Below are positions 1-45,512 of a stretch of DNA of 45,512 nucleotides, one piece after another. Below the pieces are notes generated by a model that saw only the letters and a program-made list of their open reading frames with translations, made no database searches and was not told the origin of the DNA. The stretch is taken from positions 1 through 45,512 of the forward strand of contig NZ_QQBI01000026.1 in assembly GCF_004302915.1 (NCBI RefSeq), given 5' to 3'. Within the stretch, counting starts at the first letter, position 1. The number at the start of each line of letters is the position of its first letter. The position numbers were made by a program, and so were the translations under genes. The stretch comes from Komagataeibacter xylinus. Its GTDB lineage: Bacteria > Pseudomonadota > Alphaproteobacteria > Acetobacterales > Acetobacteraceae.

Positions 1-210
1 AAGCTTGGCTTATGATCGCTCATATCCGCAGAGTGCTGCGGAAAATCAATCAGGTCGCTTTTTGATTCAGACAGTTACACAAACGCCCGCGCCTGCCGCG
101 ACGACTGCCAGAACAAGCATATATTCACGAAACTTCATAAACGGAGCCTTGTACAAAATGGTTTCTACCTGAAACTTTACAGAAACATATGTCAGATTCC
201 GGTCAGAAAC

Positions 211-228
211 ATGACAATGCACTGTCAT
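211..228. promoter_or_regulatory. Dyad ATGACA-N6-TGTCAT, possible operator
   Basis: A perfect 6-bp inverted repeat (ATGACA, six bases, TGTCAT). It is preceded by two direct GTCAGA copies at 191-196 and 202-207. It lies in the AT-rich region upstream of the S24 repressor-like gene. Its role as a protein-binding site is inferred from symmetry only. Confidence 0.3.
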
Positions 229-343
229 CATTCCTGAATATAGTAATCAGAAGCTGAAAGCGTAGCGCATGCAGCACATGCCACCTGCCCTACAAACGCA
301 GGTGACCCCACTCCCCATGGTGGACAGCCCGCGATAATGGCAC

Positions 344-364
344 TATGTGACACATAAACACATA
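344..364. promoter_or_regulatory. Dyad TATGTG-N9-CACATA, candidate repressor operator
   Basis: A perfect 6-bp inverted repeat with a 9-bp spacer, about 90-110 bp before the small gene that overlaps the S24/HTH regulator. A possible -10 box (GATAAT, 333-338) sits just before it, so a bound protein could block the promoter. Half-sites about 1.5 helical turns apart fit a dimeric HTH repressor. Autoregulation by the downstream gene is an inference. Confidence 0.35.
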
Positions 365-453
365 CTATTACGAACTATACCCCTGAACCCGGCTGCATCC
401 CGCCGCCCGCGTTGCGGCAACGCTGCCGCCTGCCCGCAATGGTCCCTGCCGCA

Positions 454-672
454 ATGTGGAATGAACCATACCTTGAAACCTGCTGCCGCTCCGCCCTGCA
501 CCGGCTGAAGCTGAGTGGTGAAAACGGACGCCCGGCCGGCCTGCGCGATGACCCTTGCCTGCGCAGGCTCACGGGCATGGGACTGGCCCATGTGCACGGC
601 GGAACCCGCTTCACCATGACCGAGCAGGGGCAGGCCCGCCACCGGACCGAAATACTGAAACTGGCCCCATGA
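454..672 (+). CDS. Small winged-helix-like protein upstream of repressor
   Basis: About 72 residues from the ATG at 454. An in-frame TTG at 412 would add 14 residues; neither start has a clear ribosome binding site. The C-terminal half (LTGMGLAHVHGG, then RFTMTEQGQARH) looks like the strand-wing-helix end of a winged-helix domain, as in MarR/PadR-type regulators where 'LTEAGRA' follows the wing. The stop codon overlaps the next start (ATGA at 669-672), so the two are probably translationally coupled. No precise function is recognised. It could be a small DNA-binding partner of the repressor-like protein. Confidence 0.55.
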   Translation: MWNEPYLETCCRSALHRLKLSGENGRPAGLRDDPCLRRLTGMGLAHVHGGTRFTMTEQGQARHRTEILKLAP

Positions 673-1340
673 TCACCCATGCCGACATCTGGCGCGCAAT
701 CGACCGCCTGGCCTCCGAGCGCGGACTGACCCCTTCAGGCCTTGCGCGGGCGGCTGGGCTGGACAGCACCACCTTCAACCCCTCCAAGCGGATCACCCCC
801 TCGGGCCGCCCGCGCTGGCCGGGCACCGAAAGCCTTGCCCGCACGCTCAGCGCCACGGGCATATCCTTCGAGGGGTTCAGCCGCCTGCTCGCGGGCCACG
901 GCGACCCCGAGGCGGCCGGCAAGGTGCATCATTCCCACCTCAAGATCGCCCCGTTCTCGCAACTCGCCCATCCCGAGCTCTTTGATGAAACCGGCCTGCC
1001 CGAGGGCGAACGGTGGGAGCAGTGGGATTTTCATGGCATGGCCGACCACCACTCCTATGCCGTGCATGTTGATTGCGATTCAATGGAGCCGATCTTCCGC
1101 CGCAATGGCACGCTGATCATCTCGCCCACGGCGGCCATACGCGTGGGCGACCGCGTGCTGCTCCATACCGCGCAGGGCATGGCCTGCTGCGGGCATGTGG
1201 TCGAGCGCTGGCATGACGCCCCCATAACTGCCCCGCTGCATGAGCTTGTGCGCATCCGTGGCCTTGGCGCCATTGATGGCCAGGAAATCATTCTCGATGG
1301 CACCACGCGCATCCATCGCATCACGATGGCGTGCATGTAG
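669..1340 (+). CDS. S24/LexA-like HTH regulator, probably non-cleaving
   Basis: A 223-residue protein. The N-terminal 70 residues (IWRAIDRLASERGLTPSGLA, then LDSTTFNPSKR) are an HTH domain typical of alphaproteobacterial phage-repressor-like regulators. Residues about 120-220 form an S24 peptidase-like domain with the nucleophile motif DSMEP (Ser138) and the strand GDRVLLHT. At the position where family members carry the catalytic Lys (usually GEVxAK) this protein reads GMACCGH, with no Lys nearby. An Ala-Gly dipeptide at 83-84, where cleavage would be expected, is present. I infer a DNA-binding repressor that probably does not self-cleave. The start at 669 overlaps the preceding stop by ATGA; an upstream in-frame start at 555 would run through that gene and is unlikely. 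Confidence 0.85.
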   Translation: MITHADIWRAIDRLASERGLTPSGLARAAGLDSTTFNPSKRITPSGRPRWPGTESLARTLSATGISFEGFSRLLAGHGDPEAAGKVHHSHLKIAPFSQLAHPELFDETGLPEGERWEQWDFHGMADHHSYAVHVDCDSMEPIFRRNGTLIISPTAAIRVGDRVLLHTAQGMACCGHVVERWHDAPITAPLHELVRIRGLGAIDGQEIILDGTTRIHRITMACM

Positions 1341-1428
1341 GCAGCCGCGCGGTCCCGCCCCGATATTTTCCTGCCCGGCATGACAGGTAGCGGCTGACTT
1401 TCATGCAAATTTACACTATGTCTCGCCC

Positions 1429-3234
1429 ATGACCGACACGCCCCTCTCCCTGATCCGCAATTTCTCGATCATCGCGCATATCGACCATGGCAAATCGACC
1501 CTGGCCGACCGCCTGATCCAGGCCTGCGGCGCGCTGACCCAGCGGGAAATGACCAATCAGGTTCTGGACAACATGGATCTGGAACGTGAACGCGGCATCA
1601 CCATCAAGGCGCAGACCGTCCGCCTGACCTACCCGGCGGAAGATGGCAAGACCTACGTGCTCAACCTCATGGACACGCCGGGCCATGTCGACTTCGCCTA
1701 TGAAGTCAGCCGCTCGCTGGCCGCGTGCGAAGGCTCGCTGCTTGTCGTCGATGCATCGCAGGGGGTGGAAGCGCAGACGCTGGCCAATGTGTATCAGGCC
1801 ATCGACGCCAACCACGAGATCGTGCCGGTGCTCAACAAGGTCGACCTGCCCGCCGCCGACTGTCCGCGCGTCAAGGAGCAGATCGAGGAAGTTGTAGGCA
1901 TTGACGCCGAGGACGCCGTCGAGGTCTCGGCCAAGACCGGACTCAACATCGAGGCCGTGCTTGAAGCCCTCGTCAAGCGCCTGCCGCCGCCCACGGGTGA
2001 TGCCGAAGCTCCGCTCAAGGCCCTGCTGGTCGATAGCTGGTACGACCCGTACCTGGGCGTGATCACGCTGGTGCGCGTGAAGGAAGGCCGGCTCAAGCGC
2101 GGCATGCGCATCCGCATGATGTCGTCCGGCGTGGTGCACCTTGTGGACCAGGTGGGCGTGTTCGCCCCGCGCATGACCAACGTGGCCGAGCTTGGCCCGG
2201 GCGAGATCGGCTACATCAACGCCGCCATCAAGACCGTGGCCGACACCAATGTGGGCGACACCATTACCGATGACCGCCGCCCCGCCGAGACCCCGCTGGC
2301 AGGCTTCAAGCCCTCCATCCCGGTGGTGTGGTGCGGCATGTACCCCATCGTGGCCGATGATTTTGAAAAGCTGCGCGACAGCCTGGCCAAGCTGCGGCTC
2401 AATGATGCCTCCTTCCACTACGAGGCCGAGACGTCCGCCGCCCTGGGCTTCGGCTTCCGCTGCGGGTTCCTTGGGCTGCTGCATCTCGAGATCATCCAGG
2501 AGCGGCTGAGCCGCGAATTCGACCTTGACCTGATCGCGACCGCGCCTTCGGTGGTCTACAAGATGCAGTTGACCAATGGCGAGACGGCGGAACTGCACAA
2601 CCCCGCCGACATGCCCGACCTGTCGCTGATCGAGAAGATCGAGGAGCCGTGGATCAAGGCCACCATCATGGTGCCCGATGAATATCTGGGGGCCGTGCTG
2701 ACCCTGTGCAGCGAACGCCGCGGCGTGCAGGAAGACCTGACCTACGTGGGCAACCGCGCCATGGCGGTTTACCGCCTGCCGCTCAACGAGGTGGTGTTCG
2801 ACTTCTATGACCGGCTGAAATCCGTCACCCGCGGCTATGCCAGCTTCGACTACCAGATGGATGGCTACGAGGAGAGCGACCTCGTGCGCATTTCCATCCT
2901 CGTCAACCAGGAGCCGGTGGATGCGCTGTCCTTCATCGCCCACCGCTCCGCCGCCGAGACGCGCGGGCGCTCCATCTGCGCCAAGCTCAAGGAACTGATC
3001 CCGCGCCAGCTGTTCAAGATCGCGGTGCAGGCCGCCATTGGCAGCCGCATCATCGCGCGCGAGACCATTGGCGCCATGTCGAAGGACGTGACCGCCAAAT
3101 GCTATGGCGGTGACATCTCGCGCAAGCGCAAGCTTTTGGAAAAGCAGAAGGAAGGCAAGAAGCGCATGCGGCAGTTCGGCAAGGTCGAGATCCCGCAGAG
3201 CGCCTTCCTCGCAGCACTCAAGATGGACCAGTAA
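1429..3234 (+). CDS. lepA: Elongation factor 4 (LepA), ribosome back-translocating GTPase
   Basis: A 601-residue translational GTPase, the usual LepA length. The P-loop AHIDHGKST is at about residue 16, the G2/switch I region [12 protein letters not shown] follows, G3 is DTPGHVDF, G4 is NKVDLP and G5 is SAKTG. The C-terminus has the LepA-specific domain ([17 protein letters not shown], about residues 560-580) that contacts the tRNA. LepA acts on stalled or mistranslocated ribosomes, in the cytoplasm and at the membrane. The ATG at 1429 gives [21 protein letters not shown], matching family N-termini. An intergenic gap of 88 bp separates it from the S24 gene, and a strong terminator follows, so it is likely monocistronic. 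Confidence 0.97.
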
Positions 3235-3240
3235 CCCCTG

Positions 3241-3294
3241 CCCCAACCGCCTGCCGGGCCGAATTGCGGCAGGCGGTCGGGGCATGCCGTTTTT
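3241..3294 (+). terminator. Rho-independent terminator after lepA
   Basis: A stem CCGCCTGCCG/CGGCAGGCGG (3247-3256 with 3267-3276), extended by outer CCCC/GGGG pairs, and a T5 run at 3290-3294. It starts 6 bp after the lepA stop codon. Confidence 0.75.
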
Positions 3295-3379
3295 CGCTTG
3301 CGCGGACGGAATTTGGTGATATGTTCCGCACCCATCGGATACCGCCACCCCACGGGCGTGGCCAGACTTCGATACGGCT

Positions 3380-3470
3380 GGAGAGATGGCCGAGCGGCTT
3401 AAGGCGCACGCTTGGAAAGCGTGTGTACGTTAATAGCGTACCGTGGGTTCGAATCCCACTCTCTCCGCCA
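3380..3470 (+). tRNA. tRNA-Ser (GGA)
   Basis: A 91-nt class II tRNA. The acceptor stem is GGAGAGA/TCTCTCC, the anticodon stem CACGC/GCGTG with loop TTGGAAA (anticodon GGA at 3414-3416), a long variable arm is present, the T-loop is GGTTCGAATCC and CCA is encoded (3468-3470). It decodes UCC/UCU. Confidence 0.97.
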
Positions 3471-4035
3471 TATTGTGATTCCCCCTGATTAAATCAGTCA
3501 GCTTTCTACGCGCGACATGATCTCGTGTCGCAGGCGCTGACATGCGAATTCCTGTTCCTGTATTATCGGGGCGGTTTCCGGCATTGCGCCACCAACCGGC
3601 AGGCCCGTGCCCTCTGACCACGCGGATCAGAAAGCGTGATGCGACAATTAATTCTATCATTTTACAGTAACAGAACATTACAAACGGTCAAATACTGAGA
3701 ATTTTGATATTCAATATAAATAATAGATGATAGTATATCAGTATTATTAAAATACGATATTCTCCTGCCCATGCTTCTCTCCTTTCCCTTACTGACCGGA
3801 AAAGGGCTTTTCAGGCGCGCATGCGTTGTCGTTGCGTCAATCCGCATGATCACATCGTAACAAAGAGTGACTGTCGCTTATCGACGGATTATTTTATTCC
3901 AGATAGCATGCCCCTTTGCAGGTCACGGGAATGCCATGATTCCGTCATGGCACGACAAAACAGCTTGCGGAATATCCGGTCTGGCGCGTATCAGGCGCGA
4001 CTACAGGCATTGCGCTCAGGGAAGTACGAAGATCA
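3471..4035. other. Gene-free AT-rich gap after tRNA-Ser
   Basis: About 565 bp with no supported gene. The part from roughly 3645 to 3770 is strikingly AT-rich compared with the rest of the window and has many stop codons in all frames. Short open frames at 3821-4054 and 3867-4076 overlap each other, lack recognisable motifs and are not called. Sitting directly 3' of a tRNA, this could be the scar of a lost integrated element, but no integrase, attachment repeat or transposase remnant is visible. Confidence 0.5.
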
Positions 4036-4860
4036 TTGGAAAAGAGTGCGTTAAACGAAAAACCCGGTTCAAGTGAAGGCCGGGTTGCCGTTGTTACGGG
4101 GGCAACGGGCGGTATCGGGCAGGCTCTCGTCCGTCGCATGCGCGCGCGGGGATACACCATCATCATCCTGTCACGCCAGGCACGGGCCGCAAGCCCCGGC
4201 GTCAACACCGTCATGTGTGACCTGACCGATATCAAGAGCATAAAGCAGGCCACAGCCGACATTGCCACCCATACGCCAAGGGTGGATGTGCTGGTACACT
4301 GCGCGGGCGTGATTACGCCGCAGGCCGTGGGCAAACTCGACAGCGCCACGATTGCCAGCCAGATTGCCGTTGACCTGACCGCGCCGATCGAACTGACCAA
4401 TGCCCTGCTGCCCCTCATGGGCCGTGGGGGGCATATTGTTTTCGTCAATTCCATGGCGGCCGCTTTTCCGCTTGCGGGCAGCAGCGTCTATACAGCGGCC
4501 AAATTCGGCCTGCGCGGGTTTGCGCGCGCGCTCGAGCAGGAGCTGCGGCCCCGGCGCATACAGGTTTCCTCCATCTATCCCGCCAGCGTCAATACCTCCA
4601 TGCTCAGCCAAGAAATGGCGGCGGGCGGCTCGATATACAACTTCATCGACCCCCCGCAGGAACCTGATGTCACGGCAGGGCGCATCCTTGAATGCTGCGA
4701 GCGCGGCAGCCGCGAGATCTTCAGTTCCGTGTTCGACAAGCTGTTCACCCATGCCTGCCTCACCTCCATGCGGCTGCTCAACCTGAGCCTGCCCATCATG
4801 AAACTGCTCGGGCGCAGGGGCTACCGCCGCTACCAGCGCGGCCTCCCCCCCCGGCCCTGA
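4036..4860 (+). CDS. Short-chain dehydrogenase/reductase (SDR)
   Basis: A 274-residue classical SDR. The cofactor-binding motif TGATGGIGQ is near residue 22, the central HCAGV replaces NNAG, and the catalytic triad is Ser in VNSMAA plus YTAAK (Tyr and Lys), followed by YPASVNTSM. It should oxidise or reduce an alcohol/ketone with NAD(P)(H); the substrate is unknown. The call starts at a TTG (4036) with AGGGAAG about 12 nt upstream; the Rossmann motif leaves no room for a much later start. The C-terminal tail (about residues 225-274) is longer than the minimal SDR fold. It converges with the deaminase gene, sharing a hairpin at the stops. Confidence 0.85.
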   Translation: MEKSALNEKPGSSEGRVAVVTGATGGIGQALVRRMRARGYTIIILSRQARAASPGVNTVMCDLTDIKSIKQATADIATHTPRVDVLVHCAGVITPQAVGKLDSATIASQIAVDLTAPIELTNALLPLMGRGGHIVFVNSMAAAFPLAGSSVYTAAKFGLRGFARALEQELRPRRIQVSSIYPASVNTSMLSQEMAAGGSIYNFIDPPQEPDVTAGRILECCERGSREIFSSVFDKLFTHACLTSMRLLNLSLPIMKLLGRRGYRRYQRGLPPRP

Positions 4861-4876
4861 GCCACGGCAGGGCCGG
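4851..4876. terminator. Shared hairpin between convergent genes
   Basis: A stem CCGGCCCTG/CAGGGCCGG (9 bp, 8-nt loop) that contains the SDR stop codon (4858-4860) and ends 2 bp before the stop of the opposing deaminase gene. It is a candidate bidirectional terminator, although there is no strong T-run on either side. Confidence 0.5.
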
Positions 4877-4878
4877 GT

Positions 4879-6246
4879 TCAGGCCTTTTGCAGCAGTTCG
4901 CGCGCCAGTTCATTATGCCGGCGGGCCAGGCGTGCGGGGTCATGTTCGGTAAACTGCCCGCCCCGGACCAGCACGCGCCCGTTGACAATGGTGCAGGCCA
5001 CCCGGCGGGGCGTGCAGAACACAAGGGCCGCCACCGGGTCGGCCTGCGCGCCGGCATGGTCGATGCCGCGCAGGTCAAACGCCACGATATCCGCCGCCAT
5101 GCCCGGCGCGAGATGGCCAATATCGTCACGTCCCAGCACGGCCGCCCCACCGCGCGTGGCCAGTTCCAGCACTTCGCGCGCCTGCATCATGGGCTGGCCA
5201 TCGGGCGTATCCAGCAGGCGGCCAAGCAGCATGGCCTGCCGGGCCTCGCCCAGCATGTGGCTGCCATCGTTCGAGGCCGAGCCATCCACCCCCAGCCCCA
5301 CCCGCATGCCCGCCGCCGCCATGCGCCGCACGGGAGCAATGCCAGAGCCAAGGCGCATGTTGGAGCACGGGCAATGCGCCATGCCGGTATGGGTGGCGCC
5401 AAAACGGTGAATGCCCGCATCATCAAGCCGCACGCAGTGCGCATGCCATACATCGGGGCCGATCCAGCCGGTATCCTCGGCGTATTCGGCGGGCGTCATG
5501 TTGAATTTTTCGCGGCTATAGGCGATGTCGCTGGCGTTTTCGGCCAGATGGGTGTGCAGCATGGTGCCGGTGGCGCGCGCCAGGGCGGCGGCATTGCGCA
5601 TGAGGTCGCGGCTGACCGAAAACGGCGAGCAAGGCGCCACCGCAATGCGCTGCATGGCCAGCGGTTCAGGGTCATGATAGGCCGCGATCACGCGCTGGGT
5701 GTCGGCCAGGATGGCATCCTCATCCTCCACCACGCTGTCTGGCGGCAGGCCGCCCTTGCTTTCGCCCACGCTCATGGCACCCCGGGCGGCGTGAAAGCGC
5801 AGGCCCATCTGCCGTGCCGCCTCGATCTCGTCATCCAGCCGCGCGCCATTGGGGAACAGATACAGGTGATCGCTGCTTGTGGTGCAGCCTGACCACAGCA
5901 GCTCGGTCATGGCCGTGCAGGCGGAAACGCGGATCATCTCCGGCGTCAGCCCCGCCCAGATGGGGTAGAGCGCCTGCAGCCACCCGAACAATGAGGCATC
6001 CTGTGCTGCGGGAATGACGCGGGTCAGCGTCTGGTACATGTGGTGATGGGTGTTGACCATGCCGGGCATGACCACGTGGCCGGTCATGTCCATGACCTCA
6101 TCGGCGGCGGGCAGCGGGTCAGCGGGCGTGCCGATGGCGGCTACCTGCCTGTCACGCACCAGCACCCAGCCACCTTCGATCTCGCGCCGCGCGGCATCCA
6201 TCGTCACGAGACGCAATGCATTCTTGAGCAAAAGGGTACGCGCCAT
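4879..6246 (-). CDS. 8-oxoguanine deaminase-like amidohydrolase
   Basis: A 455-residue metal-dependent amidohydrolase of the guanine/8-oxoguanine/chlorohydrolase group. The metal motif is NTHHHMYQTLTR (His67-69), with further metal or active-site residues in LHTHLAEN, WHAHCV and the Asp in GVDGSASND. The sequence between (FPNGARLDDEI, then ARGAMSVGESKGGLPPD) resembles the 8-oxoguanine deaminase subgroup, which converts 8-oxoguanine to urate plus ammonia in purine salvage or damage clearance. Substrate assignment within this superfamily is tentative. The start at 6246 (MARTLLLKN) was preferred over in-frame starts upstream at 6279 and 6318, which add a non-conserved Trp-rich leader. It is divergent from the DsbA-fold gene. 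Confidence 0.85.
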   Translation of the reverse strand: MARTLLLKNALRLVTMDAARREIEGGWVLVRDRQVAAIGTPADPLPAADEVMDMTGHVVMPGMVNTHHHMYQTLTRVIPAAQDASLFGWLQALYPIWAGLTPEMIRVSACTAMTELLWSGCTTSSDHLYLFPNGARLDDEIEAARQMGLRFHAARGAMSVGESKGGLPPDSVVEDEDAILADTQRVIAAYHDPEPLAMQRIAVAPCSPFSVSRDLMRNAAALARATGTMLHTHLAENASDIAYSREKFNMTPAEYAEDTGWIGPDVWHAHCVRLDDAGIHRFGATHTGMAHCPCSNMRLGSGIAPVRRMAAAGMRVGLGVDGSASNDGSHMLGEARQAMLLGRLLDTPDGQPMMQAREVLELATRGGAAVLGRDDIGHLAPGMAADIVAFDLRGIDHAGAQADPVAALVFCTPRRVACTIVNGRVLVRGGQFTEHDPARLARRHNELARELLQKA

Positions 6247-6330
6247 GGGCCACCACCATACAGAAACGGGAAAACGCATGCTTATGCCGCATTTTGCGTG
6301 CCATGCCCATGGAACCACGCGAACGGGTAT

Positions 6331-6351
6331 GGTTTCTAGAATTCTGAAACC
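6331..6351. promoter_or_regulatory. Dyad GGTTTC-N9-GAAACC between divergent genes
   Basis: A 6-bp inverted repeat around a palindromic core AGAATTCT (6338-6345), centred between the divergent deaminase and DsbA-fold genes and ending 32 bp before the latter's start. Good symmetry suggests an operator controlling one or both genes; the regulator is unknown. Confidence 0.4.
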
Positions 6352-6383
6352 GGCCTGCCCCCAACCCTGAAGGAGTTACCAAC

Positions 6384-6947
6384 ATGGCAGCACCCGCCGA
6401 TACCCTGCATGTCGACCCGCTCGTATGGGGCCATGGCCCAAAAATATTCGAGGCGTTTTTAGAGCCGACCTGCCCGTTTTCCGTCCGGGCCTTCAGCAAG
6501 CTGCCCGAATTGCTGGATGCTGCGGGACCGGAGCGCATCACCATCAAGATCCGCCTCCAGTCGCAGCCGTGGCATATGTTCTCGGGCGTGATCGTGCGCT
6601 GCATCCTTGCTGCCGCAACCCTGCCCGACGGGCGGGACGCCGCCCGTGCCGTCATGGCGGCCGTGGGCGCGCACCGTGAGGAATTCGAGTTCACCGACCA
6701 TTGCGCCGGACCGAACATGGATGCGACCCCCAACGACATCATCCGCCGGATCGAAAGTTATAGCGGGCTGAAACTCGCCGCGGCCTTTGCCGTGCCCGCC
6801 CTGCAGAAAGCCATCAAGTGGCAGTGCAGATATTCGCGCCAGAACGGCATTCACGTCTCGCCCACCTTCATGGTCGATGGCCTGATCGACCCCGCCATCA
6901 GCAGCGGCGATACGGTGGCGCAATGGATGGCGCGTATTTTTGCCTGA
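6384..6947 (+). CDS. DsbA/thioredoxin-fold protein with CPFS active site
   Basis: A 187-residue cytoplasmic protein without a signal peptide. The N-terminal strand FEAFLEPTCPFSVRAF has a Cys-Pro-Phe-Ser motif in place of CxxC, and VSPTFMVDG supplies the cis-Pro loop (about residue 160), both hallmarks of the DsbA/GST-kappa fold. With a single active-site Cys it is more likely a monothiol, glutathione-linked or isomerase-like enzyme than a disulfide oxidase. AAGGAG precedes the ATG. It is divergent from the deaminase gene and followed by a degraded repeat copy. The substrate is unknown. Confidence 0.8.
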   Translation: MAAPADTLHVDPLVWGHGPKIFEAFLEPTCPFSVRAFSKLPELLDAAGPERITIKIRLQSQPWHMFSGVIVRCILAAATLPDGRDAARAVMAAVGAHREEFEFTDHCAGPNMDATPNDIIRRIESYSGLKLAAAFAVPALQKAIKWQCRYSRQNGIHVSPTFMVDGLIDPAISSGDTVAQWMARIFA

Positions 6948-6971
6948 CCGGCCATAAAGGGCAAAAGACCC

Positions 6972-7034
6972 GGCACGCTGCCTTCATTTTTAAAAAAGGC
7001 AGCGTTTCTTCAAAGTTTTAGAAAAACGCTTCAC
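6972..7034. repeat. Dispersed two-hairpin repeat, copy A (degenerate)
   Basis: The GC-arm is CGCTGCC (6976-6982) paired with GGCAGCG (6998-7004). It differs from other copies (GCCGCC/GGCGGC) by a matched C-to-T and G-to-A pair, so the stem is kept. The second arm and terminal repeats are decayed (GCGTTTCTTC region, then CGCTTCACC). It lies between the convergent DsbA-fold gene and tRNA-Thr. Confidence 0.6.
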
Positions 7035-7101
7035 CCACACATGCCGGACCGATGTGACGGGTTTGACAGGCCAGGCGAATCGGACAGCAACAGAACACCA
7101 A

Positions 7102-7115
7102 GGAAACATGTTTCC
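7102..7115. other. Perfect 14-bp palindrome
   Basis: GGAAACATGTTTCC reads identically on both strands. It stands between the decayed repeat and the tRNA-Thr terminator, where no promoter is required by the neighbours, so its role is unclear. Confidence 0.35.
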
Positions 7116-7152
7116 CTGATTTGTTGTTGAATTGTTGTTGCTATCAGCCCCA

Positions 7153-7185
7153 AAAAATCGCCGTGGCGGTTTATCCGCGATTTTT
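7153..7185 (-). terminator. Terminator for tRNA-Thr
   Basis: A stem AAAAATCGC/GCGATTTTT (7153-7161 with 7177-7185) with an inner CGG/CCG pairing in the loop. On the minus strand the second arm runs into a T6 tract, just after the tRNA-Thr 3' end. Confidence 0.65.
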
Positions 7186-7196
7186 GTAGGCAATCA

Positions 7197-7271
7197 TGGT
7201 GCCGGGTGAGGGATTTGAACCCCCGGCCTTCGGTTTACAAAACCGCTGCACTACCACTGTGCTAACCCGGC
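7197..7271 (-). tRNA. tRNA-Thr (TGT)
   Basis: On the minus strand: acceptor stem GCCGGGT/ACCCGGC, D-arm TAGCACAGTGGTAGTGCA, anticodon TGT (ACA at 7237-7239 on the plus strand) in loop TTTGTAA, T-arm GGGGGTTCAAATCCC, discriminator A and encoded CCA (7197-7199). Total 75 nt. It decodes ACA. Confidence 0.96.
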
Positions 7272-7394
7272 ATTATAGCATTCCTGCCATGCTGTTCCCC
7301 CTTTTTGCCGAAATGGCCTGCACGGTCAAGCAGGGATTCGCAGGGCTGGCGACTGCACGAAAAACCCAAACGGAAAACGGCACGCAGACAGAAG

Positions 7395-7473
7395 AAAGTT
7401 TTTGGTGAAGCTTTTTTCAAAAAGCTTCAAGCAACGCCGCCTTTTTGAAAAAAGGCGGCACCCAAAAACTTTT
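7395..7473. repeat. Dispersed two-hairpin repeat, copy B (complete, inverted)
   Basis: Terminal inverted repeats AAAGTTTTTGG (7395-7405) and CCAAAAACTTT (7462-7472) enclose, in this order, the AT-arm (GAAGCTTTTTT...AAAAGCTTC) and the GC-arm (GCCGCCTTTTT...AAAGGCGGC). The arm order is reversed relative to copies E, F, H and I. It lies just past the 3' end of the AsmA-family gene. Confidence 0.85.
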
Positions 7474-7509
7474 ATCATTTAATATCAATTATTTAATTAG
7501 ACGCAATCC

Positions 7510-9630
7510 TCAATGCGCTGCCATTTTCCTGGCCCAGGCGGCATGAATGCGCGCGCGTTCGGCCGCACTCAGCCCGCCACTGCCAACCGCCGGGGCCGGT
7601 GCAGGCGAAGCACTTGCCCGCGCATGGCGCCCGTGGCGCACCGGGCGCGTGGCATGCGGCGCAATGCCTGCCGCCGGGTTCTCATTCACATCCCGTATCG
7701 CGCTGGCGCAGGACGAGTTCTTGCCCACGCCGCCTTCAATGGTGGGCAGCAGGCCGATGGGCGAGAACACGAAGCCCGTCAGCACCGAGGCCACGGCACG
7801 GCCGATAATCTCGGCGCCTGGGCGGATATTGGGGCTTTTGAGCGGCCCGGTGATGTAGAGCGGGCCGGGAAAGGACGCAACGGCGAAATGCCGCGAATGC
7901 GTGAGCAGCGTATAGTCGATGGTATTGTTGCTGAACTTGATGTCGCCCTTGCCCACGGTGCGCGTATCGCCCGTCTCGAGCAGCATGGTGCGGGTGTGGA
8001 AGACGCCCTCATTGAGCGGCATGTCGGCTATGAGGCATTTGAGGTCGGTACGCGCGGGCAGGCCAAGGGCGGAAAGCAGCGCCTTGCCCAGTTCCAGCCC
8101 CAGCAGGTCGGGCAGGATGGCCGAAATGTCACCGCCCTCATCCAGCGCCACGGTAATACCACCATTGCCACTGCCCACGATCTGGGCCAGCGACTGGCCA
8201 TGGCCATGCACCATGATGTGCCCGCCAATAATGCCCTGGCCGTGCAGGTTGCGGCCCATGGCCTGCATGAGGCGGGCAAGGTCGATCTGCTCCATGTCGA
8301 TGCGGATGCGCGCATCCACGCCGTTGCCCTGCGGCACGAAGGTGCCGCTACTGGCCAGCCGCCCCCGGCCCACGCCAAAATTCAGGTGATGCACGTCAAT
8401 CGTGCCATCGCGGATATCGGCCAGCACGTCGATATTGTCGAGCGGGACGTGTCGGTTCTCGATATGGTCGCCATGATAGGCGAGATGGACATTGGTGGCC
8501 CTGAGCCTGGGCATGTTGATCGGCGTTGTGGGCAGCACGGCGCCACTGGCCTCATGCGCCTTTGCCTCTGCCGCCTGCTGCGCGGTGGAAGGATGATCGC
8601 CCGGCGTCGCGCCAAAGAAACCACCCAGATCGGCAAGGTCCACGTGGCGGGAGTGCAGGTCGGTATCGACAAAGGTCACGGCCTGGTGCGGGTCCACGCT
8701 GAGCGTGCCGCCCAGGTCGCTGGAGCCGACCGTGCCCTCGAATTCATGAAAGCGCACCCGGCCATCGACATAATCAAGCCCGCCCGCCACATGGTAGGCG
8801 GGAGTTTGCGGAATCACCACGCCGGTCAGCGGGTAAAGCAGCGACATGTCCGGCCCCGCCAGCGTCAGCCGCAGCCGCGCGCCCCGAAACGAGAGCGGAT
8901 CATCCACCGACCCCACCAGCGTCAGCCGCGTGGGGCCGTGGCGCACGTCCACGTCAACCGGGTAGGGCTTTGTGCGGTCCGCCAGCGAGACCAGCGCCCC
9001 ACCCGAGAAATGGCCGATAATCGCCTGCCCGGTATAGGTGCCGCGTATGTCGGCCACGATGCGGGGCTGCACGTCGCCCTTGCCGGGCGTGGTGTGCACT
9101 TGCGCCCGCATGTCGCTGCGCAGGCCCGCATGCACGAGGTGGAGCTGGCCGTCATTGATGTTGAGTTCGCCAATCTGCGGCATGCCGCCCGATGAACTGC
9201 CGCCACTATCAGGAAACTGGTAGTTGGCCCGGCCGCCGCGCTGCGCGTTGAGTTCAACCACCGGCCTGTCGAGTGCGATGACCGGCAGGTCGATCCGCCC
9301 CCCCAGCAGGTGCCACAGGTCGAGGCCCACCGTCAGGTGATCGGCGGTGGCGAAGGGCGGCAGCTTTTCAAACCCGTCCGGCTCGTCAATGCGCACGCCA
9401 TCGGCCCTGACACGGATCACGCGCCCGACATGCACATGCAGGTGGGCCACCGTCACCCTGCGGCCAAGGGCGGCGCCCGCCCTGCGCTCCACGATGGGAA
9501 TGAACCAGTCCCATGACCAGAAGATGACCAGCGCCATGATCGCGACAGCCAGCACCCCCAGAACCGGAAAACGTATCTGTGCCAGCACGCTGCGCCGTGC
9601 CGTGATGTTCCTGGGTTCTGGTTGCGGCAT
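7510..9630 (-). CDS. AsmA-family inner-membrane/periplasmic protein
   Basis: A 706-residue protein with one N-terminal membrane segment (about residues 20-42, FPVLGVLAVAIMALVIFW) followed by a long beta-rich periplasmic part. The start RRAGAALGRRVTVAHLHVHVGR is typical of AsmA proteins, and repeats of 'GxLSxDP' and 'SSGTFVPQGNGVDARIRIDMEQIDLARLM' are visible. Bacterial AsmA-like proteins are proposed to bridge the periplasm and move phospholipids to the outer membrane. The last 60 residues are Ala/Pro/His/Arg-rich. The start ATG at 9630 has only a weak ribosome binding site. It is followed by repeat copy B; ilvD is divergent from it. Confidence 0.8.
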   Translation of the reverse strand: MPQPEPRNITARRSVLAQIRFPVLGVLAVAIMALVIFWSWDWFIPIVERRAGAALGRRVTVAHLHVHVGRVIRVRADGVRIDEPDGFEKLPPFATADHLTVGLDLWHLLGGRIDLPVIALDRPVVELNAQRGGRANYQFPDSGGSSSGGMPQIGELNINDGQLHLVHAGLRSDMRAQVHTTPGKGDVQPRIVADIRGTYTGQAIIGHFSGGALVSLADRTKPYPVDVDVRHGPTRLTLVGSVDDPLSFRGARLRLTLAGPDMSLLYPLTGVVIPQTPAYHVAGGLDYVDGRVRFHEFEGTVGSSDLGGTLSVDPHQAVTFVDTDLHSRHVDLADLGGFFGATPGDHPSTAQQAAEAKAHEASGAVLPTTPINMPRLRATNVHLAYHGDHIENRHVPLDNIDVLADIRDGTIDVHHLNFGVGRGRLASSGTFVPQGNGVDARIRIDMEQIDLARLMQAMGRNLHGQGIIGGHIMVHGHGQSLAQIVGSGNGGITVALDEGGDISAILPDLLGLELGKALLSALGLPARTDLKCLIADMPLNEGVFHTRTMLLETGDTRTVGKGDIKFSNNTIDYTLLTHSRHFAVASFPGPLYITGPLKSPNIRPGAEIIGRAVASVLTGFVFSPIGLLPTIEGGVGKNSSCASAIRDVNENPAAGIAPHATRPVRHGRHARASASPAPAPAVGSGGLSAAERARIHAAWARKMAAH

Positions 9631-9848
9631 TGCTGCTTGTGCTCCTTGTGCAGATGGGGGTCAGCCATCAGATGAACGACTGGCTGCGGGGTGGAGTTGC
9701 GCCCACACCCCCCGCAGCCTTGCACGCCACCGGTTAACGGCTGGTTCAGGCCCGTGCGCTTTGGGGTGGCGCGGGGGGCGTGCGTCCTGTATGCGATCAG
9801 GCAACTTTATCCCCTTCTGTAACCAGATTGACGCGAGAGGTCACTGTC

Positions 9849-11711
9849 ATGCCCGCCTATCGTTCCCGCACTACGACCCATGGCCGCAACATGGCCGGTG
9901 CGCGCAGCCTGTGGCGTGCAACCGGCATGAAGGATGGCGACTTCGGCAAGCCCATCATCGCCATCGCCAATTCGTTCACGCAGTTCGTGCCCGGCCATGT
10001 CCACCTCAAGGATATGGGCCAGCTCGTGGCGGGCGCCGTGGCCGAGGCCGGTGGCATCGGCCGCGAGTTCAACACCATCGCGGTCGATGACGGCATCGCC
10101 ATGGGCCATGGCGGCATGCTGTACAGCCTGCCCTCGCGCGAGCTGATTGCCGATGCGGTGGAATACATGGTCAACGCCCACTGCGCCGATGCGCTGGTGT
10201 GCATCAGCAACTGCGACAAGATCACGCCGGGCATGCTCATGGCGGCGATGCGGCTCAACATCCCCACCATCTTCGTCTCTGGCGGGCCGATGGAAGCGGG
10301 CAAGATCCTCAATAACGGCACCGAGCAGCAGGTCGACCTCATCACCTCGATGGTGGCGGCGGCCAACCCGGATGTGAGCGATGAGCAGTCGGCCACGATC
10401 GAACGCTCCGCCTGCCCCACCTGCGGCTCGTGCTCGGGCATGTTCACCGCCAATTCCATGAACTGCCTGACCGAGGCGCTCGGCCTGGCCCTGCCGGGCA
10501 ATGGCAGCCTTGTCGCCACCCACACCGACCGGCGCGACCTGTTCGAGCGCGCGGGCCGCGACATCGTGGCGCTGGCGAAGCGGTGGTACGAAAACGATGA
10601 TGCCACCGCCCTGCCGCGCGGCATCGCCACCAAGCCCGCGTTTGAAAACGCCATGACGGTCGATATCGCCATGGGTGGCTCGACCAACACCGTGCTGCAC
10701 CTGCTGGCTGCAGCGCACGAGGGCGAAGTGCCCTTCACCATGGCCGATATCGACCGCCTCTCGCGCCGCGTGCCCAACCTGTGCAAGGTCTCGCCCTCGC
10801 GCATGGACATCCATATGGAGGACGTGCACCGCGCGGGTGGCATTCCCGCCATCATGGGCGAACTGGCCCGCATGGGGCTGCTCAACCTGGACGCACCAAG
10901 CGTGCATGCCCCCGATGTCGGCACGGCGCTGGCCCGGTGGGATATCAGCACCGAAACGGCGGATGAGGCAGCCCGCACCTTCTTCAGCGCCGCCCCCGGT
11001 GGCGTGCGCACCACGCAGGCGTTCTCGCAGTCCAGCCGCTACAGGGCGCTTGATACCGACCGGGCGAATGGCGCGATCCGTGATGCGGAGCATGCCTACA
11101 GCCGCGATGGCGGGCTGGCCGTGCTGTTTGGCAACCTGGCCGAGGATGGCGCCATCGTCAAAACCGCTGGCGTGGCTGACAACCTGCTCACCTTCACCGG
11201 GCCGGCCCGCATCTTTGAAAGCCAGGATGCCGCTGTCTCGGCCATCCTCGGCAACGAGATCGTGGCGGGCGACGTGGTGGTGATCCGCTATGAAGGCCCC
11301 AAGGGCGGCCCCGGCATGCAGGAAATGCTGTACCCCACCAGCTACCTCAAATCGAAGGGCCTGGCCGAGAAATGCGCCCTGATTACCGATGGCCGCTTCT
11401 CGGGTGGCAGTTCGGGGCTTTCGATCGGCCATATCTCGCCCGAGGCGGCGGAAGGCGGCATCATCGGCCTGCTGGAGGAAGGGGACACGATCGAGATCGA
11501 CATCCCCAACCGCATCCTGCGCACCACCGTAAGCGATGCCACACTGGCCGCCCGGCGCGACGCGATGGAAGAGCGCGGCGACCGCGCCTGGCAACCTGAC
11601 CGCACCCGCACGGTCTCGGTCGCATTGCAGGCCTATAGCGCGCTGACCACCAGTGCTGCCCGTGGCGCCGTGCGCGACGTCAGCCAGCTTGGCCGCCGCA
11701 CCAGCCGCTAA
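9849..11711 (+). CDS. ilvD: Dihydroxy-acid dehydratase (IlvD)
   Basis: A 620-residue enzyme, matching the usual IlvD length (E. coli about 616). It converts 2,3-dihydroxy-isovalerate and -methylvalerate to the 2-keto acids of valine and isoleucine synthesis. Iron-sulfur cysteines are in [12 protein letters not shown] (near residue 122) and [19 protein letters not shown] (near residue 195). Other signatures are [21 protein letters not shown] and TDGRFSGG...IGHISPEA near the C-terminus. The start [19 protein letters not shown] at 9849 has GAGAGG upstream; an in-frame ATG at 9780 adds 23 non-conserved residues. No other ilv gene is adjacent. It ends at a strong terminator. Confidence 0.97.
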
Positions 11712-11719
11712 AACGGTTC

Positions 11720-11757
11720 GGGGTGCCCCCGCCTGCAGGCGGGCGGCACCCCGTTTT
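11720..11757 (+). terminator. Terminator after ilvD
   Basis: An extended stem: GGGGTGCC (11720-11727) pairs with GGCACCCC (11745-11752), with an inner perfect palindrome CCCGCCTGCAGGCGGG (11728-11743) and a T4 tail. It occupies the place of the GC-arm of the dispersed repeat, whose other half follows directly. Confidence 0.75.
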
Positions 11758-11794
11758 CAAAGCTTTTCGGAAAAAAGCTTCACCGAAAACTTTT
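11757..11794. repeat. Dispersed repeat, copy C (right half)
   Basis: An AAAGCTTTTCGG...AAAAAGCTTC hairpin followed by ACCGAAAACTTTT, i.e. the AT-arm and right terminal repeat of the family. The left half is replaced by the unrelated GC-rich ilvD terminator. It lies between ilvD and the convergent small gene. Confidence 0.7.
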
Positions 11795-11811
11795 GTTTTT
11801 CAAGAGATGCC

Positions 11812-12024
11812 TTACGCGCCCGGCAGGCAGGCCCTGCCGCGCCCCATGCGGCGGAACGTGGCCGTAACATGGTGCCGTAGCGCCGCAAGGTCGGGCAGAA
11901 TGGCGTTATGCAGCGAGCGCACGCTTTCATGCGTGGCATAAAAGCGCAGCGACGTGGCCAACCCGGTGATGATGGCCGCCCCCACGAACACGCCATCAAC
12001 TTCTATAATCTTTGAATCAAACAT
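11812..12024 (-). CDS. Small conserved-looking protein, unknown function
   Basis: A 70-residue protein with a good ribosome binding site (AGGAAG, 5 nt before the ATG at 12024). It starts MFDSKIIEVDGVFVGAAII and continues with RFYATHESVRSLHNAILPDLAALRHH. The mixed pattern (short strand-strand-helix, regular hydrophobic spacing) and codon use look genuine, and I recall similar small proteins of about 60-70 residues in acetic acid bacteria. No catalytic motif is visible. It converges on ilvD. Confidence 0.65.
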   Translation of the reverse strand: MFDSKIIEVDGVFVGAAIITGLATSLRFYATHESVRSLHNAILPDLAALRHHVTATFRRMGRGRACLPGA

Positions 12025-12518
12025 GACTTCCTGCCCTGAACGGCCCTTTGCGCCAGCGCCGTGCGGTTCCCCCCAGGGGGGAAGAAAACCCGCATGCCGG
12101 CCATGGCCTGTTTCTTGCTATTGTCGTAACGCGCCAACGCGGCCCGGGGCGAAGGGTTGCCCGGCGAATTGGCTCTTAAAAACATTTTTTTACAGACACT
12201 TGCGTCCGATTTCGGAGCGCCGCGCCGTATCGTGTTGCCGCATGCTGTAGCATTTGCCGACAAGGATAGAAAGAGCATTATTGTGGCATTTCAAGGGCCG
12301 GTTTTATGGCATGATAAATCGATACTGGAACAATACATGGAAGATATAATATATTTTTAATAAATGCGGAAAGATGGGTTTCAATTACATAGATTTGATA
12401 TGCAACCCTGCCATGAGGCATACCCCGCCTGCCGGGCAGGGCTGGCAAGAAGCCGCACTTCATGACAGGAAAGAGGCCAGAACTGTTTTCCTGACCCTGA
12501 ATACGGACCGCTCCCGCC
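12025..12518. other. Gap with a low-GC core and a weak open frame
   Basis: About 494 bp. The core, roughly 12165-12400, is AT-richer than its surroundings. One forward frame (12157-12360, 67 codons from a TTG) encodes a protein-like stretch (RRIVLPHAVAFADKDRKS, then QYMEDIIYF) but has no plausible ribosome binding site, so it is not called as a gene. It may be the end of an eroded gene. The promoter for the exported protein starting at 12519 is probably in the last 100 bp. Confidence 0.4.
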
Positions 12519-13175
12519 TTGCACCGCCCTGCATGCCTCCCCCACCTGCAACGCCTGCGCCGCCTGATCGGGGCTGCCGGGGCCTGTCTTGCCATGGCCC
12601 TGCCGCCTGCTCCGGGCCATGCGGCACCGGCCTATCCCGCCCCGATCATGGGGCCGCAGACCACGGCCCATGCCTGGGGCATTGAAACCCGCTTTGCCCA
12701 GAGCACACCCTGCCGGGTGGAGATGAGCATCAACCAGACGACCTTCCTGGCGCACATGCCCGAAATGATCCAGGTAGGGCTGTTCAACACGCAGGTAACA
12801 CCCGCGCTGCAAGAACAGATCCCCCATTACCTCATGAACACATTGCAGATCGATGTGACGCCGGGCTTCGTGCATGCGCTCTTTACCCAGCGCGGCGCGC
12901 CCGCAAGCTGCCATTTCGACTGGTTCTACACCGCCCCCGATGGCACCCGCCACCCGATGGTGGGCTTTGACATGACCCGCGCGGCCGATGCGCGGATTGA
13001 CTGGGCGCATCTGCGCTTTGGCGACATGGCGGCGGCCACGCGCAACCCGGTCATCGACCCCCGGTTCGATGCGCTGGTCAATCAGGAGACGGTGGACGTA
13101 ACCATTGCGCTCGGTCGCGCCACGCCAGAGACCGACCTGCCGCCCCCCTCAAACGCGGGCAAGGCCGCGCGGTAA
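12519..13175 (+). CDS. Exported protein of unknown function
   Basis: 218 residues from a TTG. A later in-frame ATG at 12594 would remove most of the signal peptide, so the TTG is preferred although its ribosome binding site is weak. An N-terminal Arg-rich segment followed by LIGAAGACLAMALPPAPGHAAPA is a signal peptide, with likely cleavage after GHA. The mature part has two Cys (in STPCRVEM and APASCHFDWFY) that could form a disulfide. No family is recognised. Confidence 0.6.
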   Translation: MHRPACLPHLQRLRRLIGAAGACLAMALPPAPGHAAPAYPAPIMGPQTTAHAWGIETRFAQSTPCRVEMSINQTTFLAHMPEMIQVGLFNTQVTPALQEQIPHYLMNTLQIDVTPGFVHALFTQRGAPASCHFDWFYTAPDGTRHPMVGFDMTRAADARIDWAHLRFGDMAAATRNPVIDPRFDALVNQETVDVTIALGRATPETDLPPPSNAGKAAR

Positions 13176-13195
13176 CCGGCTGCCCCCGGTTTGAA

Positions 13196-13263
13196 GGTGC
13201 TGTCTTTTTTAAAAAGCATTTGTTTTCAAAGCTTTTTGAAAAAAGATTTGCCAAAAACTTTTA
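13196..13263. repeat. Dispersed two-hairpin repeat, copy D (decayed GC-arm)
   Basis: The left portion is GTGCTGTCTTTTTTAAAAAGC (split GC-arm, poorly paired). It is followed by CAAAGCTTTTTG...AAAAGATTTG and the intact right terminal repeat CCAAAAACTTTTATCATT. It sits between two convergent genes. Confidence 0.7.
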
Positions 13264-13282
13264 TCATTCTTCTTTGCGTGCG

Positions 13283-13465
13283 CTAGGCGGGGTGCTTTAC
13301 GTACTGGAGCACGAGGTCAATCAGGGCTGCTACCAGCAGCAACACCGTCACCACGCGCAGCACCAGCCGCAACCGGCGTTCACGCGGGGTGGGGGCGAGT
13401 TCGCGCCGATTCATGATAAAGGGCTGCGACTGGCGCGGATTGCCTTGATCGGGTCGTTCAGCCAT
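13283..13465 (-). CDS. Small single-pass membrane protein
   Basis: 60 residues from the ATG at 13465. A basic N-terminal half (MNRRELAPTPRERRLRL) is followed by one transmembrane helix (VLRVVTVLLLVAALIDLVL) and a short tail, predicting a cytoplasmic N-terminus. An internal Met (MNRRELAP) could be the true start. No function is recognised. It converges on the exported protein gene, with repeat copy D between. Confidence 0.55.
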   Translation of the reverse strand: MAERPDQGNPRQSQPFIMNRRELAPTPRERRLRLVLRVVTVLLLVAALIDLVLQYVKHPA

Positions 13466-13534
13466 TGCCCTGTTCCACCAGATGTTTCATGGATAAGCCG
13501 CCGTTTTACCAGAACAGATGGATAACACCAGAGC

Positions 13535-14380
13535 GTGCCCCTCCCCTTTCTCCGCCCGCGCATGGCCTGGTCCGCGCTGTTTTTTGCCACGGCCCTTGTC
13601 GCCACCCTGCCCGCACGCGCCGAAGGCTGCGCGGAACTCGGCGCAGGCCAGCAACTGCCCGTGGTGGATAACCCGAAACTGGCGCGTGGGACGCAACTCC
13701 TGTGCAGCACCCGCTTCGCCGTACTGTATTCCGCCCTGGCGCGTGAGCCACTCTGGGCGGCCGAGCACCTCGACACCGCCATGGTCCGCGCCGCCATGCA
13801 GACCCCGCGCGAAGGCGAATTCCACCCCGACACGCGCATTGCCCCCGGCGCGCGCGCACAGCTTGAGGATTACGTGCGCTCCGGCTTCGATCGCGGGCAC
13901 ATGGCCCCCTCGGGCGACATGCCCGACCGGCAGAGCCAGCAGGAAACCTTCGCACTCTCCAACATCGTGCCCCAGCGCGCGGTGCTGAACCGGGGCCGCT
14001 GGGCCGAGATCGAATCCGCCGTGCGGGGCCTCGCCCTGCGCACGGGCAATCTTTACGTGGTCACCGGCCCGGCTTTCCACGCAAGCAGCCTGTCGGCCAT
14101 CGGGCCAGACCGGGTGCTGGTGCCCACCTCTACATGGAAGGCGGTCTATGACCCCCACAGGCAGCTATCGGGCGTGTATGTCTGCCACAATGTGGCGCGC
14201 AGCCCCGGTTGCAGCCATGTCAGCGTGGCGGAACTGACCCGTATCACCGGCGTCGATCCCTTCCCCGCGCTGCCAGCCAGCGTCAAGCAGAGCTGCATGG
14301 CGCTGCCGCTTGGCCATGCGCGCGCGACCACGAAGCACGCGCGGCGGCATACCCGGCGGCGTGTGTATTATCGCTGGTAA
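13535..14380 (+). CDS. Secreted DNA/RNA non-specific endonuclease (NUC1 family)
   Basis: 281 residues from a GTG; an ATG 27 bp later is also possible but loses the basic n-region (RPR). The signal peptide is MAWSALFFATALVATLPARA. The catalytic motif FDRGHMAPSGDMPD (His122 as general base, family consensus DRGHM) is present, followed by the metal-binding Asn helix in SNIVPQRAVLNRGRWAEIE and by LYVVTGPAF. Family members cut single- and double-stranded DNA and RNA with a divalent metal. Periplasmic or extracellular action, in nutrient scavenging or DNA clearance, is inferred from the signal peptide. The basic C-terminus (ATTKHARRHTRRRVYYRW) may bind nucleic acid. Confidence 0.88.
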   Translation: MPLPFLRPRMAWSALFFATALVATLPARAEGCAELGAGQQLPVVDNPKLARGTQLLCSTRFAVLYSALAREPLWAAEHLDTAMVRAAMQTPREGEFHPDTRIAPGARAQLEDYVRSGFDRGHMAPSGDMPDRQSQQETFALSNIVPQRAVLNRGRWAEIESAVRGLALRTGNLYVVTGPAFHASSLSAIGPDRVLVPTSTWKAVYDPHRQLSGVYVCHNVARSPGCSHVSVAELTRITGVDPFPALPASVKQSCMALPLGHARATTKHARRHTRRRVYYRW

Positions 14381-14400
14381 GATAACGTTGATAAAAAAAT

Positions 14401-14477
14401 AAAAGTTTTTGGGTGCCGCCTTTTTTCAAAAAGGCGGCGTTCCTTGAAGCTTTTTGAAAAAAGCTTCACCAAAAACT
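14401..14477. repeat. Dispersed two-hairpin repeat, copy E (complete)
   Basis: The left terminal repeat AAAAGTTTTTGG is at 14401-14412. The GC-arm is GCCGCCTTTTTTC...AAAGGCGGC, the AT-arm is GAAGCTTTTTG...AAAAGCTTC, and the right terminal repeat is CCAAAAACT. It lies 20 bp after the endonuclease stop and 60 bp before the next gene on the same strand. Confidence 0.88.
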
Positions 14478-14537
14478 CCTGCTTGTTCGTGGGCTGATTT
14501 TGCACCTGCCTGCAAGGACCATTCTGGAGAAGGAGAC

Positions 14538-14807
14538 ATGACCATGACCGCCCACTCCCCCGCCCTTGTGCCCTTTGCCGATAACAGCGCCAGCCGCACC
14601 ATTGGCGGCATGACAGTGGAAAACGGCACCGACAGCATCGCGTTCTATGGCCAGACGGATTTCAGTCGCGACAAGGCCGGGCTGGCCCGCGCACAGGCGT
14701 TGCTGACGTTCATGCAACAGGTGGTCACGACGCTTGAGGCCCAGAAAGACCTGCCCGATGCCCTGCCACCGCGCAAACCCGCCAAGGTGGACAATCCCTT
14801 CGTGTAA
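14538..14807 (+). CDS. Small protein, unknown function
   Basis: 89 residues. An ideal ribosome binding site (GGAGAAGGAGAC) precedes the ATG at 14538, which decides this start over an upstream in-frame start at 14454 inside the repeat. The sequence has no signal peptide or membrane segment. It contains TIGGMTVENGTDSIAFYGQT followed by an amphipathic helix (DKAGLARAQALLTFMQQVVTTLE) and ends KVDNPFV. Its character looks genuine but no family is recognised. It converges on rpsI. Confidence 0.7.
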   Translation: MTMTAHSPALVPFADNSASRTIGGMTVENGTDSIAFYGQTDFSRDKAGLARAQALLTFMQQVVTTLEAQKDLPDALPPRKPAKVDNPFV

Positions 14808-14822
14808 AACCTCCCAAACGCA

Positions 14823-14858
14823 CAACGGGGCCGGTCCATTGCTGGACCGACCCCGTTG
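14823..14858. terminator. Hairpin between convergent small gene and rpsI
   Basis: CAACGGGG/CCCCGTTG with inner GGTCCA/TGGACC and a 4-nt loop; a long, nearly perfect stem. There is no clear T-run on either side, so termination strength is uncertain. It could serve both directions. Confidence 0.6.
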
Positions 14859-14867
14859 AAAAACCTG

Positions 14868-14894
14868 TTCCCCGCAGCACAGGGCTGCGGGGAA
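14868..14894 (-). terminator. Terminator of the rplM-rpsI operon
   Basis: An 11-bp stem TTCCCCGCAGC/GCTGCGGGGAA just after the rpsI stop. On the minus strand it is followed by CAGG and a T5 run. Confidence 0.65.
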
Positions 14895-14901
14895 AACCGG
14901 A

Positions 14902-15405
14902 TCAGCGCTTGCTGAACTGGAAGGAACGGCGGGCCTTGGCGCGGCCGTACTTCTTGCGTTCAACAACACGCGAATCGCGCGTCAGGAAGCCAGCAGCCTT
15001 CAGGATGCTGCGCAGCGCGGGCTCGTAGTGGGTCAGCGCACGGCTGATGCCATGACGGACCGCACCGGCCTGGCCGGACAGACCACCACCAACGACGGTG
15101 CAGTACACGTCGAACTGGTTGTAGCGGTCAGCCACGAGGAAAGGCTGCGTGATCAGCATGCGCAGCACGGGGCGCGCGAAGTAGGTGCCGACCGGACGGC
15201 CATTGACGATGATGTCGCCCTTGCCCGGCTTGATCCACACGCGGGCCACGGCATCCTTACGGCGACCGGTGGCGTAGGCACGACCCTGCGCATCGCGCTT
15301 GGCTTCGTAAACCGGAGCAGCTTCCTGCGAGGACGTCACCTGGCCAGAAGCAACGGCTTCCTTGAGGTCAGCAAGCGTGCCTGTACGTTCTTGGGTTTCA
15401 GACAT
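14902..15405 (-). CDS. rpsI: Ribosomal protein uS9
   Basis: 167 residues. The core is [20 protein letters not shown] (residues 46-65), followed by [11 protein letters not shown] and [14 protein letters not shown]. The C-terminal tail [17 protein letters not shown] reaches the P-site tRNA. The N-terminal 40 residues are a variable extension common in alphaproteobacterial S9. It is cotranscribed with rplM, 5 bp upstream. Confidence 0.97.
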
Positions 15406-15410
15406 GTGGT

Positions 15411-15893
15411 TCAGCCCCCGACCTTCTGGGTGTTGACGGCATTCTTGCGGTTGAGCGATGCAACATCGAGAACCTGCGGCTTCTGCCCCTCATGCGGGTG
15501 CTCGGCGCCGGCATAGACATACAGGTGCTTCATCTGCGCGCGCTGCAGCGGGCCGCGCGTGATCATGCGCTCGACCGCCTTGCGCACGACATGGCCGGGG
15601 TTCTTGCCGGTCAGGCGCTGGGTGATGGTGCGCTCCTTGATCCCGCCGGGGTAGCCGGTGTGATAATGGAACAGCTTCTGGTCAACCTTGTTGCCGGTCA
15701 GGCGAACCTTCTCGGCGTTGATGATGACGATATTGTCGCCACAATCAACGTGCGGGGTGAACTGCGGCTTGTGCTTGCCGCGCAGGCGCTGGGCAACGAT
15801 GGCGGCCAGACGGCCCAGAACGAGGCCCTCGGCGTCGATCAGGGTCCAGCCACGCGTCACCTCGGCGGGCTTCAGCGAAAGTGTGGTCTTCAT
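15411..15893 (-). CDS. rplM: Ribosomal protein uL13
   Basis: 160 residues. It starts [20 protein letters not shown] and has [19 protein letters not shown] and the signature [18 protein letters not shown], then [13 protein letters not shown] and [16 protein letters not shown]. It is first in the rplM-rpsI operon; expression of the pair is normally autogenously balanced with ribosome assembly. Confidence 0.97.
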
Positions 15894-16015
15894 GGATCTA
15901 GTGTTCCGTCCAGTAATGTAGCGGTAACAGGTGGCGCGTTATCAGCCGCATCATGTGCAAACGTCAAGCACATAATCCCGCAACGGCGGCATTTTTCCGC
16001 TAAAAAATCGTGTGT

Positions 16016-16029
16016 GGTATCATGATACC
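16016..16029. promoter_or_regulatory. Perfect palindrome GGTATCATGATACC
   Basis: A 14-bp perfect palindrome in the 231-bp region between the divergent rplM-rpsI operon and the envelope protein gene at 16125. It is about 123 bp from the rplM start and 95 bp from the other. It is a candidate operator by symmetry only. Confidence 0.35.
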
Positions 16030-16124
16030 GCCACCTTTCGCATCACGACCTTTCCACGGGCGATTGCCGAGGGGGGGCACAATGCGATAGCAGTCAGTTC
16101 AAGGTCATTACGGATATCAGCCTC

Positions 16125-17471
16125 GTGAAGAAACTCTATCCCGCCATTCCCCTGCTTGTACTGGTGCTGCTGGTTGGCAGCTGGGGGGTGCATCACTTTG
16201 CCCAGCACAGGCTTGAAGCCGGCATAGCCGACTTCCGCGCCTCCATCGGGCCGAACGCCACGTTCAGCTACGCCACGGCCCGGCCGCGCACGCTGGCGCG
16301 GGGCGCGCATTTCACAGCCGTCACCTACCGCAACCCCGCCATGACGCTGATCGCGGCTGACGTGCGGCTGGGGGGGCTGAGCGGCAACAACGTGCAGGGC
16401 GAGAAGATCGGCAGCATCGTGCTGCGCGATGTCAAGATCATGACCCAGAGCAGTACCATCTCGCTTGATGAGGTGGACCTGCGCAACCTGGTGCTGCCCA
16501 ACACCGCCCGCGCAAGTGCCGATGCCAGCCGCCCGCTCGGCTTCGATTCCCTCGTGCTCGATGATGGCACGTTCACCAACATGCACCTTGCCGTGCCCGC
16601 CAGCCAGACCGATGTCACCGTCGCCCGCATGACCGTGGAGCAGTACGGGGTGGGCCGCGCCTCGCATCTCGACCTCGACCGGCTGGCCACCCAGATCAAC
16701 CTCACGCCCACGCGGCGCATCTCGGTCGATCACCTCAAGATCGACGGACCGGATTTTGCCAGCGAGGTCGCAAGCCTGATCCAGTCGGGCCACCTGATCC
16801 ATGAAAGCCATCCGCATACGATGGACCTGAAAAAGGTGGAGATCGACAGCACCCACCCCATGCTCCAGATCGACCATGTCGCCACCTCCAGCTTCTCCAC
16901 CGCGACAGAGGACAAGATGGACACGACGCTGGGCGACCTCACGCTGTGGTCCACCGGCAATGATAACCAGACGATTCTCAATGCGTTCGGCTATGACCAT
17001 TTCAACGGCAACATCCATATCAACAGCACCAGCGACCGCAGTGCGGGGCGCGTGCATCTCGAGCCGATGACCATCGAGTCGGCCGACATGGGCAACCTGA
17101 CCGTGGTGGCCGAGCTGGACCAGATTCCCTTTGATGACATGGCCATCATCCCCGAGACCGCGCGCATCGTCTCCGCCGCCATGACGTGGGAGGACCACTC
17201 CCTGGCCAGCCATGTGCTGGCGGGCCTGGCGAAAAGCCGCAATACCGACCCCGAGGTCTACCGCCAGAACCTGCTGGCAGCCCTGGCCACGTCCGATGAT
17301 GCCTCGCTGCGCGCCATGGGCCGGTTCCTGCAATCCCCGCAGGACCACCCGCTGCAGATCGCACTGCGCCCGATGAAGCCGGTCAACCTGATGATGCTGG
17401 GCGTTGCCCTGTCGATGGCGGGTGACCCGTCGGTCGCGGCCCCGCTGGGCCTGACCATTTCCACACCCTGA
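16125..17471 (+). CDS. Membrane-anchored periplasmic protein, YdgA/DUF945-like
   Basis: 448 residues from a GTG. One N-terminal membrane segment (LYPAIPLLVLVLLVGSWGVH) is followed by a large beta-rich periplasmic region. Repeats of the type 'GxLSxxxVxxxxIGSIVLRDVKIM...LDEVDLRNLV' resemble the AsmA/YdgA style of lipid or envelope proteins. The family call is tentative. The last codons overlap the next gene (TGATG), so the two are probably coupled. Confidence 0.6.
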   Translation: MKKLYPAIPLLVLVLLVGSWGVHHFAQHRLEAGIADFRASIGPNATFSYATARPRTLARGAHFTAVTYRNPAMTLIAADVRLGGLSGNNVQGEKIGSIVLRDVKIMTQSSTISLDEVDLRNLVLPNTARASADASRPLGFDSLVLDDGTFTNMHLAVPASQTDVTVARMTVEQYGVGRASHLDLDRLATQINLTPTRRISVDHLKIDGPDFASEVASLIQSGHLIHESHPHTMDLKKVEIDSTHPMLQIDHVATSSFSTATEDKMDTTLGDLTLWSTGNDNQTILNAFGYDHFNGNIHINSTSDRSAGRVHLEPMTIESADMGNLTVVAELDQIPFDDMAIIPETARIVSAAMTWEDHSLASHVLAGLAKSRNTDPEVYRQNLLAALATSDDASLRAMGRFLQSPQDHPLQIALRPMKPVNLMMLGVALSMAGDPSVAAPLGLTISTP

Positions 17472-18337
17472 TGCCCTGCTCCGGCCCCGTGCATGTCATC
17501 GGGGCCAATGGCCGCTCGGGGCTGGCGCTGTGCCAGGCGCTACGGGCCGGGGGGCAGGATTTCGTGCCCATCGTGCGCGACAGCGCGCGCTGGCAGGCAA
17601 CCCGCCTGCCCGTCCCCGCCCGGCTGGCCGACCTTGCGCATGATCCCGCCCGCCTGCGCCACGCCCTGCGCGATGCCACCACCATTGTCCTGACCGCCCA
17701 TGCCCGCCACCTGCCCGCCGTGCTGGCGGTGGCGCCCCCGCAGGCGCGACTCGTTGCATTGGGCAGCACGCGCCTCTTTACCCGCTGGCCCGATGCGCAT
17801 GCGCGCGGCGTGCTGCACGGCGCGCAGGCGCTGGCCCGGTCGGGTCGCAACGGCGTGCTGCTGCACCCCACCATGATCTATGGCGCAACGGGCGAGAACA
17901 ATGTGCAGCGCCTGGCCGCCCTGATGCGCCGCCTGCCGGTGCTGCCGCTACCTGGCGGCGGGCGCGCGCGGCTCCAGCCCATCTGGCAGGGTGATGTCAC
18001 CCGCGCGCTGCTCGCCGCCATCGGGCGCGACTGGCATGGACCGCATAGCCTGATTATCGCGGGCGGGGATCAGGTCAGCTACCGGGATTTTACGCGCATG
18101 GTGGCTCTGGCCGCCGGGCTGGGGCCCCGCCCGGTGCTGCCGGTGCCGGGTGCCGTGCTGATGGCGCTGGCGCGGCTCAGGCTGCCGGGGCTGCCCGTCA
18201 TTACGCCTGCCGAGGTCCGGCGGCTCATGGAAGATAAGATTTTCGACATTACCCCCATGCGCACGCAGCTCGGCCTTACGCCGCTGCCGCTGGCTTTGGG
18301 GCTTGCGCGCACGTTCGGGCCGACGGCTTTCTGCTGA
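17471..18337 (+). CDS. NAD(P)-binding Rossmann (atypical SDR, epimerase-like)
   Basis: 288 residues. The N-terminal dinucleotide motif is VHVIGANGRSGLALC (GxxGxxG type), with LVALGSTRLF, HPTMIYGATGENNV and IWQGDVTRALLAAI, the pattern of NDUFA9-like/atypical extended SDRs. The classical YxxxK is not seen at its usual place, so it may bind the cofactor without ordinary dehydrogenase chemistry. The start ATG overlaps the preceding stop by 1 bp, implying coupled translation with the envelope protein. Confidence 0.75.
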   Translation: MPCSGPVHVIGANGRSGLALCQALRAGGQDFVPIVRDSARWQATRLPVPARLADLAHDPARLRHALRDATTIVLTAHARHLPAVLAVAPPQARLVALGSTRLFTRWPDAHARGVLHGAQALARSGRNGVLLHPTMIYGATGENNVQRLAALMRRLPVLPLPGGGRARLQPIWQGDVTRALLAAIGRDWHGPHSLIIAGGDQVSYRDFTRMVALAAGLGPRPVLPVPGAVLMALARLRLPGLPVITPAEVRRLMEDKIFDITPMRTQLGLTPLPLALGLARTFGPTAFC

Positions 18338-18383
18338 AAAGCCGCACAGGACAAAATGTTCTGATTTTAAGGGAAATACGGGT

Positions 18384-18460
18384 TGGGGCGAACGACGGGG
18401 CTCGAACCCGCGACCACCGGTACCACAAACCGGCGCTCTACCAACTGAGCTACGTCCGCC
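18384..18460 (-). tRNA. tRNA-His (GTG)
   Basis: On the minus strand: an extra 5' G(-1) opposite C73 (the His identity pair), acceptor GCGGACG/CGTTCGC with one G-T pair, D-arm TAGCTCAGTTGGTAGAGC, anticodon GTG in loop TTGTGGT, T-arm CGGGTTCGAGCCCCG and encoded CCA (18384-18386). Total 77 nt including G-1. Confidence 0.96.
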
Positions 18461-18520
18461 ACAACTGGAGCGGTTATTTAGAGAAGGCGGGCAAACCCGT
18501 CAATTACCCTTTTTGCATTT

Positions 18521-20201
<1,681 letters not shown>

Positions 20202-20322
20202 GGGTTGGCCTGCAAACATGGGTCTCATGGCCGCTGGCCTATCGACAGCGGCCCTGCGTTTCCGTAACCATAACCGCCGCGCCGCATGGAACGGCACACC
20301 AAAGTCAGGACAGGTAATTAAC

Positions 20323-21783
20323 ATGGCAAAAAAAGCACAGGCTTCAGCCTCGGTTTCCACACCGTCGCATTCCGCTGAAGCCATCGCGAAGGTCTTTGAA
20401 ATCATCAAGGAAAACGCGGTCGAGATGGTTGACCTGCGTTTCACCGATCCGCGCGGCAAGTGGCACCACACCACCCAGTACGTCACCACGATCGAGGATG
20501 ACACCTTCCGCGAAGGATTCATGTTCGACGGTTCTTCGATTGCTGGCTGGAAGGCCATCAACGAAAGCGACATGATCCTGCTGCCTGACCCGACCACCGC
20601 GGTGATGGACCCGTTCTCCGCCAAGCCGCAGCTGATCCTGATCTGCGACATCGTGGAGCCCTCCACCGGGCAGTTCTACAACCGCGACCCGCGCGCCACC
20701 GCCAAGCTGGCCGAGCAGTACCTCAAGTCGACCGGCCTGGGTGATACCGCCTTCTTCGGCCCCGAAGCCGAATTCTTCATCTTTGACAGCGTGCGCTTTG
20801 GCACCGGCCCGAACTTCGGCACCTACGAGCTTGAAAGCATCGAAGGCCCCGGCGCGTCGCTCAAGGACTACCCCGAAGGCAACATGGGCCACCGCCCGGG
20901 CGTCAAAGGCGGCTACTTCCCGGTCGCACCCGTTGACAGCGAAGGCGACCTGCGCGCCGAAATGCTGACCACCATGGGCGAGATGGGCCTGCCCATCGAG
21001 AAGCACCACCACGAAGTGGCACAGTCGCAGCACGAGCTGGGCACCAAGTTCGACACGCTGGTCCGCTCCGCCGACTTCATGCAGATCTACAAGTACTGCG
21101 TGCACAACGTCGCCCATTCCTACGGCAAGACGGCAACCTTCATGCCCAAGCCGATCTATGGCGATAACGGCTCGGGCATGCATGTGCACCAGTCGATCTG
21201 GCGCAACGGCAAGCCCACCTTCGGCGGCAACGGCTATGCCGACCTGTCCGATGAGGCGCTGTACTACATCGGCGGCATCATCAAGCACGCCAAGGCGCTG
21301 AACGCCTTCACCAACCCGTCCACCAACTCCTACAAGCGCCTGATCCCGGGCTTCGAGGCACCCGTGCTGCTGGCCTATTCCGCCCGCAACCGTTCCGCCT
21401 CGTGCCGCATCCCGTATGCGACCAGCCCGAAGGCGAAGCGCGTCGAGGTCCGTTTCCCCGACCCGACCGCGAACCCCTACCTCGCCTTTGCCGCCATGCT
21501 CATGGCCGGCCTCGACGGCATCAAGAACAAGATCCACCCCGGCGATGCCATGGACAAGGATCTGTACGACCTGCCGCCGGAGGAACTCAAGCAGATCCCG
21601 ACCGTGGCCGGCTCCCTGCGTGAAGCCCTGACCGCGCTGGAATCCGATTTCGAGTTCCTGCTCGCCGGTGGCGTGTTCACCAAGGACCAGATCGAGAGCT
21701 ACTGTGAAGTGAAGTGGCAGGAAGTCTACAAGTTCGAGCACACGCCGCACCCGGCCGAGTTCGAAATGTACTACTCCGTCTGA
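20323..21783 (+). CDS. glnA: Glutamine synthetase, type I
   Basis: 486 residues. It starts [12 protein letters not shown], about 18 residues longer than the common type I N-terminus; AGGACAGG precedes the ATG. Motifs: [23 protein letters not shown] (metal ligands), [12 protein letters not shown] (ATP site), [28 protein letters not shown] (Arg at substrate) and [17 protein letters not shown]. The adenylylation site Tyr415 is in LYDLPPEE. It makes glutamine from glutamate and ammonia; its activity is set by PII and the adenylyltransferase. It ends in a strong terminator. Confidence 0.98.
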
Positions 21784-21821
21784 TCCTGCCTCCCTCCACG
21801 GGGAACGGGACCGACATGAAA

Positions 21822-21855
21822 AGCGCCGGAACCTTGCGGGTTCCGGCGCTTTTTT
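21822..21855 (+). terminator. Terminator after glnA
   Basis: A 12-bp stem AGCGCCGGAACC/GGTTCCGGCGCT with a 5-nt loop and a T6 tail, 39 bp after the stop. It is the strongest canonical terminator in the window. Confidence 0.9.
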
Positions 21856-21968
21856 CATGTCCGGCCCTGTTGGTGCGCACACGTTTGCTCGATTGCGCGG
21901 CCCGCGCACTGGTCGCAGCCGCCATATCGCCTACACCTTGGGAGCCTCCACCAACGCAAGGACAGACC

Positions 21969-23045
21969 ATGACCCAGCCACCCCCCGCCACCATGCAGGC
22001 CGTGACCGCAAGCGAACCGGGTGGCCCCGATTCCCTGCGCATCGCCACCGTGCCCGTGCCCCGGCCCCGCGCGGGCGAGGTGCTGGTGCGGGTCATGGCC
22101 GCAGGCATCAACCGTCCCGACATCATGCAGCGCCAGGGGCTGTATCCACCGCCGCCGGGCGCCAGCCCCCTGCTGGGGCTGGAAGTGGCGGGCGAGGTCG
22201 TGGCGGTGGGCGAAGGCGTGCCACCCGATGCCTTTCCCATGCCGGGCGCGCGGGTGTGCGCGCTGGTCAATGGCGGGGGCTATGCGCAGTACTGCACCGT
22301 GCCCGTGGGCCAGTGCCTGCCATGGCCCGCAGGGTTTGACGCGCTGCATGCGGCCGCACTCCCCGAGACATTTTTTACCGTATGGTCCAACCTGTTCATG
22401 ACAGCGGGGCTGAAACCCGGCGAGAGCGTGCTGGTGCATGGCGGCACCAGCGGCATCGGCACCACGGCCATCCAGCTCGTGCATGCGCTGGGCGGCACGG
22501 TTTACGCTACCGCCGGCACGGACGAGAAATGCACGCTATGCACCACGCTGGGGGCGCGCGCCGCCATCAACTACCGCACCGAGGACTTCCCCACGCGCAT
22601 AAAGGAACTGACGGATGGCGCGGGGGTGAATGTCATCCTCGACATGATTGGCGGGGCCTATATGGAGGGCAACCTCAAATCCCTTGCCGTTGCCGGGCGG
22701 CTGGTCATCATAGCGCTCCAGGGCGGGGCGAAGGCCGATGGGGTCAGCCTTGCTCGCATCATGACCCGCAGGCTGGTGGTGACCGGCAGCACGCTGCGCC
22801 CGCGTGATGCAGCCTACAAGGCTGAAATCGCCCGCGAACTGGAGGCCCATGTCTGGCCGCTGCTGGCACAGCGCGCCATCCGCCCGCTCCTCCATGCCAC
22901 CTTCCCCTTTGCGCGGGTTGCCGACGCCCATAAACTCATGGAAAACGGAACCCATATGGGCAAGATCATGCTGGACCTGCAACAGCCTGCCCCGACAGAC
23001 GACCGGACGATAGGAACACAAGCTGGTGCTACTGAACGTCATTGA
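21969..23045 (+). CDS. Quinone oxidoreductase, zinc-free MDR family (PIG3-like)
   Basis: 358 residues. The GroES-like N-terminus ([17 protein letters not shown], then [32 protein letters not shown]) is followed by the Rossmann domain with [22 protein letters not shown]. This NAD(P)H-binding pattern and the TTVWSNLF region match NAD(P)H:quinone oxidoreductases of the PIG3/Qor type. The catalytic zinc Cys/His set of alcohol dehydrogenases is missing. It reduces quinones or conjugated carbonyls. The ATG at 21969 has GGACAG upstream. The 3' end overlaps the next gene by 20 bp. Confidence 0.87.
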
Positions 23046-23817
23046 GCGCGGACCCGAGCAGAGCGGGCCCGACACGGCCGGCAGGCCCCCCATCGTCCTG
23101 CTGCACGGCCTGTTCGGGCGGGCGCGCAACCTTGGCTTCTTCCAGCGCAGGCTCGCACGCACAAGGCGCACGCTGGCCATCGACCTGCGCAACCATGGCG
23201 AAAGCCCGCACGGGCTGATGGACTACAACACCATGGCGGGCGACCTGCTGGAAACGCTGGCCCACCACAACGCGCTGCCCGCAACGCTGGTCGGCCACTC
23301 CATGGGCGGCAAGGTGGCCATGACCCTGGCCCTGACCCGACCGGGCATGGTGCACAGCCTGCTGGTAGCCGACATCCCGCCCGCGCGCACCGGCCACGGG
23401 CAGTTCGCGCTGGGCGAGCAGATGCTGCGGGTGCCGTTTCCGCCCTTTCTCAACCGGGCGGGAGCGGAGCGGCTGCTCCAGCACTACATCCCCAACACCG
23501 ATGTGCGCGCGCTGATGTTGCAGAACATCCGCGTGGGGGAAAATCCCGGCTGGAGCATCGGCCTGCGCGAGATGGTGGAATCGATGTCCAATGTCGAAAG
23601 CTGGCCCTACATCCCCGAAGGCTATACCTATCCCGGCCCCACGCTGTTCCTGGCAGGCGGGAATTCGCCCTATATCCGCCCCGAACATTATGCCATCATG
23701 CGCAGGCTTTTTCCGTGCTACCGGCTGGAACTGATCGAGCGGGCAGGGCACTGGCTGCATGTCGAAAACCCGGAGAGATTCGCCGAACTGCTGGAAAACT
23801 TTGTCGAAAGCTACTGA
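23026..23817 (+). CDS. Alpha/beta-hydrolase (YbfF-like esterase)
   Basis: 263 residues from a GTG lying inside the preceding gene's end, with AGGAAC upstream. The oxyanion region is [13 protein letters not shown], then [11 protein letters not shown] and the nucleophile elbow [11 protein letters not shown]. The catalytic Asp-position loop is degenerate ([10 protein letters not shown]), and [12 protein letters not shown] supplies the catalytic His. It is similar to YbfF-type esterases (acyl-CoA or short ester hydrolases); the substrate is unknown. The overlap with the quinone oxidoreductase implies cotranscription. Confidence 0.85.
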
Positions 23818-23844
23818 AGTAGCCCTCCGTTACGCATCCGGTCC

Positions 23845-23876
23845 TTGACAGCCCCCCCCCAGGCGTCAGTTATGCT
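23845..23876 (+). promoter_or_regulatory. Possible promoter of the TonB-like gene
   Basis: A perfect -35 box TTGACA (23845-23850) and a TTATG/TATGCT -10-like element about 19-20 bp later. The spacing is longer than the usual 17, so strength is uncertain. It lies 70-100 bp before the start at 23945. Confidence 0.35.
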
Positions 23877-23944
23877 GGCAACATGCCAGGGCAGGCAGGC
23901 AGGCCCCGGCAACAGATCCACATGGCGGAGACCCGCAGCCTTTC

Positions 23945-25102
23945 ATGACGGTGACACTCAGTCCCTCCTCCCGGCGGCCAGATGCCGTGGAGCCCGTACT
24001 GATCCCCCGCGACCCGCCTGCTGGGGGCGGCCTGCCACGCAATGGCCGCACGGAACAGTACAACCCGCCCGGGCGCGAAAGGCTGCTGCCCGGCACCCCC
24101 GTGTCGCCACCACCCGGCTACCGCAAGCTGCGCCCCATGATGTCGGGCCTGATCCGGCCCGACACGGTGGAAACGCCCGGGCCAGGGCGCGCCATCGCCA
24201 TATCGGGGCTGCTGCATGCCGCCCTCCTCGCCGCGATCCTGATTGAATCCGCCCATCACAGCCAGCACGGCACGCCCGATGCCTCGCAGACCGAGCCGCA
24301 GGTGGAGATGGTGTTCTCGCCCCCCTCGTCCAGCGGGTTGCAGGGCCAGTCCTCGCCCGACATGGCGGGCGGGCAGAATGCACCAAAGCAGGCGCAGAAC
24401 AAGCAACCCAGCGCGCAGGAAAAGACAGACAACCCGCAGCAGAACAACGAGGATTCGTCACCCTCCCCCAACACCGCCAGCGAGCAGACCCCCTCCGCCC
24501 CGCCAATGAGCGATGCGCCCTCCGACCTGTCTGTGCCGCAGGCGGAGCAGCACGACCAGTTCAACCCCGCCATGCAGAACTCCGGCCATGGCAGCCGCCC
24601 GGCCCAGCAGTCGCACAGCCAGTCCGCGCCCAATGCCTATGCGGCGTTGCAGCACCCGATGAACTGGTCGCTCTCCGCCTCCCCCCTGCCCCGGCGCAGC
24701 AAGCAGGGGCGCGCGGGCGGCACCGGCGGGCCGATCGACCTTTCGCTCGGGCCGGTGGTGCAGAATGGCAAGGTCAACGCCCCCTATTCCAGCAATACCC
24801 AGATCAGGGGCGTGAGCGAGGATTATGGCGCGGAACTCGATCGCTGGATCCGCAGCCATATGTACTACCCGCAGGAAGCCGCACAGGCCGGCGAGGAAGG
24901 CCCCTCGTCAGTGCATGTGGAACTTGACCGCGACGGCCACGTGACCAAGGTGCGCCTGACCGGGCAGTCCGGCTCGTACTATCTTGATGCGGCAACGGTG
25001 GGCATGTTCCGCAACGCCCAGCTCCCCCCCGTGCCACCCGACATGCAGGGCGATACCTTCCCCATCGACCTGACCATCAACTACATCCTGATCCGCCGAT
25101 AA
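23945..25102 (+). CDS. TonB-family energy-transducing protein
   Basis: 385 residues. A 80-residue cytoplasmic N-terminus rich in Pro/Arg, one membrane segment (about residues 83-101, AIAISGLLHAALLAAILI), a long Gln/Pro/Ser/Asn-rich periplasmic spacer (about 110-280), and a C-terminal TonB-like domain (HVELDRDGHVTKVRLTGQSGSYYLDAATVGMFRNAQLPPVPPDM). It would couple the inner-membrane proton gradient to outer-membrane transporters. ExbB/ExbD partners are not adjacent. The extended cytoplasmic N-terminus is unusual for TonB. An AMP nucleosidase gene follows 29 bp downstream. Confidence 0.82.
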   Translation: MTVTLSPSSRRPDAVEPVLIPRDPPAGGGLPRNGRTEQYNPPGRERLLPGTPVSPPPGYRKLRPMMSGLIRPDTVETPGPGRAIAISGLLHAALLAAILIESAHHSQHGTPDASQTEPQVEMVFSPPSSSGLQGQSSPDMAGGQNAPKQAQNKQPSAQEKTDNPQQNNEDSSPSPNTASEQTPSAPPMSDAPSDLSVPQAEQHDQFNPAMQNSGHGSRPAQQSHSQSAPNAYAALQHPMNWSLSASPLPRRSKQGRAGGTGGPIDLSLGPVVQNGKVNAPYSSNTQIRGVSEDYGAELDRWIRSHMYYPQEAAQAGEEGPSSVHVELDRDGHVTKVRLTGQSGSYYLDAATVGMFRNAQLPPVPPDMQGDTFPIDLTINYILIRR

Positions 25103-25131
25103 CGCGCGGGCAGCCGGGAGATTTCATCGCC

Positions 25132-26586
25132 ATGGACACAGCACGACTCCTGCAGCAGGCCGGGCATGACTTCCACGCCTTCGACAATGCCGATGCCGCC
25201 GTGGCCCGCATTACCGAACTCTATGACCACGCCGCCGGGTTGATCCGCCGCGCCTTCGCCACGCGCGATACATCGGGCCTGGAAAACGCGGTCTATCCCT
25301 ACCTCGCCTTCATGCCCGCCACGGCCCTGCCCGCCGACGGGCCGCGCCCGCCCTTTGACGTGGTGCTCGAGCCCGGCTTCTATGGCACCACGCTCACCCG
25401 CCCTGCCCTGTTTGGCGCCTACTGGCGCGAACAGATCGAAAGCCTGCTGCGCCATTACCGCACGCCGGTCATGGTCGGCCTGTCGCGCCAGCCCATCCCG
25501 CTCTCCTACGTGATGGAGGAGGCGGTGACCTCGCTGACCGAATCCGACCTTGCCTGGATCCAGGCCCATTTCGCGCTGCCTGACCTGCACGTGACCGATG
25601 ATTCGATCGCCAATTGCGACTACATCCCCCGTCCCGGCGTGCCGCGCCCGCTCGCGCTGTTCACGGCCCAGCGCACCGATTACTCGCTGGCGCGGCTGCA
25701 CCATTATACCGGCACGGCGCCAAGGCATTTCCAGCGTTTCATCCTGCTCACCAACTACCAGCGCTATGTCGATGCATTTCGTGAATACGGGCATGCGCAG
25801 GTGGATGCGGGGTCGGAATACACGGCGTTTGTCGAGCCGGGCGAAATCATCCACACCCGCGACGCCCCGCACGCGGCCACCCATGCTGGCCAGAACCTGC
25901 CGCAGATGCCCGCCTACCACCTGTGCCGCCCCGATGGCGATGGCATCACGCTCATCAACATCGGCGTGGGCCCCGCCAACGCCAAGACCATTACCGACCA
26001 CCTGGCCGTGCTACGCCCACATTGCTGGCTGATGGTGGGGCACTGCGCGGGGCTGCGGCGCAGCCAGAAGCTGGGCGACTACGTGCTGGCGCATGGCTAC
26101 CTGCGCGATGACCACGTGCTGGACGACGACCTGCCGCCCTGGGTGCCCGTGCCCCCCATTGCGGAGGTGCAGATGGCACTGCAGGACGTGACCGCCCGTG
26201 TGACCGGCCTGCATGATGCCGAGGTCAAGACCCGCCTGCGCACCGGCACGGTCATGACCACCGACAACCGCAACTGGGAGCTGCGGCTGGGTGCGCTGTT
26301 CACGCGCATCAACACATCCCGCGCCATTGCGGTGGACATGGAATCAGCCACGATCGCGGCCAATGGCTTCCGCTTCCGGGTGCCATACGGCACGCTGCTG
26401 TGTGTTTCGGACAAGCCGCTGCATGGCGAGCTCAAGCTGCGCGGCATGGCCAATGCCTTCTACCGCGAGCGCGTGCGCCAGCATCTGGTGGTGGGGATCG
26501 AGACCATGCAGCAGTTGCGCGCGCAGGGCGTGGACCGGCTGCACTCGCGCAAGCTGCGCGGGTTTGACGAGCCCGCTTTCCGCTAA
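25132..26586 (+). CDS. amn: AMP nucleosidase
   Basis: 484 residues, the same length as E. coli Amn. The N-terminal cap (residues 1-180) precedes a purine nucleoside phosphorylase-like catalytic domain with NIGVGPANAKTITDHLAVLRP, MVGHCAGLRRSQKLGDYVLAHGY and the C-terminal VDMESATIAANGFRFRVPYGTLLCVSDKPLHGELK. It hydrolyses AMP to adenine and ribose 5-phosphate, adjusting adenylate pools. It may be transcribed with the TonB-like gene (29-bp gap), and ends at repeat copy F. Confidence 0.95.
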   Translation: MDTARLLQQAGHDFHAFDNADAAVARITELYDHAAGLIRRAFATRDTSGLENAVYPYLAFMPATALPADGPRPPFDVVLEPGFYGTTLTRPALFGAYWREQIESLLRHYRTPVMVGLSRQPIPLSYVMEEAVTSLTESDLAWIQAHFALPDLHVTDDSIANCDYIPRPGVPRPLALFTAQRTDYSLARLHHYTGTAPRHFQRFILLTNYQRYVDAFREYGHAQVDAGSEYTAFVEPGEIIHTRDAPHAATHAGQNLPQMPAYHLCRPDGDGITLINIGVGPANAKTITDHLAVLRPHCWLMVGHCAGLRRSQKLGDYVLAHGYLRDDHVLDDDLPPWVPVPPIAEVQMALQDVTARVTGLHDAEVKTRLRTGTVMTTDNRNWELRLGALFTRINTSRAIAVDMESATIAANGFRFRVPYGTLLCVSDKPLHGELKLRGMANAFYRERVRQHLVVGIETMQQLRAQGVDRLHSRKLRGFDEPAFR

Positions 26587-26600
26587 ATCATTAAAATCAT

Positions 26601-26682
26601 AAAAGTTTTTGGGTACCGCCTTTTTTTCAGAAAGGCGGCATTCCTTTGAAGCTTTTTGGAAAAAAGCTTCACCAAGAACTTT
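26601..26682. repeat. Dispersed two-hairpin repeat, copy F (complete)
   Basis: The left terminal repeat AAAAGTTTTTGG is at 26601-26612, followed by the GC-arm ACCGCCTTTTTTTC...AAAGGCGGC, the AT-arm GAAGCTTTTTGG...AAAAGCTTC and the right end ACCAAGAACTTT (one mismatch). It sits exactly between the convergent amn and YmdB-type genes. Confidence 0.88.
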
Positions 26683-26692
26683 GATCTGTTGA

Positions 26693-27508
26693 TCAGAAAT
26701 CCGGCAGTGTCGGGGCCAGATGCCCGCCCTGCCGCACCGGGGCCATGCGGCGGGCCAGGCCGGTGGCATCATCGGTTTCCACCATCATGCCTGCGATGCT
26801 CGCTTCACCCTCCGCCGGTTGCAGGCGCTCGCCGGGCATCTTGCGCACGAATCGGGCAATGGCAGCCTCCTTGCCCATGCCGATCACGCTGTCATAGTCG
26901 CCACACATGCCCGCATCGGTCTGGAAAGCGGTGCCGTGGGGGAAGATGCGGTGGTCCGCCGTGGGCGTGTGCGTGTGCGTGCCGATGACCAGCGACACGC
27001 GGCCATCAAGGAAATGGCCCATGGCCCATTTCTCGCTCGTGGCCTCGGCATGCACGTCCACCACGGCGGCGTGCATGGTCACGCCCAGCCGGTGGCGCGA
27101 GAGGATATCGGTCACGCTGCGGAAGGGGTCATCCATCGCATCCATGAATTGCCGCCCCATGATGCTGACCACCAGCGCCTTGCGGCCATCGACGAGTTCC
27201 ACCACCACGCTGCCCTGCCCCGGCGTGCCGGGCGGGTAGTTGGCGGGGCGGATGATGCGGGGTTCGCTGCCGATATGGCCGATCAGGTCGCGCCGGTCCC
27301 AGCTATGGTTGCCCAGCGTGATGACATCGGCCCCCGCCTCAAGCAGGTCGCGGCCGATGGCGGGCGAGAGGCCAAAGCCGTGGCTGGCATTCTCGCCATT
27401 GACCACCACGAGGTCGAGGGCGAGATCGCGCCGCAGGCCGGGCAGCCGGGAAATGACGGCCTCGCGCCCCACGCGCCCGACAATATCGCCCAGAAACAGT
27501 ATTCTCAA
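26693..27508 (-). CDS. YmdB-family calcineurin-like phosphoesterase
   Basis: 271 residues from a TTG. Metallophosphoesterase motifs: LFLGDIVGRVGRE, VVNGENASHGFGL, ITLGNHSWDRRDLI and DVHAEATSEKWAMGHFLDGRVSLVIGTHTHTPTAD, with two metal-binding His/Asp sets. YmdB-type enzymes (TIGR00282) hydrolyse 2',3'-cyclic nucleotides and affect RNA turnover in Bacillus. It is 15 bp downstream of the 5-formyl-THF cyclo-ligase gene on the same strand, a common bacterial pairing. Confidence 0.9.
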   Translation of the reverse strand: MRILFLGDIVGRVGREAVISRLPGLRRDLALDLVVVNGENASHGFGLSPAIGRDLLEAGADVITLGNHSWDRRDLIGHIGSEPRIIRPANYPPGTPGQGSVVVELVDGRKALVVSIMGRQFMDAMDDPFRSVTDILSRHRLGVTMHAAVVDVHAEATSEKWAMGHFLDGRVSLVIGTHTHTPTADHRIFPHGTAFQTDAGMCGDYDSVIGMGKEAAIARFVRKMPGERLQPAEGEASIAGMMVETDDATGLARRMAPVRQGGHLAPTLPDF

Positions 27509-27523
27509 AAAAACAGCCTTTAT

Positions 27524-28135
27524 CTACCGCGTCCGCCCGTCACCACGACACCGGATCCATTCACGCTCGGTCACGATCGCGGGCAGCGCCACGTCATACC
27601 GGCCGGTCGGGATGCACGCCACTTCCTGAAAGGAAAAGCCAAACCCCACGGCCCGCGCCGCAGGCAGGCTGGCCAGCGTGCGATCATAATAACCCCCGCC
27701 ATATCCCAGCCGCATGCCCCGCCTGTCAAATGCCAGCAGCGGCACGCACACCACATCAGGCTGCACGATGGGACCTTCAGGGTGGGATGTGCCATAGCGG
27801 CCCGCGCGCATGGCGCAGCCCGGCTGCCACAGGCGGAAGGCAAGCCTGTGGCCCTTCGGCGTGGTTTCGGGCAGGGCAATGCACAGGCCATCGGCGTGGA
27901 GCGCGTGCATGACGGGCTGGAGCGCGCTCTCGCCGGGCAGTGGCCAGACAAGGGCTACGGAATCGCCTGCGGCAGCCATGGCGCGCAGGGCGCGAACCAT
28001 GCGGTGCTGGAGGGACTTCTCGGCCATCTCGCGCCCCGGCGCCGTGGCAAAGGCGGCCCGCCTGCTGGCCATGACGCCACGCAGGGCCTGTTTGGCATGC
28101 GCGGTGGACCACGATTCGTTTGCGATGGAAGTCAT
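27524..28135 (-). CDS. 5-formyltetrahydrofolate cyclo-ligase
   Basis: 203 residues. The substrate and ATP signature is VPLLAFDRRGMRLGYGGGYYDRTLA (about residues 130-155), with HPEGP before it and the folate-binding end GFGFSFQEVACIPTGRYDVALPAIVTER. It converts 5-formyl-THF to 5,10-methenyl-THF using ATP. The gene lies directly after 6S RNA and zapA in the same direction, the conserved zapA-ssrS-ygfA order, which supports both this call and the RNA. Confidence 0.95.
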   Translation of the reverse strand: MTSIANESWSTAHAKQALRGVMASRRAAFATAPGREMAEKSLQHRMVRALRAMAAAGDSVALVWPLPGESALQPVMHALHADGLCIALPETTPKGHRLAFRLWQPGCAMRAGRYGTSHPEGPIVQPDVVCVPLLAFDRRGMRLGYGGGYYDRTLASLPAARAVGFGFSFQEVACIPTGRYDVALPAIVTEREWIRCRGDGRTR

Positions 28136-28149
28136 GTGAAATGATACGG

Positions 28150-28305
28150 AGCCGCCATGGCCGTTGGTCGGATCAGCCCTCCCGGACCTGCTGACGCAGG
28201 TGGGCGCCAGATAACGTGACCACGATCACGACAGTGCCAGCTCCCTAGGAAGTGCTTATCGGCCCAGGGGTTGAATCATGCCTGACGCACCCGGCAGCCC
28301 CGCCC
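28150..28305 (-). ncRNA. ssrS: 6S RNA
   Basis: On the minus strand the 177-bp gap between zapA and the cyclo-ligase gene has a long imperfectly paired rod. The 5' side contains CCCCTGGGCCGATA (28257-28270 on the plus strand), almost identical to the conserved E. coli 6S segment CCCCTGAGCCGATA. A CCTGC-gtca-GCAGG hairpin is on the 3' side, and a GGGAGGGCTGATCC segment can pair back towards the 5' end. Location between zapA and ygfA is the classic 6S position. 6S RNA binds the housekeeping sigma-70 holoenzyme and reprograms transcription in stationary phase. The ends given are approximate. Confidence 0.82.
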
Positions 28306-28312
28306 TTTCTAT

Positions 28313-28654
28313 CTAGTCTTCTTCCAGTGCGTCCGCAATGTTTTCCGCACGCTCGACAAGATGGGCAAGCTGCTCGGCGCGGCGTGCGTTCTCGATGCGC
28401 GCCTGCCGGCCCTGCGCAAGCTGGTGGGCGGTGTCCGATGACATCTTTTCCGCCGTCAGGTCATGGATCTCGTCGGCCATGAGCAGGGCGGCGAGCGCAA
28501 GCAGCCGCCCCTCGCCGCTGTGGCCACCGAGTTCGCGGATGCGCTCGATCCGGCGCTCGACTTCCTGCGCCATGGCCTGGAGGTGTTTCTCCTGCCCTTC
28601 CTTGCACCCCACGGCGTAGGAAAAACCGTTGATGCGCACGGTAACCTGGCTCAT
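28313..28654 (-). CDS. zapA: Cell division protein ZapA
   Basis: 113 residues. The N-terminal beta-hairpin domain is VTVRINGFSYAVGCKEGQEKHLQAMAQEVERRIERIR, followed by LLALAALLMADEIHDL and a long C-terminal coiled coil. It stabilises the FtsZ ring. The gene is followed by 6S RNA and preceded, 3 bp away, by the small gene at 28658. Confidence 0.93.
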   Translation of the reverse strand: MSQVTVRINGFSYAVGCKEGQEKHLQAMAQEVERRIERIRELGGHSGEGRLLALAALLMADEIHDLTAEKMSSDTAHQLAQGRQARIENARRAEQLAHLVERAENIADALEED

Positions 28655-28657
28655 GGC

Positions 28658-28924
28658 CTATTCCTCCCCGCTGGTGGTTTCCCCACCTTCATCAAGCACG
28701 TCGCGCACGCGGGCAATAAGCGCATCGATATTGGCGGCAAGTGCCTGCAGGTCGATATCGGGCGCGGGGGGCTGCTGGATGGCAGCCTCCGCCGTGCGGC
28801 GATCAAGGGCGAAGGCGATGCGATTGAGGGCGAGTTCAAGGCGGTCAGCCGGATTCTCTCCAGCCTCCGAGGGGGAGCGCGCGGCGTCCTGTTCCGGTGG
28901 CATGATAATATCAGACACGTTCAT
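28658..28924 (-). CDS. Small coiled-coil protein beside zapA
   Basis: 88 residues from the ATG at 28924 (GAGGGAAAGG upstream). Earlier in-frame starts would lengthen it to 106 residues. An acidic N-terminus is followed by a helical stretch (ADRLELALNRIAFALDRR) and LQALAANIDALIARVRDVLDE, predicted to form coiled coils. A gene of this type commonly precedes zapA in alphaproteobacteria (DUF4164-like). The stop is 3 bp before zapA, so cotranscription is likely. A division role is inferred only from context. Confidence 0.65.
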   Translation of the reverse strand: MNVSDIIMPPEQDAARSPSEAGENPADRLELALNRIAFALDRRTAEAAIQQPPAPDIDLQALAANIDALIARVRDVLDEGGETTSGEE

Positions 28925-28980
28925 CCTTTCCCTCATTCCTCCCCTTGAACTGATCGCGCGGTGCGGTTTCAACGTCAAGC

Positions 28981-29391
28981 ATGATCGACAAACATGACCA
29001 TTATATGCCGCTTATAACAGTTTCAGGCGCAGGAGAGCTGGCGCTGGTCACCAACACGGCAGCATCGCTACGCATGGCGTGCGCCGTGGTTTCCCCGCCG
29101 GGCGCCGGATGTTTCATGGGGGTGCCGTGGTGGGCGGCGCTGGTGGCAGGCTGCCCGCTGCCCGCCTGGCTGGACTGCGGGCAGGCGGCGGGCCATGCGG
29201 CAGCCGCCCTGCGCGCAGGATTGAGCGGTGTCATTGTCAGCGCCACGGCCCCGCAGCACCATGCGCTGGCATCACTGGCACGCATGACGGGTGGCCACGT
29301 CCTGCACCAGCGCCCGCATGCGCTGGAACTGCCACCAGAGGGTGCGAGGGATGCGCTGGAAAGATACCTGCGTGCCCCCCGCATGCCATGA
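28981..29391 (+). CDS. Conserved-looking protein of unknown function
   Basis: 136 residues from the ATG at 28981; a second start at residue 9 (MPLITVSGAGELALV) is as plausible. It has a hydrophobic Ala/Gly-rich interior with regular strand/helix alternation (ALRAGLSGVIVSATAPQHH, then LARMTGGHV) and no signal peptide. That pattern recalls part of a TIM-barrel or Rossmann fold, and it stands 59 bp before the class I aldolase. It is too short for a full enzyme and no family is recognised. Confidence 0.6.
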   Translation: MIDKHDHYMPLITVSGAGELALVTNTAASLRMACAVVSPPGAGCFMGVPWWAALVAGCPLPAWLDCGQAAGHAAAALRAGLSGVIVSATAPQHHALASLARMTGGHVLHQRPHALELPPEGARDALERYLRAPRMP

Positions 29392-29450
29392 CAGGACCGC
29401 CCGGGCAGGCGCAGGATGCACGCACACCCATCTGCCAAGGGGAACGACAC

Positions 29451-30371
29451 ATGACGCTGACACCACAGGTCAAGGCCATCCTTGACCACTATGAAAGTGA
29501 CACGCCGGGCACCAAAGCCAACCTCTACCGGCTCATGAACACCGGCAAGCTCGCGGGCACCGGCAAGCTGGTGATCCTGCCGGTTGACCAGGGCTTCGAG
29601 CACGGGCCGGGCCGTTCATTCGCCCCCAACCCGCCCGCCTATGACCCGCATTACCACTATTCGCTGGCCATCGAGGCCGGGCTGAACGCATTCGCAGCGC
29701 CCCTGGGCATGCTCGAGGCCGGGGCCGGCACGTTTGCGGGCCAGATCCCCACCATCCTCAAATGCAACAGCTCCGACAGCCTGACCACGCAGAAGAACCA
29801 GGCCGTGACCGGCACGGTGGCCGATGCGCTGCGGCTGGGCTGCTCGGCCATCGGGTTCACCATCTACCCCGCCAGCGACTACCAGTTCCACCAGATGGAG
29901 CAGCTGCGCGAGATGGCGCGCGAGGCCAAGAATGCGGGGCTTGCCGTAGTGGTGTGGAGCTACCCGCGCGGCCCGATGCTGGACAAGGCGGGCGAGACGG
30001 CCATCGACATCTGCGCCTATGCCGCCCATATCGCAGCCGAGCTTGGCGCCCACATCATCAAGGTCAAGCCCCCGACCGAGGACCTGTGCCTGCCCGCGGC
30101 CAAGAAGGTCTATATCGATGAGAAGGTCGATATCGCCACCCTGCCCGCGCGAATCCGCCACGTGGTGCAGTCGGCCTTTGCGGGCCGCCGCATCGTGATC
30201 TTCTCGGGTGGCGAGCACACCACCACCGCGCACCTGCTCGACACCATCCGCGGCATCCACCAGGGCGGCGGGTTCGGTTCGATCATCGGGCGCAACACCT
30301 TCCAGCGCCCGCGTGCCGAGGCGCTGAAGCTGCTTGGCGAGATTACCGGCATCTTCGCGCAGAAGGCCTGA
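29451..30371 (+). CDS. fbaB: Class I fructose-bisphosphate aldolase (DhnA/FbaB type)
   Basis: 306 residues. It begins MTLTPQVKAILDHYESD and has LVILPVDQGFEHGPG, the DhnA-type phosphate/active-site region. The Schiff-base Lys is expected in AHIIKVKPPT, and the terminal phosphate loop is FSGGEHTTTAH...GGFGSIIGRNTFQR. It cleaves fructose-1,6-bisphosphate without metal. A terminator hairpin follows and thiE is downstream. Confidence 0.92.
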   Translation: MTLTPQVKAILDHYESDTPGTKANLYRLMNTGKLAGTGKLVILPVDQGFEHGPGRSFAPNPPAYDPHYHYSLAIEAGLNAFAAPLGMLEAGAGTFAGQIPTILKCNSSDSLTTQKNQAVTGTVADALRLGCSAIGFTIYPASDYQFHQMEQLREMAREAKNAGLAVVVWSYPRGPMLDKAGETAIDICAYAAHIAAELGAHIIKVKPPTEDLCLPAAKKVYIDEKVDIATLPARIRHVVQSAFAGRRIVIFSGGEHTTTAHLLDTIRGIHQGGGFGSIIGRNTFQRPRAEALKLLGEITGIFAQKA

Positions 30372-30385
30372 TCCTTCCGCCGGTG

Positions 30386-30414
30386 CCCCGCATGGCAAGG
30401 CTGGCCATGCGGGG
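30386..30414 (+). terminator. Hairpin after the aldolase gene
   Basis: An 11-bp perfect stem CCCCGCATGGC/GCCATGCGGGG with a 7-nt loop, 15 bp after the aldolase stop. Only a weak T-run follows, so it may attenuate rather than fully terminate before thiE. Confidence 0.6.
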
Positions 30415-30454
30415 GCTGTTCGCAGCCGTCCCGGTGGCATAGGATCGGCCCGAC

Positions 30455-31087
30455 ATGACCGATTGCCAGCTCTATCTCATCACCCCCGAATCGCTTGATC
30501 CGGCCACCTTCGCCCCCCTTCTGGCCGAGGCGCTGGACGCAGGCCCGGTTGCGGCGGTGCAACTGCGCCTTAAAAACGTCGATGACGACACGATCCGCCG
30601 CGCGGTGGAGGTGCTCCAGCCCATAACCCATGCGCGGGACGTGGCCTTCATCATGAACGACCGCCCCGACCTTGCCGTAAGCTGCGGCTGCGACGGGGCG
30701 CATGTGGGCATGGATGATACCGATGTGGCCACCGCCCGGCGCATATTGGGTGACAGCCTGCAACTCGGCGTATCGTGCTACGACAGCCGCGACATGGCCC
30801 TGCGCGCGGGCGAGGCCGGGGCGGACTACGTGGCGTTTGGCGCGTTCTTCCCCTCGCCCTCAAAGGAAACCGAAGTGCGGGCCGACCCGGCGCTGCTCAC
30901 GTGGTGGAGCAGCATGATCGAACTGCCGGTCGTGGCCATTGGCGGCATCACGCCAGAGAACTGCGGCACGCTGGTGCGCGCAGGGGCAGATTTCCTGTCG
31001 GTCATCAGTGCGGTGTGGTCGCACCCTGATGGACCGGGTGCAGGCGTAAAGGCCATGAACACGGCAATCGCAGCTGCAGAAGAATAA
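30455..31087 (+). CDS. thiE: Thiamine-phosphate synthase
   Basis: 210 residues. The TIM-barrel signatures are AAVQLRLKNVDD, FIMNDRPDLAVSCGCDGAHVGMDD, GVSCYDSRDMALRAGEAGADYVAFGAFFPSPSK and VVAIGGITPENCGTLVRAGADFLSVISAVW. It joins the hydroxymethylpyrimidine and thiazole phosphates to make thiamine phosphate. No TPP riboswitch was seen in the 83-bp leader. It converges on the HEAT-like gene, with repeat copy G between. Confidence 0.95.
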   Translation: MTDCQLYLITPESLDPATFAPLLAEALDAGPVAAVQLRLKNVDDDTIRRAVEVLQPITHARDVAFIMNDRPDLAVSCGCDGAHVGMDDTDVATARRILGDSLQLGVSCYDSRDMALRAGEAGADYVAFGAFFPSPSKETEVRADPALLTWWSSMIELPVVAIGGITPENCGTLVRAGADFLSVISAVWSHPDGPGAGVKAMNTAIAAAEE

Positions 31088-31140
31088 AAGCTTTGAAAGA
31101 CACCGCCTTTTTGAAAAAAGGCGGCACCCGAAAACTTTTA
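31087..31140. repeat. Dispersed two-hairpin repeat, copy G (truncated, inverted)
   Basis: The AT-arm is reduced to AAAGCTTTGAAAGA, followed by an intact GC-arm (CCGCCTTTTTG...AAAGGCGG) and right end ACCCGAAAACTTTTA. It has the same orientation as copy B. It fills the gap between convergent thiE and the HEAT-like gene. The HEAT-like gene's stop codon (TAA on the minus strand, 31138-31140) lies inside the repeat end. Confidence 0.78.
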
Positions 31141-32157
31141 ATCCATGACCCCTGTCTGGCGCTGCAGGTAACCTGCCCACCGCCGCACGGTCGGGCTCCG
31201 GTCAGCCTCAAGCACAGGCACAATCAGCGCCAGATCAGGGAAATCCCGCCAGCAATGCGCCAATGCCCGCAGCGCCGTGCGCCTGACCATGGCCGAACGG
31301 TCATGCAGGGCCGAGGCGATCAGGGCATTGCGGTCAACGGGCAGGCTGATATCACGCCGCGCCAGTACTGGCGCAGGGCGGTTGAAGCCCAGTAACCTGT
31401 TCACCCATTCCCGCCGGATGCCCGTTTTCCACCGGGCCTGTCCCCATAGCAGCACCTGTAGCGCCGTGGCCCGCACGCTGGCCTGCCGTGCCATGCCCGC
31501 CAGCATGGGCAGGGCAGCATCAAGCAGCGGCGTGCGCAGGAAGGCGCGCAGGGTCACGCCCAGCGGGCCATCGCATGCGGTGGCGAACCGCGCGACCAGC
31601 TGCACCCGCACGGCGGGCCGGGCAAACAGCCGATCCATGCAGACAGCCTGCGCGGGCGCCCAACGGGTCCATTCCTGCCAGTGCCCCCGCAGGGCCAGCC
31701 CCATGGCGACCGCGACATCAGGCGCAACCTGCAAGAACAGCCTGCCCGCGCACCGTGCAGCGGCCTCGCGCACGGGGCCTGCCCAGTCATTGAGGCGCAT
31801 GGCAAGGGCCGCCAGCATGAAAGGCGAGCGCGGCACGGTGGCCAGCGCGTTGAGGGCAGCCTCGCGCACATGGCCATCGCGGTGCAATAAGAGAACCTGC
31901 GCCAGCATGGGCATGGTGGCCAGCACGCCGCATATCAGGCGGCGATCCTGTTCAGGGTCCACGGGGTAATAAAAACAGCACAGCGCGTTTCTGATCCGCA
32001 CGCTCGCCGTAACAACCTGCGCTGCCGGCAGGCCATCAAGCCCCGCAACACACGCCGCGACAAGGGCGATGGGCGGTCTGGTCCCCGCCAGCAGGCATTG
32101 GCCAAGCGCTACCAGATCCGCCTCCAGCGCAGGGGGCAGGTCGTAATCCGTCAACAT
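31138..32157 (-). CDS. HEAT-repeat-like protein
   Basis: About 339 residues from the ATG at 32157 (GGAGC upstream); longer in-frame starts at 32190 and 32259 are possible. The sequence is all-helical with repeated 'REAALNALATVP', 'REAAARCAGRLFL', 'RATALQVLLWGQ' and 'RRTALRALAHCW' units spaced by about 35-40 residues or multiples of this, as in HEAT/ARM scaffolds. No catalytic motif is visible. It would act as a protein-protein platform. The last codon and stop are in the repeat G boundary. Confidence 0.65.
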   Translation of the reverse strand: MLTDYDLPPALEADLVALGQCLLAGTRPPIALVAACVAGLDGLPAAQVVTASVRIRNALCCFYYPVDPEQDRRLICGVLATMPMLAQVLLLHRDGHVREAALNALATVPRSPFMLAALAMRLNDWAGPVREAAARCAGRLFLQVAPDVAVAMGLALRGHWQEWTRWAPAQAVCMDRLFARPAVRVQLVARFATACDGPLGVTLRAFLRTPLLDAALPMLAGMARQASVRATALQVLLWGQARWKTGIRREWVNRLLGFNRPAPVLARRDISLPVDRNALIASALHDRSAMVRRTALRALAHCWRDFPDLALIVPVLEADRSPTVRRWAGYLQRQTGVMD

Positions 32158-32283
32158 GGTAAGAAATGCTCCATGACCGGGTTCAGGCATCCCGAACGGG
32201 ATGAATACCTGCCGACATGAGGCCGGTGATCTTTTTACCAGCGAGGCAGAAGGTTGCAAATCCTAATATACCAAAAAGAACAA

Positions 32284-32360
32284 ATGTTTTTGGGTGCTGC
32301 CTTTTTTCAAAAAAGCGGTGTTCTTTGAAGCTTTTGAAAAAAGCTTTACCAAAAACTTTT
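32284..32360. repeat. Dispersed two-hairpin repeat, copy H (complete, diverged)
   Basis: The left end is AATGTTTTTGGG, the GC-arm GCTGCCTTTTTTC...AAAAGCGGTG (partly mispaired), the AT-arm GAAGCTTTTG...AAAAGCTTT and the right terminal repeat CCAAAAACTTTT. It lies 16 bp past the epmA stop. Confidence 0.82.
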
Positions 32361-32376
32361 ATTTATTTTGAATGGT

Positions 32377-33399
32377 TTACGACGCATCTCCCAGCCACTG
32401 CACATCCGCAATGCGGTTCGTGCCCGCTGCCAGCATCACCAGCCGGTCAAAGCCCAGCGCAATACCCGCACACGGCGGCAGGCTGCCAAGGGCGGACAGG
32501 AAAGCCTCGTCCATCGGCCAGTCCAGCCCGGATTCGCCGGGGTAAAGCCCTAGCCGCCGCGCCCGGTCGGCCTCAAAGCGGGCGCGCTGCTCGGCAGGGT
32601 CGGTCAGTTCCTCGAACGCATTGGCCAGTTCGATACCCCCTGCATATAGCTCGAAACGCAGCGCCACGCGCGGGTCCGCCGGGTCACGCCGGGCCAGCGC
32701 CGCCTGGCTTGCGGGCCAGTGGGTGAGGAAGGTGGGGCGCGTGCGGCCGATATGCGGCTCGATGCGTGCCATCATCAGGCGAAAGAACAGGTCCTCCCAC
32801 GTCTCATCGCGGCGCAGGTCACAGCCTGCGGCCTCAGCCAGCGCCGGGGCGTCGCCCTCATGCGCCAGAATGTCCACGCCCGCATATCGGGCAAAGGCTT
32901 CGGCCACCGTCAGCCGCTCGAAGGGGGTAGCAATACTGATCTCATCCCCTCCCACCCGCACCACCGGCGGCAGGACGGCACGCAGCAGGGCTTCGGTTTC
33001 ATCCATCAGGCTGCCCAGCGTGGCGCCGGGGCGGTACCATTCCAGCATGGTGAATTCATGGGCGTGCAGCCTGCTGCCCTCGGCATTACGCCACACCCGC
33101 GCCAGTTGGTACACAGGCAGGCCGGTGGCGGCGACGATGCGCTTCATGGCAAATTCCGGGCTGGTGTGCAGCCACAGCCGTTCGCGGCTGCCATCAGCGC
33201 CTGCCCGCTCGGTGGCAAACACCTTGAGATGCACCTCCTCGCCCGGAGTCGGCACGGCGTAGGGGGTCTCGACTTCCGTGTAACCGCGCGCATCAAAAAA
33301 GGCCCGCACGCCGCGCAGCACGAGGTTGCGGCGCAGCAGCCGCGGCAGGCGGTCGGCAATGCGGGCGCAGTCGGGGCGTGGGGACAGGGACTCGGGCAT
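32377..33399 (-). CDS. epmA: EF-P--(R)-beta-lysine ligase EpmA
   Basis: 340 residues. A class II lysyl-tRNA synthetase-like catalytic core without the anticodon-binding domain. Class II motifs: AFFDARGYTEVETPYAVPTPG (motif 1), LHTSPEFAMKRIVAATGLPVYQLARVWRNAE...HEFTMLEWYR (motif 2) and GIALGFDRLVML (motif 3). It attaches (R)-beta-lysine to EF-P. The ATG at 33399 has AGGAGCG upstream. It is divergent from epmB, 51 bp apart, with efp downstream of the latter. Confidence 0.94.
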   Translation of the reverse strand: MPESLSPRPDCARIADRLPRLLRRNLVLRGVRAFFDARGYTEVETPYAVPTPGEEVHLKVFATERAGADGSRERLWLHTSPEFAMKRIVAATGLPVYQLARVWRNAEGSRLHAHEFTMLEWYRPGATLGSLMDETEALLRAVLPPVVRVGGDEISIATPFERLTVAEAFARYAGVDILAHEGDAPALAEAAGCDLRRDETWEDLFFRLMMARIEPHIGRTRPTFLTHWPASQAALARRDPADPRVALRFELYAGGIELANAFEELTDPAEQRARFEADRARRLGLYPGESGLDWPMDEAFLSALGSLPPCAGIALGFDRLVMLAAGTNRIADVQWLGDAS

Positions 33400-33450
33400 G
33401 GGGCACGCTCCTGGGTTGCAGCAAGGGAAGGCGCGCAGTACAGCCCCCGC

Positions 33451-34515
33451 ATGGCACTCCCGGTCAATCCCCCCCAACCCCCGCGCACGCTGCGCAGCGT
33501 GGCCGACCTGCTTGCGGCAGGGCTGATCACGCCCGCGGAGGCCCCCGCGCTGGAAAACGTGGCGCAACACTACGCCACCGCCATTCCCCCCGCCTTTGCC
33601 AAGCTGATCGAATCACCCGATGACCCGATCGGCCGCCAGGTCATTCCCGATGCGGCGGAAGGCCACACCGACCCCACCGAAGACCCCGACCCGATTGGCG
33701 ATGACGCGCTCTCCCCCGTGCCGGGCATCGTGCACCGCTATGCCGACCGCGCGCTGCTCAAGCCGCTGCTGGTCTGCCCGCTTTACTGCCGCTTCTGCTT
33801 CCGCCGCGAGCATGTCGGCCCCGGCGGCGGCGTGCTCGATGAGGCCGCACTCGAGACCGCGCTGGACTGGCTGCGCACGCACCCCGACATTCATGAAGTC
33901 GTGATGACCGGCGGCGACCCGCTCATGCTCTCGCCGCGGCGCATGCGCGCGATCATGCAGGCCCTTGAGGGCATGGAACATATCCACACCATCCGCATCC
34001 ATTCCCGCGTGCCGGTGGCCGACCCCGACCGGCTGGATGAGGAAATGGCGGATGCGCTGGAGACCACGCGCTCGATGTGGCTGGTGGCGCACATAAACCA
34101 TGCCCGCGAACTCACGCCCGCTGCCCGCGCCGCCATCCGCCGCGTGCAGGCGCGTGCCATACCGGTACTGGGGCAGTCCGTGCTGCTGCGCGGCGTAAAC
34201 GACACGCCTGAAGCCCTCGAGGCGCTTTTGCGCGCGCAGGTCGCCGCCCGCATCCGCCCCTATTACCTGCACCAGCTTGACCCGGCACCCGGCACCGCGC
34301 GCTTTCACGTGCCCATACGCGAGGGGCAGCGCCTGCTGGCCGACCTGCGCGGGCGGGTGACGGGCATTGCGTGGCCGACCTATGTGCTCGACATTCCCGG
34401 TGGGCATGGCAAGGTGCCGATCGGGCCGGATTACCTGCGCACCGGGCCCGATGGCATGCTCGCGGCAGTGGCGCCTGATGGCACGCTGCACCGCCTTGCG
34501 CGCGAACGGGGCTGA
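33451..34515 (+). CDS. epmB: EF-P-specific lysine 2,3-aminomutase EpmB (radical SAM)
   Basis: 354 residues. The radical-SAM iron-sulfur motif is CPLYCRFCFRRE (Cys109, 113, 116). TGGDPLMLSPRRM and RIHSRVPVADPDRL follow. The C-terminal YYLHQLDPAPGTARFHVPIREG is typical of lysine 2,3-aminomutase relatives, which bind PLP. It turns (S)-alpha-lysine into (R)-beta-lysine for EpmA. The short form (354 residues) without a long C-terminal extension fits the EF-P type rather than the clostridial catabolic type. It is 86 bp upstream of efp. Confidence 0.93.
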   Translation: MALPVNPPQPPRTLRSVADLLAAGLITPAEAPALENVAQHYATAIPPAFAKLIESPDDPIGRQVIPDAAEGHTDPTEDPDPIGDDALSPVPGIVHRYADRALLKPLLVCPLYCRFCFRREHVGPGGGVLDEAALETALDWLRTHPDIHEVVMTGGDPLMLSPRRMRAIMQALEGMEHIHTIRIHSRVPVADPDRLDEEMADALETTRSMWLVAHINHARELTPAARAAIRRVQARAIPVLGQSVLLRGVNDTPEALEALLRAQVAARIRPYYLHQLDPAPGTARFHVPIREGQRLLADLRGRVTGIAWPTYVLDIPGGHGKVPIGPDYLRTGPDGMLAAVAPDGTLHRLARERG

Positions 34516-34601
34516 AAAGAGGGGCGCGAAACCTTGCCCTTCCGCGCGCGGGGCGCTAGAAGCCGAACCGCCATACTTCCCACAACCATACAGGGACCAC
34601 C

Positions 34602-35168
34602 ATGAAGCAGCAGGCAAACCTGATCCGTGCCGGGCAGGTCATCGAGCACGACGGCCGTCGCTGGACGGTCCTGAAGCAGCAGATCATCACGCCGGGCAAG
34701 GGCGGCGCATTCATCCAGGTGGAAATGCGCGACCTCAAGACCGGCAACAAGACCAACGAGCGCTGGCGCACTGCCGACACCGTTGAACGCCTGATGACCG
34801 AGGAGAAGGAATACACCTACTCCTACATGGACGGCGACAACATCGTGCTCATGGACCCCGAGACCTTCGAGCAGCTGCTCCTGCCGCTTGACCTGCTCGG
34901 CGATCAGGCTCCCTTCCTGCAGGACAACATGACCCTGGTGCTCAACCTCGTTGAAGGCGACCCGGTTGGCGTCGTGCTGCCAGCACAGGTGACGCTCGAG
35001 GTGGTCGAGGCCGACCCGGTGGTCAAGGGCCAGACGGCAAGCTCGTCCTACAAGCCCGCCCGCCTGTCCAATGGTGTCAAGACCATGGTGCCCCCCTTCA
35101 TTGAAGCTGGCGAGCGCATCGTGGTCCGCACCGAGGACAGCAGCTACGTCGAGCGCGCCAAGTCCTGA
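34602..35168 (+). CDS. efp: Elongation factor P
   Basis: 188 residues, the usual length. Domain I begins MKQQANLIRAGQVIEHDGRRW, with the modified loop TPGKGGAF (Lys33, the Lys that receives beta-lysine). Domain III ends GERIVVRTEDSSYVERAKS. EF-P rescues ribosomes stalled on polyproline. Being next to epmB and epmA predicts that Lys33 is beta-lysylated. Confidence 0.97.
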   Translation: MKQQANLIRAGQVIEHDGRRWTVLKQQIITPGKGGAFIQVEMRDLKTGNKTNERWRTADTVERLMTEEKEYTYSYMDGDNIVLMDPETFEQLLLPLDLLGDQAPFLQDNMTLVLNLVEGDPVGVVLPAQVTLEVVEADPVVKGQTASSSYKPARLSNGVKTMVPPFIEAGERIVVRTEDSSYVERAKS

Positions 35169-35267
35169 GCCCACAGGGGCCGTGGCCTGCCTGCCCGCAG
35201 GCCGCGACCCGCCTTTCCTTCACCCCCTACACCCGTTCCACCGCCGAACCAGACAGGACCGATCACC

Positions 35268-36095
35268 GTGGCAATGCGACTCTCTCCCCATATGACGGTG
35301 ATGCAGAACGCTGCCCAGAAGGCCGCGCGCCGCCTTCTGCGTGACTTCAGCGAAGTCGAGCAGCTTCAGGTCAGCATCAAGGGGCCTGGCGATTTCGTCT
35401 CGCAGGCCGACCTGCGGGCCGAAACCACCATCCACGAGGAACTGGCCCGCGCCCGGCCCGGCTACGCCTTCCTGATGGAGGAAAGCGGGGCCTCGGGCAG
35501 CGAGGGCTGGACATGGCGCTGGGTGATCGACCCGCTCGATGGCACCACAAACTTCCTGCACGGCGTGCCGCACTGGGCCATTTCCATCGGCCTGCAGCGC
35601 CGCCTGCCCGATGGCACGATCGAGATCGTGGCGGGGCTGGTGTACAACCCCGTGGTCAACGAGATGTTCTGGGCCGAAAAGGGCGTGGGCGCGTTCCTCA
35701 ACGACCGCCGCCTGCGCGTATCCGCCCGCCGGTCGATGAACGAGGCGCTGTTCGCCACCGGCATCCCGTTCGCCAAGGTCTCGGCGCGCAACCGCCTGTC
35801 ATTTGCCCGCACGCTGGGCGCGCTCATGCCGCAGGTTGCTGGCATCCGCCGATTCGGCGCTGCCGCCCTCGACCTCGCCTGGGTCGCGGCAGGCCGGTAT
35901 GATGGCTACTGGGAGCTGGGCATCAAGCCGTGGGACTGCGCAGCGGGCATCCTGCTCGTGCGCGAGGCCGGTGGCTACGCAACCGACCCGGCGGGCGAGG
36001 ATCTGAACGATCTTCCCGCCTCCATCGATGCGGTGGTGGGCAACCCCCACATGCACGGCCCGCTGCGCGAACTCGTGGCCAGCAGCATCGGCTGA
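35268..36095 (+). CDS. Inositol monophosphatase family protein (SuhB-like)
   Basis: 275 residues from a GTG (an ATG 6 bp later is equally possible). Metal- and substrate-binding motifs are FLMEESG, WVIDPLDGTTNFLHGVPHWAISI and ELGIKPWDCAAGILLVREAGG. Lithium-sensitive phosphatases of this family hydrolyse myo-inositol-1-phosphate or related sugar phosphates; SuhB relatives also bind RNA polymerase. The exact substrate is not shown by motifs. Confidence 0.9.
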   Translation: MAMRLSPHMTVMQNAAQKAARRLLRDFSEVEQLQVSIKGPGDFVSQADLRAETTIHEELARARPGYAFLMEESGASGSEGWTWRWVIDPLDGTTNFLHGVPHWAISIGLQRRLPDGTIEIVAGLVYNPVVNEMFWAEKGVGAFLNDRRLRVSARRSMNEALFATGIPFAKVSARNRLSFARTLGALMPQVAGIRRFGAAALDLAWVAAGRYDGYWELGIKPWDCAAGILLVREAGGYATDPAGEDLNDLPASIDAVVGNPHMHGPLRELVASSIG

Positions 36096-36168
36096 TGCAC
36101 GGCACGGGCCCCCGTGGCCCGTTTGCCGATTGCGCCCCCGCCTGCGGCCCGGTAGCCTGCCGGGCATA

Positions 36169-37116
36169 ATGCAGCACTCATTCCCCTCCCTTCCCCGCCG
36201 GTCCGCGCGCGTGCTGGCCGTGCTGGGCGTTGCCACCTGCGCCCTGCTGGGCAGCGCGCACGCACAGGTCACCACCAGCAGGAGCGCGCTGGATGCCCTT
36301 GGCGCGCCCAAAAAACGCCCTGCCATGCTGCCCGATGGCGGCAGCATGAGCCTGTCGGGCGCCACCACGCCTGATGCGCCGGACAGTGCGACAAGCGCGC
36401 CGCCAGCAGCCCAGGTGCCTCCCACGCCCACTTCCCGCCCCCGCAACGCTGCCACCACCCCGCCACCTGCCACCCGCCACGTAGCGACCCCGGCACCGCA
36501 GCCAGCCAGCCCCGCGGCAGCAGCGCCGACCGCAACAGCCCCGGCCAGCACGCACGCTCCAGCCGCAGCACCCATGCCAAGCAGCAGCACCAACACCGTG
36601 GCCCCCGCCGCCGCCATTGCCGCCCTGCCGCCCGTAGCCGTCAGGCCCCCCGATAACCCGGTGCTGCACCCGCCCGAGACACATGTGCCGCTGCACCCCT
36701 TCACGCCCCCGCCCGAGGTCAAGCCCGACCCGCAGGCACGCGGCCGGGCGGAAAAGGTGACGGGTGGCACGCGCCTGCACTTCAACATCCAGTCAGCCGA
36801 CATGAATCCGCGCATGATCGCGGCCCTGCAAACATTTGCCACACTCATGCAGAAGCTGCCTGACCAGCACATCAACATCGTGGCCTATGGCGAAGGCCGC
36901 CCCGATGATCCCTCAACGCCACGGCGGGTTGCCTTGAGCCGCGGGCTTGCCGTGCGTTCGGTCCTGATCCATGCGGGCGTGGCCCCCACCCGCATCTATG
37001 TGCGCGCCATCGGACTGCCTGATGAAAACGCCCAGGGCGCGGGTGCGGATTGTGTTGACGTGACCCGTTCCGGTGTGGTGGCCTCAACCACCCAAACCGA
37101 GCCACCGGCGCATTAA
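36169..37116 (+). CDS. Secreted OmpA-like protein with Pro/Ala-rich linker
   Basis: 315 residues. The signal peptide (RRSARVLAVLGVATCALLGSAHA) is followed by a very long Ala/Pro/Thr-rich linker (about residues 45-185). A C-terminal OmpA-like domain (about 195-305) carries LHFNIQSADMNPRMIAAL, INIVAYGEGRPD and RRVALSRGLAVRSVLIHAGVAPTRIYVRAIG. The domain should bind peptidoglycan. It stands 12 bp before the MotA-like gene, with the same direction as the MotB-like gene, so the three likely form one operon and complex. Confidence 0.75.
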   Translation: MQHSFPSLPRRSARVLAVLGVATCALLGSAHAQVTTSRSALDALGAPKKRPAMLPDGGSMSLSGATTPDAPDSATSAPPAAQVPPTPTSRPRNAATTPPPATRHVATPAPQPASPAAAAPTATAPASTHAPAAAPMPSSSTNTVAPAAAIAALPPVAVRPPDNPVLHPPETHVPLHPFTPPPEVKPDPQARGRAEKVTGGTRLHFNIQSADMNPRMIAALQTFATLMQKLPDQHINIVAYGEGRPDDPSTPRRVALSRGLAVRSVLIHAGVAPTRIYVRAIGLPDENAQGAGADCVDVTRSGVVASTTQTEPPAH

Positions 37117-37128
37117 GGAAACCACTGC

Positions 37129-38175
37129 GTGACACGACCGACGACCTACCTTTTACGGGTTCTTGTGTTTCTTCTGGCTGTCGGGGTTGTCGCAGCCCTG
37201 CTTTCCCCCACCCTCTATCAGGCGTTCTGCAACAATCCCTATCTTGATGGCCTGATCATCGGCATCCTCGTGCTCGGCGTGGCGTGGAACATCATCATGA
37301 TCCTGCGCCTCATCCCCGAGGTGCGCTGGGTCAACATCCTGCGCCACCCGCGTGAGGGGCTGACCACGCCGCCGCCCCCGCGCCTGCTCGCCCCCATGGC
37401 CTCGATGCTGGCCACGCATGACAAGGGCCGCAGGCTCACGCTGTCCGCCCCGGTCATGCAGTCGCTGCTCGACAGCCTCTCCGCCCGCCTTGACGAGGGG
37501 CGCGAGCTTTCGCGCTACCTCACCGGGCTGCTCATCTTCCTCGGCCTGCTCGGCACGTTCTATGGCCTGCTGCTGACCGTGGGCTCCATTGCCGATGTGA
37601 TTGGCAACATGTCGGTGGGCAATGGCGACACCAACGCCATGTTCGACCAGCTCAAGACCGGGCTGGCAGGCCCGCTGCATGGCATGGGCACCGCGTTCTC
37701 GGGCTCGATGTTCGGCCTGGCAGGCGCCCTTGTGCTGGGCTTCCTGGACCTCACGGCAGGCCAGGCCCAGACCCGCTTCTTCAACGAACTTGAGGAATGG
37801 CTGGCTACCATCACCCGCCTCTCGGCAGGCGGGCTGCAGGTTGGCGGCAATGATGCCAGCGTGCCCGCCTATGTGCAGGCGCTGCTCGAGCACACCGCCG
37901 AGAACATGGAAAAGCTGCAGGCCCTCATGGCCCGCAGCGAGGAGACGCGTGCGCAGGAGCAGCGCCTGCTGACCGCGCTGAACGACCGCCTGGCCCAGCT
38001 GGCTGACAACCGGGGCGAGGACCACCTGCAGGGCATCGAATCCCTGCTGGCCCGCCTTGTGCAGGAATCGGCGGCAGGCCGCGAGCAGATGGCAGCCGAC
38101 ATCCGCAACGACCTGCGCCTGCTTGCGCGCACCATTGCCGCGAGCACGCCCGGAACGGGCCACTCCGCTTCCTGA
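37129..38175 (+). CDS. MotA/TolQ/ExbB-like proton channel protein
   Basis: 348 residues from a GTG with AAGGAA upstream. Four membrane segments are visible: about 8-27, 39-60, 130-155 (LTGLLIFLGLLGTFYGLLLTVGSI) and 184-208 (GMGTAFSGSMFGLAGALVLGFLDL). The last two carry the MotA/ExbB pore signature. The C-terminal 120 residues (240-348) are cytoplasmic, helical and Gln/Glu/Arg-rich, longer than in TolQ. Together with the next gene it should use ion flow to do work at the envelope. No flagellar gene is present in this window. Confidence 0.8.
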   Translation: MTRPTTYLLRVLVFLLAVGVVAALLSPTLYQAFCNNPYLDGLIIGILVLGVAWNIIMILRLIPEVRWVNILRHPREGLTTPPPPRLLAPMASMLATHDKGRRLTLSAPVMQSLLDSLSARLDEGRELSRYLTGLLIFLGLLGTFYGLLLTVGSIADVIGNMSVGNGDTNAMFDQLKTGLAGPLHGMGTAFSGSMFGLAGALVLGFLDLTAGQAQTRFFNELEEWLATITRLSAGGLQVGGNDASVPAYVQALLEHTAENMEKLQALMARSEETRAQEQRLLTALNDRLAQLADNRGEDHLQGIESLLARLVQESAAGREQMAADIRNDLRLLARTIAASTPGTGHSAS

Positions 38176-38201
38176 CCGCAGATCAAGGCAAGGTTTATTT
38201 C

Positions 38202-39152
38202 ATGGCGCGCCGTTCCCGTCGCTCGATCCGTTCCGAACTGAATGCCTGGCCAGGCTATGTTGATGCGCTGTCAACACTGCTCATGGTCATCATCTTCGTG
38301 CTGCTGGTGTTTGTTCTGGGGCAGGCTTTCCTGTCCGTAACCCTGAACAAGCGCCAGCAGGCCCTTGACCAGCTCGAGCACGAGGTGGCCCGCCTGGCCC
38401 AGATGCTCTCGCTCGAGCACAGCCACACCACAGCGCTGCAGACCGAGATCGCCACCCTGCACAAGGAGCACGAGGCGGACGTGGCCACCGCCACCTCGCT
38501 CAACGCCCAGCTCAACCAGCAGACCAGCGAGCGCGATACCGCCCAGAGCCACGCCTCTGCCCTTGATGCGCAGCTGGCGCAGCTCAGCGCCGTCAGCGCC
38601 GCACTCGAGGTGAGCGAACAGGCCGTGCAGGAGCGCGACCACAAGATCGACAACCTTGGCATGCAGCTCAACGTGGCGCTGGCGCGCAAGGTGGAGCAGC
38701 TGCAGCAGTACCGCTCGGAATTCTTTGGGCGCCTGCGCAGCGTGATGCAGGACCACAAGGGCGTGCAGATCGTGGGCGACCGCTTCGTGTTCCAAAGCGA
38801 GGTGCTGTTCCCCGTCGGCAGTGCCGACCTCTCGCCCGAGGGCGTGGAGCAGATCAAGATCCTGGCCAAAACGCTGCGGCAGGTCGCCGCCCAGATTCCA
38901 CCCGATGTGCCGTGGATCCTGCGCGTGGATGGCCATGCCGACCGGCTGCCCATCCACACCGCCTTCCCCAGCAACTGGGAGCTGTCATCCGAGCGCGCCA
39001 TTACGGTGGTCAAGCTGCTGATTGCCGAGGGCATCAACCCGCACCATCTGGCCGCGACCGGCTTTTCGGACTACCAGCCGCTCGATAACGGCACCACGGC
39101 AGAGGCCTATGCCCGCAACCGCCGCATCGAGTTCCGCCTGACGGACCGCTGA
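38202..39152 (+). CDS. MotB/OmpA-like stator-type protein
   Basis: 316 residues. A basic cytoplasmic N-terminus (MARRSRRSIR), then one membrane segment beginning PGYVDALSTLLMVIIFVLLV. Asp21 takes the place of the proton-carrying Asp of MotB/ExbD/TolR. A Gln-rich coiled coil spans about residues 50-175, and a C-terminal OmpA domain is FPVGSADLSPEG...VDGHADRLPIH...LSSERAITVVKLLIAEGINPHHLAATGFSDYQPL...RNRRIEFRLTD, which binds peptidoglycan. The long coiled coil is not found in TolR or classical MotB. It is 26 bp downstream of the MotA-like gene. Confidence 0.82.
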   Translation: MARRSRRSIRSELNAWPGYVDALSTLLMVIIFVLLVFVLGQAFLSVTLNKRQQALDQLEHEVARLAQMLSLEHSHTTALQTEIATLHKEHEADVATATSLNAQLNQQTSERDTAQSHASALDAQLAQLSAVSAALEVSEQAVQERDHKIDNLGMQLNVALARKVEQLQQYRSEFFGRLRSVMQDHKGVQIVGDRFVFQSEVLFPVGSADLSPEGVEQIKILAKTLRQVAAQIPPDVPWILRVDGHADRLPIHTAFPSNWELSSERAITVVKLLIAEGINPHHLAATGFSDYQPLDNGTTAEAYARNRRIEFRLTDR

Positions 39153-39170
39153 TAGGCAAGGATCAGGATC

Positions 39171-39250
39171 AAACGTTTTTGGGTGCCGCCTTTTTTCAAA
39201 AAGGCGGCATTCTTCGAAGCTTTTTGAAAAAAGCTTCACCAAAAACTTTT
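39171..39250. repeat. Dispersed two-hairpin repeat, copy I (complete, best preserved)
   Basis: The left end AAACGTTTTTGGG (one mismatch), GC-arm GCCGCCTTTTTTC...AAAGGCGGC, AT-arm GAAGCTTTTTG...AAAAGCTTC and right terminal repeat CCAAAAACTTTT. It is placed between the MotB-like gene and the convergent TPR gene, 19 bp from each. Confidence 0.9.
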
Positions 39251-39268
39251 ATCGTTTAATGAGATTTT

Positions 39269-39946
39269 TCAGGTGGGCTGGCCAAAGGCCTTCAGGCGCA
39301 ACTGCTCGGTCTGGTGGGCGGCATCGGGAATGGTGGGCTCAAGCTGCACCACATGCTGCCATGCTTTCCACGCGGCCTGCCAGTCGCCGCGCTGCTCTTC
39401 CGTCTCCTGCAGGATCTTCCAGGCCATGACATCGCGCCCGTCATGATGCAGCGCCACGCCAAGGTCGGCCACCGCGCCATCGGGGTTGGCAGCGGCCAGG
39501 CGGGCCTGCGCGCGGTTGCGCCACAGCACCTCAACATCGGGCTGGAGCAGCAGGGCATCATCCATGTCCTGCTCGGCATCGAGCGGGCGCTGGGCGTCAA
39601 GGTCGTCCTGCGCGCGGCGCACAAGCAACGTGGTGGTGGGGGCCAGATCCTTCAGGCGCAACTGCTCGATGCGCCCGAGCAGGTCGCGCGCGCCGCGCGC
39701 GGTGGCCGCATGGGCCAGTTCCGTCTCGAGGCTGTCGAGCGATGGCTCGGCCGGTGTGCTGCCCTGCGCCCTGGCGGGAGGACCTGCGTGCCGGTCAAGC
39801 CCGTGGGCCGAAGCATCTGCCGCATGGGCCTGCAGGGGCAACAGGCTGGCTGCAAGCATGAGTACGCACGCAAATCCACGCACACAGGTTACTGAAAACC
39901 TGCCTGCGCGGCTTTGCGGCTGTTCAAAGATGAACCGGACGGTCAA
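39269..39946 (-). CDS. Exported TPR-like protein
   Basis: 225 residues from a TTG; a later ATG at 39859 would remove most of the signal peptide. The signal peptide is FACVLMLAASLLPLQAHA. The mature part has helical repeats (LLGRIEQLRLKDLAP, then AEQDMDDALLLQPDVEVLWRNRAQARLAAANPDGAVADLGVALHHDGRD) with TPR spacing, so it is probably a periplasmic scaffold. It follows rpmJ on the same strand by 13 bp. Confidence 0.65.
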   Translation of the reverse strand: MTVRFIFEQPQSRAGRFSVTCVRGFACVLMLAASLLPLQAHAADASAHGLDRHAGPPARAQGSTPAEPSLDSLETELAHAATARGARDLLGRIEQLRLKDLAPTTTLLVRRAQDDLDAQRPLDAEQDMDDALLLQPDVEVLWRNRAQARLAAANPDGAVADLGVALHHDGRDVMAWKILQETEEQRGDWQAAWKAWQHVVQLEPTIPDAAHQTEQLRLKAFGQPT

Positions 39947-39959
39947 GGCCGCCTGGCAA

Positions 39960-40085
39960 TCAGCCCTGACGGGCCTTCATGCGCGGGTTCTTCTTGTTGA
40001 TGACGTAGACCTTGCCACGGCGACGGACCACACGGCAGTCCTTGTCCCGAACCTTGGCCGATTTCAGGCTGTTTCTGATTTTCAT
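39960..40085 (-). CDS. rpmJ: Ribosomal protein bL36
   Basis: 41 residues starting [20 protein letters not shown] and ending [11 protein letters not shown]. It is the longer, alphaproteobacterial-type L36 without the full zinc-binding Cys set (only one Cys). Small size explains why it can be missed. It is read toward the TPR gene. Confidence 0.9.
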
Positions 40086-40183
40086 GATCCGACCCTCGAC
40101 TAGCGGCGATGTGCCGCAAAAGAGGCGCCCGAATACCCTTACCTGCGCCCGGAGTCAACTCCAGCGGCGGATTCTGGCGCCAT

Positions 40184-41119
40184 TTACAGCAGGGAATTCG
40201 CCTGCGGGATCGAATCTGGCACAAAAAGCGGGGCAATGGCGTGGAAATCCGCCATGCGGGGCGAGCGCGGCCGCCAGGCCAGCCCGATCGTGCGCCAGGC
40301 CTGCGCGCCGCTTACGGGGCGCACGGTCAGGCGGGTCCAGTCCATCAGCGGCGATTCGACCGCCAGTTGCGGCAGCAGGGCCAGCCCCATGCCCGCGGCC
40401 ACCATTTCCACCAGGGTGAACAGCGAGGTGACGGCGCACTGTGTCTCGTCCTCCGGGCGCGACCACTCCCCCGCCTGGCGGCACATGGCCAGCGTCTGCT
40501 CGCGCAGGAAGTGCCCGTCCTCGAGCAGGATCATGCGCTCATGCGCAAGGTCGGGCACCGGCACCACGTCAAGGCGGGCAAACGGGTGTGCGCGCGGCAT
40601 GACCAGCATGAAGGGGTCGCGCCACAGCGGCAGGGTCTCGCTATCGGCGCAGTCGCACGGCATGGCCAGCAGCACGAGGTCAAGTCGCCCCCGCGCCAGT
40701 TTTTCCATCACGTTATGGGTCAGGTCCTCGCTCAGCGACAGGCGCAGGCGGGGGTACTGGCCCGGCAGGCGGGCCACGAGGGTGGGCATGACAAACGGCC
40801 CGATGGTGGGAATGACGCCCAGCCGCAAAAGCCCGCTCATCGGCTCGCGCGAGGCCACGGCCATGTCGAGCACGCCCTGCAGGGCCTCGAGCGCGTGGCG
40901 GGCCTGGCACACCACCCTGTCCCCCAGGGGGGTGAACACGACTTTCTTGCCCACCTCACGGTCGAGCAGCTGCACATCCATCTGGCGCTCAAGGGCCAGA
41001 ATACCGGCGGAAAGCGTGGACTGGGTTACGGCGCAGGCCTTGGCCGCGCGGCCAAAATGACGCAGTTCGGCCAACGAGACCAGATAACGGAGCTGCTGGG
41101 CGGAAGGCATCGGAAGCAT
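40184..41119 (-). CDS. oxyR: OxyR-type LysR regulator with Cys-to-Phe change
   Basis: 311 residues (a second start at Met4 is also possible). The LysR HTH is LRYLVSLAELRHFGRAAKACAVTQSTLSAGILALERQMDVQL; the C-terminal effector domain ends ...MADFHAIAPLF. In OxyR the redox loop reads GHCLRDQAMGFC. Here it reads GHFLREQTLAMC: the peroxidatic Cys is Phe204 (codon complementary to 40508-40510), while the resolving Cys213 remains. The protein is divergent from ahpC-ahpD, which OxyR classically controls, so it is likely the local regulator but may sense differently. The name oxyR reflects overall similarity and context, not proven peroxide sensing. Confidence 0.85.
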   Translation of the reverse strand: MLPMPSAQQLRYLVSLAELRHFGRAAKACAVTQSTLSAGILALERQMDVQLLDREVGKKVVFTPLGDRVVCQARHALEALQGVLDMAVASREPMSGLLRLGVIPTIGPFVMPTLVARLPGQYPRLRLSLSEDLTHNVMEKLARGRLDLVLLAMPCDCADSETLPLWRDPFMLVMPRAHPFARLDVVPVPDLAHERMILLEDGHFLREQTLAMCRQAGEWSRPEDETQCAVTSLFTLVEMVAAGMGLALLPQLAVESPLMDWTRLTVRPVSGAQAWRTIGLAWRPRSPRMADFHAIAPLFVPDSIPQANSLL

Positions 41120-41246
41120 CGATAATGCCGATCAATATACGTATGAATTATTCACTGGCATGATAGCAGCATCCCCGTCATAGATACAGTTGCCGGGTTG
41201 TGATAACGCCCCGTTTCATATTTTAACCCAAACAGGAGATTTCCTG
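41120..41246. promoter_or_regulatory. Divergent oxyR-ahpC promoter region
   Basis: 127 bp between the two divergent starts. AT-rich around 41131-41152 (ATCAATATACGTATGAATTA). Inverted ATGCC (41125-41129) and GGCAT (41157-41161) flank this core. No match to the classical OxyR consensus is obvious. Just before ahpC, CAGGA-gatt-TCCTG (41233-41246) folds over the ribosome binding site. Confidence 0.5.
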
Positions 41247-41789
41247 ATGCTGACAGTCGGTGACAAGTTTCCCGCCTTCAACCTGACCGCCGTTCCCGGT
41301 GGGCCCGAAGGGCTCAAGGGCGAGTTCGTGCAGATCACGGACGCATGCAACGAAGGCAAGTGGAAGGTCGTGTTCTTCTGGCCGCTCGACTTCACCTTTG
41401 TCTGCCCGACCGAGATCGTGGCCTTCGGCAAGCTCAACGGCGAGTTCAAGGACCGTGACGCCGTGGTGTACGGCGTGTCGATCGACAGCGCCTTCGTGCA
41501 CCTGAACTGGCGCCTGAACCACGAGGACCTCAAGAACCTCGAGATCCCGATGCTGGCCGACATCAAGCGCGAGCTGATCGAAAGCTGCGGCGTGATGGCC
41601 CAGCAGGCAGGCGCCGCGCTGCGCGCCACCTTCATTGTCGACCCCGAGGGCATCATCCGCCATGTCAGCGTCAATGACCTGTCGGTTGGCCGCAACCCGC
41701 AGGAGGTGCTGCGCATCCTCGACGGGCTGCAGAGCGACGAGCTGTGCCCGTGCAACTGGAACAAGGGCGACGCCTTCATCAAGGCCTGA
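41247..41789 (+). CDS. ahpC: Alkyl hydroperoxide reductase AhpC
   Basis: 180 residues, peroxiredoxin fold. Peroxidatic Cys53 is in FTFVCPTEIVAF; the C-terminal pair Cys167/Cys169 is in LCPCNWNKG. That CPC arrangement matches AhpC proteins reduced by AhpD (as in mycobacteria) rather than by AhpF. The ATG at 41247 has AGGAGA upstream within a small hairpin. The gene is followed by ahpD after 154 bp, and divergent from the OxyR-type gene. Confidence 0.95.
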   Translation: MLTVGDKFPAFNLTAVPGGPEGLKGEFVQITDACNEGKWKVVFFWPLDFTFVCPTEIVAFGKLNGEFKDRDAVVYGVSIDSAFVHLNWRLNHEDLKNLEIPMLADIKRELIESCGVMAQQAGAALRATFIVDPEGIIRHVSVNDLSVGRNPQEVLRILDGLQSDELCPCNWNKGDAFIKA

Positions 41790-41943
41790 TCCCTTTCCAG
41801 TCCGGGTTTCCGCGCGGGTCATGGCCCGCGCGGCAGCCCGCGCCGCCTGCCCCGACCCCTGCCGCGCCCAGATGCTGCACACAGGGGTGGGGACAGGCGG
41901 GGCCATGCCCCCTCATATCCCCTGACATCCATGGAGAAAGCCC

Positions 41944-42471
41944 GTGTCGATCGACTCCATCAAGGCCGCGCTGCCCGACTACGCCAAGGACCTCAAGCTC
42001 AACCTCGGCTCGCTGGCCAATGACATAACGCTTACGCCCCAGCAGCTTGGCGGCACGTTTGTCGCCTCCGCCATCGCCACGCGCAACACGGCGCTGACCC
42101 ATGCGCTCGTGGCCGAGTATGGCTCCAAGCTCACCCCCGAGGCGCTGGAAGCCGCCCGGGCGGCGGCGGCCATCATGGGCATGAACAATGTCTATTATCG
42201 CTTCGTGCACCTTGTGGGGGGCGACTATGCCAAGATGCCTGCGCGCCTGCGCATGAACATCATTGCGCGGCCCGGCGTGGAGAAGGCCGATTTCGAGCTG
42301 TGGTCCATGGCGGTCTCGGCCATCAATGGCTGCGGCATGTGCATGGAAAGCCATGAGCAGCAACTCCGCGCGGCGGGCATGAGCACCGAGCAGATCCAGA
42401 CCGCCGTGCGCATTGCCGCAACCGTGAGCGGCCTGGCCGTTGTGCTTGAAGGCGTGGAAATTCCTGCCTGA
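41944..42471 (+). CDS. ahpD: Alkyl hydroperoxidase AhpD
   Basis: 175 residues from a GTG. The CxxC motif is [13 protein letters not shown] (Cys130, Cys133, His137), with the helical carboxymuconolactone-decarboxylase-like fold, and [10 protein letters not shown] carries the conserved Glu118. AhpD reduces the disulfide of AhpC (via dihydrolipoamide in characterised cases). Presence here explains the CPC tail of AhpC. Confidence 0.95.
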
Positions 42472-42490
42472 TTACTGGTCCGCTCCTGAA

Positions 42491-42526
42491 AAACGCCATA
42501 AATCGGAAGATCATGGCGTTTTTTTT
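42491..42526 (+). terminator. Terminator after ahpD
   Basis: A stem AAACGCCAT/ATGGCGTTT around a 13-nt loop with a T8 tail, 19 bp after the ahpD stop. Confidence 0.82.
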
Positions 42527-42609
42527 CGCCTGCCCTGTTGCCATGGCGGGGCCAGCCTGTTATTTGCCCTTTCACCGAATGGTTGCCACCCCACGGGGTT
42601 GCAGCGGAT

Positions 42610-42686
<77 letters not shown>

Positions 42687-42732
42687 CTTTATGGTGCCCT
42701 CCCAAAATCAAGACTGTCTCCATAAGAGATCA

Positions 42733-42776
42733 GGAAGAACATCGCCTTTTTTGAAAAAAGGCAGCGCCCGAAAACG
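42733..42776. repeat. Dispersed two-hairpin repeat, copy J (one arm only)
   Basis: Only a GC-arm (ATCGCCTTTTTTG...AAAAGGCAGCG) and a remnant right end CCCGAAAACG remain. Orientation matches copies B and G. It sits between tRNA-Asp and the convergent kinase gene, 9 bp past the latter's stop. Confidence 0.6.
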
Positions 42777-42784
42777 TCCGTTTT

Positions 42785-43606
42785 TTAGCCCACCCCGGCA
42801 TCATCAAGATACTGCGCCACCATGGGCCGGTATGTCGCGCCAAACAGGCGCAGGTGCACCAGCGCGATCCACAGCCGGTAAATGGCAAAACGCACCGCAT
42901 GGCCCGGCTCCAGCGGGCCCCCGGCCATGTAGAACGCTGCCGGCGGCTGCGAGAACACGCCCACGGTTGCCAGATCCACCTCCGCATGGCCGTAATAGCA
43001 GCACGGGTCGATCAGGCCGGTCACGCGCCGGTGCGCCACCAGCACGTTGCCACTCCACAGATCGCCATGCAGCAGGGCGGGCGCAGGTGTTGCGGGCAGC
43101 AGGTCGGGCAGGCGGCGCATGAGCTGTTCAAGGCGGCGGGCCACGTCAATGGGCACATGCGCCAGATGTACGCCCAGGCGCTGCGCGGCCCAGAATTCGG
43201 GCCAGCGATCGGCCCATGTGTTGCATACGCTGACCGCACCAAGGGCGTAATCCCCCGCCCAGCCATAGCGGATCATGCCACCTTCGGGGCGGGCTTCATG
43301 CATTTGTGCCAGCACGCGGCCCAGATCGCCCCAGCAGGTGGCCAGCGTGCCCTCCATGGGCCGGTATTCCATCACCAATGCATCCGCATCCACCGCCAGG
43401 ACAGCGGGCACCGGCGCACCACTGCCGCCAAGAGCGCGCAGCATGGCGGCCTCGGCCAGCGGGTCGGGGCCATTCTTGGCCACCACCGTGCGCCCGTCAT
43501 TAAGGTAGACCAGCAGGGTCTGGGCAATATCGCCGCCCTGAAGCGGATGCCAGTTCCACAGCCCTGAGCCCACCAGAGTGGCGGCATGGCGGGCGAGGCG
43601 GCTCAT
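42785..43606 (-). CDS. Fructosamine/ribulosamine 3-kinase-like protein
   Basis: 273 residues. It has the FN3K/APH-like kinase fold: TLLVYLNDGRTVVAKNGP (ATP Lys), LVMEYRPMEG, catalytic loop PALLHGDLWSGNVLV (HGDLWSGN) and metal Asp in GLIDPCCYYGHAEVDLA. Family members phosphorylate ketosamine adducts on proteins (fructosamine or ribulosamine), leading to their removal. The start at 43606 overlaps the preceding phosphatase stop by ATGA, so translation is coupled. It is last in the leftward pgl-rpiA-gntK-phosphatase operon. Confidence 0.9.
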   Translation of the reverse strand: MSRLARHAATLVGSGLWNWHPLQGGDIAQTLLVYLNDGRTVVAKNGPDPLAEAAMLRALGGSGAPVPAVLAVDADALVMEYRPMEGTLATCWGDLGRVLAQMHEARPEGGMIRYGWAGDYALGAVSVCNTWADRWPEFWAAQRLGVHLAHVPIDVARRLEQLMRRLPDLLPATPAPALLHGDLWSGNVLVAHRRVTGLIDPCCYYGHAEVDLATVGVFSQPPAAFYMAGGPLEPGHAVRFAIYRLWIALVHLRLFGATYRPMVAQYLDDAGVG

Positions 43607-44076
43607 GGCCGGGCCTGCAGCAGCCTGACCAGCGCCTGCGCCCCGGCGCTGACATCGCGCCATGTGGTCTCGAACCCGCTGGCATCGCCATAATACGGAT
43701 CGGCCACCGCCTCCCCCTGCCTGCCGGGCACATGGTCGAGCAGCAGGGACAGTTCGGCACGCGCCCCCTCCGGCCGCATGGCACGCAGATGCGCAAGGTT
43801 GGCGTGATCGAGGGCGATGATGTGGGTAAAGCGGGTAAAATCGGCGGGCCGGACCACGCGGGCACGGTAGCGGCCCATGTCAATGCCGTGCTGGAGCGCC
43901 ACGGCACGGGCCCTGCGGTCGGGTGGCGAGCCGGCATGCCAGTTGCCCGTACCCGCCGAATCGACCACCACCTCCAGCCCGGCCGCCTGCGCTGCCTGCC
44001 GCAACGCGGCCTCGGCCAGCGGCGAGCGGCAGATATTGCCCATGCACACGAACAGGACGGCAGGGCGGCTGGTCAT
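43603..44076 (-). CDS. Low-molecular-weight phosphatase (LMW-PTP family)
   Basis: 157 residues. The active-site loop is VCMGNICRSPLAE (C-x5-R) near residue 11, with the general acid Asp in DPYYGDASGFETTW. This matches the eukaryote-like LMW-PTP group. In bacteria such genes often sit beside fructosamine-kinase homologues; relatives are known to hydrolyse protein-bound ribulosamine 5-phosphate. The gene starts directly at the gluconokinase stop and overlaps the kinase gene by 4 bp. Confidence 0.92.
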   Translation of the reverse strand: MTSRPAVLFVCMGNICRSPLAEAALRQAAQAAGLEVVVDSAGTGNWHAGSPPDRRARAVALQHGIDMGRYRARVVRPADFTRFTHIIALDHANLAHLRAMRPEGARAELSLLLDHVPGRQGEAVADPYYGDASGFETTWRDVSAGAQALVRLLQARP

Positions 44077-44637
44077 CTAGCCCTCTTTGCGCTCGGGGAA
44101 TTTCTGCGCAAGAATTCCAAGCGTCTCGGCAATGAGGGCGGCGGGCGTCTCCTCAAGATGCACCACGATGGGGTGCTCATCCGCCGCAGGCGGCTCGAGC
44201 GTTGCAAGCTGGCTGGGCAGCAGGCTGGGCGGCATGTAATGCCCGCGCCTGCGCTTGAGGCGGTCGTAGAGCGTATCTTCAGGAATTTCGAGATAGATGA
44301 ACACGATATCCGCCGCCCCGTCCGCGCGCAGCAGGTCGCGGTAGGAACGCTTGAGCGCCGAGCAGGTCAGGATGCCCCCCTGCCCTGACGCCACGCGCCC
44401 CAGCAGCCATTTATGGCATTGCTCAAGCCAGGGCAGGCGGTCGGCATCGGTCAGGGGAATACCCGCGGCCATTTTTTCCACATTGGCGCGCGGGTGCAGC
44501 AAATCGCCTTCCTGATAGGGCCAGCCCAGCACGTTGTGCAGCCCTTCGGCCAGCGTGGTCTTGCCACAGCCCGAAACCCCCATGATGACCAGGACCAGCG
44601 GCCTGATGCCCTGATCCTGCAAGGTGCGCCCGGTCAT
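44077..44637 (-). CDS. gntK: Gluconokinase
   Basis: 186 residues. The P-loop is MGVSGCGKTTLAEGL, followed by EGDLLHPRANVEKMAAGIPLTDADRLPWL, TCSALKRSYRDLLR and RRGHYMPPSLLPSQLATLEPP, the pattern of thermoresistant-type GntK. It phosphorylates gluconate to 6-phosphogluconate, feeding the pentose phosphate pathway, the main sugar route of acetic acid bacteria. Its ATG overlaps the rpiA stop (ATGA). Confidence 0.96.
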   Translation of the reverse strand: MTGRTLQDQGIRPLVLVIMGVSGCGKTTLAEGLHNVLGWPYQEGDLLHPRANVEKMAAGIPLTDADRLPWLEQCHKWLLGRVASGQGGILTCSALKRSYRDLLRADGAADIVFIYLEIPEDTLYDRLKRRRGHYMPPSLLPSQLATLEPPAADEHPIVVHLEETPAALIAETLGILAQKFPERKEG

Positions 44638-45338
44638 GCCACGCCCAGCCGCTGCAGGCCATCGGCGGTGGCCACGATCACCTCCGACGTGCGACCAATG
44701 AACAGCCCGGTCTCGATCACGCCCACGATCTGCTCGAGCTGGCGCTGCAGGGAGGCGGAATCGGCAATCGGGCCAAAGTGGCAGTCAAGGATCATGTTGC
44801 CGCCATCGGTCACGAACACATTGCCGCCCCGGTCCAGCCGCTGGGTGATCTTTGCCCCCAGCGCTTCGAGCTGGCGGGCGGTGCTGGTCCAGCCGAAATT
44901 GGCGACCTCCACCGGCACCGGCACGCGCGTGCCAAGGCGGTCGACAAGCTTGCTGTCATCGACCACCACCACGAATTTGCGCGCGGCGGCGGCCACGATC
45001 TTCTCGCGGAATAGCGCGCCCCCCAACCCCTTGATCAGGTTGAGCGAGCCACGCTCGACCTCGTCGGCGCCATCGATGTCGATATCGATCTGCGGATGGG
45101 TGGCGAAGGTGACCAGCCTGATGCCGTGCGAGCGCGCCTGCTCGGCCGAGCGCTCGGAGGTGGGAATGGCGCAGAAGCGCAGGCCTTCCGCCCAGCGGCG
45201 GCCCAGCTCCTCGATCATGAAGGCCGACGTGCTGCCCGAGCCAAGGCCGACCACCATGCCGTCCTTGACCATGTCGGCGGCTTCGATGGCGGCCTGCCGC
45301 TTCAGTTCTGCCCGTGGGTCCGCGTTATGGGTGGACAT
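44634..45338 (-). CDS. rpiA: Ribose-5-phosphate isomerase A
   Basis: 234 residues. Motifs VVGLGSGSTSAFMIEELG, IPTSERSAEQAR, DIDGADEVE, LIKGLGGALFREKIVAAAA and VDDSKLVDRLG are the RpiA set. It interconverts ribose 5-phosphate and ribulose 5-phosphate. The ATG at 45338 has AGGAAGAGGAAA upstream; an in-frame ATG at 45365 is less likely. Coupled by ATGA to gntK. Confidence 0.97.
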   Translation of the reverse strand: MSTHNADPRAELKRQAAIEAADMVKDGMVVGLGSGSTSAFMIEELGRRWAEGLRFCAIPTSERSAEQARSHGIRLVTFATHPQIDIDIDGADEVERGSLNLIKGLGGALFREKIVAAAARKFVVVVDDSKLVDRLGTRVPVPVEVANFGWTSTARQLEALGAKITQRLDRGGNVFVTDGGNMILDCHFGPIADSASLQRQLEQIVGVIETGLFIGRTSEVIVATADGLQRLGVA

Positions 45339-45433
45339 GCGCTGTTTCCTCTTCCTGCAGGGCATCCCGGCTACGGGTGCCCCGTCATTTTTATTGCCTG
45401 ACAGTGCCGTGCGGGCACGACACCTTCCCGCAC

Positions 45434-45512
45434 TTATTGCCCCGCCGCCGCCTTGTCCATAAGCCAGATGAGTTCACCCTCGGTGGTGATATGGCTGGCA
45501 GGCTCCGCCGGG
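45434..45512 (-). CDS. pgl: 6-phosphogluconolactonase, 3' end only
   Basis: Only the last 25 residues lie in the window. They end GELIWLMDKAAAGQ before TAA at 45434-45436, which resembles the 6-phosphogluconolactonase C-terminus (human: GKLCWFLDEAAARLL). With rpiA and gntK next in line, the call fits a pentose-phosphate operon. The rest of the gene is beyond the right edge. The 95-bp gap to rpiA shows no terminator. Confidence 0.65.
   Translation of the reverse strand, partial: PAEPASHITTEGELIWLMDKAAAGQ

Follow-up and report, generated by a model that had tools for sequence, protein, structure and literature searches.

The 80 bp at positions 39,171 to 39,250 of the window, by which we mean the whole analysed stretch of 45,512 nucleotides from Komagataeibacter xylinus (NZ_QQBI01000026.1; contig 20 of a draft genome of 3.63 Mb), raise the question of what role a short and strongly folding repeat plays in a genome in which it occurs many times. 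An initial annotation, made from the letters alone, had listed this place as one of ten copies of a dispersed, MITE-like family of hairpins. Judged from its sequence and surroundings, the unit is, with a probability of about 0.68, a portable bidirectional intrinsic transcription terminator that has partly spread as cargo of an IS5-type MITE.

Each complete copy spans about 80 bp: between two outer arms, a first hairpin, footed by GCCGCC/GGCGGC, is joined through a short T-rich linker to a second hairpin, GAAGCTTTTTGAAAAAAGCTTC. The terminal inverted repeats around two hairpins that had been described before, with the arms AAAAGTTTTTGG and CCAAAAACTTTT enclosing a GC-footed and an GAAGCTTTTT-based hairpin, were recognized correctly; each of the five complete window copies carries at least one changed letter in an outer arm. 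A covariance model trained on 57 copies, including five window copies, matched all ten listed places (Table 1). Five of these places hold complete copies, which match by construction since they were among the 57 input copies, and the other five hold worn or shortened ones. The family, its fold and the absence of a transposase were all borne out. One extra place in the window, 21819-21853, was matched by the model at noise level (E 0.13).

Table 1. Copies of the repeat in the 45,512-nt window, with covariance-model E-values and neighboring genes.
Position	Strand	State of the copy	E-value	Setting
39171..39250	+	complete, reference	3e-26	OmpA-family gene 38202-39152 (+) and predicted gene 39269-39883 (-); 18 nt from each stop codon
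7394..7473	-	complete	1e-25	~36 nt past end of gene 7510-9588 (-)
14401..14480	+	complete, right arm worn	2e-24	20 nt past gene 13535-14380 (+)
26601..26683	+	complete	2e-19	convergent genes 25132-26586 (+) and 26693-27508 (-)
32282..32360	+	complete	1e-20	past gene 32377-33399 (-)
11711..11794	+	worn	2e-9	past gene 9849-11711 (+), faces predicted gene 11812-12024 (-)
31086..31139	-	shortened, hairpin 2 mostly gone	2e-9	convergent genes 30455-31087 (+) and 31138-32190 (-)
13193..13262	+	worn	9e-6	past gene 12594-13175 (+)
6972..7045	+	worn	4e-4	convergent: gene 6384-6947 (+) and tRNA gene 7200-7271 (-)
42711..42779	-	worn	0.012	convergent: tRNA gene 42610-42683 (+) and gene 42785-43606 (-)

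The predicted gene that faces the OmpA-family gene across the reference copy gave weak TPR matches in Pfam, under the curated cut-off. The window also contains four tRNA genes, of which two each precede a worn copy of the repeat, and a 6S RNA gene at 28145-28303 (-).

The high density that had been reported holds for the window (10 copies in 45.5 kb), whereas a genome sample of 800 kb, consisting of four contigs searched at E ≤ 0.01, was more thinly populated with 86 copies, or about one per 9 kb, and is itself non-random because its contigs were chosen as already known copy carriers. This sample comprises 87 listed places, two of which are the halves of one copy cut at the end of a stretch. 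For the genome as a whole, at least 150 matches, all with E ≤ 0.002, were obtained with 150 of 2209 candidates scored. That the repeat is more frequent than expected by chance was confirmed with a class-wide sample of 385 genomes, in which a broad model at 1e-6 matched the K. xylinus genome alone; the others were, judged by list order, four members of the same family, which were also negative, and 380 genomes from outside Acetobacteraceae, none of which matched. Among the matches listed, the exact-arm pattern was seen in Komagataeibacter, Novacetimonas, Gluconacetobacter entanii, Gluconobacter and some Acetobacter records. In a set of 397 Acetobacteraceae genomes from 102 genera, the narrow model (0.001) matched at least 66 genomes and at least 19 genera and the broad model (1e-6) at least 66 genomes and at least 21 genera, all of these being lower bounds because 11 candidates were scored per genome under strict filters. 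A plasmid collection yielded 11 places in six records; a possible depletion of the repeat on plasmids was dropped, as such counts depend on the share of acetic-acid-bacteria plasmid DNA in the collection.

The main clue to the role of the repeat, missed in the initial annotation, is that it follows stop codons and occupies the space between convergent genes. For this analysis, a simple codon-score program was written to predict genes (231 training ORFs, 89% coding). Not one of the 86 copies in the 800-kb sample was situated wholly within a predicted gene; 45 occupied convergent, 37 co-directional and three divergent gaps, and one was unclassed. When the gaps of at least 100 nt in this sample were counted instead, the proportion containing a copy was 34 of 48 for convergent, 32 of 160 for co-directional and three of 76 for divergent gaps (Fisher 7e-16 for convergent vs. 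divergent). In co-directional gaps, 32 of the 37 copies were closer to the upstream stop codon (median 19 nt) than to the downstream start codon (97 nt), and the sense orientation was weakly preferred (24 vs. 13). Copies from convergent gaps did not score better than those from co-directional ones (p 0.19), a point against the terminator reading. A further 119 copies from other species, selected by their exact outer arms and forming 93 groups by shared flanks, were distributed over 81 convergent gaps, 29 co-directional gaps, one divergent gap and eight locus ends, at a median distance of 21 nt from the stop codon. Other genera provided 29 loci, and the 23 of sufficient length placed the copy in convergent gaps nine times, in co-directional gaps 12 times and in divergent gaps twice. 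Hairpin clusters located shortly after stop codons have been put forward as intrinsic terminators in general (PMC8355165).

Ordinary terminators were searched for in gaps of 40-500 nt. They were present in 18 of 32 convergent and 49 of 201 co-directional gaps that are free of copies, and were rarer in gaps with a masked copy (13 of 41 and two of 35, respectively), a comparison that is biased because masking takes sequence away.

The layout of the unit suggests how one copy could serve two genes. In RNA read from either side, the two A/T-topped hairpins would fold first and would draw the outer arms GUUUUUGG and CCAAAAAC together as a closing stem, with the U-rich tail CUUUUAUnnnUUU coming next. 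Such a tail would follow the closing stem because of the flanking letters, which in 122 copies were rich in A on the left and rich in T on the right, and since the outer arms are inverted repeats, both strands would yield a similar tail, so that one copy could end two convergent transcripts. A stem with T-rich flanks on both sides is present, but the part of the stem beside the tail is A/T-rich, unlike the GC stem of a classic terminator, and the letters of hairpin 2 are more uniform than a plain terminator requires. The fold is predicted to stop RNA polymerase, and the copies have probably been kept for this function.

The same placement is predicted by another explanation, namely that the unit acts like REP or BIME elements, either as a stabilizer of RNA 3′-ends or as a DNA target of a topoisomerase or nucleoid protein at sites where convergent transcription piles up positive supercoils. 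REPs are indeed placed alike, in unidirectional and convergent gaps downstream of genes, as stated in PMC3733652, and the uniform letters of the hairpins could represent a binding site. Nevertheless, we consider this explanation improbable, as T-rich tails on both strands suit termination and as the letters of the arms change between genera with their pairing kept, a pattern that points to structure rather than to a fixed binding sequence.

In the 57-copy set, the pairs of the outer arms and of the second hairpin are nearly invariant; the uniformity of the outer arms is partly a selection artefact, since most of these copies were picked by exact outer arms. Compensated variation is seen in the GC foot of hairpin 1, with 20 double-change cells vs. 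5.0 after shuffling in the within-group alignment, though without an excess of pairs changed on both sides (3 vs. 2.0). In other genera, the three-armed layout is kept with different arms, e.g., GTGGCCCC, GCAGC, CTCCC, GGTTC or CTTC feet, each with its complement. The cross-genus alignment was model-fitted, and its 58 distinct rows include most copies on both strands. Of its cells, 97.8% were paired compared to 80.6% after shuffling, and double-change cells numbered 315 compared to 85.6. The covariation score amounted to 0.432, as opposed to 0.130 for shuffled and at most 0.134 for slid alignments, and both sides changed in 23 of 32 pairs; further pair types showed no excess in this alignment (48 vs. 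46.1 shuffled). A wider proposal is that of a standard two-way terminator common to the family Acetobacteraceae, a single three-armed unit whose arms drift by compensated changes between genera, which serves most long convergent gene pairs of Komagataeibacter and which has turned into cargo of an IS5-type MITE, terminators themselves thereby spreading as mobile parts; we would give this wider proposal an even chance of being correct.

Against the terminator reading, the three-armed form is the minimum-energy fold of only 18 out of 30 copies (29 from other genera and one from the window). Several of the remaining copies have two similar arms that can also join into a single long hairpin. Two near-identical arms, for which either a three-armed or a one-long-hairpin fold is possible, were seen at the loci L278, L300, L292 and L317 from other genera. 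An extension of the stem past the 80 bp was not apparent, in that the first 20 flank positions of the exact-arm copies from other species were without clear excess pairing; position 3 paired most, with 51 vs. 40.4 after shuffling (maximum 52).

The history of individual copies was followed by comparing 54 copies of the K. xylinus genome with up to six relatives whose flanks are about 92-93% identical. The resulting 171 comparisons gave 128 cases of a copy in the same orientation, 13 cases of the opposite orientation (at six sites), nine absences, 18 weak and three ambiguous cases. The same picture emerged in the opposite direction, when 85 strong places in three relatives were used as the starting set. 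No clean empty site of the 80-bp core was found among the absences inspected; the spacer was deleted or replaced instead. Likewise, direct repeats of 2-9 nt around the core were within the range of shuffled flanks in 118 copies, giving no sign of a target-site duplication. A TA or AT duplication around the 80-bp unit, as left by IS630-like MITEs, seemed plausible from the letters of the flanks but was rejected, because shuffled flanks give similar counts.

The sites with opposite orientation might point to a DNA cruciform or a site of recombination, as suggested by the fold given in the initial annotation, which inverts at its location and has the switching of orientation as its purpose. The cleanest case is the window copy at 32282-32360: five relatives carry it reversed at this position, and the near flanks on both sides are preserved. 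Such reversals are rare, and at the other five sites the flank or neighborhood, judged by eye, differs as well, as would be given by replacement through a new MITE. Moreover, flipping would presumably change little, as the layout is nearly symmetric. Switching as the purpose of the repeat is therefore very improbable.

A point against the terminator reading lies in the substitutions between orthologs. They were determined in 60 high-scoring ortholog pairs of the same orientation from 23 sites, drawn from the 171 comparisons. Changes per site were fewer in the two hairpins (0.082 and 0.049) than in the linker (0.188) or the outer stem (0.139), and the share of changed cells that kept the pair was 42 of 95 for hairpin 1, 14 of 50 for hairpin 2 and 35 of 169 for the outer stem. 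Substitutions in these 60 pairs hence do not favor the keeping of pairs, as drift might give, which weakens the claim that every single copy is under selection. The cross-genus pattern would then reflect selection on those copies that seeded lineages, or on the function over longer times. Concerted evolution by gene conversion was ruled against, since orthologs are closer to each other than paralogs (mean identity 0.893 vs. 0.839; linker 0.81 vs. 0.68), so that copies mostly evolve on their own.

Apart from the core, a longer form was identified. An element of 151-165 bp (~162 bp) with the ends GAGACTGTTTGAAAA carries the 80-bp unit as its middle; 20 distinct full-length copies were obtained when it was sought by its ends (GAGACTG.../...CAGTCTC). 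It has terminal inverted repeats and a length well under 1 kb, which is too short for a transposase gene. Exact 3-bp repeats (TTA, TAA or TTG) were present at the ends of nine of the 20 distinct copies (10 of 22 rows), and repeats of 2, 4 or 8 bp in none of the 22 rows. Evidence for movement of the 162-bp form consists of two cases only, both judged by eye: a copy in genome G340 is nested in the apparent remnants of an older core, which G401 retains in a largely whole state, and a copy in G400 is missing from relatives, which have a near-clean empty site there. Copies with a MITE-like flank on at least one side make up 16 of the 87 listed places in the 800-kb sample (three of them on both sides), leaving the core without recognizable MITE ends as the majority form (71 of 87), and in other genera MITE-like ends exceeded the 99th percentile of the control at one of 22 loci (L297). 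The earlier description of the family as MITE-like is thus appropriate for a minority, the ~162-bp form, and does not apply to the 80-bp unit, which has no duplication and is mostly found at the same place in relatives. Copies without MITE ends are probably older units or eroded MITEs. A ~162-bp MITE with IS5-like ends would explain the spread of the core and also, by replacement, a change of orientation at a given site.

Concerning the source of the transposase, DUF4096-type IS5 transposases are common: three genomes gave 20, 14 and 28 matches. One IS of 884 bp in G400 (L387; GAGCCTGTTTGGAAA), which has a DUF4096 transposase, carries ends matching those of the MITE in 13 of 15 letters and is flanked by TTA and TGA, i.e., without an exact duplication; an IS with ends identical to the 162-bp MITE was not present among 30 loci. 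We take the relatives of this MITE to belong to the IS1031 group with its TNA target, and an IS5-type (IS1031-like) transposase probably moves the 162-bp form. At another locus (L392, on contig C65 of the K. xylinus genome), an IS5-type element of 930 bp was observed; it has the ends GAGACTGATCCGAAAG and GAGCCTGATCCGAAAG, shows a TAA duplication and presumably resembles IS1031. G400 contains 64 places with an GAGACTGTTTGAAAA end (at most one mismatch), compared to 4-24 in seven other genomes, and the 162-bp MITE seems to be most active in G400.

These findings bear on the view that the repeat is a selfish 162-bp MITE without a role for its host, which inserts widely, is purged where it hits genes or promoters so that survivors remain behind genes, and decays in its outer parts until the 80-bp middle is what can still be recognized. 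The 162-bp form is a true MITE in its features, the 16 places with a MITE-like flank are as expected, ortholog substitutions appear unconstrained for pairing, and the full-length copies shun divergent gaps as well (nine convergent, 10 co-directional and one at a locus end), from which it follows that insertion preference or fast purging plays a part. Purging alone, however, predicts many copies far from stop codons in long gaps, whereas the observed median distance is about 20 nt. It also sits poorly with copies kept in place and orientation in 128 of the 171 orthologous comparisons, with a majority form that lacks recognizable MITE ends and a duplication of its own, and with other genera in which the layout of the core occurs with other arms and, at all of 22 loci except L297, without a MITE-like flank. 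We therefore regard a purely selfish MITE as unlikely.

A description of the repeat family was not found in the open-licence literature, although one could exist elsewhere; the core strings and the MITE end were absent from open-licence papers on acetic acid bacteria, and the papers that contained one of the strings were unrelated by title. With respect to this literature, the 80-bp family is a not previously described terminator-like small dispersed repeat and the 162-bp form is a new MITE. Compared with IS5-family (IS1031-like) MITEs, the 162-bp form shares the GAG... ends, the 3-bp repeats (TTA, TAA or TTG) and the similarity of its ends to those of the 884-bp IS; it differs in having a structured core that persists without MITE ends, also in other genera. 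In uptake-sequence terminators, known from Neisseria and Haemophilus, a single repeated sequence family likewise serves many genes as terminator. Terminator hairpins formed by uptake signals are described in PMC2267715; unlike these, the repeat studied here has no single short uptake word, and its arms differ between genera.

SPRITE, which is named in the review PMC10969869, is likewise a small dispersed terminator-like repeat, and the comparison covers this respect only. It belongs to another phylum; the repeat described here has two arms inside an inverted-repeat stem and co-varies over a bacterial family. REP, BIME and REPIN elements are similar in their high copy number, palindromic nature and location behind genes in convergent and co-directional gaps, as outlined in PMC3733652. 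REPs are defined there as single palindromes of 20-40 bp, most with a GTAG or CGTC tag, and CGTC repeats are reported as missing from Acetobacteraceae (PMC3733652). The Komagataeibacter repeat is set apart by its size and shape, being an 80-bp three-armed unit with two hairpins in a stem. Correia elements of Neisseria and ERIC are folding MITEs as well, with effects on transcripts. According to PMC10969869, inversion in place occurs in Correia elements, which are mainly found upstream of genes and carry promoters, unlike the 80-bp repeat, which avoids divergent (promoter) gaps. No link was found to the intrastrand-triplex BoxC/PIT repeats of E. coli as presented in PMC4666352.

If the terminator reading is correct, the convergent transcripts of a GC-rich lineage would end through one shared and portable part, and a mobile element would carry, and apparently leave behind, a useful regulatory part. 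The family would then also offer ready-made two-way terminators for the engineering of cellulose- and vinegar-making bacteria, as well as a natural series of co-varying three-way-junction terminators with which rules of termination at branched stems could be tested.

A 732-bp IS with an IS1595 (ISXO2-like) transposase (Pfam PF12762) was found at L158:12388-13119 (contig C13 of the K. xylinus genome), at L045:1503-2234 and at L307, L308 and L301. Searches with this transposase in viral contigs and plasmids yielded general relatives only. In five of 12 copies of the IS inspected by eye, it was located in or beside elements of the repeat family; specific targeting of the repeat was rejected, since the remaining copies also chose A/T-rich sites and a general A/T preference suffices. 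Finally, the G340 counterpart of the copy at C13:209300-209379 has been shortened by a deletion between short internal repeats, as expected of replication slippage at hairpins.
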